This document shows, in pieces, positions 1-40,742 of a DNA stretch of 40,742 nucleotides. This stretch comes from Gammaproteobacteria bacterium (GTDB taxonomy: Bacteria > Pseudomonadota > Gammaproteobacteria > GCA-002705445 > GCA-002716945): positions 1 through 40,742 of the forward strand of contig PBFS01000026.1 of the NCBI GenBank assembly GCA_002718845.1. Direction: 5' to 3'. A program made the translations under genes and the position numbers. Within the stretch, counting starts at the first letter, position 1. The number at the start of each line of letters is the position of its first letter. Under the pieces are notes generated by a model, which had not been told where the DNA came from, ran no database searches, and worked only from the letters and a program-made list of their open reading frames with translations.

Positions 1-682
1 AGTAATTCCATACTTTGGGTATGCAAGACAAGACAGAAAAGACAATCCAAGAGTAGCAATTGGTGCCAAGTTGGTAGCCAATCTTTTGACCGCTGCTGGA
101 ATAACCCGAATCATGACAATGGATTTACATGCAGATCAAATTCAAGGGTTTTTCGATATTCCTGTAGACAATATTTATGCAACACCATTATTTGTAGCCG
201 ATATATATAAACAGAAATATCTAAATACTATTGTTGTGTCACCTGATATTGGTGGTGTAGTACGAGCAAGAGCTCTTGCTAAGCAATTAAAATGTGAATT
301 AGCAATTGTTGACAAAAGAAGACCTGAGGCAAATGTATCAGAAGTTATGCAAATTATAGGAGACGTTACAGGGTCTACTTGTATAATAGTGGATGATATT
401 GTAGATACTGCAGGAACACTATGTGGCGCAGCTAAAGCTCTGAAAGATAGAGGAGCTAAAACAGTATATGCATATATTACACACCCCGTATTTTCCGGCA
501 AAGCCTATCAAAACATCGAAAAATCAATGCTTGATGAGATTATTGTAACTGATACAATTCCTTTGGGTGATAAAGGTAGTAAAATAAAGAATATTCGTCA
601 GATTTCAGTATCTGAGATGTTAGCAGAAACAATAAGAAGAATTCACAACAAAGAATCTGTTAGCACACTTTTTATGGATTAG
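1..682 (+). CDS. prs: Ribose-phosphate pyrophosphokinase, 5'-truncated by window edge
   Basis: Makes PRPP from ribose 5-phosphate and ATP in the cytoplasm, feeding purine, pyrimidine, histidine and NAD synthesis. The reading frame is already open at base 2 and encodes the conserved [13 protein letters not shown] stretch, so the gene starts upstream of the window. The TTG at 71 is an internal codon, not the start. About 226 C-terminal residues of a usual ~315 are present. The flexible-loop region ([13 protein letters not shown]) and the PRPP-binding motif [10 protein letters not shown] are intact. rplY follows 30 bp downstream, a common gammaproteobacterial order. Family identity is certain from motifs; only the N-terminus is missing. 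Confidence 0.97.
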
Positions 683-684
683 TG

Positions 685-704
685 TATAATTCAATTTTTG
701 GAAG
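685..704 (+). promoter_or_regulatory. Possible -10 box and Shine-Dalgarno for rplY
   Basis: A perfect TATAAT lies at 685-690, just after the prs stop codon, and GGAAG at 700-704 sits 8 bases before the rplY ATG. No strong -35 is visible; TTAGCA at 660-665 would need a 19-base spacer. It may give rplY its own transcript besides read-through from prs. Confidence 0.4.
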
Positions 705-712
705 ATTAAAAG

Positions 713-1441
713 ATGACATCACAATATACATTAAACGCAACCAAAAGAGATTATTTTGGTAAAAGAGCTTCTAAAAGATATAGGAGAGACAACATGGTGC
801 CCGGAGAAATATATGGCTCTAAAGAAAACCAATCTATCCTTATTAATGGTTTCGAACTTAGCAAGCAAAGCAAAGACCCACAATTTTATAGTAATGTTAT
901 AGATCTCAGCATCGATAAATCTAAAGTAGAAGTAATTTTAAAAGATGTGCAGAGAGATCCACAAAAATCATACATAACGCATATAGATTTTCTTGCTGTA
1001 GATAAAGACAAAAAAATTCACGTAAATGTACCCTTTAAATTTATTAATGAAGAGATATGTAAGGGTATAAAATTGTCTGGAGGTATATTGTCACATATTA
1101 TAACGGAGATAGAAGTAAATTGTTTACCTAAAGATATACCAGAAAATATTGAAGTAGATGTTGCCGAACTAGATTTAAATCAAAGCTTACATTTAACTGA
1201 AATAACATTGCCAGAAGGCCTTGAGTTATTACATGGTGGTGACAAAGAACATGATACAGCTATAGTTAAATGCTATAAACCAATAGAAGAGGTTATTGAA
1301 GAACCTGAAGTTGAAGGAGAAGCAGAGGGTGATGCTGAAGTTGAAGGCGAAGAAGGTGCAAAAGCTTCTGATACTGATACTGAAGAATCAAAAGAAACAA
1401 AAGAAACAAAAGAACCAAAAGAAGAAACCAAGAAAGATTAA
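713..1441 (+). CDS. rplY: 50S ribosomal protein L25 (Ctc/TL5 form) with charged tail
   Basis: Binds 5S rRNA in the large ribosomal subunit. The 242-residue protein has an N-terminal L25 domain (about 1-95), a second TL5-type beta domain (about 98-190) and a low-complexity tail from about residue 192. The tail is first Glu/Gly rich and then carries repeated KET/KEP units. E. coli L25 has only the first domain; the longer Ctc type is widespread in other bacteria. The position between prs and pth is classic and supports the call. The charged tail parallels the one on S16 at the other end of the window. Confidence 0.95.
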   Translation: MTSQYTLNATKRDYFGKRASKRYRRDNMVPGEIYGSKENQSILINGFELSKQSKDPQFYSNVIDLSIDKSKVEVILKDVQRDPQKSYITHIDFLAVDKDKKIHVNVPFKFINEEICKGIKLSGGILSHIITEIEVNCLPKDIPENIEVDVAELDLNQSLHLTEITLPEGLELLHGGDKEHDTAIVKCYKPIEEVIEEPEVEGEAEGDAEVEGEEGAKASDTDTEESKETKETKEPKEETKKD

Positions 1442-1465
1442 CTACTAAAATTTTTATTAAAAAAT

Positions 1466-2047
1466 ATGAGTCAAATGTCGCTCAAACTTATTGTTGGCCT
1501 TGGAAATCCTGATAAACATTTCTTATCAACAAGACATAATGTTGGTTTTTGGTTATTGGATAATTTAGTAGAAAAACTATCAAAAAATCTTTCTTACATA
1601 AAAAAATTTGATTCTGACATATGTGAACTTGAGCATAACTCTCACCAAATATATCTTATGAAACCTCTTAGTTATATTAATAATAGTGGTGTACCTATAA
1701 AAAAATATATAAAAAATAAAAACATAAAACCAGAAAATATTTTGATAGTTTATGATGATTTAGATTTAAATGTGGGGCAAGTTAGATTGAAACAAGGAGG
1801 CGGAAGCGCTGGACATAATGGATTAAACAGCATTATAGAACAACTTGGCTCAAAAGAATTTTGGAGACTAAGAATAGGTATAGGTAAGCCAGCGAACAAA
1901 GATGATGTTGTTAATTATGTTTTAGGCAAACCCTCACCAGAAGATAGACAAAGTATTTTAGAGTGCATTAACTTAACCTTGGATAAAATTAATCAGTTTT
2001 TTGATGGCGATTTCTCTAATTTGATGAATAAACTAAATGGAAAATAA
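1466..2047 (+). CDS. pth: Peptidyl-tRNA hydrolase
   Basis: Cleaves the ester bond of peptidyl-tRNAs that drop off the ribosome, recycling tRNA. 193 residues, the usual size. The family's key residues are visible: N14 in GLGNPD, catalytic H24 in TRHNVGF, N72/N73 in KPLSYINNSG, D97/D98 in VYDDLDL and N118 in GGGSAGHNGL. The start at 1466 is chosen because the conserved GLGNP core follows within ten residues; the second Met at codon 4 is an alternative. It lies 24 bp after rplY and 2 bp before ychF, suggesting a single operon. The protein is lysine- and asparagine-rich, as expected from the AT bias. Confidence 0.97.
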   Translation: MSQMSLKLIVGLGNPDKHFLSTRHNVGFWLLDNLVEKLSKNLSYIKKFDSDICELEHNSHQIYLMKPLSYINNSGVPIKKYIKNKNIKPENILIVYDDLDLNVGQVRLKQGGGSAGHNGLNSIIEQLGSKEFWRLRIGIGKPANKDDVVNYVLGKPSPEDRQSILECINLTLDKINQFFDGDFSNLMNKLNGK

Positions 2048-2049
2048 AT

Positions 2050-3126
2050 ATGGGTTTTAAGTGTGGCTTAGTGGGCATGCCGAATGTAGGAAAATCCTCA
2101 ATTTTTAATTTATTAACACAACAGTCAATTCCAGCTAATAATTATCCTTTTTGCACAATAGATCCTAACATTGCATACGTAGAAGTTCCTGATAAAAGAT
2201 TAACTTATCTTGCAACTATTAATAACTCAAAAAATATCATCAATGCATCTATAGAGTTTGTTGATATTGCAGGGCTAATAAAGGGAGCATCTAAAGGCGA
2301 GGGTTTAGGGAATGAATTTTTAAGCCACATAAACAGTACGGATGTAATAGCACATGTTGTAAGGTTTTTTAAAGATAAGGAAATCATTCATGTTAAAGGG
2401 GAATGTAATCCTATTGATGATTTCCATGATATTAATTTAGAATTAATTTTATCTGATTTAAATACAGTGCAGAAATATTATGAAAGGTTTAAAAAGAGCA
2501 AAACAGATCATAAAGAAAAGTCTTTGATTTTAGATGAACTAAATTCTTTAATTAACCATTTGTCTAATGATAAGTTTGCGTCTTCCTTTAAATATACCGA
2601 TAGGCTAAATACATTAACCGATTTAAAATTATTAACTAAAAAACCAATGTTTATCATAGCTAATATCAATGAAGGAACACACAAAGATGATATTGATAAT
2701 TTTTTATCATCTTTAAATTCTAAAATACAATCTGTATCAGTTAATGTTAAATTAGAGCAAGAAATATTATCATTAAATACAGAGGATCAAAAAGAATTTT
2801 TAGATGAAATAGGTGAGACTGAAAGTGCGCTATCTAGAATTATTAAGACAGGTTATGAATTATTAGGTTTAAAAACATTTTTTACTAGTGGAGAAAAGGA
2901 AACAAAAGCATGGGCAGCAAAAAAAGATTTTAATGCAAGTGATTGTTCAGGTATTATACACAGTGACATAAAAAAAGGTTTTATTAGAGCTGAAACTGTT
3001 TCTTATAATGATTATATTAAACATAATGGAGAACAAGGCTCTAAAAGCAATGGTGCTTGGAGACAAGAGGGAAAGGATTATATTGTACAAGAAGGCGATG
3101 TAGTTTATTTTAGATTTAATTTATAA
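2050..3126 (+). CDS. ychF: Redox-regulated ATPase/GTPase YchF (Obg family)
   Basis: Ribosome-associated P-loop NTPase of the Obg family that prefers ATP (OLA1/YchF). 358 residues against 363 in E. coli. The P-loop GMPNVGKS is at residues 9-16, the G3-type DIAG at 72-75, and NINE at 205-208 replaces the usual NKxD, which is the signature explaining its relaxed nucleotide choice. The last ~80 residues form the TGS domain. It follows pth by 2 bp, the standard arrangement. The stop codon is immediately followed by the first base of a tRNA, with no spacer at all. Confidence 0.97.
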   Translation: MGFKCGLVGMPNVGKSSIFNLLTQQSIPANNYPFCTIDPNIAYVEVPDKRLTYLATINNSKNIINASIEFVDIAGLIKGASKGEGLGNEFLSHINSTDVIAHVVRFFKDKEIIHVKGECNPIDDFHDINLELILSDLNTVQKYYERFKKSKTDHKEKSLILDELNSLINHLSNDKFASSFKYTDRLNTLTDLKLLTKKPMFIIANINEGTHKDDIDNFLSSLNSKIQSVSVNVKLEQEILSLNTEDQKEFLDEIGETESALSRIIKTGYELLGLKTFFTSGEKETKAWAAKKDFNASDCSGIIHSDIKKGFIRAETVSYNDYIKHNGEQGSKSNGAWRQEGKDYIVQEGDVVYFRFNL

Positions 3127-3200
3127 GGTCATGTAGCTCAGTTGGTTAGAGCACAGCACTCATAACGCTGCGGTCGGTGGTTCAAGTCCACCCATGACCA
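3127..3200 (+). tRNA. tRNA with CAU anticodon (probably elongator Met), no encoded CCA
   Basis: A full cloverleaf can be drawn. The acceptor stem GGTCATG/CATGACC is perfect, D arm GCTC/GAGC, anticodon loop CTCATAA with CAT, T arm GGTGG/CCACC with loop TTCAAGT, and discriminator A at 3200. The 3' CCA is not encoded (TTT follows) and must be added by CCA transferase. The last anticodon-stem pair is an A-C mismatch (CAGCA/CGCTG). Identity is somewhat open: acceptor pair 4-69 is C-G, as in tRNA-Ile2, whereas 5-68 is A-U, as in elongator Met. Elongator Met is favoured, and tRNA-Ile2 (lysidine-modified) is not excluded. Confidence 0.93.
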
Positions 3201-3225
3201 TTTCGAAATCGTATTTGTTAAGTAT

Positions 3226-4674
3226 TTACGTAGACAGTAGTTTAGGCTTATTATTTTTCATCTCAGAGTGAGAGCCAATGGTGATCAAATCCCAAATAAG
3301 AATAATTAATCCAAGCGCCATTATCCAACCAAAAGTCATTCTCCAATCCATTGCTAACAGAAAGCTAGGGTCAGATTGTGCTTTAAAATAACCACTCCAT
3401 GTAGAGCCTTCAACCGCCCGTTCAATAAATGCTTGTTTATAGCCGGCGATTAGCATAGCAATAGTCATTCCGACAACACCAATATTTAGTAGGGCTAATG
3501 ATGTTTTCCATTTCCAGCCATTATCAATCAAACTTGAACCCATGTGAATATTTCCTCTCCAGACTTGGATTGCCATATAAAACATTGCAATATTGATTGT
3601 TGCATAAGCGCCAAAAAAAGCTAAATGACCATGAGATGCTGTCCACTGTGTTCCATGTGTGTAGAGATTAATTTGAGGTAAGGTTTGGAAAAAACCCCAT
3701 ACTCCAGCACCAAAAAAATTACCGAAGGCATGCGCAATCAACCATGCAAGCGCGGGATTATTGGTTGATTTAAAATTTTTAACACCTGAATCATAAAGAG
3801 CATGAACCAACATAGCCACTAAAGGAATTGGTTCAAGAGCAGAAAAGAAACCGCCAATAGTCAACCAATATTCTGGTGTGCCAATCCAAAAATAGTGATG
3901 TCCTAAACCTAAAATACCTGATCCAAGCATTAGGGTTACCTCAATATATAACCAAGTAGTTACAATACGCCGATCGGCATTAATTGTTTTCATTAAAACC
4001 CAGGCCATAATACAACCAACAAGGACTTCCCAAGTTGCCTCAACCCAAAGATGTACGACCCACCACCACCAGAACTGATCCATTGAAATATTATCACTAT
4101 AAAACATTCCAGCAAGATAGACGCCTGCAAGTGCAGCTAAATCTAAAACAAGGACGCCAGCTATCCCACTCCATTTGCCTTTAATAAAAGTAGCGTATAT
4201 GTTATAGAAAAAAATTAACATTACAAAAACGATTCCAATATCAGCCCATCTAGGAGCCTCAATGTATTCTCTTCCCTCATTAATTAGCCAAATTGAAGCA
4301 TAACTACCTTCCCCGCTTTGAATAAATAAGAACACAAGAACCACAACCAATACAGCAATAGTTAAGACCCAAAAACCAAAATTTGCCAGTTTTTTACCGA
4401 CCAATTCTGTTTTAGCCTCGTCTTCAATCAACCAATAAACTGACCCAATAAAACCGTATAATAACCAAATAATCATGGCATTTATGTGCACCATACGATT
4501 CACATTAAAATCTATAATTTGGTAGAGAAATTCAGGATTGTTAAATTGTGTACCTGCTAATATACCAAAAACAATCTGAACCACAAATAATACAACAGCC
4601 ATAGAAAAATATTTTATTGCGATTTTTTGACCAGAATTCAAATGTATCGTATTAAGAGTGTGCATGTTAATCAT
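3226..4674 (-). CDS. norB: Nitric oxide reductase large subunit (cNOR catalytic subunit)
   Basis: Integral membrane subunit that reduces 2 NO to N2O at a haem b3-FeB centre, taking electrons from NorC. 482 residues with about 12 membrane segments. The diagnostic residues are all present: H63 (MVHINA) and H350 for low-spin haem b, H208, H259 and H260 for FeB, E212 and E216 (HLWVEATWE) near FeB, E281 (ALEPIP), and H348 (SHGH) on haem b3. These glutamates separate it from cbb3 oxidase CcoN. Its ATG overlaps the norC stop (ATGA), so translation is probably coupled. The gene ends 26 bp from the convergent tRNA. Confidence 0.97.
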   Translation of the reverse strand: MINMHTLNTIHLNSGQKIAIKYFSMAVVLFVVQIVFGILAGTQFNNPEFLYQIIDFNVNRMVHINAMIIWLLYGFIGSVYWLIEDEAKTELVGKKLANFGFWVLTIAVLVVVLVFLFIQSGEGSYASIWLINEGREYIEAPRWADIGIVFVMLIFFYNIYATFIKGKWSGIAGVLVLDLAALAGVYLAGMFYSDNISMDQFWWWWVVHLWVEATWEVLVGCIMAWVLMKTINADRRIVTTWLYIEVTLMLGSGILGLGHHYFWIGTPEYWLTIGGFFSALEPIPLVAMLVHALYDSGVKNFKSTNNPALAWLIAHAFGNFFGAGVWGFFQTLPQINLYTHGTQWTASHGHLAFFGAYATINIAMFYMAIQVWRGNIHMGSSLIDNGWKWKTSLALLNIGVVGMTIAMLIAGYKQAFIERAVEGSTWSGYFKAQSDPSFLLAMDWRMTFGWIMALGLIILIWDLITIGSHSEMKNNKPKLLST

Positions 4675-5270
4675 TGTTTTATTGTCTTAAAATTAGTGGG
4701 AAAGCCATTGGTATCAATTGATGACATCCATTTCAAATATGCGATGATTGATTTGGCTTCAGCTTCCGTGAGTCCTAGATTTGGCATTTTTCTATTCGTT
4801 CCAAACGTCCTTGCATTATTCTCGGGGTCCATCAGGAAATTTAGCATCAATGTCTCTCTGACTGATTTTGCACCCCAGCCTGGATCTAACCAAGCTTTAG
4901 TTAAATCTGGAGCGTAGTAAGCACCGTTGCCTAGCAACGTATGACAATTCATACAGTTTTTAGCCTGAATCGTTAACTTGCCAAGGTTTATGAGACCTTC
5001 TGCTTCCTCTGCAGTTAGCATATTTCCGAATAGAGGAGACTCAGAACCAATTACCGGTTCAAACATATTTCTCGTTTTATTGTATTTATAGTCAATCTGA
5101 TTATTGATGACTGTATATGCAGGAACTCTTTTGGAACCAGCTGTTATTTTATTGACCGTATCAAAAGTTAGAAGTACTAGAACTAAAGTCATCAACCCAG
5201 TTACAAATATAGCTGATTTCTTCCAAAAATTTTCTGAGGCCCACCAAATAATTTCGTCTTTTTTTATCAC
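4671..5270 (-). CDS. norC: Nitric oxide reductase cytochrome c subunit
   Basis: Membrane-anchored cytochrome c that receives electrons from soluble donors and passes them to NorB. 199 residues with an N-terminal membrane anchor at about 18-36, a haem-binding CMNCH at 106-110 and likely axial Met163 in RKMPNLG. It is longer than the ~146-residue Pseudomonas protein; the extra length lies between the anchor and the haem domain. The start codon is GTG and overlaps the stop of the preceding membrane protein gene (GTGA). The Ccm genes 1.5 kb away would attach its haem. Confidence 0.95.
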   Translation of the reverse strand: MIKKDEIIWWASENFWKKSAIFVTGLMTLVLVLLTFDTVNKITAGSKRVPAYTVINNQIDYKYNKTRNMFEPVIGSESPLFGNMLTAEEAEGLINLGKLTIQAKNCMNCHTLLGNGAYYAPDLTKAWLDPGWGAKSVRETLMLNFLMDPENNARTFGTNRKMPNLGLTEAEAKSIIAYLKWMSSIDTNGFPTNFKTIKQ

Positions 5271-5581
5271 TTATTTTTATTTTCCTCTTTACCAATTATT
5301 TTATTGTTAACTTCAACGCTCAGATACCAAATCATTTTAGGTATAGCCCAATAGCCAAGAAGCATTACTAGCATGATGATCTCCCATCTTCCTGAGAGAT
5401 TTAATAAATTGATTAAAAATATTGTGGAAATTATCAAACAACCAAAACACATATAGCCAAGATACAGAAATCTTTGGTTTTCTTTTATTTGACTTAATGC
5501 ATAAAAGACAGCATAGCCTGCGGCAAAAATCACAATAAATCCAGCTGATACACTAGACAATATCATCTCATTTAAAGACAT
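5267..5581 (-). CDS. Small three-helix membrane protein of the nor operon
   Basis: I do not recognise a named family. The 104-residue product has about three hydrophobic helices (roughly residues 5-25, 36-58 and 66-88) and a charged Lys/Glu/Asn-rich C-terminal tail. The frame is open further up to a GTG at 5605, but the ATG at 5579-5581 has an AGGAG 8 bases upstream (5590-5594), so I choose that start. It overlaps norC by 4 bases and lies 30 bp after the small lipoprotein gene. Co-transcription with norCB suggests a role in assembly or anchoring of the NO reductase, which is inference from position only. Confidence 0.75.
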   Translation of the reverse strand: MSLNEMILSSVSAGFIVIFAAGYAVFYALSQIKENQRFLYLGYMCFGCLIISTIFLINLLNLSGRWEIIMLVMLLGYWAIPKMIWYLSVEVNNKIIGKEENKNK

Positions 5582-5589
5582 TAGATGTA

Positions 5590-5594
5590 CTCCT
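5590..5594 (-). promoter_or_regulatory. Shine-Dalgarno deciding the start of the nor-operon membrane protein
   Basis: AGGAG on the minus strand sits 8 bases before the ATG at 5579-5581. It favours that start over the upstream GTG (5605) and ATG (5602), which have only a tightly spaced AAAGGA. Confidence 0.6.
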
Positions 5595-5611
5595 AAAGGC
5601 ATCACATTCCT

Positions 5612-5803
5612 TTAAAATCTATATAATTTTTGAATGTAAATTTTATCATGTTTGATTTTAACCTTTTTTATTTTCCCTTCAGATATTATGGCGCAACCTG
5701 ATAGTGTAAAAATTAAGCAAAATAGAAAAGTTTGAATTGCTAAGATAATATAATAATTTTTTAGTCTATAAGTGATAGGCGCCTCCATCCTTATGCGGAA
5801 CAT
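5612..5803 (-). CDS. Tiny predicted lipoprotein, first gene of the nor operon
   Basis: 63 residues with a basic N-terminus, a long hydrophobic segment (about residues 17-35) and a lipobox LSGC, followed by a short Lys-rich tail. This predicts a lipoprotein with a mature part of only about 27 residues. It is the promoter-proximal gene of the run leading to norC and norB, 71 bp from an FNR-type palindrome. A second Met at codon 6 is a possible start. No family recognised. The short mature part makes it possible that the ORF is fortuitous, but the lipobox and operon position argue for a real gene. Confidence 0.5.
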   Translation of the reverse strand: MFRIRMEAPITYRLKNYYIILAIQTFLFCLIFTLSGCAIISEGKIKKVKIKHDKIYIQKLYRF

Positions 5804-5872
5804 TGTTAAACTTTTGTGTTCAATTATAATTGCCTATTAAATACAATATGCGCATCATTTTTTTTCCAAATC

Positions 5873-5888
5873 ATTGACTTGTGTCAAT
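5873..5888. promoter_or_regulatory. FNR/DNR-type operator between nor operon and a secreted-protein gene
   Basis: A perfect palindrome ATTGAC-N4-GTCAAT, matching the Crp/Fnr half-site pattern TTGAy-N4-rTCAA. It lies 71 bp from the start of the leftward lipoprotein-norC-norB operon and 92 bp from the rightward gene at 5980. On the leftward side a TATTGT box (5843-5848) lies near where a class II FNR promoter would need its -10. The window's own FNR protein has the matching ExxSR recognition helix. Confidence 0.75.
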
Positions 5889-5967
5889 AAAGCCAATTAT
5901 TCCCATAAAACATGATTATTTTTATAAAATATGCATAAATACATTTATATATAAGATTATTCTAAAT

Positions 5968-5973
5968 TATAAT
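5968..5973 (+). promoter_or_regulatory. TATAAT box placed for a leaderless transcript
   Basis: A perfect TATAAT ends 6 bases before the ATG at 5980, so transcription would begin at or next to the start codon. No Shine-Dalgarno and no clear -35 are visible. Confidence 0.35.
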
Positions 5974-5979
5974 TAATCT

Positions 5980-6252
5980 ATGAATAGAATATTTTATATG
6001 GTGCTTGGCACTTTTTTTTTATCGGGTATCGGTAACGCTTTTGTTCATTCAGAAGAAAAAATATTAAAAATACAATGCAATGGATTTCTTGGAGATTGTA
6101 CTTCTATCCCAACTAACATGTGTGGCGAGATAGGCTATACTATGGTTGATTATAATATAGTTGAATATACTGTATCTGACAAAACATCATCGCCAGATAA
6201 AAACCCAACAAATAAAATTGTATATGATATATTTTTTAAATGTAATAAATAA
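5980..6252 (+). CDS. Small secreted cysteine-containing protein, unknown function
   Basis: 90 residues. A signal peptide is predicted at the N-terminus (hydrophobic stretch about residues 4-20). The mature part carries four cysteines (about positions 33, 40, 48 and 88), which could form two disulfides in the periplasm. No family recognised and no CxxCH haem motif. It lies 45 bp before ccmD and downstream of the FNR-type palindrome, so it may be co-regulated with denitrification or cytochrome maturation. No Shine-Dalgarno is seen; the ATG lies just after a TATAAT box. Confidence 0.6.
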   Translation: MNRIFYMVLGTFFLSGIGNAFVHSEEKILKIQCNGFLGDCTSIPTNMCGEIGYTMVDYNIVEYTVSDKTSSPDKNPTNKIVYDIFFKCNK

Positions 6253-6297
6253 ACTATACCTTGTGTTAAAATCATGTGGTAATTTACATATTTTAGT

Positions 6298-6414
6298 ATG
6301 AACCAATATTTTGCATATATATTTTCTTCCTATTTCATTGTATTATTTTCTATGATTATAAATATAATCATGCTATATAAAAATTTTGTAAAATTAAAAA
6401 AAAATATAAATTAA
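6298..6414 (+). CDS. ccmD: CcmD-like haem exporter subunit, 38 codons
   Basis: A 38-codon gene ending 3 bases before ccmE. The product is one hydrophobic helix preceded by a YFAYIFSSYF stretch and followed by a Lys-rich cytoplasmic tail (KNFVKLKKN). This matches the CcmD pattern of an aromatic N-terminal Y-x-W/F-x-S-Y motif, one membrane span and a basic end. CcmD releases holo-CcmE from the CcmABCD complex. Usual CcmD length is about 40-70 residues, so this one is minimal. Its position directly before ccmE is the conserved one. ccmABC are not in the window. Very short genes are easy to over-call, but position plus composition make this likely. Confidence 0.8.
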   Translation: MNQYFAYIFSSYFIVLFSMIINIIMLYKNFVKLKKNIN

Positions 6415-6417
6415 GCT

Positions 6418-6882
6418 ATGAAAAAAAGATCTAAGCGTATTCTCTATATTTCCATTGTATTAATATTCATATTTGTTTTATTTTCTCTTTTTATTAAAAC
6501 TTTCAACGAAAACCTCTTATTCTATAGAAGCCCTTCACAAATTTCTTTAGGAGAATTTCCAGAAGATTATATTTTTAGAGTTGGAGGAGTAGTAGTAGAT
6601 GGGAGCTTAAAGAAAAGTAATGATACAACTAATGTTAATTTTAAAATCACAGATTATAGTAAAACTATAGATATATCTTATTCTGGAATATTGCCAGATT
6701 TATTTAGAGAAGGCCAAGGTGTTGTCATAAGAGGACGATTAACTAAAGCTGGAATTTTTGTTGCCGAAGAAGTATTAGCAAAACATGATGAAACTTATAT
6801 GCCTCCTGAAGTTGCTGAAAGTTTACGTATCAATGATGAAGAATTAAAAAGAACTACTAAATCAATGAGCAAGGAAAAATAA
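6418..6882 (+). CDS. ccmE: Cytochrome c maturation haem chaperone CcmE
   Basis: Periplasmic haem chaperone that binds haem covalently and hands it to CcmF/CcmH. 154 residues with an N-terminal membrane anchor (about 8-27) and an OB-fold beta domain. The haem-attachment motif LAKHDETYMPPE is present, giving covalent His123 and axial Tyr127. It follows ccmD by 3 bases and its stop abuts the ccmF ATG, so the genes are read as one operon. The partner exporter CcmABC must be encoded elsewhere. Confidence 0.96.
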   Translation: MKKRSKRILYISIVLIFIFVLFSLFIKTFNENLLFYRSPSQISLGEFPEDYIFRVGGVVVDGSLKKSNDTTNVNFKITDYSKTIDISYSGILPDLFREGQGVVIRGRLTKAGIFVAEEVLAKHDETYMPPEVAESLRINDEELKRTTKSMSKEK

Positions 6883-8808
6883 ATGATTTCTTATATAGGG
6901 TATTTTCTAATTTTGATTGCGCTTATGAATATAAGTCTTCTTATTATATCAAAACCATTATTAGCAAAAATCACACCTAGTTATGATCAGATTATATTAT
7001 CAACTTCAAAACTACAATTCCCTATAATTTTGTTATCTTTTTTATGCTTGGTCATTTCTTTTTTACATGATGATTTTTCAATAAAATATATATCTTCAAA
7101 TTCAAACTCAGCACTACCTTATTATTATAAAATTTCTGCAACTTGGGCGGGGCATGAAGGATCAATGCTTTTGTGGTGCCTTATATTAAGTTTTTGGACT
7201 TTCTTAGCAAGTATTTATAGTAAATCTTTAGATTCTGATTTTAGAGAAAAATTTTTATCAATCATGGGTTTTTTGAATTTAGGTTTTTTAGCATTTTTAA
7301 TTTTCACCTCTAATCCTTTTGAAAGAAATATATCAATACCTATGGATGGCAAAGACTTAAATCCTCTATTGCAAGATTTTGGCTTAATCGTCCATCCACC
7401 AATGCTCTACATGGGTTATGTGGGTTTATCTGTTGTATTTAGTTTTGCTTTAACATGTTGTATTAGAAATGAATTCAAACCTGAATGGGCACAATGGTTA
7501 AGACCATGGGCAATAATCTCTTGGTGTTTTTTAACTTTAGGAATAGCTTTAGGAAGTTGGTGGGCATATTATGAGTTAGGCTGGGGAGGTTGGTGGTTTT
7601 GGGACCCAGTTGAAAATGCTTCTTTTATGCCATGGTTAATAACAACAGCGTTAATACATTCTTTAATAATTTGTGAACAAAAAAACATGTTTAAGAATTG
7701 GACAATCTTATTATCCATTATTGCTTTTTCATTAAGTATTCTAGGAACTTTTCTTGTTAGATCTGGAATTTTAATTTCTGTTCATTCATTTGCAAATGAT
7801 CCTGCTCGAGGCGCGTTTATTTTACTATTTTTAGCTATTGTTGTAGGAGGCTCGCTTTTAATATATATCTCTAATTCATCAAAGATGGATGATAAATTTA
7901 ATTTTAAATTATTTTCTAAAGAAAGTTTTTTTTTAATAAATAATATATTATTAGTGACAGCTACTTTTACAATTTTATTAGGAACAATATATCCTCTTAT
8001 TTTAGATTTATTAGGACTTGAAAAAATATCTGTTGGAGTACCTTATTATAATTCAGTATTTGTACCTATCATGATACCTTTATTAATCTTAGCTGGATAT
8101 ATTCCCTTTCTAATTTTTTCAAAGAATAAAAAATCAACTGGTATTTTAAAACATATTTTTATAACTTTTTTATTTGTTTTAATTTTTGCTTTTATTAGTC
8201 TAATATTTCTTGATAATTTTAATATTAGTGTATTGATAGGTATATTTATTTTCCTTTGGATTTTTATTAATTTATTCCAATATGTGTATAAAAAATATTG
8301 TGAGGGTAAATCATTTAAATTCATAATATCAAATATTGGAATGGTGCTTGCTCACATGGGATTAGCAGTTTTTGTGCTTGGAGCAACAATCGTTGAAAAT
8401 AATAAAATTGAAAAAGAACTTGTCATGAAAATAGGTGAAAAAATAATAATAAAAGACTATAGTTTTACTTTTTCTAACATTATTAAATACAGCGGAGCTA
8501 ATTATAAGGGAATTAAGGCAGAATTTCTTGTACATGAAAACGGTCAGTTAATAAACAAATTATACCCAGAAAAAAGATTATATTTTTCAAGCAGTATGCC
8601 AATGACAGAAGCGGGCATAGGACCAGGAATTGGTAGAGATTTGTATGTCACGCTAGGCAACATTATTTCAGAAAATAAATGGTCTGTTAGAATATATTAT
8701 AAACCCTTGATAAGGCTTATATGGATTGGTGCATTGATAATGATTTTAGGTGGAGTACTAAGTATTTTTTTAGACAGAAGAAAACAATTAAATTATAAAG
8801 AGAAATAA
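6883..8808 (+). CDS. ccmF: Haem lyase subunit CcmF
   Basis: Large polytopic membrane protein of the haem lyase that takes haem from holo-CcmE and attaches it to CxxCH motifs of apocytochromes. 641 residues, normal for the family, with about 14-15 membrane spans. The WWD haem-handling signature is clear (GGWWFWDPVENASFMPWL, about residues 231-248), and TWAGHEGSMLLW and LIVHPPMLYMGY are the conserved flanking motifs. It starts directly after the ccmE stop and is followed 1 base later by ccmG. The coding sequence is strongly AT-biased, like its neighbours. Confidence 0.97.
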   Translation: MISYIGYFLILIALMNISLLIISKPLLAKITPSYDQIILSTSKLQFPIILLSFLCLVISFLHDDFSIKYISSNSNSALPYYYKISATWAGHEGSMLLWCLILSFWTFLASIYSKSLDSDFREKFLSIMGFLNLGFLAFLIFTSNPFERNISIPMDGKDLNPLLQDFGLIVHPPMLYMGYVGLSVVFSFALTCCIRNEFKPEWAQWLRPWAIISWCFLTLGIALGSWWAYYELGWGGWWFWDPVENASFMPWLITTALIHSLIICEQKNMFKNWTILLSIIAFSLSILGTFLVRSGILISVHSFANDPARGAFILLFLAIVVGGSLLIYISNSSKMDDKFNFKLFSKESFFLINNILLVTATFTILLGTIYPLILDLLGLEKISVGVPYYNSVFVPIMIPLLILAGYIPFLIFSKNKKSTGILKHIFITFLFVLIFAFISLIFLDNFNISVLIGIFIFLWIFINLFQYVYKKYCEGKSFKFIISNIGMVLAHMGLAVFVLGATIVENNKIEKELVMKIGEKIIIKDYSFTFSNIIKYSGANYKGIKAEFLVHENGQLINKLYPEKRLYFSSSMPMTEAGIGPGIGRDLYVTLGNIISENKWSVRIYYKPLIRLIWIGALIMILGGVLSIFLDRRKQLNYKEK

Positions 8809-8809
8809 T

Positions 8810-9334
8810 TTGAAAAATAAATTTATCTTAATACTTTTTTTATCATTGATGCTAATATTTTTGTTAGGTTTATTTATTGATACTAAAAACATTAAATCCC
8901 CCTTAATAGGAAAGAATATTCCACAATTTATATTAAGTGAGCTATCATCAGGTAATTCATTTAATAATGATATGTTGCCTACAGAAAGATATTTAATTAA
9001 TGTTTGGGCTAGTTGGTGTTTAGAATGTATACGTGAGCATCAACAATTAAGGAAAATCCATAAAGAAGGAAAGATTAAAATTATAGGCATAAATTACAAA
9101 GATAATAGAAGTGACGCCTTGGGATGGTTAGATATTTATGGCAATCCATATATACATAACCTTTATGATAACAAAGGTGAGTTAGGAATTAACTTGGGAG
9201 TATATGGTGTACCCGAAACATTTTTTATTGATAATAATGGCATTATAAGAGATAAATATATTGGAGCTATAACACAAGATATTTATAATAAAAGGTTGAT
9301 ACCACTTTTACAGAAGATTGATGAAGAAAAATAA
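8810..9334 (+). CDS. ccmG: Periplasmic thioredoxin-like CcmG/DsbE
   Basis: Membrane-anchored thioredoxin-fold protein that keeps apocytochrome or CcmH cysteines reduced before haem attachment. 174 residues with an N-terminal anchor (about 4-22) and an active-site motif WASWCLECIREH. The Cys pair is intact, but the residues between are Leu-Glu rather than the common Val-Pro or Pro-Pro of CcmG. The cis-Pro loop GVPETFFID is present. The start is a TTG at 8810 just after the ccmF stop; no nearby ATG would retain the anchor. Its end overlaps ccmH by 17 bases. Confidence 0.93.
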   Translation: MKNKFILILFLSLMLIFLLGLFIDTKNIKSPLIGKNIPQFILSELSSGNSFNNDMLPTERYLINVWASWCLECIREHQQLRKIHKEGKIKIIGINYKDNRSDALGWLDIYGNPYIHNLYDNKGELGINLGVYGVPETFFIDNNGIIRDKYIGAITQDIYNKRLIPLLQKIDEEK

Positions 9335-9692
9335 AATCATATTAGTTTTATTTATATTTATAAATTGTGTTTCGTTTATTAGTGCAGATGAAAATAAAAA
9401 TACAAAACTTTATCACAAACTCACAAATGAAATAAGATGCATGGTTTGTCAAAATCAAAATATAGCCGAGTCACAAGCTCCGTTAGCTATTGATCTTAGA
9501 AATAAAGTAAAACAAATGATTGAAGAAGGCAAAGATGAGAAGTATATAAAACAATATATGACTGATAGGTACAGTAGTTTTATACTATATGAACCTCCTT
9601 TTAACTTCCAAAATATAATATTATGGCTTGGACCATTTCTATTTTTTATTTTAGTTACTTATTTTTTATTTAGGGGAAATTTCAATAAATGA
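9318..9692 (+). CDS. ccmH: Cytochrome c maturation protein CcmH (CycL type)
   Basis: Membrane-anchored thiol protein that reduces or presents apocytochrome c to CcmF. 124 residues with a signal peptide (about 1-22), the family motif IRCMVCQNQNIAES with its CxxC pair, and a C-terminal membrane span (about 97-117). It is the short CcmH; the TPR half found fused in E. coli CcmH is the separate ccmI gene just downstream, overlapping by 4 bases. It overlaps ccmG by 17 bases, indicating translational coupling. Confidence 0.96.
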   Translation: MMKKNKIILVLFIFINCVSFISADENKNTKLYHKLTNEIRCMVCQNQNIAESQAPLAIDLRNKVKQMIEEGKDEKYIKQYMTDRYSSFILYEPPFNFQNIILWLGPFLFFILVTYFLFRGNFNK

Positions 9693-10342
9693 TATTTATA
9701 TTTATAGTTATTTTAACTTTTCTGTATATATTTTTCTTATTTAAAAATTTAGGTGAAGCAAAAAATATTTCTATTAATAATAAATCTATATTATTAACAC
9801 TGTCTATTTTATTTATATTTATCATTATAATTTTTTTAGGAAAATCTAATATTGGATATATTGAAGAATATAATAAAATATCTTCTAAACATCAGGAAAT
9901 AAGAAATAATATTAATACAATTAGAAAAAATATTCCTTCCCTTGAACAAAAACTTAACAACAATCCTAATAATTTTGAAGGATGGGTGATGTTAGGAAAG
10001 TCATATATAATTATAAGTGACTTCCACTCTGCTGCTTTAGCATATGAAACAGCAATTACGTTAGATAATACCGATAAAACTGTATTACAAGACTATATAT
10101 CTTTACTAAGACGGCTAGATTCAAAAAATAATAAAGATAAAATATTAAGAGCATTTGATATTTTAATTGCTTTAGATAAATCTGATATAAATAGTTTTAA
10201 TATGAAACTTAATTATTCTATTGATATTAATGATTCAGAGATGACAAAAAATATTCTCAGGAAAATTATTATTAATAAAAATATAAAAGATAAAAAACCC
10301 TATGAAACTATGCTAAATAAATTAACAAATACAGATAAATAA
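9689..10342 (+). CDS. ccmI: Cytochrome c maturation TPR protein CcmI
   Basis: Apocytochrome c chaperone that holds the unfolded cytochrome C-terminus during haem attachment. 217 residues with two N-terminal membrane spans (about 1-18 and 33-50) and a TPR region typified by NNFEGWVMLGKSYIIISDFHSAALAYETAITLD (repeat at roughly 90-122). It is shorter than many CcmI proteins. It overlaps ccmH by 4 bases and ends the ccm operon, with only 2 bases to the convergent fnr gene. Confidence 0.88.
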   Translation: MIFIFIVILTFLYIFFLFKNLGEAKNISINNKSILLTLSILFIFIIIIFLGKSNIGYIEEYNKISSKHQEIRNNINTIRKNIPSLEQKLNNNPNNFEGWVMLGKSYIIISDFHSAALAYETAITLDNTDKTVLQDYISLLRRLDSKNNKDKILRAFDILIALDKSDINSFNMKLNYSIDINDSEMTKNILRKIIINKNIKDKKPYETMLNKLTNTDK

Positions 10343-10344
10343 CA

Positions 10345-11037
10345 CTAGTTTAACATTAGTAAGCCATTTTCATTAATATTAATGATATTTTTTACTCTTA
10401 ATTTTGTTATTGCTCTGCTTACAGTTTCAATTTTCAACCCTAAATAGTTGGCTATATCAGATCTAGTCATTTGAAGATTAATAGGGTTTTCTGGTTGCCC
10501 GTGTCCTACTTGTTTCATAGAAATCATTTTTAAAAAATCTAGAACTTTTTCTTCAGCACTATACTTTGCTAATATGTTGATTTGCATTCTTGCAAGTTTT
10601 AGCTCATTCATAACGGCTACATAAAAACTATCATGAAGTTCTTTGTTTAATGACAGGTATTTTCTAAATTCTTTTATAGGTATTTTACAAAGTTTTACAG
10701 GTGTTATTGATTCTGCATAGAATTCATACCTACCACCTTCATGAGATCCAAAAAAATCTCCAGGATAAAGAAAACCAATAATTTGCTCATCGCCATTTTC
10801 ATTTATTTGATAAACTTTTATAATCCCATGTATTATATTGAATATATTAAAAATCTCATCATTTTGGGATAGTACAATAGACCCTTTCGGTAAATTTTCG
10901 TGTCTTACTTCTTTTGATATTTGATCTAAGCAATCCTCATTAAGTTTATCGCAAAATATCTTTGATCTAATTTTACAGTTAAGACACTTATTAATGTTCC
11001 TATACATGCTTTGTGTTTCTTGCATATGATTCTCCAT
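10345..11037 (-). CDS. fnr: FNR-type oxygen-sensing Crp-family regulator
   Basis: Transcription factor that holds a [4Fe-4S] cluster without oxygen and then dimerises and binds DNA. 230 residues. Three N-terminal cysteines (C18, C21, C29 in KCLNCKIRSKIFC) and C117 (VKLCKIP) match the four cluster ligands of E. coli FNR, apart from slightly different spacing. The cNMP-like beta barrel spans about 45-140 and the helix-turn-helix reads TRSDIANYLGLKIETVSRAI, with the E-SR residues that read TTGAT half-sites. Its start lies 20 bp from two tandem FNR boxes, implying autoregulation. It could be called ANR or FnrL; the cysteines argue against DNR/NNR-type sensors. Confidence 0.95.
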   Translation of the reverse strand: MENHMQETQSMYRNINKCLNCKIRSKIFCDKLNEDCLDQISKEVRHENLPKGSIVLSQNDEIFNIFNIIHGIIKVYQINENGDEQIIGFLYPGDFFGSHEGGRYEFYAESITPVKLCKIPIKEFRKYLSLNKELHDSFYVAVMNELKLARMQINILAKYSAEEKVLDFLKMISMKQVGHGQPENPINLQMTRSDIANYLGLKIETVSRAITKLRVKNIININENGLLMLN

Positions 11038-11057
11038 GACTTCTACTATAGATAATC

Positions 11058-11071
11058 TTGACCGAAATCAA
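11058..11071. promoter_or_regulatory. FNR/ANR box I
   Basis: TTGAC-N4-ATCAA, one mismatch to the FNR consensus TTGAT-N4-ATCAA. It lies 20 bp from the fnr start, close enough to overlap the fnr core promoter, so it could repress fnr. Its centre is 25 bp from box II. Confidence 0.8.
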
Positions 11072-11082
11072 AAATACTTTCT

Positions 11083-11096
11083 TTGATTAAAATCAA
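11083..11096. promoter_or_regulatory. FNR box II, perfect consensus
   Basis: TTGAT-TAAA-ATCAA, an exact FNR consensus palindrome, in the divergent region between fnr and the rightward gene at 11144. For the rightward gene, TATAAA at 11124-11129 is a possible -10 at roughly class II spacing. For fnr it lies upstream of box I. Confidence 0.88.
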
Positions 11097-11131
11097 TGAA
11101 ATTTAACATAAAAAGGTAAAAACTATAAAAA

Positions 11132-11137
11132 AAGGAG
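11132..11137 (+). promoter_or_regulatory. Strong Shine-Dalgarno deciding the start at 11144
   Basis: AAGGAG abuts an ATG at 11138 with no spacing, which is too close to use, and lies 6 bases before the ATG at 11144. The second ATG is therefore the likely start. Few genes in this window have so good a ribosome site. Confidence 0.8.
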
Positions 11138-11143
11138 ATGAAA

Positions 11144-11545
11144 ATGGATGATATTACAGAACAATCAGTTCAAAGCGAAGCTAAATCTAATAGCTCAAAT
11201 GATATAACATTGCCAGATGGAACTGTTGTTGGCTCTTGGGATGGTGCTGATATATTGGATTTGCAGAAGGAAATTCAAAGAATTCAGGCGCAACAAAAAG
11301 CTGACGGAGATCCAAGAAGTAATTATGTAACAAAATTTGGAGTACCTCATCAAGAGCAAACCCCTTCTCACTTGAGAGATTTTATTGCTTATATTATCTG
11401 GGGCGTTGATCGCAAAGGTAGTTGTTTAGTTGCTTCAAGAGCAAATAGAATTGAAACCGTTGATTATATAAATGAATGGTGTGGAAATTCAATCGCTCAA
11501 GATGCTGGCAATAGAGCACGAGACCCGAATTCAGGGTGTAAATAG
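11144..11545 (+). CDS. FNR-controlled conserved-looking protein of unknown function
   Basis: I do not recognise this 133-residue protein. It has no signal peptide or clear membrane span. The N-terminus is acidic and polar, followed by LPDGTVVGSWDGADILDLQKEIQRIQ, a Gly/Pro-containing middle and a C-terminal half with FIAYIIWGVDRKGSCLVASRANR and three cysteines (GSC, EWC, SGC). It diverges from fnr across two FNR boxes and has an ideal Shine-Dalgarno. Its codons are less A/T-extreme than those of neighbours such as ccmI, so strong anaerobic expression seems likely. A role in low-oxygen or nitrogen-oxide metabolism is inference from position. Confidence 0.85.
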   Translation: MDDITEQSVQSEAKSNSSNDITLPDGTVVGSWDGADILDLQKEIQRIQAQQKADGDPRSNYVTKFGVPHQEQTPSHLRDFIAYIIWGVDRKGSCLVASRANRIETVDYINEWCGNSIAQDAGNRARDPNSGCK

Positions 11546-11556
11546 CACTCTTCCTT

Positions 11557-11578
11557 GAGAATGAGTAACTTCATTCTT
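11557..11578 (+). terminator. Hairpin after the FNR-controlled gene
   Basis: A 7-bp perfect stem AGAATGA/TCATTCT (plus a G-T closing pair) around a 6-base loop begins 12 bases after the stop codon. No T-run follows, so it is an imperfect intrinsic terminator or an mRNA 3'-end stabiliser. Confidence 0.35.
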
Positions 11579-11620
11579 CATTATGGCCTGCCATTATATT
11601 CGTTAGAATGTGATGGTGGG

Positions 11621-12322
11621 TTATAGAGTAATCCGGTCATCAAATACAAAACAATCACCTTTCCATTTAGAATCGATATTTTTATTGTGATTTAAGTAGT
11701 TAATAATTCCACCTTTAAGTTGAAATACATTTTCAAAGCCTAAATTTTTTAAAATAACAGAAGCTTTTTCGCACCTTATACCTCCTGTGCAAAATATAGC
11801 TATATCTTGCTTCTTGTCTAATCTCTTACTCTCTATTACTTTTTCTTTAAAATCACTGAAACTATCCAAATCCAAGCTTTTTGCATTTTCAAAGGTTCCT
11901 AACAAATATTCAAATCTATTTCTTGTATCTAGCACAATAGGTTTGTCATCAAGCAAATTATCCCATTGTTTTGGATTTAGATATTCATTTTTATTAATAT
12001 CATTTTCAGAAATTTTTAAACCTACTTTGATGATTTCTTTTTTAATTTTTACTTTAAGTTTACTAAAAGCTTGATAGTCTATATTAGATTCATTGGAATG
12101 AATTAACCCTAAATCTAGTTGCTCAGTTATAAATTTCTTAGATAATTCTATTTCATAAGAACCACCACAAAGATTAACATTAATTCCTTCATTAGCTATT
12201 AATATAGTACCAAGGATACCTAACCCTTCCAGATAATCAAAGATTACATGCCTAAGAGAATTTGTATCTTCAACTTTAATAAATTTATAGAAACTAATGA
12301 TAGTATTTATTTTTTTATGCAT
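11621..12322 (-). CDS. trhO: tRNA uridine(34) hydroxylase TrhO (rhodanese family)
   Basis: Hydroxylates U34 of certain tRNAs using molecular oxygen, the first step to 5-oxyacetyl- or methoxyuridine. 233 residues: an N-terminal acylphosphatase-like domain (about 1-95) and a rhodanese domain (about 115-220) with catalytic Cys178 in CTGGIRCEKAS and a second Cys184. E. coli TrhO (YceA) is about 350 residues; this is the short form without the C-terminal extension. It overlaps the upstream O-methyltransferase gene by 16 bases. Confidence 0.9.
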   Translation of the reverse strand: MHKKINTIISFYKFIKVEDTNSLRHVIFDYLEGLGILGTILIANEGINVNLCGGSYEIELSKKFITEQLDLGLIHSNESNIDYQAFSKLKVKIKKEIIKVGLKISENDINKNEYLNPKQWDNLLDDKPIVLDTRNRFEYLLGTFENAKSLDLDSFSDFKEKVIESKRLDKKQDIAIFCTGGIRCEKASVILKNLGFENVFQLKGGIINYLNHNKNIDSKWKGDCFVFDDRITL

Positions 12323-12975
12323 AATGTCATTCCGTCATACATAGTAATTAAGCAGTGATCTATTCTATTATCTTTAGCTATAGTATCATTAAGTTTTTTT
12401 ATAGACTTAGTACTTTCTGTTTTATCTTCATTATCTAACACTTTGCCTTTCCATATAGTATTATCAATAGCTATCATGCCACCTTGTTTTATTAATTTTA
12501 TTGATTTTTCATAATAATCTAAATAATTATTTTTATCAGCATCTATAAAAATAAAATCAAAGGTTTCGTTATGACCGTCATTTAAAAATTTATCTAAAGT
12601 ATTATTGCCTTCACCAAGAATAAGTTTAATTTTATCTTTTACCCCTGCTTTTTCCCAATATTTTTGTGCTATTGACGTAAACTCTATAGAAGTATCCAAT
12701 GCATATAATTTACCATCATCTTCTAATCCTTTCGCTATACAAATAGAACTGTAACCAGTAAATACACCAATCTCAATACATTTTTTAAATTTACCTAATT
12801 TACATAGCATTTCAATTAATGCTCCTTGGACAGCTCCAATTTGCATAATAGATATGTCTCCAAGTTTTTGCGTTACTTCTCTAAGTTCATCAAGAACATT
12901 ATCTTTTTTATATCCTACCAAATCTATATATGATTTTAAAATTGTCGGATCTACTTGAATTTCTTTTTCCTTCAT
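12307..12975 (-). CDS. SAM-dependent O-methyltransferase (caffeoyl-CoA/COMT-like family)
   Basis: 222-residue class I methyltransferase of the Methyltransf_3 family. The SAM-binding motif EIGVFTGYS is at 68-76, acidic metal-binding residues lie in FIDADKNNYLDYY (143-155), and DNTIWKGKV follows at 171-179. The bacterial substrates of this family are mostly unknown. It overlaps trhO by 16 bases. TrhO products can be methylated on the oxygen (mo5U, by TrmR in Bacillus, an enzyme of this same family), so this gene may be the TrmR partner of TrhO. That is inference, but the fusion-like overlap makes it attractive. Confidence 0.88.
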   Translation of the reverse strand: MKEKEIQVDPTILKSYIDLVGYKKDNVLDELREVTQKLGDISIMQIGAVQGALIEMLCKLGKFKKCIEIGVFTGYSSICIAKGLEDDGKLYALDTSIEFTSIAQKYWEKAGVKDKIKLILGEGNNTLDKFLNDGHNETFDFIFIDADKNNYLDYYEKSIKLIKQGGMIAIDNTIWKGKVLDNEDKTESTKSIKKLNDTIAKDNRIDHCLITMYDGMTLCIKK

Positions 12976-12981
12976 TTAAAC

Positions 12982-13569
12982 CTATTGTTGTATCGCCTCA
13001 AACTCAATTATTAACTCTATTTTATCTCCAACAAATTTCTTATCAACCCCATAATTCATACCAAAATCTGATCTTTTAAAACTCGTATTGGCAGAAACTC
13101 CCATCACAATTGGCTTAAATAAACCAACACGAAATGGATATTGAGCAATTTTATTTATTTTTGCATTTAATACCAGCGGTCTTGTTATCCCTATTAAGGT
13201 TAATTCGCCAGTAATTTTTCCTGGTTTATTATTTAAGTTGTTTGTTTTAGATTTAAAAACCATATTTGGGTATTGATCTGTATTTAAAAAATCCGGACTG
13301 CGTAAATGAGAGTCTCTTCCTTCATGATTAGTGAAAACACTATTAGTTTTTACATTTATGTTTATGTCTTTCACAATATTTGTTTCTTCATCATATGTAA
13401 ATGAACCTTCAATTTCTCTAAATATACCCAAAGTCTTTGCATAACCAGCATGTTCTACCAAGAAACCTAAGCTAAAGTGCGTATCATCAATTATATATTC
13501 TTTATCATCAGCCTGGATATTGCCTGAAATTAATAAAACTGCCAGTATTAAAAGATTACGAATTATCAT
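12982..13569 (-). CDS. YceI-family periplasmic lipocalin-like protein
   Basis: 195 residues with a cleavable signal peptide (about 1-20) followed by a YceI beta-barrel. Typical elements are IDDTHFSLGFLVEHAGYAKTLGIFREIEGSFTYD near the N-terminus, the SPDFLNTDQYPNMVFKS stretch and GELTLIGITRPLVL. YceI proteins bind isoprenoid-like amphiphiles such as polyisoprenoids or ubiquinone. Its start overlaps the end of the CDP-alcohol phosphatidyltransferase gene by 14 bases, and the O-methyltransferase lies 6 bp downstream, so all are read together on the minus strand. Confidence 0.92.
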   Translation of the reverse strand: MIIRNLLILAVLLISGNIQADDKEYIIDDTHFSLGFLVEHAGYAKTLGIFREIEGSFTYDEETNIVKDININVKTNSVFTNHEGRDSHLRSPDFLNTDQYPNMVFKSKTNNLNNKPGKITGELTLIGITRPLVLNAKINKIAQYPFRVGLFKPIVMGVSANTSFKRSDFGMNYGVDKKFVGDKIELIIEFEAIQQ

Positions 13570-14281
13570 GTTTGTTACTCCTATATAACCAAATTATATC
13601 TTTTGTAAAAGAAAATGTAATTATTAAAAAAGCTAATATGCTAATAATTTGGACATATATCATAGATAAACATTGTAAATGACAAATGATTAGTAATAGC
13701 GCCGTCATAGAACAGATTGTCTTTCTTAAGTAGCTTTCTGGCAAGGTATTTTTTAGCCATGTAAAATATAATCCTAGAAATACAAAAATATACCTATACG
13801 ATGGTATTATAAAAATTGCAATTGTAGTATTGTAATTTAAGTATAATGACAGTGCTAAAATTAGTAATAAAAATGTATCTGTTTCTTGATCAAATATTTC
13901 GCCAAATTTTGTTGATTCTTTTAGATATCTTGCAACGAAGCCATCAAACCAATCTAACAAAAGCGCTATAAAGGAAATAATTAAGAATAAATTATTCTCA
14001 TAAAAAATACTAAAAAATTCTTTAGATAAATATGAATTTATAGTAATAGAAAATAATATTATAATTAAAATTATTCTAAAATACGTTATATAAGATGCAT
14101 AAGTAAATTTATTTGTTTTAAATATATTAAAAATATAAAAAATAATCGATGAAATAATAATAAAAAATAATGTATTATATAGTAATATGCTATATGTTAA
14201 ATATTCTTGATATAACACAAGAAATAAGAACAATAGATAGCAATATGCTTGAAATATAATTTTATATAAAGATTTATTCAT
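13556..14281 (-). CDS. CDP-alcohol phosphatidyltransferase family membrane protein
   Basis: Membrane enzyme type that swaps CMP on a CDP-linked lipid or alcohol for another alcohol. 241 residues, about six hydrophobic helices, and the complete catalytic signature D110-x2-DG-x2-AR-x8-G-x3-D131-x3-D135. Which alcohol it uses cannot be read from the sequence. The N-terminal ~60 residues are two extra hydrophobic helices. It starts 30 bp from, and divergent to, the dehydrogenase of the next operon, so it probably belongs to the 13.5-19.3 kb cassette. The base composition is visibly more AT-rich than that of most neighbours. Confidence 0.88.
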   Translation of the reverse strand: MNKSLYKIIFQAYCYLLFLFLVLYQEYLTYSILLYNTLFFIIISSIIFYIFNIFKTNKFTYASYITYFRIILIIILFSITINSYLSKEFFSIFYENNLFLIISFIALLLDWFDGFVARYLKESTKFGEIFDQETDTFLLLILALSLYLNYNTTIAIFIIPSYRYIFVFLGLYFTWLKNTLPESYLRKTICSMTALLLIICHLQCLSMIYVQIISILAFLIITFSFTKDIIWLYRSNKHDNS

Positions 14282-14285
14282 TTAA

Positions 14286-14291
14286 TATAAT
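14286..14291 (+). promoter_or_regulatory. TATAAT box in a 30-bp divergent spacer
   Basis: The only space between the divergent phosphatidyltransferase and dehydrogenase genes is 14282-14311. It holds a perfect TATAAT for the rightward operon and a TTAATATTAA palindrome at 14293-14302. No -35 stands out, and no Shine-Dalgarno precedes the ATG at 14312. Confidence 0.35.
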
Positions 14292-14311
14292 CTTAATATT
14301 AAATAACGATC

Positions 14312-15295
14312 ATGAAAACCTTTGAAACAGAATCCTTTTGGATAAATAAGAAAAATAATAGTTGCATAAAAAAACATATAATTGATGCACCAGGAAAAAG
14401 TGAAGCTCTTATAAAAACAATTTATAGTGGGATTAGCTATGGTACGGAGAAAATTGTTTATACTGGAGACGTGCCTAAAAGTCAGAGGGAGTTAATGAGA
14501 TGTCCTTACCAAATGGGAGATTTTGGCTCAGATGTAAAATATGGTTATATAAATGTAGGCAAGGTTGTCAAAGGATCACCAAAGTATAATAACAAATATG
14601 TATATACATTATTTCCGCATCAAACAGTTTACGTCTTGAATGAAGCCGATTTAATATTAATACCTAAATCTATCCCACTACAAAGGTGTTTGTTAACCGC
14701 AAATATGGAAACAGCTATTAATGGTATGTGGGACACGCTACCTTCGTGTGGCGATAAAGTTCTAATCATTGGTGCTGGAATTGTAGGGTTTTTAATGGCA
14801 TATGTTTTAAAATCAATAATAGGTATTGAAGTTTTGCTTATAGATATAGAAAAAAGTAAGAAGCAATTAGCAGAAAAATTTAATTTTAATTTTAAAACCT
14901 CTATCCCTAAGGACTATCAAGCAAATATAATATATGAATGCTCAGGAAATTCTAGCATAATTAATACTCTTAGCAGTCACATAAAAGATGAAGCAACAAT
15001 ATGCGTTTTAAGTTGGTATGGTAACAGTATTTCTAAAATTAATTTTGGTAAAGAATTCTTATCCAAAAGGGTAAAATTTATTTTTTCACAAGTTTCGAAG
15101 GTATCTCATAATAGAAGCAAATACTGGAACAACTATTCTAGACGAGAATTAGCAATAAAACTATTAAATGACAATAAATTAGACTATCTTATAGAAAAAG
15201 ATTATATTAATTTTTATGACTTACCAAAATTCTTTTCAGGAATTGATAAGCATAAAAAATTTTATTGCAAAGTAGTAAACTATAAGAAAAGCTAA
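14312..15295 (+). CDS. MDR-superfamily dehydrogenase, apparently lacking catalytic-zinc Cys
   Basis: 327 residues related to zinc-type alcohol dehydrogenases. A GroES-like N-terminal domain (about 1-130) holds SGISYGTEK where catalytic-zinc ADHs have a GICGSD-type motif, so the usual Cys ligand is Ser or Tyr here. The Rossmann domain carries GAGIVG at 154-159 with an acidic residue after the second strand (LLIDIEKSK), pointing to NAD(H). No four-Cys structural-zinc lobe is seen. It resembles the divergent MDR proteins related to BchC more than true alcohol dehydrogenases. Its TAA overlaps the next gene's ATG (TAATG), so it is translationally coupled to the PTPS homologue. Substrate unknown. 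Confidence 0.82.
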   Translation: MKTFETESFWINKKNNSCIKKHIIDAPGKSEALIKTIYSGISYGTEKIVYTGDVPKSQRELMRCPYQMGDFGSDVKYGYINVGKVVKGSPKYNNKYVYTLFPHQTVYVLNEADLILIPKSIPLQRCLLTANMETAINGMWDTLPSCGDKVLIIGAGIVGFLMAYVLKSIIGIEVLLIDIEKSKKQLAEKFNFNFKTSIPKDYQANIIYECSGNSSIINTLSSHIKDEATICVLSWYGNSISKINFGKEFLSKRVKFIFSQVSKVSHNRSKYWNNYSRRELAIKLLNDNKLDYLIEKDYINFYDLPKFFSGIDKHKKFYCKVVNYKKS

Positions 15296-15690
15296 TGTTT
15301 GAAGTAAAAGTAACAAAAAATATGTTTATTGCGCACAGTCTTAATGATGATTTATTTGGACCTGCAAAAAATTTACATGGAGCAACTTATATAATTGATT
15401 TAATTGTAGCAAGCAACCATTTAACCCAGCAAAATATTGTAATTGATATTGATTTAGCATCTAAATTATTGGAAGAATGTATTTCACAATATAATTATAA
15501 GAACCTAGATGATATTCCAGAGTTTCAAAATGTACTTACCACTACTGAGTTTATGGCTAAAAAACTTACAGAAGATTTTATAAATAAATTAAAAGAAATA
15601 GATTTTAATACTAAGAACTTATATTCAATTAAGATGATTTTAAATGAATCACATATTGCATCTGCATCGTATTTAACCTTGCTTAATTAA
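15295..15690 (+). CDS. Divergent 6-pyruvoyl-tetrahydropterin synthase/QueD homologue with altered active site
   Basis: 131 residues with the T-fold layout of PTPS/QueD. Compared with canonical members, His14 (FIAHSL) and His28 (NLHGATY) are kept. The third zinc His is Ala30, the catalytic Cys position is Ala24, and the LDH catalytic His is Tyr68 (QYNYKNLDDIPEF). Glu118 (LNES) is kept. The same window encodes a canonical QueD with all these residues, so this paralogue probably does something else: a different reaction, binding a pterin-like ligand, or a scaffold role. It is coupled by TAATG junctions to genes on both sides. Confidence 0.8.
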   Translation: MFEVKVTKNMFIAHSLNDDLFGPAKNLHGATYIIDLIVASNHLTQQNIVIDIDLASKLLEECISQYNYKNLDDIPEFQNVLTTTEFMAKKLTEDFINKLKEIDFNTKNLYSIKMILNESHIASASYLTLLN

Positions 15691-16688
15691 TGAAAAAGTT
15701 TTATTTCATTATTCCTCATTTTGGAAATACAAAAACAGGGGGAACTTTGTATGATTTGCATATTTCTATTTATCTGAGAAATAAATTTATTTGTCCAATA
15801 AAAAAAATGGTTAGTCATCAAATATCTATCATCAAATTAGCTAGATTGATTAATACAATACCAAAAGGATCAACTATTTTATTGGATGGTTTTATTGCAA
15901 ATAAAATTAAACACTACATTAATCTTAAAAATAAAGTTAATCTCTTGATACATTTACCTTGCTCTTTAGAACATTCAACAAATAAATTCTCTAATATGAA
16001 AAAATATTTTGATGAAAGAAGGTCATTTAATAGAGCAAACGGTATTATAACTGTAAGTAATTATATGAAAAAAGAAATATCAAAATATTTAAATAAACAT
16101 AAAAAAATATTTGTAGCAAAACCAGGAATTGATGAAAAATTTTTTATACATACAAAAAATAATACTAATAATAATTTGCTTTCAATCGGAAATGTTATAC
16201 CAAGAAAAGGTTATATTTCTTTAATCAAAGCGTTAAGAGAAGTAGATAGCAATTGGCATTTAAACATTATAGGGAGCACTGAGATAGATGAAGAATATTT
16301 TTCTGAATTAAAAATATTAATTAGAAAATCAAAGCTAGAAAACAAAATATCTTTTTTAGGTACCTTGTCAAGTGAAGAAATAGTGAAATATATTAAGGTA
16401 TCACGTATTTTTGTTTTACCTACTATTTATGAAAGTTTTGGAATGTCTATATTAGAATGCTCAATAGCAGGTCTGAAAATTATTACAACAGATTTACCAG
16501 TTTTGCGTGAAGTTTTAAAAGGAAAGCATGCTACATTTGTTAAAAAAAATGAAATTAGTTCTTTGTCAGATGCCATTAAAACTAACCTAAATTATGACAA
16601 AAATATTTATGAAAATACCTGTAATAAATCAAAGTATAACTGGTCAGTTCCAGCTAGAATTATTAAAAAGGCAATAAATGAATTTTAA
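15690..16688 (+). CDS. Glycosyltransferase family 4 (GT-B fold)
   Basis: 332-residue retaining GT-B glycosyltransferase. The N-terminal acceptor domain begins with KKFYFIIPHFGNTKTGGTLYD. The C-terminal donor domain has SIGNVIPRKGY (165-175), a FLGTLSSEEI turn and the E-x7-E motif E248...E256 in YESFGMSILE, typical of GT4. Sugar donor and acceptor are unknown. It shares TAATG with the PTPS homologue upstream and overlaps the methyltransferase by 11 bases. In this context the acceptor may be the pterin- or pyrimidine-type product of the cassette, which is inference. Confidence 0.88.
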   Translation: MKKFYFIIPHFGNTKTGGTLYDLHISIYLRNKFICPIKKMVSHQISIIKLARLINTIPKGSTILLDGFIANKIKHYINLKNKVNLLIHLPCSLEHSTNKFSNMKKYFDERRSFNRANGIITVSNYMKKEISKYLNKHKKIFVAKPGIDEKFFIHTKNNTNNNLLSIGNVIPRKGYISLIKALREVDSNWHLNIIGSTEIDEEYFSELKILIRKSKLENKISFLGTLSSEEIVKYIKVSRIFVLPTIYESFGMSILECSIAGLKIITTDLPVLREVLKGKHATFVKKNEISSLSDAIKTNLNYDKNIYENTCNKSKYNWSVPARIIKKAINEF

Positions 16689-17550
16689 TAAATTTCAGCT
16701 TACATGGATAAATGCTAGAGAAAAATATGACTTTTTAGCACGAAGTAATCTCCTTTGTAAGCATTATAAAAATAATAAGAAAAATTTTGCTAAAATTATT
16801 GACTTAGGGTGCGGTACAGGATCTTTCCTAAGGTGGTGTTATCATAACAAAATAGCTTTTGATGAAATGCTATTAGTAGATCATGATAAAAAACTTCTTA
16901 GTAATTTTCCCATAATAACTAAAAAATTTTTGAAGGAATATAATTATAAAATTATAAAGAATACTGAAACCAGATTCGAAATTTTAAAAAAAAATATCTC
17001 CAAAAAAGATAAGATAACGTTAAAGAGACAAGACATCTCAATGGTATTGCCAATCATTAATAAATATAATTTAATAAGCTTTTCGGCAATTACTGATATA
17101 TTGTCTAAGACATTTATTAAGAACTTATTTTCATCTGTAGCATCAAAGAAGGTTATATACTTTTCAATCTGTTTTAATGGGAAAATTAAATGGAATATAA
17201 TTAATGAACACGACAAGTATATTGTTTCGCAATTCAATAAACATCAAGAATCCTTCAAAAATGATATTTACACTATGGGATCTAAAAGTATAAAATTTAT
17301 AAAAAATATATCTAAAATAAAAAACTTTAACTCATCCAATAAAGACTCTTCATGGGTTATTCCATCTAAAAAAGATATTGATCGAATGTTTCAAAAACAA
17401 TATTTAAAAACTATTTATAATGCTTTAAAAAAGGATAAAGAAACTAATTATGATATTTTATATAATTGGTATAAATTTAGAATGAAAAAGATTGATTTAC
17501 ACAAATCTGATTTGGTTGTTGGCCATGAAGACATACTTGTTTTAACATAA
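16678..17550 (+). CDS. Class I SAM-dependent methyltransferase of unknown substrate
   Basis: 290 residues. SAM motif I is clear (IIDLGCGTGSFLRW, about 40-53), an acidic loop follows in LLVDHDKKLL, and a second motif resembles ISFSAITDIL. The C-terminal ~120 residues, with SSWVIPSKKDIDRMF, do not match a family I know by name. The ATG lies 11 bases inside the end of the glycosyltransferase gene, and the stop overlaps the next start (TAATG). The tight coupling suggests it methylates the same molecule the glycosyltransferase acts on. Confidence 0.8.
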   Translation: MNFNKFQLTWINAREKYDFLARSNLLCKHYKNNKKNFAKIIDLGCGTGSFLRWCYHNKIAFDEMLLVDHDKKLLSNFPIITKKFLKEYNYKIIKNTETRFEILKKNISKKDKITLKRQDISMVLPIINKYNLISFSAITDILSKTFIKNLFSSVASKKVIYFSICFNGKIKWNIINEHDKYIVSQFNKHQESFKNDIYTMGSKSIKFIKNISKIKNFNSSNKDSSWVIPSKKDIDRMFQKQYLKTIYNALKKDKETNYDILYNWYKFRMKKIDLHKSDLVVGHEDILVLT

Positions 17551-18443
17551 TGAGAATCAAGGACACTATAAGATATATAATTTCTATTATTTTAATTTAT
17601 ATAATATTTGATAATTATGGTTATAAGATTCTACAGATTATAAATATAATAGATTATAAATATATTATATTAATTATAGGGATTAGTTTTGGGCAACATT
17701 TGTTATCTGCATACAGATGGATGTATGTCTCTAAATTTACAAACTTAAATATTAATTTTAAAAATTCCTTAAAATATTATTATATTGCAGGCTTTATGAA
17801 TAATATCCTTCCAGGAGGCATTCCTGGTGATTTATATAGAATTTATTGTACTTCAGATAATAAAAAGGAAATATTCAAAATGGGAAAATCATTTCAATCA
17901 GTGATTTTTGAAAGGTTATCTGGACAAATAATGCTTTTTTTTGTTTTTATTGCTTCGCTTACAATTTATTTTTTAACTAATCAGAAATATATAGCTTTTT
18001 TATATTTAATTTTGCCTACAGCATTAATATTTTTTTTAATAAAATATTTAATTAAATATAACATCAAAAAATATTTTGGAACAAAGGATATAACAAAAAA
18101 TTTCCATATGCTATTTACAGGACCAATTTTTTGGAATCATATTATACTGTCATTTTTTGTAGTAGCCTCATATATATTAATTTATATTATTTCAGCTATA
18201 TCTCTTGGTTTGGAGATTGACTATCTAGCATTTTTAGTATTTACACCTATTATTCTTTTTTCTATGACATTGCCGGTGAGTATTGGGGGATGGGGCGTAA
18301 GAGAGGTTACAGCATTGTTAGTTTCATTCCTTATTGGATTATCTGCATCTGCAAGCATAAGTGTTTCAATAATTTATGGAATATTAAACTTAATTTGTTC
18401 TTTGCCAGGTTTATTTCTATTTTTAAATTTAAGAAATAGATAA
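17550..18443 (+). CDS. UPF0104 / lysylphosphatidylglycerol synthetase TM-region family protein
   Basis: 297-residue membrane protein with about seven or eight spans and family landmarks NNILPGGIPGDLYR (about 92-105), FERLSGQ (about 121-127) and LPVSIGGWGVRE (about 244-255). It corresponds to the flippase-like membrane half of MprF without any aminoacyl-transferase domain. Members are thought to move lipids or lipid-linked molecules. As the last gene of the rightward operon it could export or flip the cassette's product. Its end overlaps the convergent RibD-like gene by 15 bases. Confidence 0.87.
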   Translation: MRIKDTIRYIISIILIYIIFDNYGYKILQIINIIDYKYIILIIGISFGQHLLSAYRWMYVSKFTNLNINFKNSLKYYYIAGFMNNILPGGIPGDLYRIYCTSDNKKEIFKMGKSFQSVIFERLSGQIMLFFVFIASLTIYFLTNQKYIAFLYLILPTALIFFLIKYLIKYNIKKYFGTKDITKNFHMLFTGPIFWNHIILSFFVVASYILIYIISAISLGLEIDYLAFLVFTPIILFSMTLPVSIGGWGVREVTALLVSFLIGLSASASISVSIIYGILNLICSLPGLFLFLNLRNR

Positions 18444-19319
18444 ATCTATATCACATAAAATATCTTCTCCCATTTTAAAATATTTTATTTTATTATCTTT
18501 GATATTTTTTAAAGATTTTATTTTTGGTAATATAAAGCTACTATGTCCTTGACCAATAATAATGGGACTTATGCATAAATGCATTTTATTCAATAATTTA
18601 TTATTATAAAAATTAGATACAGTTGAACCACCACCTTCTATATATATAATTTTTTTATTAAGTTTTTTAAGTAAAGATATAATATCATTTAGATCAAATT
18701 TATTTTTGTATAGAGGGAGAATAAAAACATTATTACTATAATTTTTTATTTTATCTGAAATTATCTTGTATCCATTACCATCTCTATTTGAAAAAACATT
18801 ATAATTATTTTTTAAAACATTTCCTTTATCAAGTATTAAACGCATTGGGCTTAACCCTTTTACCAATCTGGTAGTTAGCATTGGATTATCTAACTTTACT
18901 GTATTAGTCCCTACAATAATTACATCCGATATTGCCCTTAGCATATGTATATGCTCCAGATTATTAGGTGAGCTTATATATTTTGATTCACCTGATTTAG
19001 TGGCTATATAACCATCTAATGTTTGAGCAATATGAGCTATTAAATACGGATTATTTTTTCCATTAAATATTATTGGCATATACAAATCGAATAGATTTTG
19101 TAATTCTGCATCTAAATTAAAATTTTTTCTTATTATTTTGTTTTTTTCTAGACTATAGGAATATTTATAAAGATTATTATTAATTAATTTAGATATAGAA
19201 ATTGATTTAGTCAAAATATTAGCATCACTAATTACTTGTTTGGCCTCTAAAATTAGTGACCAAGCACATTTCTTTGTTATACTATGTTTATTGAATATAT
19301 TTTTTTTACGATATGTCAT
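18429..19319 (-). CDS. RibD C-terminal/dihydrofolate-reductase-fold reductase with N-terminal extension
   Basis: 296 residues. Residues ~90-296 form a RibD_C domain: HIAQTLDGYIATKSGESKYISS (96-117), LRAISDVIIVGTNTVKLDNPMLT (127-149) and the nucleotide-binding YIEGGGSTVSNFY. In riboflavin synthesis this domain reduces a ribosylamino-pyrimidine phosphate with NADPH. There is no deaminase domain; instead there is an unrecognised ~85-residue N-terminal part with CAWSLILEAKQ. This is therefore not the housekeeping RibD. The position opposite the pterin-like operon suggests a cassette reductase. Its start codon overlaps that of the divergent ORF (ATGTCAT). Confidence 0.85.
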   Translation of the reverse strand: MTYRKKNIFNKHSITKKCAWSLILEAKQVISDANILTKSISISKLINNNLYKYSYSLEKNKIIRKNFNLDAELQNLFDLYMPIIFNGKNNPYLIAHIAQTLDGYIATKSGESKYISSPNNLEHIHMLRAISDVIIVGTNTVKLDNPMLTTRLVKGLSPMRLILDKGNVLKNNYNVFSNRDGNGYKIISDKIKNYSNNVFILPLYKNKFDLNDIISLLKKLNKKIIYIEGGGSTVSNFYNNKLLNKMHLCISPIIIGQGHSSFILPKIKSLKNIKDNKIKYFKMGEDILCDIDLSIS

Positions 19320-19558
19320 TTTTAAAACATTTTATACAAAATATAATAATTGGGTCATTAATTCTTGTTCCTATTATGATTTTCATTTTATTAACCCAAG
19401 GATATGTATCACCTTATAATTTTGTATTTGGTTCGATAGGATATTTTATAGATACAATGGGAGATAATGTAGGTCCTATATATGTCATAATTATTTGTTA
19501 TTTAACAGGTGTATTGGCGAAATTTTTTAGTCAAAATTTAAGTTTTAACAATTTATAA
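19313..19558 (+). CDS. Small DUF502-like membrane protein, possibly a truncated remnant
   Basis: 81 residues with two hydrophobic segments (about 8-29 and 55-72). The pattern FIQNIIIGSLILVPIMIFILL...DTMGDNVGPIYVIIICYLTGVLAKFF resembles the N-terminal third to half of DUF502 proteins, which are normally about 200 residues. No continuation is seen downstream, where hisI begins on the other strand with a 6-base overlap. It may be a real short protein or the stub of a decayed gene. The overlap of its ATG with the divergent RibD-like start is unusual and lowers confidence. Confidence 0.5.
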   Translation: MSFLKHFIQNIIIGSLILVPIMIFILLTQGYVSPYNFVFGSIGYFIDTMGDNVGPIYVIIICYLTGVLAKFFSQNLSFNNL

Positions 19559-20008
19559 TATTGTTGGATTCTGAGCATCTCCATATACATCATCCGGATC
19601 AAAAACCTTAGTTTTTTCAGTAAACTTTAATTTAATTTTTTTACCATCAAATTCTATTTCCCTATAAAAGCAAGAATAATACCCAACATGACAACTAGCA
19701 TTTCCAGTCACTGATACCTTTAACCAAATACAATCTTGATCATCATCAATTAATATATTATCAACTTTTTGAATAAAACCGCTTGTTTTACCCTTGTGCC
19801 AAACACATTTTCTGCTCCTGCTATAATAATGAGCTTCTTTTTTCTCCAATGTTAATTTTAATGCTTCTGCGTTCATAAAAGCATGCATTAATAATACCCC
19901 ATTTTTAGAATCTGTTGTTACAACTGGAATCAGCCCATGCTCATCAAATTTTGGGCTTAATTTAATGCCTTCTTCAACTTCTTTTACTGTTTTTCTTTCT
20001 TCAAACAT
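19553..20008 (-). CDS. hisI: Phosphoribosyl-AMP cyclohydrolase
   Basis: Opens the adenine ring of phosphoribosyl-AMP, the third step of histidine synthesis. 151 residues, a stand-alone HisI without the HisE pyrophosphatase. Signatures present: MHAFMNAEALKLTLE, the HYYSRSRKCVWHKGKTSG block, the metal-binding DDDQD at 88-92 and cysteines C93, C106 and C113 (SCHVGYYSCFYR) for zinc. No other his genes are nearby; it follows a zinc-finger gene by 2 bases in a MOSC-zinc finger-hisI run. Isolation from the his operon is common in some lineages, but moonlighting for the neighbouring cassette cannot be ruled out. Confidence 0.95.
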   Translation of the reverse strand: MFEERKTVKEVEEGIKLSPKFDEHGLIPVVTTDSKNGVLLMHAFMNAEALKLTLEKKEAHYYSRSRKCVWHKGKTSGFIQKVDNILIDDDQDCIWLKVSVTGNASCHVGYYSCFYREIEFDGKKIKLKFTEKTKVFDPDDVYGDAQNPTIL

Positions 20009-20010
20009 GA

Positions 20011-20190
20011 TTACTTTTTCTTATATTTTGACTTGTGTATAAATGTTTTACCACAATAATAACACTCTATAGAGCTATCTTCACCTTGTAGATTAAGATA
20101 TATTTTTGGGTGAGAGCCTGTTTTTTTGTCACCAGTGCAAATAACAAATTTTTCATTATCCTCAATTATTTTTATATTTGATATTTTCAT
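20011..20190 (-). CDS. CHCC-type zinc-finger protein (NDUFS6-like domain)
   Basis: A 59-residue protein made of one zf-CHCC domain with ligand pattern C-x8-H (CTGDKKTGSHPKIYLNL) then C-x2-C (IECYYCGKTF), and a Lys-rich end. Homologous domains occur in the NDUFS6 accessory subunit of complex I and in short bacterial proteins of unclear role. The frame is open up to a GTG at 20214, but that would overlap the MOSC gene, while the ATG at 20188-20190 follows the MOSC stop by 4 bases; I choose the ATG. hisI begins 2 bases after its stop. Confidence 0.82.
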   Translation of the reverse strand: MKISNIKIIEDNEKFVICTGDKKTGSHPKIYLNLQGEDSSIECYYCGKTFIHKSKYKKK

Positions 20191-20194
20191 GCGT

Positions 20195-20854
20195 TTATAT
20201 TGATTCAAAATCACCTAACTTCATAAGCCTTTCCCTAAACTTCTCTTTTATTTCCTCGGATAAATATTTCAAATTTAACGCTTCTTTCATTTTTCCTTTA
20301 TTTGTTAAGTCTTTAAATAATAGCTCTGATATTTTAAATACAGACAAGCTATTTGGTTCTTGTTTAATAATTTCAACAGTGTCGTTTACAGATATTTTTC
20401 CTGTCTTAACTACTCTTAAGTAAATCCCTAGTAAACAGCTTTGGGAGAACATTTTTGGGAATTCACGATTATTCATTTTAATCCCTAATTTATAACAAGG
20501 AATTCTTGGTTGCGATACTTGAAAAACACAATTTCCTATTCTAATTTCATCCCCAATATTTATTTTTTTTTCATCAAAATTATCTATCGTTAAATTTTCT
20601 CCTACCAACCCAAAATTTTTAAAATTAACACCTAAATCTTCAGACCATTTTTTATAATGTTTAAATGAATATCCATACAATGCTTTATCATAACCACCAT
20701 GTACCTTTAAATCAGCTTGTCTATCACCATTAATTCCATGCTCAGAAATTTCTGCTGATTCTTCTACAGGCATTTTATATATACTTGTGGTAAGCTCTTT
20801 TCCATTGAATACAATTTTTTTTGGTTCTGAAATATTTATCGACAAAACTTTCAT
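20195..20854 (-). CDS. MOSC-domain protein (YiiM-like)
   Basis: 219 residues of the MOSC superfamily, molybdenum-cofactor-binding proteins related to the C-terminal domain of Moco sulfurase. YiiM-type members reduce N-hydroxylated compounds such as 6-hydroxylaminopurine. Visible: NGDRQADLKVHGGYDKALYGYS (42-63), GLVGENLTI and the conserved Cys120 in SQPRIPCYKLG, the likely molybdenum ligand. The C-terminal tail (about 170-219) corresponds to the YiiM 3-alpha extension. The moa/moeB genes for its cofactor lie 1-4 kb downstream. It heads the MOSC-zinc finger-hisI operon. Confidence 0.9.
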   Translation of the reverse strand: MKVLSINISEPKKIVFNGKELTTSIYKMPVEESAEISEHGINGDRQADLKVHGGYDKALYGYSFKHYKKWSEDLGVNFKNFGLVGENLTIDNFDEKKINIGDEIRIGNCVFQVSQPRIPCYKLGIKMNNREFPKMFSQSCLLGIYLRVVKTGKISVNDTVEIIKQEPNSLSVFKISELLFKDLTNKGKMKEALNLKYLSEEIKEKFRERLMKLGDFESI

Positions 20855-20912
20855 ATGTTTTTCAGGACTCTGTATTTTACTTAATTTCTCTTAGATGAAA
20901 GGATAACTTAAG

Positions 20913-21803
20913 ATGAACTCATATACAATAAACTGGATATTATTATTAACTCTATCTGCTATTTGGGGAGGGGCATTTACCTTAAATAAATTTGCTTTAG
21001 AGGCTTATACGCCACAATTAGTAGTATCAGGAAGATTGATAATTGGAGCTATTGTTTTGATAATTTTAGTTTTTTTAATACATAAAAAAGTTTTATTATA
21101 TTTTAAACATTGGCCTTATTATTTATATATGAGCCTTGTCGGAATAGTTGCCCCTTTTTTGTTAATTGCTTATGGGCAAAAAGGAATTGATAGCTCTCTT
21201 GCAGGAATACTCATGTCAACAATGCCAATTTCTACATTAATTTTATCCCACTTCTTTTTAGATGATGAAAAATTAAATGTAAAAAAAATATTAGGTTTTA
21301 TTATAGCTTTTTTTGGAATTATAGTTTTAGTTATGCCAGATTCTAAATTTATTACTAATTCATTTTTTCATGATATTAAATCTGAGCTTATGGTAATTGG
21401 TGGAGCAATATTATATTCTTGTGCCGCTGTTTTCGGTAAGAAATATAAAATAACTGATCCCTTGAATGCTTCAATGGGTACTATTTTATTTTCTGCTATT
21501 ATTATGTTAGCTTATCTTTTTTCATCAGAGTCTAACGTTTCAATTAATTTTTATGAAATACATTTTTCTTCATTGTTATTACTTGGTATTTTTTGTACCG
21601 CAATAGCAACAATTATATATTTTCATATTTTACAAACATCAGGAGCTTCTTTTATTTCGATTATGAATTACCTTATTCCCGTATGGGCTATAATTTTCGG
21701 AGTTTTATTTTATAATGAGAAAATTATTTGGAATTATCTTATTGGCCTTTTCATTATAGTTTTAGGAATACATATTTCTCAAATAAAAAATAAGACAATA
21801 TAG
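20913..21803 (+). CDS. EamA/DMT-family transporter
   Basis: 296 residues with ten predicted membrane helices in two five-helix EamA repeats. The first repeat opens with LSAIWGGAFTLNKFALEAYTPQLVVSGRLIIGA, and the second includes IATIIYFHILQTSGASFISIMNYLIPVWAIIFG. Members export amino acids, nucleobases or other metabolites; the substrate cannot be predicted. AAAGGA lies about 10 bases before the ATG. It diverges from the MOSC gene with 58 bp between the starts. Confidence 0.9.
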   Translation: MNSYTINWILLLTLSAIWGGAFTLNKFALEAYTPQLVVSGRLIIGAIVLIILVFLIHKKVLLYFKHWPYYLYMSLVGIVAPFLLIAYGQKGIDSSLAGILMSTMPISTLILSHFFLDDEKLNVKKILGFIIAFFGIIVLVMPDSKFITNSFFHDIKSELMVIGGAILYSCAAVFGKKYKITDPLNASMGTILFSAIIMLAYLFSSESNVSINFYEIHFSSLLLLGIFCTAIATIIYFHILQTSGASFISIMNYLIPVWAIIFGVLFYNEKIIWNYLIGLFIIVLGIHISQIKNKTI

Positions 21804-21896
21804 TTATTTCTTCTTATTCAATAAAATTAATCATGTTATATAAATTTTATATACATGTTATATTTAATATTATTATACAAGTTAGAGGTAATAAAA

Positions 21897-22199
21897 ATGT
21901 CAGAAAATAGCGATAGTAAAGCAAAAATTGAGTCAGCAACCTTCCAAAGGATAGTTTCACATCTAAGAGATAATCCGGAAGTGCAAAATATTGATTTAAT
22001 GAATTTAGCAAATTTCTGTCGTAATTGTATATCAAAGTGGTATGTGGAAGAGGCAAAAAAAGAAGGTTTGTCATTAGATTATAATCAAGCTAGAGAGATT
22101 ATTTATGGCATGCCATACAATGAGTATAAGGTTAAATATCAAAAAGAAGCAACCGAAGAGCAATTAAAAAAATTTAATGAAAACAAAGATAAAAAATAA
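21897..22199 (+). CDS. DUF1244-family protein
   Basis: 100 residues, nearly all a DUF1244 domain: FQRIVSHLRDNPEVQNIDLMNLANFCRNCISKWYVEEA, then the REIIYGMPYNEYKVKYQKEA block. The family is common in proteobacteria, is small and alpha-helical, and has no established function. The frame is open up to 21855, but the ATG at 21897 has AGAGGT about 9 bases upstream and begins right before the conserved region, so it is the likely start. The moeB ATG lies 23 bases inside its end, coupling it to molybdopterin synthesis genes. Confidence 0.92.
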   Translation: MSENSDSKAKIESATFQRIVSHLRDNPEVQNIDLMNLANFCRNCISKWYVEEAKKEGLSLDYNQAREIIYGMPYNEYKVKYQKEATEEQLKKFNENKDKK

Positions 22200-22950
22200 T
22201 CTTAAATCTTTAACTAATCAAGAAATAGAGAGATACAATAGACACATATTGCTTGAGGAGATAGATATACATGGGCAATCTGAACTTTTAGAGAAACATG
22301 TTTGTTTAATTGGACTTGGTGGGTTAGGTTGTCCAATTGCATATTATCTAACATCATCAGGTATTGGCGAGTTAACTATAATTGATTATGACCGAATAGA
22401 TACAACTAATCTGCAACGACAAATTTTATTTAATTCTTTAGATGTTAATAAAAAAAAGGTAGAAGTTGCATTTGAAAAACTAACTCAATTAAACCCAACT
22501 ATAAAAATTAATAAAGTAGATAAACAGATTAACAGCCATATAAATAATGTAATTTTTAAAAATTGCGATTTAATTATCGATGCAACGGATAATTTTAAAA
22601 CAAGAACTATAATTAATAAGATTTCTATTGATAATAAGAAACCCTTAATCATGGGGTCAGCAGCTAAAATGGAAGGACAAGTAGCCGTATTTAGAAATGA
22701 TTTACCTAACATGCCTTGTTATAATTGTTTATACAATGATTTGGACGATGAAAATAAATCATGTTTAGACCAGGGGGTATTGTCAAGTCTCACTGGTATA
22801 ATTGGATCAATTCAAGCAACTGAATCTATAAAACTACTCCTAAATTTTGGAGAAACTTTGGAAAGTAAATTATTACTCATCGATGTTAAGTATTCTAATT
22901 ATAGAATTGTAAATTTAAAACAAGATAAAAAATGTAAGGTATGCTCATAA
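22177..22950 (+). CDS. moeB: Molybdopterin-synthase adenylyltransferase MoeB (ThiF/HesA family)
   Basis: E1-like enzyme that adenylates the C-terminal Gly-Gly of MoaD so that sulfur can be added. 257 residues (E. coli 249). The ATP-binding GLGGLG is at 46-51, NLQRQ at 78-82 and DATDNFKTR at 135-143. Zinc is held by C181/C184 and C253/C256, and Cys196 lies in the flexible crossover region. ThiF can look the same, but moaA, moaD and moaE downstream support MoeB; it may also serve ThiS. It overlaps moaA by 10 bases. Confidence 0.93.
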   Translation: MKTKIKNNLKSLTNQEIERYNRHILLEEIDIHGQSELLEKHVCLIGLGGLGCPIAYYLTSSGIGELTIIDYDRIDTTNLQRQILFNSLDVNKKKVEVAFEKLTQLNPTIKINKVDKQINSHINNVIFKNCDLIIDATDNFKTRTIINKISIDNKKPLIMGSAAKMEGQVAVFRNDLPNMPCYNCLYNDLDDENKSCLDQGVLSSLTGIIGSIQATESIKLLLNFGETLESKLLLIDVKYSNYRIVNLKQDKKCKVCS

Positions 22951-23960
22951 ATAATATAACTGATAAATATAATAGACCATTTAATTATTTAAGAATTTCT
23001 GTTACTGATAGATGCAATTTTAGATGTGCTTATTGTATGCCAAAAGAAATTTTTGATAGTGGTTATAAATTTCTAAAAAAACATGATTTATTATCATTCG
23101 AAGAAATAGTTAGAGTAGTTAAGGGGTTGGAATCATTTGGTCTTAATAAAATAAGACTAACTGGAGGAGAACCCTTGTTAAGAAAAAATATAGAAAAACT
23201 AATTCACAAAATAAAAACAAAAACTAATATTAAACATCTTGCCTTGACGACAAATGGTTCTTTGCTAACTCAGAAAAAAGCTAAATTATTACGAGAAGTT
23301 GGTTTAGATGAAATTACAATTAGTCTTGATTCTCTTAATCCATATATAAATAAGAAACTAAACCCATTAAATGATGATAAAAATGTAATTGATGCTATTT
23401 ATACTACCTTAGATGTTTTTAATTTTGTAAAAATAAATATTGTAGTAATGAAAAATATAAATGACTCTGAAATATTTAAGATTATCCATAACTTTAAAGA
23501 CACTAATTCTGAACTAAGATTTATTGAATTTATGGATGTTGGTGAAACTAATAGATGGGATGTAGATAAAGTTATAACATCTGAAGACCTAATAAAGAAA
23601 ATTAAGAAAACATTTAACATAAAAAAAAGCCATCCTGTATTGGGTGCTACGTCTCAAAAATGGAAACTATTAGATTACAAAGCTTCTGTAGCATTTATAT
23701 CATCAATCTCTAAACCCTTTTGTAATACATGTAATAGAGGCAGATTATCTGCAGACGGTAAATTTTATACGTGTTTATTTTCTACGCATGGGAATGATTT
23801 ATTACAAGTTATAAGAAACTCTCCTAAGGATGATGTTTTGGAAAATTTGTTTTCTAGTATCTGGAGTACTAGACTAGATAAATATTCGTTGATTAGAAAT
23901 TTGAATAAAAATATAAAAATTAAAATTCCTAAAATAGAAATGTCATATATAGGTGGTTAA
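22941..23960 (+). CDS. moaA: GTP 3',8-cyclase MoaA
   Basis: Radical-SAM enzyme that starts molybdopterin synthesis by cyclising GTP to 3',8-cH2GTP. 339 residues. The N-terminal [4Fe-4S] motif is C25-x3-C29-x2-C32 (TDRCNFRCAYCMP). The C-terminal cluster cysteines lie in FCNTCNRGRLSADGKFYTCL, and the protein ends in the essential Gly-Gly. Its start overlaps the moeB end by 10 bases. MoaC, which completes cPMP formation, is not in this window. Confidence 0.97.
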   Translation: MLINNITDKYNRPFNYLRISVTDRCNFRCAYCMPKEIFDSGYKFLKKHDLLSFEEIVRVVKGLESFGLNKIRLTGGEPLLRKNIEKLIHKIKTKTNIKHLALTTNGSLLTQKKAKLLREVGLDEITISLDSLNPYINKKLNPLNDDKNVIDAIYTTLDVFNFVKINIVVMKNINDSEIFKIIHNFKDTNSELRFIEFMDVGETNRWDVDKVITSEDLIKKIKKTFNIKKSHPVLGATSQKWKLLDYKASVAFISSISKPFCNTCNRGRLSADGKFYTCLFSTHGNDLLQVIRNSPKDDVLENLFSSIWSTRLDKYSLIRNLNKNIKIKIPKIEMSYIGG

Positions 23961-24003
23961 TTTTCTGAATTGTAAACTTTACATATAAGTTATATTATGA
24001 ACT

Positions 24004-24273
24004 ATGATTTATTCAGTAATGAGCTATCTATTTTATTTCATTGCTTTGATTGCAGGTTATACTGCTGCATATGAAATTTTATTACAAATGTTCCCAGATT
24101 ATGGCCTTATTCATATCATTGTAGGCGGAACTATAAGCCTCATGTTTTTCCCACTTATTCCTTTATATCCTGGCATTATGAGTGGTAAATGGACATTAGC
24201 AATATTATGTTATATAGCGATTTTTTTTGGGGTGATTTTTGGAAATCAGGCTAGACGGTCAAAAAACAACTAA
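24004..24273 (+). CDS. Small hydrophobic membrane protein between moaA and moaD
   Basis: 89 residues with about three hydrophobic helices (roughly 6-24, 33-53 and 62-80) and a short basic end (GNQARRSKNN). Not recognised. A second Met at codon 6 could be the start; no clear Shine-Dalgarno distinguishes them. It lies 43 bp after moaA and 92 bp before moaD, which has its own promoter, so it may be the last gene of the DUF1244-moeB-moaA transcript. A role in molybdate or cofactor metabolism would be guesswork. Confidence 0.65.
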   Translation: MIYSVMSYLFYFIALIAGYTAAYEILLQMFPDYGLIHIIVGGTISLMFFPLIPLYPGIMSGKWTLAILCYIAIFFGVIFGNQARRSKNN

Positions 24274-24322
24274 ATTTATAATTTCTAGAGTTTACCTTAT
24301 ATATTTAACCTAATTAATTATG

Positions 24323-24351
24323 TTGATAATAACTCTATTTGTCTCTATGAT
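24323..24351 (+). promoter_or_regulatory. Sigma-70-type promoter for moaD-moaE-argG
   Basis: TTGATA (24323-24328), a 17-base spacer and TATGAT (24346-24351). Transcription should begin about 8 bases before the moaD ATG, which has no Shine-Dalgarno, so the transcript would have almost no leader. Confidence 0.65.
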
Positions 24352-24365
24352 ACATTTGCGTTGTC

Positions 24366-24599
24366 ATGAAAATTTACGTTAAATATTTCGCAAGCATAAG
24401 AGATATCATGGGCACAGAATGCGCTAATCTTGATATTGAAGAAAGTATATCCGTAGATGAATTATGGCAAGGATTAATAGTTGGCAAAGAGACTCCGCAA
24501 AAGGTTTTAGTTGCTGTAAACTATGAATACGTAAACATGAATTATAAATTAAAAGAGGGAGATGAAGTTGCTTTTTTCCCTCCTGTTACAGGTGGTTAA
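24366..24599 (+). CDS. moaD: Molybdopterin synthase sulfur-carrier subunit MoaD
   Basis: Ubiquitin-fold sulfur carrier whose C-terminal thiocarboxylate supplies the dithiolene sulfurs of molybdopterin. 77 residues, ending in FFPPVTGG; the terminal Gly-Gly is adenylated by MoeB. The beta-grasp core (MKIYVKYFASIRDIMG... ) is typical. Its partner moaE starts 2 bases after the stop. The ThiS family is similar in fold, but the moaE neighbour settles the assignment. Confidence 0.95.
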   Translation: MKIYVKYFASIRDIMGTECANLDIEESISVDELWQGLIVGKETPQKVLVAVNYEYVNMNYKLKEGDEVAFFPPVTGG

Positions 24600-24601
24600 C
24601 G

Positions 24602-25060
24602 ATGAAAATAGAGATATTAGATGAAAAATTTGATCCTTGGCAAGCTATTGTCGAGTATAAGAGAAACCAATTACAAAATAATTCAAAAATTGGAGCTTCT
24701 TCAGTTTTCCTAGGAACTATGAGGGACTTTAATGATGATGAAGAAGTTGAAAGTATGGAATTAGAACATTATGAAGGAATGACAGAGAAGTACCTATCAA
24801 ATATTGTTGATGCAGCAATAAAGAAACACAAGATTATAGATGGTCTGGTTATTCATAGAATTGGAGTTTTAAAACCTACTGACCCAATAGTTGTAGTTGC
24901 AACTTGGTCAGAGCATAGAGATAATGCATTTAATGCAACTAGAGAAATTATGGAATCTTTAAAATCAGACGCCCCTTTTTGGAAAAAAGAAAACACTAAT
25001 AAAGGTTTCAAATGGGTAAAACCTTCTAACGAACTTACAGAAAATACGAATGAAACCTAA
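24602..25060 (+). CDS. moaE: Molybdopterin synthase catalytic subunit MoaE
   Basis: Forms the heterotetrameric molybdopterin synthase with MoaD and converts cPMP to molybdopterin. 152 residues. Family features: [14 protein letters not shown] (about 33-46), [12 protein letters not shown] (about 54-65), the [25 protein letters not shown] block and the Lys-bearing [15 protein letters not shown] near the end, which includes the catalytic lysines. The gene overlaps argG by 11 bases, an unexpected coupling of cofactor and arginine synthesis. Confidence 0.96.
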
Positions 25061-26246
25061 AAAGGTGATTTTGGCGTATTCTGGAGGATTAGATACATCT
25101 GTTATAGCTAAATGGTTGATAGAAAAATATGGATGTCAGGTAATAACCTTTACCGCCGACATAGGGCAAGGAGAGGAAGTAAAGGATGCCAAAATAAAAG
25201 CAAAAAAACTAGGTATTAAAAAAATTTATATTGAAGACCTTAAGGAAGAATTTGTAAAAAATTATGTTTATCCAATGCTCAGGTCTAATGCAATATATGA
25301 GGGAGAATATCTTTTAGGAACATCAATAGCTAGACCGCTTATAAGTAAAAGACTAATTGAAATCGCAAAAAAAGAAAATGCTGACGCCATCTGTCATGGC
25401 GCTACTGGAAAAGGCAATGATCAAGTTAGATTCGAGTTATCAGCTTATTCATTAAACCCAAAAATAAAAATTATAGCACCTTGGAGGGAGTGGGTATTTA
25501 AATCAAGAAAAGATCTTGTAAGATACGCAAGACTAAATAATATATCTATAGATTTTGACTTAGGTAAAAAAAGCCCATATTCAATGGATGCAAATATTTT
25601 ACATACATCGTATGAGGGTGGAATTTTAGAAGATCCATGGAAAAGTCCTGATGAAAAGATGTGGTTAAGGACTAAATCCATTGAGAATTCAGCAAAAAAA
25701 CCTGATACCATACACCTCGAGTTTAAAAATGGAGATATTATTAAACTAAATAATAAAACTTTAAGTCCAGCAAAAATTCTTACAAAATTAAACTATCTTG
25801 CTGGCAAACATGGTGTTGGAAGGATTGATATCGTAGAAAATAGATATGTAGGTATAAAGTCAAGAGGATGCTATGAGACACCTGGAGGTACAATTTATCA
25901 CAAAGCTCATAAAGCTATAGAATCTATAACTATGGATCGTGAAGTATTGCACCTTAAAGAAGATTTATCTAATAGATATGCAAGACTAATCTATAATGGT
26001 TATTGGTTTAGTCCAGAGAGAAAGAGTTTACAAAAATTAATTGATGACACTCAAAAAGGTATATCTGGAACGGTAAAGATAAAACTGTTTAAGGGAAATG
26101 TAATTATGTTAGGTAGAAAATCTCCAAACTCTATTTATAGTGAAGACTTGTCAACTTTTGAAAATGATTCTGGAAATTATAATCAAAAGGACGCAGAAGG
26201 ATTTATTAACATTAATTCTCTAAGATTAAAAAATAGAAAAGAATAA
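25050..26246 (+). CDS. argG: Argininosuccinate synthase
   Basis: Joins citrulline and aspartate with ATP in arginine synthesis. 398 residues, the usual length of the short bacterial type. The PP-loop [10 protein letters not shown] is at 9-18, and [16 protein letters not shown] and the [23 protein letters not shown] stretch carry citrulline and aspartate contacts. Its ATG lies inside moaE by 11 bases, so it depends on the moaD promoter or one inside moaE. One base separates its stop from the convergent DUF3108 gene. Confidence 0.97.
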
Positions 26247-26247
26247 A

Positions 26248-26952
26248 CTATTTGACTATTTTTTCTAATACAATTGTAAATTTTAGAGATTTTTTTCTGT
26301 ATTGTTTAATTTTAACGGGTATAAAATTATGGTCTACTGCATACCAAGTTAAAGTATTTCTTTTATTATCTTCAATAATTTTTCTTATAATAATCGTATT
26401 TGTTTTGCCAAAAATAGTATCAATGACTTCACCATCATGAATGCTAAATATATATTTTCTTTCTCTTCCCTTATCAATGACATTATACTCTTGTTCAAAA
26501 TCACCTTTTTTCATTTTGTTTTGATAATCAATTTGAACAGATAATCTATCCTGAAAATTTTTAATTTGAGAATGTTCTATTTCCTTACCATTGCGTATAG
26601 TGTGCGCAGAATTATTTTTTTTATCAAATATTGTTGTAACTACATTTTCATCATCTTTGCGAAATCTGCTATATGCATACTCTTTTGTAAAAACATTATC
26701 GTTAATTATATCAAATTTAGATAACTCCATTCTTAAATCTTTTTTTAATTTAAAAATTCCAGCGGTATGACTAGAAACCAAATATTCCCATTTACCATTG
26801 TGTTTTAATAAAGTATTTTCACTAGTAGCAAAGTGTAAGCTACCTTTATAGAGATGATATATATGCTTTGTGATAATGACTTCTTCAGCAATTGCTAAAT
26901 TTTTAGATATCATGAGAGGCAATAATATAAATATGTATAAAATATTTCTCAT
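26248..26952 (-). CDS. DUF3108 periplasmic protein
   Basis: 234 residues with a signal peptide (about 1-22) followed by a DUF3108-type beta-rich domain: YHLYKGSLHFATSE near the start, LSVQIDYQNKMKKGDFEQEYNVIDKG in the middle and LTWYAVDHNFIPVKIKQYRKKSLKFTIVLEKI at the end. The family has no firm function; it is periplasmic and often sits downstream of purN in gammaproteobacteria, as here. Its ATG overlaps the purN stop by 4 bases. Confidence 0.88.
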   Translation of the reverse strand: MRNILYIFILLPLMISKNLAIAEEVIITKHIYHLYKGSLHFATSENTLLKHNGKWEYLVSSHTAGIFKLKKDLRMELSKFDIINDNVFTKEYAYSRFRKDDENVVTTIFDKKNNSAHTIRNGKEIEHSQIKNFQDRLSVQIDYQNKMKKGDFEQEYNVIDKGRERKYIFSIHDGEVIDTIFGKTNTIIIRKIIEDNKRNTLTWYAVDHNFIPVKIKQYRKKSLKFTIVLEKIVK

Positions 26953-27572
26953 ATGTGTTCTATAGGTGTAGTTAAAACTTCATTATTAAATAAACATTTA
27001 TCATTTTCTTGTTTTATAAATTTTTCAGAAAGCCATTTAATAGCTAATGGATAAATCTCGTGTTCAATTTTATGAATTTTTTCTTCTAATATATCCTTTG
27101 TATCATTATTTTTTATTTCAACTTTACCCTGAATAATAACAGGCCCATTGTCTAAATCAGGGGTTACAAAATGGACGGAAGCACCATGATACTTTTCTTT
27201 GTCCTTGATCGCTCTGCTATGAGTATTTAATCCTTTATATTTAGGCAATAGAGAAGGATGGATATTTAGAATTTTTCCTATATGTTTATTTACGAATGAT
27301 TTTGGCAATATTTTCATATATCCAGCTAATATAACAATATCTACAGAATTTGTTATTATATATTCTGTAACATTATTATAATCATTATCAGAATTAACCA
27401 TTATAGTTTTAATTTTTTCTTTTTTAGCTCTCTCTAACCCATAAGCATTTTTATTGTTTGATACAACACTCAAAATTTCAATGTGCAAAAAACCAGATTT
27501 TATATTGTCAATAATATTTTGAAAATTACTTCCATTACCTGATAGGAATACTATAGATTTAACCTTTCTCAT
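26949..27572 (-). CDS. purN: Phosphoribosylglycinamide formyltransferase PurN
   Basis: Transfers formyl from 10-formyl-THF to GAR in purine synthesis. 207 residues. The GNGSNFQNI phosphate-binding loop (13-21) is present, together with catalytic Asn/His in ILNIHPSLLPKYKG and the essential Asp in HFVTPDLDNGPVI. It overlaps the end of purM by 14 bases and the start of the DUF3108 gene by 4, forming a purM-purN-DUF3108 operon on the minus strand. Confidence 0.96.
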   Translation of the reverse strand: MRKVKSIVFLSGNGSNFQNIIDNIKSGFLHIEILSVVSNNKNAYGLERAKKEKIKTIMVNSDNDYNNVTEYIITNSVDIVILAGYMKILPKSFVNKHIGKILNIHPSLLPKYKGLNTHSRAIKDKEKYHGASVHFVTPDLDNGPVIIQGKVEIKNNDTKDILEEKIHKIEHEIYPLAIKWLSEKFIKQENDKCLFNNEVLTTPIEHI

Positions 27573-28602
27573 ATTTAATTATTTTATTTGAATATTTGTT
27601 ATTTATTTGACCAATTATTTTTGCTTTAAACTTTGTTTTTTCTAATATTTTGATAACTTTACTTGCATCGGATTTTTTGACAATAATAGCCATGCCTATA
27701 CCGCAATTGAATGTTCTTAACATTTCATCCATTGATAATTTTGCACTTTCTTTTATTAATCTAAAAATATTTGGCATTTTCCAATTATCTAAATTTATAC
27801 TGATTGTATATTTTTTTGGAATTACTCTTGGTAAATTTTCTGTAATACCTCCTCCTGTAATGTTAGCTGCTCCTTTAATGGAAATTGTTTTTTTTATTTT
27901 ATTTAGAGCATCTACATAAAGTAGAGTTGGCTTTATTAATAATCTTCCAAGATTGACGCCAAAGTAATTCTTCCTTAGAGAAAGTGTTTTATTATCTAAT
28001 AATTTATTTATAAGAGAATATCCATTAGAATGTATGCCATTTGACATTAATCCTATTATGATATCTCCTTTATTTATTTCATTTTTATTAATAATATTTT
28101 TTTTATCAATAATACCAACACAGAATCCCGCTAAGTCATAATCTTTTTGCTTGTACATTCCTGGCATTTCTGCAGTTTCCCCTCCTATTAATGGTATATC
28201 AATAGAGGAACAAGCTTTTTTTATACCTTTTAAGATATTTATATGAAATTTTAAATCCAATTTACCTGTTGCAAGATAATCAAGGAAAAACAATGGGTCA
28301 GCGCCACATGTAATTATATCATTTACACACATAGCCACCAGATCTTGTCCTATGTAATTATGTTGATTCAATAATTTTGCTATTTTTAGTTTAGTTCCAA
28401 CGCCATCAGTTCCACAAACTATGATTGGTTGACTATATTTTTTTAAATTTATTGTGTATAAACTAGCAAAACCACCAATACCAGATATAACGTTTGGATA
28501 GTTTTTTTTATAGCTTTTTTGTAATTTTCCTATCAAACCATCAGCTTTTTTAATATTTACCCCTGATTTTAGATAAGTTAGTTTTTTATAAGCTCTATTC
28601 AT
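27559..28602 (-). CDS. purM: Phosphoribosylformylglycinamidine cyclo-ligase PurM
   Basis: AIR synthetase, the fifth step of purine synthesis. 347 residues from the chosen ATG at 28600-28602. The frame is open to 28686, but the extra 28 residues are not conserved in the family, and the homologous part begins at LKSGVNIKKADGLIGKL. Motifs: NVISGIGGFASLY, CGTDGVGTKLKIA, GQDLVAMCVNDIITCGADPLFFLDYLATG and GGETAEMPGMY for ATP and FGAM binding, and GGGITENLPR later. The true start leaves 57 bp to the divergent hda gene. Confidence 0.95.
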   Translation of the reverse strand: MNRAYKKLTYLKSGVNIKKADGLIGKLQKSYKKNYPNVISGIGGFASLYTINLKKYSQPIIVCGTDGVGTKLKIAKLLNQHNYIGQDLVAMCVNDIITCGADPLFFLDYLATGKLDLKFHINILKGIKKACSSIDIPLIGGETAEMPGMYKQKDYDLAGFCVGIIDKKNIINKNEINKGDIIIGLMSNGIHSNGYSLINKLLDNKTLSLRKNYFGVNLGRLLIKPTLLYVDALNKIKKTISIKGAANITGGGITENLPRVIPKKYTISINLDNWKMPNIFRLIKESAKLSMDEMLRTFNCGIGMAIIVKKSDASKVIKILEKTKFKAKIIGQINNKYSNKIIKYEKG

Positions 28603-28620
28603 ATTAAAATGGTTAGGACT

Positions 28621-28649
28621 TTGATTATATATTAATCTATAAATATATG
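28621..28649 (+). promoter_or_regulatory. Possible sigma-70 promoter for hda with almost no leader
   Basis: TTGATT (28621-28626), a 17-base spacer and TATATG (28644-28649). The start site would fall only a few bases before the hda ATG at 28660, and no Shine-Dalgarno is present. Confidence 0.45.
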
Positions 28650-28659
28650 CACTTTTATA

Positions 28660-29352
28660 ATGGAAACTAAATCTAATAAAGAACAAATACCTATTAATTT
28701 TAGCTTTATTTCTAATAAATCCTTTTGTAATTATATAATTGGTGAAAATGAAATGATTCTGGAAACTTTAAGAGGTATATCGGAAGAGAAGAAACCCAAA
28801 ATTATTTTTTTAAAGGGCGGTAAATCTACTGGTAAAACTCATTTATGCTTAGCAACATTAGAAAATTTTACTGGTGAAAAATACTATTTATCTCCTTCTA
28901 ATATAGATGAACTAGAATCACTTAATTATTCGTTACTAGAATTTATTGTAATTGATGATTTAGATAAAATAATTATAGAAACTAATAAAGAAGAGAAACT
29001 ATTCTCAATAATAAATGATTTAATTCTTAGGAAAAAAAATATACTTGTAACATCCACAAAACATCTTAATGATATTAAATTTAATATTTTAGATTTAAAA
29101 TCACGTCTCGTTTGGGATCAACTTCTTGAAACATCAGAATTAGATGATGACAGTAAAATTAAAGTTTTACAAAAACTTTCTAGGGATAGAGGATGGACTC
29201 TAACATCTAAAGTATGTGATTATATTATGAAACATTATAAGCGAGATTTATATTTTTTATGTAATGCTATTAAGAATATTGACGAAAAATCATTATCTAT
29301 GAAAAAAAATATAACAATACCATTTGTAAGAAAGATTATGAATTATAAATAA
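28660..29352 (+). CDS. hda: DnaA-homologue Hda (DnaA inactivator)
   Basis: AAA+ protein that, bound to the DNA-loaded sliding clamp, stimulates ATP hydrolysis by DnaA and so blocks re-initiation. 230 residues (E. coli 233). The N-terminal QIPINF (9-14) fits the clamp-binding hexapeptide, Walker A is GGKSTGKT (53-60), and Walker B is FIVIDDLD (95-102). The LKSRLVWDQLLET sensor region and the C-terminal lid helices follow. Position next to purM is common in gammaproteobacteria. Full-length DnaA is excluded by the absence of domain IV. It stops 1 base from the convergent flavoprotein gene. Confidence 0.9.
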   Translation: METKSNKEQIPINFSFISNKSFCNYIIGENEMILETLRGISEEKKPKIIFLKGGKSTGKTHLCLATLENFTGEKYYLSPSNIDELESLNYSLLEFIVIDDLDKIIIETNKEEKLFSIINDLILRKKNILVTSTKHLNDIKFNILDLKSRLVWDQLLETSELDDDSKIKVLQKLSRDRGWTLTSKVCDYIMKHYKRDLYFLCNAIKNIDEKSLSMKKNITIPFVRKIMNYK

Positions 29353-29353
29353 T

Positions 29354-29917
29354 TTAAGTTTTTATTTTAAGAGCAAGTCCTGCAATTTTCTTTCCAAAAT
29401 TTATACATATTTCTTTTTCATCTTCTGTAATTTCTGCGTTTTCATTAAATGAAACATGGCTTGGACCATAAGGAGTGCCACCTGATCTTGTGCTTACAAG
29501 TCTTTTTTCACTATAAGGTACTCCAGTAATAATCATGCCATGATGGATTAAGGGTAGCATCATCGATAATAGTGTAGTTTCTTGACCACCATGCAGGCTG
29601 GAAGTTGATGTAAATACACCTGCTGGTTTTCCAGTCAATGTTCCATTGAACCATTCAGAAGTTGTTGAATCTATAAATGTTTTCATTGGTGCTGCCATAT
29701 TGCCAAAATGTGTGGGACTGCCAATAATCAGGCCAGAACAGCTGTCTAAGTCAGATTTTTCAACTAATGCGTCTCCATTATTATCTTCATTGTCAGATGG
29801 TACCGTTCTTATGACTGATGATATATCCTCAATCATTTCAGCCCCTCTTGCAATTAAACGAGCCATTTTTTTCGTTGAGCCATTTTGAGAATAATATATA
29901 ATAAGTATGTTTGTCAT
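29354..29917 (-). CDS. WrbA-like flavodoxin-fold NAD(P)H:quinone oxidoreductase
   Basis: 187-residue flavodoxin-fold protein that reduces quinones by two electrons. The phosphate loop of FMN binding is SQNGSTKKMA (10-19). SPTHFGNMAAPMKTFIDSTTSEWFNGTLTGKPAGVFTSTSSLHGGQETT is the family core, and RSGGTPYGPSHV near the C-terminus is characteristic of WrbA and type IV quinone oxidoreductases. The gene probably has its own promoter in the 62-bp divergent spacer. Confidence 0.9.
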   Translation of the reverse strand: MTNILIIYYSQNGSTKKMARLIARGAEMIEDISSVIRTVPSDNEDNNGDALVEKSDLDSCSGLIIGSPTHFGNMAAPMKTFIDSTTSEWFNGTLTGKPAGVFTSTSSLHGGQETTLLSMMLPLIHHGMIITGVPYSEKRLVSTRSGGTPYGPSHVSFNENAEITEDEKEICINFGKKIAGLALKIKT

Positions 29918-29940
29918 ACATGATAGGATATTCTATATAG

Positions 29941-29968
29941 TTGATAAAAGAAACTGATTAACTATAAT
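29941..29968 (+). promoter_or_regulatory. Near-consensus sigma-70 promoter for the SoxK-like gene
   Basis: TTGATA (29941-29946), a 16-base spacer and a perfect TATAAT (29963-29968). Transcription would begin about 5 bases before the ATG at 29980, and there is no Shine-Dalgarno, so the message is close to leaderless. Confidence 0.7.
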
Positions 29969-29979
29969 AGTGAATTGAT

Positions 29980-30288
29980 ATGAAAAAAATTTTTAGCTTA
30001 ACAATTTTATTAATACTTGCCCAAACTGTTTATTCGGCTGGCGCAGTCCCTCCAAAATTAGTTTCAGAAAAATTAATCAAAGAAGCTAAGTCTGTAAATA
30101 AAAAAGCTATTAAGTTAAAAAATGAGTGGAGAGATACAAGAAAACTAATAAAAAAAGCTATGAAAGCGCATTCTAATAAAGATTATAAAAATTCAATTTC
30201 ATTTGCAGAACAAGCTATCAACCAAGCGAAAATGTCTGTAGAACAGCATAATAAACAAAAGGATAACGTTAGATTTTTAGATGAGTAA
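29980..30288 (+). CDS. Small periplasmic helical protein, possibly SoxXA-binding (SoxK-like)
   Basis: 102 residues: a signal peptide (about 1-19, cleavage near VYSAG) and a Lys/Ala-rich mature part with the stretch NEWRDTRKLIKKAMKAHSNKDYKNSISFAEQAINQAKMSVEQ. The EWRDT-K-I-KKA...A-KLA--A--QA pattern resembles small SoxXA-binding proteins, which help the SoxXA cytochrome in thiosulfate oxidation. That recognition is from memory of the pattern, and no sox genes lie in the window. A generic TPR-like periplasmic helical hairpin is the alternative. It has a strong promoter close to its ATG. Confidence 0.6.
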   Translation: MKKIFSLTILLILAQTVYSAGAVPPKLVSEKLIKEAKSVNKKAIKLKNEWRDTRKLIKKAMKAHSNKDYKNSISFAEQAINQAKMSVEQHNKQKDNVRFLDE

Positions 30289-30290
30289 TG

Positions 30291-31550
30291 TTAAGATTTA
30301 GAAATTTTTTCAATAAGCTTATCAAGAGCAAATTCTTTTTTATCTTTCGATAATCTTGATTTATATACAACATTATTATTTTCTGTTTCTTTTTTTCCAA
30401 TGATTATCATATGTGGTATTCCAAGTAATTCCCAATCTTTTATTTTACTTCCCATTTTTAAATCTCTATCATCATATATAATATCTATGTTTGATGCGCA
30501 GAGTTCATTGTATATTTTTTGAGAATACATTCTAACTTGTTCATTTTTAGCTCCGTCGATTTCTATTAAAACAACTTGAAACGGAGATAATGACTGTGGC
30601 CAAACGATACCGCTGTCATCATGATTCTGCTCTATTGCAGCGGCAACAATTCTCGTTACACCTATGCCATAACAACCCATAAAAATGTTTGTCATGCTTG
30701 AGTCTTTTAATGTTATTTTTGCCTTCATGCTTTCAGAATATTTTTTACCCAATTTAAAAATATGCCCAACCTCTATACCTTTTTTATGAATTAAACCAGA
30801 TTTTTTAATAATCTTATTCAAATCGTCCTCAGAGTATTTAATTTTGGCAATCTCTAGATTCATTCCATTTAATGATTCGTCTAACAATAAATCATCTTCA
30901 CCTGTATCTGCAATAACATGAAATTCATTTGATTTACTTCCACCAATATTTCCACTATCAGCATCCACGATTGTAAAATCTAACATTAATTTCTTAAAAA
31001 TATTTGTATATGCTAATTTATATATATCATAAGTTTCATCAAGACATTTTTGATTAGAGTGAAAAGAATATGCATCTTTCATTATAAACTCTCTAGCTCT
31101 CATTACTCCAAACCTAGGCCTAATCTCATCTCTAAATTTCGTAGATATTTGAAACAGGTTTAATGGTAGTTGCTTATAGCTAGAAACCTCATTTCTAATT
31201 AAATCAGTTATAACTTCTTCAAATGTTGGACCAAAACAAAAGTCTCGATCATTTCTATCTTTAAATCTAAGTAATTCTGGCCCATATTGATCCCATCTTC
31301 CTGATTCTTTCCATAATTCAGCAGGTTGTATAAACGGCATGAGAATTTCTCTACAACCAATGGCGTTTAATTCATTTCTGATGATATTTTCTATTTTTGA
31401 GATAACCTTTAACCCTATAGGTAACCAACTATATTGTCCTGATGATAATTTTCTAATCATGCCTGATTGAATCATCAATTTATGGCTTATAATTTCAGCA
31501 TCTGCTGGAGCATCTTTTAGTGTGAAAATAGGAAATGTAGATACCTTCAT
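30291..31550 (-). CDS. proS: Prolyl-tRNA synthetase, short form without editing insertion
   Basis: Charges tRNA-Pro. 419 residues, against 572 in E. coli. The class II motifs are intact: motif 1 near ENIIRNELNAIGCREILMP, motif 2 KFRDEIRPRFGVMRAREFIMKDAYSF, and motif 3 GCYGIGVTRIVAAAIEQ, followed by the anticodon-binding domain (about 325-415). The INS editing domain found between motifs 2 and 3 in most gammaproteobacteria is absent, as in alphaproteobacterial-type enzymes. Mischarged Ala-tRNA-Pro would then need a free-standing editor. Ancient transfer or loss of the insertion are both possible. Confidence 0.95.
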   Translation of the reverse strand: MKVSTFPIFTLKDAPADAEIISHKLMIQSGMIRKLSSGQYSWLPIGLKVISKIENIIRNELNAIGCREILMPFIQPAELWKESGRWDQYGPELLRFKDRNDRDFCFGPTFEEVITDLIRNEVSSYKQLPLNLFQISTKFRDEIRPRFGVMRAREFIMKDAYSFHSNQKCLDETYDIYKLAYTNIFKKLMLDFTIVDADSGNIGGSKSNEFHVIADTGEDDLLLDESLNGMNLEIAKIKYSEDDLNKIIKKSGLIHKKGIEVGHIFKLGKKYSESMKAKITLKDSSMTNIFMGCYGIGVTRIVAAAIEQNHDDSGIVWPQSLSPFQVVLIEIDGAKNEQVRMYSQKIYNELCASNIDIIYDDRDLKMGSKIKDWELLGIPHMIIIGKKETENNNVVYKSRLSKDKKEFALDKLIEKISKS

Positions 31551-31655
31551 ATTTTTGATAATTTAGTAATTTTCATTGTGTATAATTGTTATTTTAGTTT
31601 AACATGAATATAGTTATTATATATAAAGCAAATCAACAGGTTTATAAAATTTTAT

Positions 31656-32717
31656 ATGTTTAAGTTTTTTAAAGAATGGTATAACACTCATTTAACAGAT
31701 CCGAGTCAGGTAGCATTAGCACTCATAATATTATCGATTTCAATAGTTACATACATTCTTTTAGCAACAGTAGTACCTATACTAGTTGCTATAATACTTT
31801 CATACATGCTAGAAGGCTTGGTTGGAACAATTGGACATAAATATCATTTAAATAGAAATACAATTGTAATGGCAGTTTATTTTTCATTTATAGCTCTGTC
31901 TTTGTTAATTTTGTTCTTATTAATACCTGTAATGTTAGAGCAAATTACTTTGTTTATAAAATCATTGCCATCAATCTTAGAAAAAGGCAAAGAGTTATTG
32001 CAAGGACATACATCAGAAAATAGTGGACTTATTAACGAAACACAATTAACGAATATATTTGCCTCTATTAATGCGGAAATAAGCTCGATAGGTAAATCTG
32101 TTATATCCTATTCATTATCATCAGCAAGTAGTATCTTAGAGACCATTGTCTATATATTAATTGTGCCTATTTTAATATTTTTTTTACTTTATGATAAATC
32201 TAAAATTAAGTCTTGGTTTAAAAAATTCTTCCCCGAAAAATTAGACTTATCGAAAAAAGCTTATAAAGAACTAGATATAAAAATTGGCAATTATATTAGA
32301 TGTAAGTTTATTGAAATTATTATTGTTTGGGTAGCATCAACATTGCTATTTGCACTGTTAGGACTTAATTATGCCCTCCTACTTGGTTTTTTATGCGGAA
32401 TATCTGTCATTATTCCTTATGTTGGAGCAATTGTTGTTACCGCTCCAATTATTTTTGTAGCATTTTTTCAATGGGGAACATCTTCGATTTTTTGGTATGT
32501 TCTAATTATACATATTTTAATTCAAGTTATAGATGGCAATGTAATTGTGCCCATATTATTTTCTGATGCTGTAAATCTTCATCCAATAGCAATCCTGATA
32601 TCTATATTATTTTTTGGTACAATATGGGGCTTATGGGGGGTATTCTTTGCAATACCTTTAGCAGTTTTGTTTAATACATTATTGAATATTTGGCCAAGGA
32701 TAGAAATAAAAACATGA
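31656..32717 (+). CDS. AI-2E family membrane protein (PerM-like)
   Basis: 353-residue polytopic membrane protein of the AI-2E/PerM family with about seven or eight helices, a soluble segment (about 100-180) and the conserved end YALLLGFLCGISVIIPYVGAIVVTAPI... with DGNVIVPILFSDAVNLHP. Members work as ion or small-molecule exporters or permeases; the substrate is uncertain. PerM is often found near purM/hda or dapA/bamC in gammaproteobacteria. The stop overlaps the dapA start (ATGA). No Shine-Dalgarno is evident. Confidence 0.88.
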   Translation: MFKFFKEWYNTHLTDPSQVALALIILSISIVTYILLATVVPILVAIILSYMLEGLVGTIGHKYHLNRNTIVMAVYFSFIALSLLILFLLIPVMLEQITLFIKSLPSILEKGKELLQGHTSENSGLINETQLTNIFASINAEISSIGKSVISYSLSSASSILETIVYILIVPILIFFLLYDKSKIKSWFKKFFPEKLDLSKKAYKELDIKIGNYIRCKFIEIIIVWVASTLLFALLGLNYALLLGFLCGISVIIPYVGAIVVTAPIIFVAFFQWGTSSIFWYVLIIHILIQVIDGNVIVPILFSDAVNLHPIAILISILFFGTIWGLWGVFFAIPLAVLFNTLLNIWPRIEIKT

Positions 32718-33622
32718 GTGTTGATAATAATATTTTTAAAGGTAGCATGGTTGCTATCGCAACCCCAATGAATAATGATGAAACATTAGATTTTGATTCA
32801 ATGGAAAAACTCATAGAATTTCATATTGAAAATAAAACCGATGCAATAGTCTCAGTAGGCACAACTGGAGAATCAGCAACGCTAGATTTTAATGAACATT
32901 CAGAAGTAATTAAAAAAACCTTAGAAATAGTAAATAAAAGAATACCTGTTATAGCAGGCACAGGAGCAAACTCAACTAGTGAAGCGTTAGAATTAACAAA
33001 AAAATCAAAAATCTTGGGAGCAGACGCTTGTTTGCTTGTTACGCCTTATTACAATAAACCAAGTCAAAACGGTTTATATCAACATTTTATAAAAATAGCT
33101 AATGAAGTACAAATTCCGCAAATACTATATAATGTGCCAGGAAGAACCTCTGTGGATATGTTGCCTGATACAGTTTATAAACTAAGCAAACATGATAACA
33201 TTATAGGCATCAAGGAAGCTTCAGGTAAGATAGAGAGATCTAAAGAATTATTAGAAAAATGCTCAGACAATATTTCAATATTTACAGGAGATGACAAAAC
33301 ATCCGTGAGAGATATTTTGCTAGGCTTTAAAGGTAATATTTCTGTAACTGCAAATATTGCGCCAAAAGAGATGCATAAAATGTGTTCTTATGCATCTAAT
33401 GGAAACAAAATAGAAGCAGAAAATATTAATAACAAATTAGATATTTTACATGATAATTTATTTATAGAATCAAATCCCATACCAGTTAAATGGGCTCTAC
33501 ATAGAATGGGGTTAATAAACAATGGAATAAGACTGCCATTAACATGGCTTGATAAGAAATTTGAAAAAGTAGTAGAAGAGTCTCTTATTAGTGCTAGTAT
33601 ATTATCTGTAACACACCAATGA
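32714..33622 (+). CDS. dapA: 4-hydroxy-tetrahydrodipicolinate synthase DapA
   Basis: Condenses pyruvate with aspartate semialdehyde in lysine and peptidoglycan precursor synthesis. 302 residues from the ATG at 32714, chosen because it overlaps the perM stop as ATGA and matches the usual family start (MVAIATPMN follows at residue 12); an upstream in-frame start at 32690 lies inside perM. Thr50/Thr51 (GTTGESATL), Tyr139 and Arg144 (LYNVPGRT) and Schiff-base Lys167 (GIKEASG) are all present. bamC follows with another ATGA overlap, the classic dapA-bamC pair. Confidence 0.97.
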   Translation: MSVDNNIFKGSMVAIATPMNNDETLDFDSMEKLIEFHIENKTDAIVSVGTTGESATLDFNEHSEVIKKTLEIVNKRIPVIAGTGANSTSEALELTKKSKILGADACLLVTPYYNKPSQNGLYQHFIKIANEVQIPQILYNVPGRTSVDMLPDTVYKLSKHDNIIGIKEASGKIERSKELLEKCSDNISIFTGDDKTSVRDILLGFKGNISVTANIAPKEMHKMCSYASNGNKIEAENINNKLDILHDNLFIESNPIPVKWALHRMGLINNGIRLPLTWLDKKFEKVVEESLISASILSVTHQ

Positions 33623-34719
33623 ATTTAAAATTTATAAAATATACAATTTTCTTTTTATGTCTCTCTCTCATAGGTTGCTCATCGTTTGGTGAATATATTG
33701 CAAATATTACATCTGACGAAAGAGAAGAGGTGGTAGTATATAAAAGAAATACATCTTATGAAGACACTCAGTTTGATTTAGAAGTACCACCAGATTTAAT
33801 AAACCCAAGCACCATTGATATTTTAGAAATACCAGAATATGCTGGAAAAAAAGGAATAGAAGTTTTCACAACAGATACAAAGTTGGATGGTATTAAAATA
33901 GTTAGGCAAGGCAGGGATTCTTTCCTTGTTATTAAAAGCACTGATAAGAAACTTATTTGGGAAAGTATAAATAGATTTTGGCAATCTGAAGGTTTTAAGT
34001 TAAACCAAAAAGATTATACCTTAGGCATTATGAAAACTGTCTTCCTTGAAAACCTTAGTGAGGCACAACTTGGAACTATACAAAAATATGTTGGAAGATA
34101 TGTACCGCTATTGGTTGCACCGGAGACTCGAGATAGTTTTAAAACCCGCCTTTTACTAAAGGATGAATCTATCGATATCTTAATAACCCATTATGGCAAA
34201 GAATATATGTCTGACGGAGATACTGAGTTTAGATGGCAGAATAGACCCAGAGACCCAGAAATTGAAAGCGAGATGATTTCTAGATTATTTATTTATTTAG
34301 GTGGAGATGAAGCTAAGTCTAAAGGATACACAGTTGTTAAATCAACAGGAGCAAGAAATCGCGCCAGTCTAAATATAGATGAATATGGAATACATTCGTT
34401 GTTTATTGCAGATATTTATGAAAGAGTTTGGCCACAAACAATCAAATCTTTAGAAACTATAGGTATTAGAATTTTAAGCGCCCAAGAGGGTGATGGAGTT
34501 ATAAAACTATCTGCCGCAGAAGTTTCTGAATCTGAGGAAGAATCTTTTTTTGATAACCTAGCATTTTGGAGTTCATCATCAGATATAGAAACTTTTAATC
34601 TTGTATTATCATCTAATCAAGACGGCACATATATAGAAGTACAAGATGACAACTTTACAGCTTTTTCTAATGTTGCCAGCCAAGAAGTTATAAGAGCTTT
34701 ATATACAGAGTTTAGATAA
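33619..34719 (+). CDS. bamC: Outer-membrane assembly lipoprotein BamC
   Basis: Lipoprotein of the BAM complex, which inserts beta-barrel proteins into the outer membrane. 366 residues with a lipobox SLIGC (Cys20), then an unstructured lasso-like N-terminal part (YEDTQFDLEVPPDLINPS is typical) and two helix-grip domains (about 100-210 and 245-366). The DapA-BamC arrangement supports the name. BamC is found in gamma- and betaproteobacteria, helping to place the organism. It ends 4 bp from the convergent folE2. Confidence 0.92.
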   Translation: MNLKFIKYTIFFLCLSLIGCSSFGEYIANITSDEREEVVVYKRNTSYEDTQFDLEVPPDLINPSTIDILEIPEYAGKKGIEVFTTDTKLDGIKIVRQGRDSFLVIKSTDKKLIWESINRFWQSEGFKLNQKDYTLGIMKTVFLENLSEAQLGTIQKYVGRYVPLLVAPETRDSFKTRLLLKDESIDILITHYGKEYMSDGDTEFRWQNRPRDPEIESEMISRLFIYLGGDEAKSKGYTVVKSTGARNRASLNIDEYGIHSLFIADIYERVWPQTIKSLETIGIRILSAQEGDGVIKLSAAEVSESEEESFFDNLAFWSSSSDIETFNLVLSSNQDGTYIEVQDDNFTAFSNVASQEVIRALYTEFR

Positions 34720-34723
34720 CAGA

Positions 34724-35545
34724 TTATTCTTTTATCTGATGAATTTGTGCATATGCTGAATGATTATGTATCGATTCAAAATTTTCTGATTCTACAATAT
34801 ATTCAGAAATACGATCATCATTATTGAAATGTGATGAGATATCTCGAACCATATCTTCTACAAACTTTGGATTATCGTATGCTTTTTCTGTAACAAATTT
34901 TTCATCAGGTCTTTTAAGCAAAGCATACAATTCTGAAGACGCTTCTTTTTCAACTATATCAATAATTTCTTCTATCCAAATAAATTCTTTTACTGTAACA
35001 GTGACAGTTACATGTGATCTTTGATTATGAGCACCATAATCAGAAATCTTTTTTGAACATGGGCATAAACTAGTTACTGGTATTGTTACTTTCACTTTTA
35101 AATTAGCTTCATTTTTTCTAATTTCCCCTATTAATGAAACATTATAATCTAGAAGACTTTGCACTTTAGAAACTGGAGCCGTTTTTTTTATAAAATAAGG
35201 AAATGACATTTCAACATGTCCAGATTCTGCTTCTAAAAGAATAAGCATTTCTCCAATCATTTTCTTAAAAATTTCTACTGTTATATAATCTTCATGACTA
35301 TTAAGTATATGGACAAATCTAGACATATGAGTACCTTTTAAGTTGTGAGGAAGGTTTACATACATATTAAAATTAGCCACTGTTGTTTGTTTTTTTCCAC
35401 ACCTTTGTTTAATAATCATAGGGTGCAATATATCTTTTATACCTACTTTGTTAATTGGAAGATTTCTAGTATCAGTTAACCCTTGTGTATCCGGTAATAC
35501 ATTATTTTTTTCAGTTTCATCAATAATTTTTTTGTTAGTAGCCAT
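34724..35545 (-). CDS. folE2: GTP cyclohydrolase FolE2 (type IB)
   Basis: Converts GTP to 7,8-dihydroneopterin triphosphate, the entry to folate and to queuosine via QueD. 273 residues of the FolE2/COG1469 family, which can use metals other than zinc. The catalytic Cys lies in [21 protein letters not shown], and Glu and His ligands follow in [33 protein letters not shown]. It lies 6 bp downstream of queD, whose substrate it makes, in a dxs-queD-folE2 run. Confidence 0.95.
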
Positions 35546-35551
35546 TGTAAT

Positions 35552-35920
35552 TTATTCTGAATACGTCACTGCAGACCTATCATTCTCCCATAATTTTATT
35601 GATTTTATTGCAACATCTTTTTTAACTAGTATTTTTGAAAGCTCACAATACAAATATTTTGCTATATTTTCAGCAGTAGGATTAATTTTTTTAAACGGCT
35701 GTAAATCATTTAAAAACTGATGATCCAGTTCATTTACTATATTGTTAGTTAATTCTTTTATTTCTTTAAAATCTATAATCATACCAATATTATCAAGTTT
35801 ATTTCCGCAAACTTCAACTTCAACTTTCCAATTATGTCCATGCATTTGCTTACAAGGACCCTTATGGCCATTCAAAATATGCGCTGATGAGAACTCTACA
35901 AAAGTTGTTAAAGTATAAAT
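35552..35920 (-). CDS. queD: 6-carboxy-tetrahydropterin synthase QueD with apparent ATT start
   Basis: Converts dihydroneopterin triphosphate to 6-carboxytetrahydropterin for queuosine. 122 residues if translation starts at the ATT at 35918-35920. All catalytic residues are present: zinc His14, His27 and His29 (SSAH, MHGHNW), Cys23, the LDH triad (ELDHQFLND) and Glu in LWEN. The only standard start, TTG at 35873-35875, would remove FSSAH with a zinc ligand. Upstream of the ATT the frame closes at once with TAG. AGGAATAGGAA directly precedes the ATT, giving a good ribosome site. A sequencing error or a frameshift is the alternative. Confidence 0.88.
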   Translation of the reverse strand: MYTLTTFVEFSSAHILNGHKGPCKQMHGHNWKVEVEVCGNKLDNIGMIIDFKEIKELTNNIVNELDHQFLNDLQPFKKINPTAENIAKYLYCELSKILVKKDVAIKSIKLWENDRSAVTYSE

Positions 35921-35931
35921 TTCCTATTCCT
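35921..35931 (-). promoter_or_regulatory. Shine-Dalgarno supporting the ATT start of queD
   Basis: Read on the minus strand, AGGA-AT-AGGAA lies in the 13-base gap between the dxs stop and the queD ATT. The farther AGGA is 7 bases from the ATT, a normal spacing. Confidence 0.5.
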
Positions 35932-35933
35932 AG

Positions 35934-37817
35934 CTATGTGGCTTTTTTATTAATTTCTGTTAAATAATCAATATAATCATTAGTAGCATTAATTATACCA
36001 TTATAATCTAACCCTATTTCTTCCAAGATCTCATTTTGATTACCATGGGGAATTGTTTTATCTGGAATTCCTATATTCTTAATTTTTATGTTAAAACCAT
36101 ATTTTAAAATCACTTCATTCACAGCAGATCCAGCACCACCTAATACAACATTATCTTCAATAGTAAAAATATACTCATAATTCGAACATACATTAATTAT
36201 CATTTTTTCATCAATAGGTTTGACAAATCTCATATCAATCACAGTAGCATTATTTTTATTTGCTACTTGAAGGACAGTATTTAATAATGTTCCAAATACA
36301 AGATATGCTATCTTCTTGCCTTTTCTAATGATTCTACTTTCACCGATTTTAATTTCTTCATCAATATTTAAGTTAAAATCTAAGCCTAATGTATAACCTC
36401 TTGGATATCTTACGGCAGCAAGACCTTTGTGATTAAACCCAGTTGTTAACATATTACACATTTCTTGTTCATCTGAAGGCGTCATAATAACTACTTTTGG
36501 AAGTATTCTAAGAAAAGATAAATCATAAATACCTTGGTGCGTTTCACCATCTGCTCCTACTATACCAGCTCTATCTATTGCCAATAGAATATCTAAATCT
36601 TGTACAACCACATCATGAATTACTTGATCATAAGCTCTCTGTAGAAAGGTTGAATAAATAGCAACTATTGGTTTAATCCCTCCGCATGATAAACCACCAG
36701 CAAATGTTATTGCGTGTTGTTCAGCAATACCAACATCAAAGTATCTTTCAGGATATTTCTTCTCAAATTCTACAAGTCCAGACCCTTCTCTCATTGCAGG
36801 TGTAATTGCCACAAGTTTTTTATTTTTCATTGCCATTTCATCTATCCATTTACTAAATATCTGTGTATATGTAAGTTTATTTAAAACTTTTTTACTTTCA
36901 GTAATGCCTGTTTTTGCGTTAAATGGTGTTACGCCATGAAATGTTATAGGGTTTTGTTCTGCTAATTTATAACCTTTACCCTTTTTTGTAAGTATATGAA
37001 GTATTTTAGGACCAGACTTATCTCGTAAATTTTTTAATATATCTACTAAATTTAGTACATCATGCCCGTCCACAGGCCCATAATATTTAAAACCTAGCTC
37101 TTCAAATAGTAAACCAGGAGTTATTAAACTTTTGGCTTGCCCTTCAACTTTTTTGGCAATATCTTTAATTGTTTGCATGTTACCTAAAGCTTTTTTACCA
37201 CTTTCTTTTATTGATGAAAATGTTTTGCTTGTTAACATCCTTGTTAAATATTTATGCATAGCACCAACATTTGGCGATATTGACATTTCATTATCATTTA
37301 TAATTACTAAAATATTTGATTTAAGACCTCCAGCATGACTTAATGCCTCAAATGCCATCCCAGCAGTTAACCCTCCATCACCAATTATTGCCACGACTTT
37401 ATTATCTACATTGTTTATTTTTGATGCAATTTCATAACCAATTGCAGCACTTATTGAGGTGCTGGAATGGCCAGCTCCAAAAGCATCATATTCGCTTTCG
37501 TCTCTTTTTAGAAAACCTGAGAGACCATCTTTTTTTCTTAATGATGACATAAATTCTTTTCTACCAGTTAATATTTTATGTGGATAACATTGGTGCCCAA
37601 TATCCCATATAAGCTTGTCTTCAGGAGTATTAAAAATATAGTGTAGAGCTATTGTTAATTCTACTGTACCTAACCCCGCAGCAAGATGACCTCCTGTTTT
37701 TGATACAGATTCTATAAGAAACTCTCTTAATTCTTTTGCTAATGTTTGTAATTGGCCATAATCAAGTTTTTTAAGGTCTGACGGATAAATAATTTTATCT
37801 AATAATGTATAATCCAT
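35934..37817 (-). CDS. dxs: 1-deoxy-D-xylulose-5-phosphate synthase
   Basis: Thiamine-dependent first enzyme of the MEP isoprenoid pathway, joining pyruvate and glyceraldehyde 3-phosphate. 627 residues, full length. Visible: DIGHQCYPHKILTGR (about 71-85), GAGHSSTSISAAIGYE, the thiamine-binding GDGGLTAGMAFEAL (about 145-158, closed by the later INDNEMSIS), YGPVDGHD and the transketolase-like central domain YFDVGIAEQHAITFAGGL. It lies 5 bp after xseB; the ispA gene that usually separates xseB from dxs is absent. Confidence 0.97.
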   Translation of the reverse strand: MDYTLLDKIIYPSDLKKLDYGQLQTLAKELREFLIESVSKTGGHLAAGLGTVELTIALHYIFNTPEDKLIWDIGHQCYPHKILTGRKEFMSSLRKKDGLSGFLKRDESEYDAFGAGHSSTSISAAIGYEIASKINNVDNKVVAIIGDGGLTAGMAFEALSHAGGLKSNILVIINDNEMSISPNVGAMHKYLTRMLTSKTFSSIKESGKKALGNMQTIKDIAKKVEGQAKSLITPGLLFEELGFKYYGPVDGHDVLNLVDILKNLRDKSGPKILHILTKKGKGYKLAEQNPITFHGVTPFNAKTGITESKKVLNKLTYTQIFSKWIDEMAMKNKKLVAITPAMREGSGLVEFEKKYPERYFDVGIAEQHAITFAGGLSCGGIKPIVAIYSTFLQRAYDQVIHDVVVQDLDILLAIDRAGIVGADGETHQGIYDLSFLRILPKVVIMTPSDEQEMCNMLTTGFNHKGLAAVRYPRGYTLGLDFNLNIDEEIKIGESRIIRKGKKIAYLVFGTLLNTVLQVANKNNATVIDMRFVKPIDEKMIINVCSNYEYIFTIEDNVVLGGAGSAVNEVILKYGFNIKIKNIGIPDKTIPHGNQNEILEEIGLDYNGIINATNDYIDYLTEINKKAT

Positions 37818-37822
37818 TTTAA

Positions 37823-38023
37823 TTACTTCGTTATTTGTTTTATTTTTTGTTCAGCTTCTTCTAATGTCTTTTGACATTTTTTAGACAACTCTATACCTTT
37901 TTGGTATTTCATTATCATTTCATCTAAACTAAGATCTTTAGATTCAATATCTTCTAAGATTTTTTGCATCATTTTAAGATCATTTTCAAAAGTAGATAGA
38001 TTATTTTTAACTTTCTTGTTCAT
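37823..38023 (-). CDS. xseB: Exodeoxyribonuclease VII small subunit
   Basis: Helical partner of XseA in exonuclease VII, which degrades single-stranded DNA. 66 residues with the family core STFENDLKMMQKILEDIESKDLSLDEMIMKYQKGIELSKKCQKTLEEAEQKI, a two-helix coil. It usually heads an xseB-ispA-dxs operon; here dxs follows directly and corC precedes it by 12 bp. Confidence 0.93.
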   Translation of the reverse strand: MNKKVKNNLSTFENDLKMMQKILEDIESKDLSLDEMIMKYQKGIELSKKCQKTLEEAEQKIKQITK

Positions 38024-38035
38024 AACAATATAATA

Positions 38036-39283
38036 CTATTTTTTTGTTACCTTTACATTCTTTACAAAATTATTTGATATTTCCACTATTTCAAATAAAT
38101 AACCTTCGCTGTCGAAGGTTTCTCCTTGTGTTGGAATATTTTCAAGACATTCAAGAATATAGCCATTAATTGTTTTTGCAGCTGTTTCAGGAATTTTCCA
38201 ACCTAGAGATTTATTTATTTCTCTTATTTGTATAGCACCATCAATAATATATGTTTGTGAATTTATTTTAACAATACCATCATTTTTAGCATTTTCATCA
38301 AATTCTCCAACAATTTCTTCAAGTATATCATCAAGAGTTACTGCGCCCTTAACATCACCATATTCATCTACAACAAACCCCATTCTTTTTTTTTGTTTTT
38401 TGAAATTTATAAGTTGGCTAGTTAATGATGTATCTTCAGGTATAAAATAGGGCGGGCTGATTTGTTTCAATATACTCTCTTTAGTCATTTTATTCTCAAT
38501 CAATATATCAATAACTTTTCTTTTATGTAAGAATCCTAGAAGTTTATTTAACTCTTTTTTATAAATAGGTATTCTAGTATGTTTGCAATTTAATATTTTT
38601 TTAGATATTTTTTCAAGATCATCTTCAATATCTACTGCAACGAGTTCGTTTCTAGGTATCATGGCATCTTCAACTTTTACTTTTTCTAGATCAATCATGT
38701 TAACTATCATATCTTCATGATTTTTAGGTATTCTGTGACTAGACTCCTTTACAATTAACTTTATTTCATCTTTTGTTAATAATTCTTGATTAATTTTTTC
38801 TGTTTTAATGCCAAATATCCTTAGAATAATTCTTGATATAAAATTTATTAGAATTACGATTGGATAAAAAATCTTCATAAGAGGATAAAGCAACAATGAA
38901 ACAGGATATGCAATCTTATCCGCATAAAGCGCTGCAAATGTTTTTGGTGTTACCTCAGCAAATATTAGTATTATAATTGTGAGTACAACTACTGAAATTG
39001 CCACTCCTGCTTCACCATAAATTTTTATTGCTATTAATGTGCTAATTGCAGAAGCAAGTATATTAACAAAATTATTTAAAAGAAGTATTAAGCCTAATGT
39101 TTTCTCAGGATTTGTAACTAAGAAATTAACTTTACTTGCAGAATTATCTCCAAGCTTATGCTTATGCTTTAGTTTATAACGATTAACACTCATGAGAGAT
39201 GTTTCTGCTCCCGAAAAAAAAGCCGATAACAATAGGAGTATAAACAGTACAAAAAACAAGCTTTCTAAATCAAAATTTATCAT
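38036..39283 (-). CDS. CNNM/CorC-family hemolysin-like membrane protein with CBS pair
   Basis: 415 residues: an N-terminal DUF21/CNNM membrane domain (about 1-190, four helices, starting with FFSGAETSLMSVNRYKLKHKHK), a pair of CBS domains (about 205-330, with VEDAMIPRNELVAVD and GFVVDEYGDVKGAVTLDDILEEIVGEFDE) and a C-terminal CorC_HlyC domain (about 340-415). The family is linked to magnesium/cobalt efflux or homeostasis. In gammaproteobacteria it typically lies beside ypjD and ffh, as half of that arrangement does here. YfjD/YtfL-like names would also fit. Confidence 0.92.
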   Translation of the reverse strand: MINFDLESLFFVLFILLLLSAFFSGAETSLMSVNRYKLKHKHKLGDNSASKVNFLVTNPEKTLGLILLLNNFVNILASAISTLIAIKIYGEAGVAISVVVLTIIILIFAEVTPKTFAALYADKIAYPVSLLLYPLMKIFYPIVILINFISRIILRIFGIKTEKINQELLTKDEIKLIVKESSHRIPKNHEDMIVNMIDLEKVKVEDAMIPRNELVAVDIEDDLEKISKKILNCKHTRIPIYKKELNKLLGFLHKRKVIDILIENKMTKESILKQISPPYFIPEDTSLTSQLINFKKQKKRMGFVVDEYGDVKGAVTLDDILEEIVGEFDENAKNDGIVKINSQTYIIDGAIQIREINKSLGWKIPETAAKTINGYILECLENIPTQGETFDSEGYLFEIVEISNNFVKNVKVTKK

Positions 39284-39308
39284 TATTAAAATCTATATTC
39301 ATTAAGCG

Positions 39309-40085
39309 TTACGTAAAAAATATCTTTGTTCCAAGATATGCTATAAATAGAAACATCATGCCCCCAAGAGCTAAATTTGTAGCTTGTCTACCTCTTACAC
39401 CAGAAGAAAATTTTTTGAAAAGAAGATAAGAATATGTTACCCATGCAATAATAGAAAAAGTTATTTTTTGTAATAAGTTTTGATTGCCATCTAATATAAC
39501 AAAGGGAGACCCGCTTAAAAGTGAAAGTGTAAGTAGTATAAATCCAAGTATTATAAGTTCAAACATAACTTTTTCCATTTTCTCTATTGATGGAAGAACA
39601 TTATTTAGAGATGAATTTTGAATATTCTTTAATTTATATTCTTGATGTTTTAAAAGAATAGCTTGTATGGCCGCAAGACCAAGAAAACCATAAGATACAA
39701 TTGAGACAACTATATGTAGAATTAAACTATTATCTATTTTTATTTGCTCTTTTTCAAAATTAAAAAACAGGGTAAGTAAAATAGCACCTATAGTTAATGG
39801 AAAAAGAATTACGCCTAAGTGCTTTATAGGTTTTGTAAACATAAACAAAAAGAATAGATAGTTCAAAATAAGGGAAGTTACTAGTAAAGCTATTGCAAAA
39901 TTTATCTGCATAGAATGAGATGAGGCAAGATCATACGTATATATGCTTGTTAGAATAATACTTAATAATAAAACTATGCAAAATAATGTTTGTGTAAATT
40001 TTTGATTAAATTGCATAAGCATATTTTTTATACTTAACGTTGACAAAATATAACCAATTATTGATAGAGAGGCCAATAGTTCCAT
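39309..40085 (-). CDS. ypjD: CcsA/YpjD-family cytochrome c assembly-like membrane protein
   Basis: 258-residue membrane protein with eight predicted helices, of the CcmC/CcsA superfamily. The C-terminal half (LILHIVVSIVSYGFLGLAAIQAILLKHQEYKL... and FSIIAWVTYSYLLFKKFSSGVRGRQATNLALGGMMFLFIAYLGTKIF) is typical of YpjD. Its role is unclear despite similarity to haem-handling proteins. The frame is open to a TTG at 40118, but the ATG at 40083-40085 begins right before the first helix, as in E. coli, so I choose it. ffh, the usual divergent neighbour, is missing. Confidence 0.88.
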   Translation of the reverse strand: MELLASLSIIGYILSTLSIKNMLMQFNQKFTQTLFCIVLLLSIILTSIYTYDLASSHSMQINFAIALLVTSLILNYLFFLFMFTKPIKHLGVILFPLTIGAILLTLFFNFEKEQIKIDNSLILHIVVSIVSYGFLGLAAIQAILLKHQEYKLKNIQNSSLNNVLPSIEKMEKVMFELIILGFILLTLSLLSGSPFVILDGNQNLLQKITFSIIAWVTYSYLLFKKFSSGVRGRQATNLALGGMMFLFIAYLGTKIFFT

Positions 40086-40260
40086 TTTTAAATTATTAGG
40101 TTTTCCGTGATGATACAATCCATGCCTAGATTTTAGATATAACTTCCATTAGTTTTTGTTTATTTATTATGATAATAGCAAATTTTCTTGGTAAAAATAG
40201 CAAGATATTCAATAAAAATCCTTTTTGATGGGAAAATTACTAACTAGAAAGTTTAACTAG

Positions 40261-40269
40261 TGATATAAT
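40261..40269 (+). promoter_or_regulatory. Extended -10 promoter for rpsP
   Basis: TG-A-TATAAT, a perfect extended -10 (TGnTATAAT), with TATAAT at 40264-40269. No clear -35 is present or needed. AAGGAG at 40286-40291 lies 12 bases before the ATG at 40304, so this gene has a normal leader and ribosome site. Confidence 0.72.
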
Positions 40270-40303
40270 TAGCTGTTTTCCAACTAAGGAGAGTAATTAA
40301 AAT

Positions 40304-40742
40304 ATGGTGAGAATTAGATTATCAAGAGGCGGAGCTAAAAAAAGGCCCTACTATCATATAGTTGTAATGGATAAAAGGCAGCGTCGAGACGGTAGATGTT
40401 TAGAAAGAATAGGTAGTTATGATCCAAATCTTGAGACAGAAGATAGAATAAACTTAGATTTAGAAAGACTAGACTATTGGGTTTCTAAGGGAGCTCAAAT
40501 AAGTGATAGAGTAAAATACCTTAAAGAGTATTCTCAAGATAAAGATAATTTAAAAAATAGAGAGAAAATAAAATTAAGCCAGCTTGAGAAGTTAAAGAAA
40601 AAAAGATTGGCTAAAAAAGAAGAAGTAAAAGCTGAAGAACCAGCTAAAGAAGAAGTAAAAACTGAAGAGGCTGCTGCACCTGAAGCACCAGCTGAAGAAC
40701 CAGCTAAAGAAGAAGTAAAAACTGAAGAGGCTGCTGCACCTG
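40304..40742 (+). CDS. rpsP: 30S ribosomal protein S16 with long charged tail, 3'-truncated by window edge
   Basis: Small-subunit protein needed for 30S assembly. The frame runs from the ATG at 40304 to the window end without a stop, giving 146 codons. The S16 fold occupies about residues 1-80 (MVRIRLSRGGAKKRPYYHIVV, RDGRCLERIGSYDP, RLDYWVSKGAQISDRV). After it comes a Lys/Glu-rich linker, then from codon 110 an Ala/Glu/Pro/Lys repeat. E. coli S16 has only 82 residues, so most of the extra length is a non-homologous tail. rimM, trmD and rplS would normally follow outside the window. Confidence 0.95.
   Translation, partial: MVRIRLSRGGAKKRPYYHIVVMDKRQRRDGRCLERIGSYDPNLETEDRINLDLERLDYWVSKGAQISDRVKYLKEYSQDKDNLKNREKIKLSQLEKLKKKRLAKKEEVKAEEPAKEEVKTEEAAAPEAPAEEPAKEEVKTEEAAAP
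40631..40742 (+). repeat. 60-bp perfect tandem repeat in the rpsP tail
   Basis: One full 60-bp unit (40631-40690) is followed by a second copy of which 52 bases are visible, identical at every position. The unit is 20 codons in frame (AEEPAKEEVK then TEEAAAPEAP), and a degenerate earlier piece (KKEEVK) precedes it. Perfect DNA identity implies recent duplication or slippage, and such repeats also tend to break assemblies. Confidence 0.92.

Follow-up and report, generated by a model that had tools for sequence, protein, structure and literature searches.

The 40,742-nt stretch of DNA analysed here (the window) holds seven closely packed open reading frames between positions 13556 and 19319, just where the original prediction had placed them. 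On the minus strand lies a CDP-alcohol phosphatidyltransferase paralogue (13556..14281; Pfam E 1.5e-16), separated by a divergent intergenic gap of 30 bp (14282..14311, read directly) from a plus-strand series: an MDR-type dehydrogenase, BchC-like and without zinc ligands (14312..15295; NCBIfam bchC E 1e-14, below cut-off), a PTPS-fold protein of the SCO6650 type (15295..15690; Pfam PTPS E 8e-17; PDB 3d7j E 6e-43), a GT4 glycosyltransferase (15690..16688; Pfam Glycos_transf_1 E 3.5e-28), a class I SAM-dependent methyltransferase (16678..17550; weak Pfam match) and a flippase-like membrane protein of the UPF0104 / LPG_synthase_TM family (17550..18443; Pfam E 1.5e-34; TIGR00374 above cut-off). 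A RibD_C-type reductase without a deaminase domain follows on the minus strand (18429..19319; Pfam E 1.5e-33, residues 91-279). Pfam recognises five of these (CDP-OH_P_transf, PTPS, GT4, LPG_synthase_TM and RibD_C) well over cut-off, and the MDR protein and methyltransferase weakly. Read directly, the MDR/PTPS, PTPS/GT4 and methyltransferase/UPF0104 junctions are all TAATG; the GT4 and methyltransferase genes overlap by 11 bases and the convergent UPF0104 and RibD_C genes by 15, so that the layout, including the divergent gap, is as it had been described. The membership is not quite so simple. Next to the CDP-alcohol transferase gene, and overlapping it by 14 bases, is a gene for a YceI-family protein, predicted to be periplasmic and to bind lipids or isoprenoids (12982..13569, minus strand; Pfam YceI E 5e-37). 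A YceI gene adjoins the cassette in 9/9 other family loci examined and lies within 6.5 kb in 16/56 distant loci. Given the overlap and the recurrence beside the CDP-alcohol transferase elsewhere, the unit here consists of eight genes: the seven first proposed do stand together at this locus, but YceI belongs with them and UPF0104 is optional to the cassette at large (7/56 loci).

The region had also been called AT-rich, and its GC content is indeed 24.3% (13556-19319) vs 29.0% for the remainder of the window; 5.76-kb windows with so low a value make up only about 1%, and the MDR gene, at 29.1%, is ordinary. Is this a mark of recent import? We rejected that explanation, because the block is collinear in nine other members of the family examined. 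A promoter and terminator scan gave no excess over shuffled sequences.

Does the grouping hold outside this genome? A census of 56 untruncated distant loci, found through the PTPS homologue and with neighbours counted within 6.5 kb, places near it GT4 in 55/56, MDR in 54/56, the methyltransferase in 49/56, RibD_C in 45/56, the CDP-alcohol transferase in 30/56 and UPF0104 in 7/56, with gene order mostly kept; minimal versions without a local GT4 exist. The loci belong to Pseudomonadota, Acidobacteria, Gemmatimonadota, Myxococcota and Chloroflexi, and plasmid copies extend the range to Actinomycetota and haloarchaea: all seven occur on a Microbacterium plasmid, and haloarchaea carry CDP-alcohol transferase-MDR-PTPS-GT4-methyltransferase. 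The seven genes are thus found together far outside the source lineage, and the expectation of similar sets in proteobacteria was right about recurrence and too narrow in range, since other phyla and archaea carry the set. In the samples of Gammaproteobacteria and Pseudomonadota genomes the cassette was present in about 6 to 8%; carriers include Variovorax paradoxus, Methylosinus trichosporium OB3b and Streptomyces laboratory strains. In the streamlined 1-Mb family of the source bacterium synteny is strict (nine other members examined). The proposed co-occurrence of the PTPS-like and RibD_C-like proteins is also borne out: among 370 gammaproteobacterial genomes they share 19, of the 21 and 20 that hold them (p about 1e-28), and in five of these 19 the two lie on different contigs; outside the source family, RibD_C accompanies the PTPS-like protein in 16/16 PTPS genomes. 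Recurrence in so many phyla speaks against a chance grouping, and the cassette is a conserved unit.

What kind of protein is the PTPS homologue? Judged by its sequence it is not QueD. In each of the published PTPS-I, -II and -III signatures an HGH follows a Cys or a Glu (PMC5041015). The cassette protein shares with QueD and the PTPS-I, -II and -III enzymes (COG0720) the T-fold, the TxE motif and, close to the C-terminus, the Glu that anchors the ring (E118, unchanged across 19 sequences), but where these have HGH the bacterial cassette protein has HGA, with Ala at the Cys position. The motif in the window is GPAKNLHGATY, which matches neither the QueD CxxxHGH catalytic/zinc motif nor the PTPS-II and PTPS-III signatures (CxxxxxHGH and ExxHGH); HGA without Cys is seen in 15/15 bacterial rows of the alignment, so that the catalytic Cys and the third zinc His are gone. 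The QueD equivalog model scores 38.3 bits vs a cut-off of 89.25, and 24 bacterial cassette sequences fall on one branch outside QueD (support 100/98). The original prediction noted that PTPS acts on pterins; with the catalytic residues lost from the bacterial protein, PTPS chemistry is not to be assumed. Haloarchaeal homologues keep an HxH zinc motif, so the chemistry may differ between the domains. The closest relative of known structure is SCO6650 of Streptomyces coelicolor (PDB 3d7j), matched over the full length (E 6e-43, residues 1-127) and placed by profile in the same subfamily, with the motif GPAxxLHGATF/Y. This structure reportedly lacks zinc and the catalytic triad, shows no PTPS activity and retains the pterin-binding residues. 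SCO6650 is a single structure, whereas the cassette proteins are set in a conserved gene neighbourhood.

The reductase likewise forms a clade of its own, separate from the RibD of its own family, as the reading in the note on these genes required of both proteins. It consists of the RibD_C domain alone (residues 91-279), the N-terminal deaminase domain of RibD being absent, and scores 106.6 bits against the RibD equivalog cut-off of 156.35. In a profile search of the PDB the diaminopyrimidine (DARPP) reductases 6p8c and 2azn (MjaRED) rank above bifunctional RibD. With these archaeal/fungal-type enzymes it shares a standalone RibD_C fold without deaminase, and the D, R and E positions conserved in this fold are retained; it differs in an extra N-terminal region of ~85 residues, in scoring 86 bits vs the cut-off of 186 for TIGR01508 (the archaeal-type DARPP reductase equivalog), and in that riboflavin in the cassette genome is made by another RibD. 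The MDR protein is not of the zinc-dependent alcohol dehydrogenase type, the zinc ligands (Cys, GHE motif) being absent from a 14-member alignment. The methyltransferase belongs to no curated family; its AlphaFold2 model (pLDDT 94) retrieves generic class I methyltransferases only with Foldseek, and a sequence search against the PDB gave no informative lead.

On the lipid side, the motif DxxDGxxAR(x)nGxxxDxxxD is invariant or nearly so in 17 cassette CDP-alcohol transferases. The likeness to PgsA, whose acceptor is a phospho-alcohol, and to phosphatidylinositol-phosphate synthases lies in this catalytic motif and in the nearest solved fold (PgsA 7drj); the cassette protein is about 60 residues longer, with two extra N-terminal helices, and its PgsA equivalog score is 43.3 vs a cut-off of 109.1 bits. 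The gene is additional to the family's other CDP-OH_P_transf genes, and the idea that it might be the sole CDP-alcohol transferase was rejected, since complete relatives carry three. UPF0104 / LPG_synthase_TM scores 120 bits vs a Pfam cut-off of 33 and, for TIGR00374, 54 vs 43. Considering the counts of these two genes in the census, a lipid step may not always be needed, or may be supplied from elsewhere.

Further genes join some cassettes. A GTP cyclohydrolase II gene lies inside 7/56 loci, in cassettes of several lineages, by which the precursor is just hinted at; FolE2 takes its place near the cassette in one locus, and the FolE2-PTPS-dxs block is a separate unit, present in this window too. 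Creatininase-family genes are found in 11/56 loci, LtaS/sulfatase-like genes in 24/56, FkbM methyltransferase in 11/56 and cytochrome b561-type genes in some. For the cassette creatininase the best score is that for MftE, which does not reach the cut-off; the score for ArfB is weak. We found no support for creatininase going only with a GTP cyclohydrolase II that has Met where the E. coli enzyme has Tyr105: this Met occurs in the two Streptomyces copies only, and creatininase also adjoins Tyr copies.

GTP cyclohydrolase II in several cassettes, together with standalone diaminopyrimidine reductases as the nearest profile matches of RibD_C, supports the pterin- or pyrimidine-type part of the pathway originally proposed. 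We consider it about an even call that the genes form a cassette dedicated to making an uncharacterised pyrimidine or pterin compound from GTP. The conserved gene set, the genome-wide co-occurrence of two of its members, their distinct clades and the residue changes are direct observations; drawing on knowledge of the families for every reaction, the order of reactions and the lipid link, we infer what is probably a branch of GTP-derived pyrimidine metabolism beside riboflavin synthesis, leading to a glycosylated, methylated and probably membrane-linked product. GTP cyclohydrolase II, either that of riboflavin synthesis or one that the cassette itself encodes, would supply ribosyl-diaminopyrimidine phosphate, whose ribosyl side chain the standalone RibD_C would convert to ribityl. 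The PTPS-fold protein, with its ring-anchoring Glu and without zinc/Cys chemistry, would bind the 2-amino-4-oxo ring for a different step, while the zinc-less MDR protein would adjust the side chain, the methyltransferase methylate and GT4 add a sugar. The CDP-alcohol transferase could then join the product, or its phospho-alditol part, to a phosphatidyl lipid (archaetidyl in archaea), UPF0104 may flip it outward, and YceI, or the cytochrome b561 or LtaS-like proteins that accompany some cassettes, might act on the outside. A bolder version, which we offer tentatively and lean against, sees a new lipid-anchored, glycosylated, methylated pyrimidine/pterin, perhaps a redox or photoactive cofactor of the membrane that YceI and cytochrome b561 would serve, common to bacteria and haloarchaea and moved by plasmids.

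Could the lipid genes be bystanders? The product might be a soluble glycosylated, methylated pterin (compare cyanopterin or biopterin glucoside of cyanobacteria), with the CDP-alcohol transferase, UPF0104 and YceI forming a neighbouring lipid function. Cyanobacteria and green sulfur bacteria make pterin glycosides by GT4-type glycosylation. The densest core of the census is MDR-PTPS-GT4-methyltransferase-RibD_C, with the CDP-alcohol transferase and UPF0104 much sparser (30/56 and 7/56), and the Palleronia and SC52 versions have no CDP-alcohol transferase locally. Still, that gene turns up next to the cassette in groups as distant as Pseudomonadota, Actinomycetota and haloarchaea, which is hard to square with a bystander, and we regard a soluble product as doubtful. 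The converse, a cassette for a glycolipid or envelope polymer (GT4, CDP-alcohol transferase, flippase, LtaS-like enzyme, YceI) that had taken on the PTPS-fold and RibD_C proteins for chemistry on neither pterins nor pyrimidines, would suit the LtaS/sulfatase-like and FkbM neighbours (24/56 and 11/56) and the lost PTPS catalytic residues; we find it improbable given GTP cyclohydrolase II in cassettes of several lineages, the retained Glu and TxE of the PTPS-like protein and the retained D, R and E positions of RibD_C.

In toxoflavin synthesis, too, GTP cyclohydrolase II is the starting point, and a RibD homologue and a methyltransferase take part. This shared start and the plasmid carriage could suggest a secondary-metabolite cluster of that kind, with an exported antibiotic or signal as product; strict synteny in a streamlined 1-Mb family, retention across unrelated lifestyles and the finding that the neighbouring genes do not recurrently include carriers, synthetases or resistance genes make this very improbable. 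Neither the pterin-glycoside nor the toxoflavin pathway is known to have a CDP-alcohol transferase, UPF0104 or a PTPS without zinc. Finally, automatic annotation (6-carboxytetrahydropterin synthase, RibD family protein) would make these ordinary duplicates from the queuosine, riboflavin and phospholipid pathways, neighbours by chance. This is barely credible, and QueD/RibD duplicates were rejected: the genome separately encodes ordinary QueD, RibD, RibA and another CDP-alcohol transferase, the PTPS-like and RibD_C proteins form their own clades, and the set is conserved across phyla.

To our knowledge, a conserved cassette around an SCO6650-type gene has not been described, and in the library searched we found no paper on it or on the characterisation of SCO6655. 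Present annotation scatters its genes over queuosine, riboflavin and phospholipid enzymes. Seeing them as one system would correct the widespread 6-carboxytetrahydropterin synthase labels on a zinc-less, Cys-less protein, give context to the SCO6650 structure and lead towards what is likely a new metabolite derived from GTP. Since streamlined gammaproteobacteria of 1 Mb have kept the set, as have Streptomyces and haloarchaea, it should make something useful.

The seven genes predicted at 13556-19319 are all present: a CDP-alcohol transferase on the reverse strand, then an MDR dehydrogenase, a PTPS (pterin-synthase) homologue, a GT4 glycosyltransferase, a methyltransferase and a UPF0104 membrane protein on the forward strand, and a RibD_C protein on the reverse strand. 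The junctions of the original prediction hold as well (30 bp between the divergent genes, TAATG at three boundaries, one overlap of 11 bases and a convergent one of 15), as does its claim of AT-richness: the block has 24.3% GC against 29.0% in the remaining window, about the lowest 1% among equal-sized windows. Five proteins have strong Pfam matches (CDP-OH_P_transf, PTPS, GT4, LPG_synthase_TM and RibD_C), those of the dehydrogenase and methyltransferase are weak, and none of the cassette proteins reaches an NCBIfam equivalog cut-off. An upstream YceI gene (12982-13569, reverse strand) shares 14 bases with the CDP-alcohol transferase gene and is therefore counted as part of the cassette. Molybdenum cofactor genes (a MOSC protein, MoeB-like, MoaA, MoaE) lie at 20195-25060, within 6 kb past the cassette. 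Elsewhere, 3226-5270 encodes a 482-aa COX1-type oxidase subunit and a 199-aa cytochrome c with a weak NorB-type match; GC is locally raised there and NCBIfam assigns neither gene. A 135-aa ORF at 11138-11545, between Crp/Fnr regulator and rhodanese genes, is without any match in Pfam or NCBIfam.

How is the cassette distributed among close relatives? The window is a single contig of a 0.97 Mb genome (83% complete), and an Hda homologue that it encodes indicates a gammaproteobacterial host. PTPS-like genes (E<=1e-35) occur in 18 of 25 family genomes, host included, several of those without a match being incomplete. Ten loci were inspected, and gene order is identical in the nine from family members (O-methyltransferase, YceI, the seven cassette genes, HisI, MOSC); inheritance within the family is vertical. 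The tenth, from a genome of a different family (G092), has PTPS-GT4-methyltransferase. There (locus L033), a FolE2-PTPS-dxs block directly adjoins this core, with an ispA-like gene alongside; the same block, with FolE2, canonical QueD and dxs, lies at 34724-37817 in the window.

The linkage rests on more than synteny. In one set of 370 gammaproteobacterial genomes, PTPS-like proteins (E<=1e-30) occur in 21, cassette-type RibD_C (E<=1e-45) in 20 and both in 19 (Fisher p 1.3e-28, which is overstated because related genomes are not independent). Outside the host family, 16 genomes have both, none PTPS alone and one RibD_C alone. The two PTPS-only genomes, G004 and G007, carry a syntenic, more divergent RibD_C. 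In five genomes the pair is on separate contigs, some perhaps through broken assemblies; in G754 each gene is deep within a large contig.

When GTDB species genomes were pattern-scanned with the PTPS alignment, at least 515 relatives turned up. The top 80 were retained and span Alpha-, Beta- and Gammaproteobacteria, Acidobacteria, Gemmatimonadota, Myxococcota and Chloroflexi; the recurrence suspected in other proteobacteria extends to further phyla. Within 6.5 kb of PTPS, at 56 loci flanked on each side by 6 kb or more (picked by PTPS similarity, not a random sample; the neighbours were absent from the query), GT4 is found at 55, the dehydrogenase at 54, the methyltransferase at 49, RibD_C at 45, CDP-alcohol transferase at 30, LtaS/sulfatase-like proteins at 24, YceI at 16, FkbM and creatininase at 11 each, and UPF0104 and GTP cyclohydrolase II at 7 each. 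An Ectothiorhodospiraceae locus (L110) has all seven genes in the window's order, plus cytochrome b561, YceI, GTP cyclohydrolase II and creatininase. A Microbacterium plasmid carries exactly the window's seven; one of Streptomyces fungicidicus has the CDP-alcohol transferase, dehydrogenase, PTPS, GT4, methyltransferase, creatininase, GTP cyclohydrolase II and an unannotated UPF0104; Rhizobium and Agrobacterium plasmid cassettes add a sulfatase, UPF0104, GTP cyclohydrolase II and cytochrome b; and Haloarcula and Natronorubrum plasmids have the CDP-alcohol transferase, dehydrogenase, PTPS, GT4 and a methyltransferase. The gene set therefore crosses domains and moves on replicons. It is a genuine biosynthetic unit, widely conserved across phyla and with no previous description in the library searched. 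Three Streptomyces plasmids (L179, L186, L187) have an orphan Cys-less PTPS outside any cassette, beside metallo-hydrolase and cupin genes and, in two of them, discoidin-domain genes. About 12 Burkholderiales loci have molybdenum-hydroxylase (cox-like) accessory genes upstream of the cassette (e.g. L072:69-5318), possibly local synteny only. A MAG labelled Bifidobacterium breve (L097) with a cassette of the type usual in other phyla is probably a mislabelled or contaminated bin.

Is the cassette simply queuosine or riboflavin synthesis? We are confident that it is neither, as the original prediction held. The host has a separate canonical QueD (35555-35911), and the 24 bacterial cassette PTPS sequences form a single branch (support 100/98, in a tree with long branches). 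Where QueD and relatives carry CxxxHGH (PMC5041015), the cassette PTPS has GPAxxLHGAT: the catalytic Cys and third zinc His are both Ala and the Asp-His pair is missing, whereas the Glu anchoring the pterin ring does not vary. Among solved structures, SCO6650 of Streptomyces coelicolor (3d7j, E 6e-43) is the nearest to it. This protein reportedly (in a 2008 paper) lacks PTPS activity and zinc and keeps the pterin-binding residues. Haloarchaeal cassette PTPS proteins retain an HSH motif; unlike bacterial copies, those at L183:8001-8375 and L191:7001-7381 keep the HxH zinc motif, with Glu replacing Cys, and their chemistry may differ. As for riboflavin, a 365-residue RibD and a RibA are both encoded on one other contig, and the cassette RibD_C forms a clade separate from eight family RibD sequences. 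It has no deaminase domain by Pfam and resembles standalone diaminopyrimidine reductases more closely than bifunctional RibD. Some cassettes from Acidobacteria, Alpha-, Beta- and Gammaproteobacteria and Streptomyces contain GTP cyclohydrolase II; together with the standalone-type RibD_C, this sequence evidence favours a riboflavin-type precursor over FolE-type dihydroneopterin triphosphate, and we are moderately confident that the pathway starts at the GTP cyclohydrolase II branch. The Streptomyces cassette copies of this cyclohydrolase have Met at the E. coli Tyr105 position; SCO6655 with Met120 reportedly halts at the formylated intermediate. A tie between this substitution and creatininase found no support when loci were compared. 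A Rhizobium cassette GTP cyclohydrolase II (L181:5717-6823) has a long N-terminal region resembling a degenerate RibB domain.

Where would the product go? The methyltransferase model (pLDDT 94) has only generic structural neighbours. The cassette CDP-alcohol transferase retains its active-site motif, and its confident model (pLDDT 92) is nearest to PgsA, whose acceptor is a phospho-alcohol. Relatives encode two further enzymes of this type. RibD_C would yield a phospho-ribityl compound, which would make phosphatidyl transfer onto it chemically natural; we infer this step, and a lipid link is uncertain. The partners UPF0104, YceI, LtaS-like proteins and cytochrome b561 suggest that the product ends up in the membrane or periplasm.
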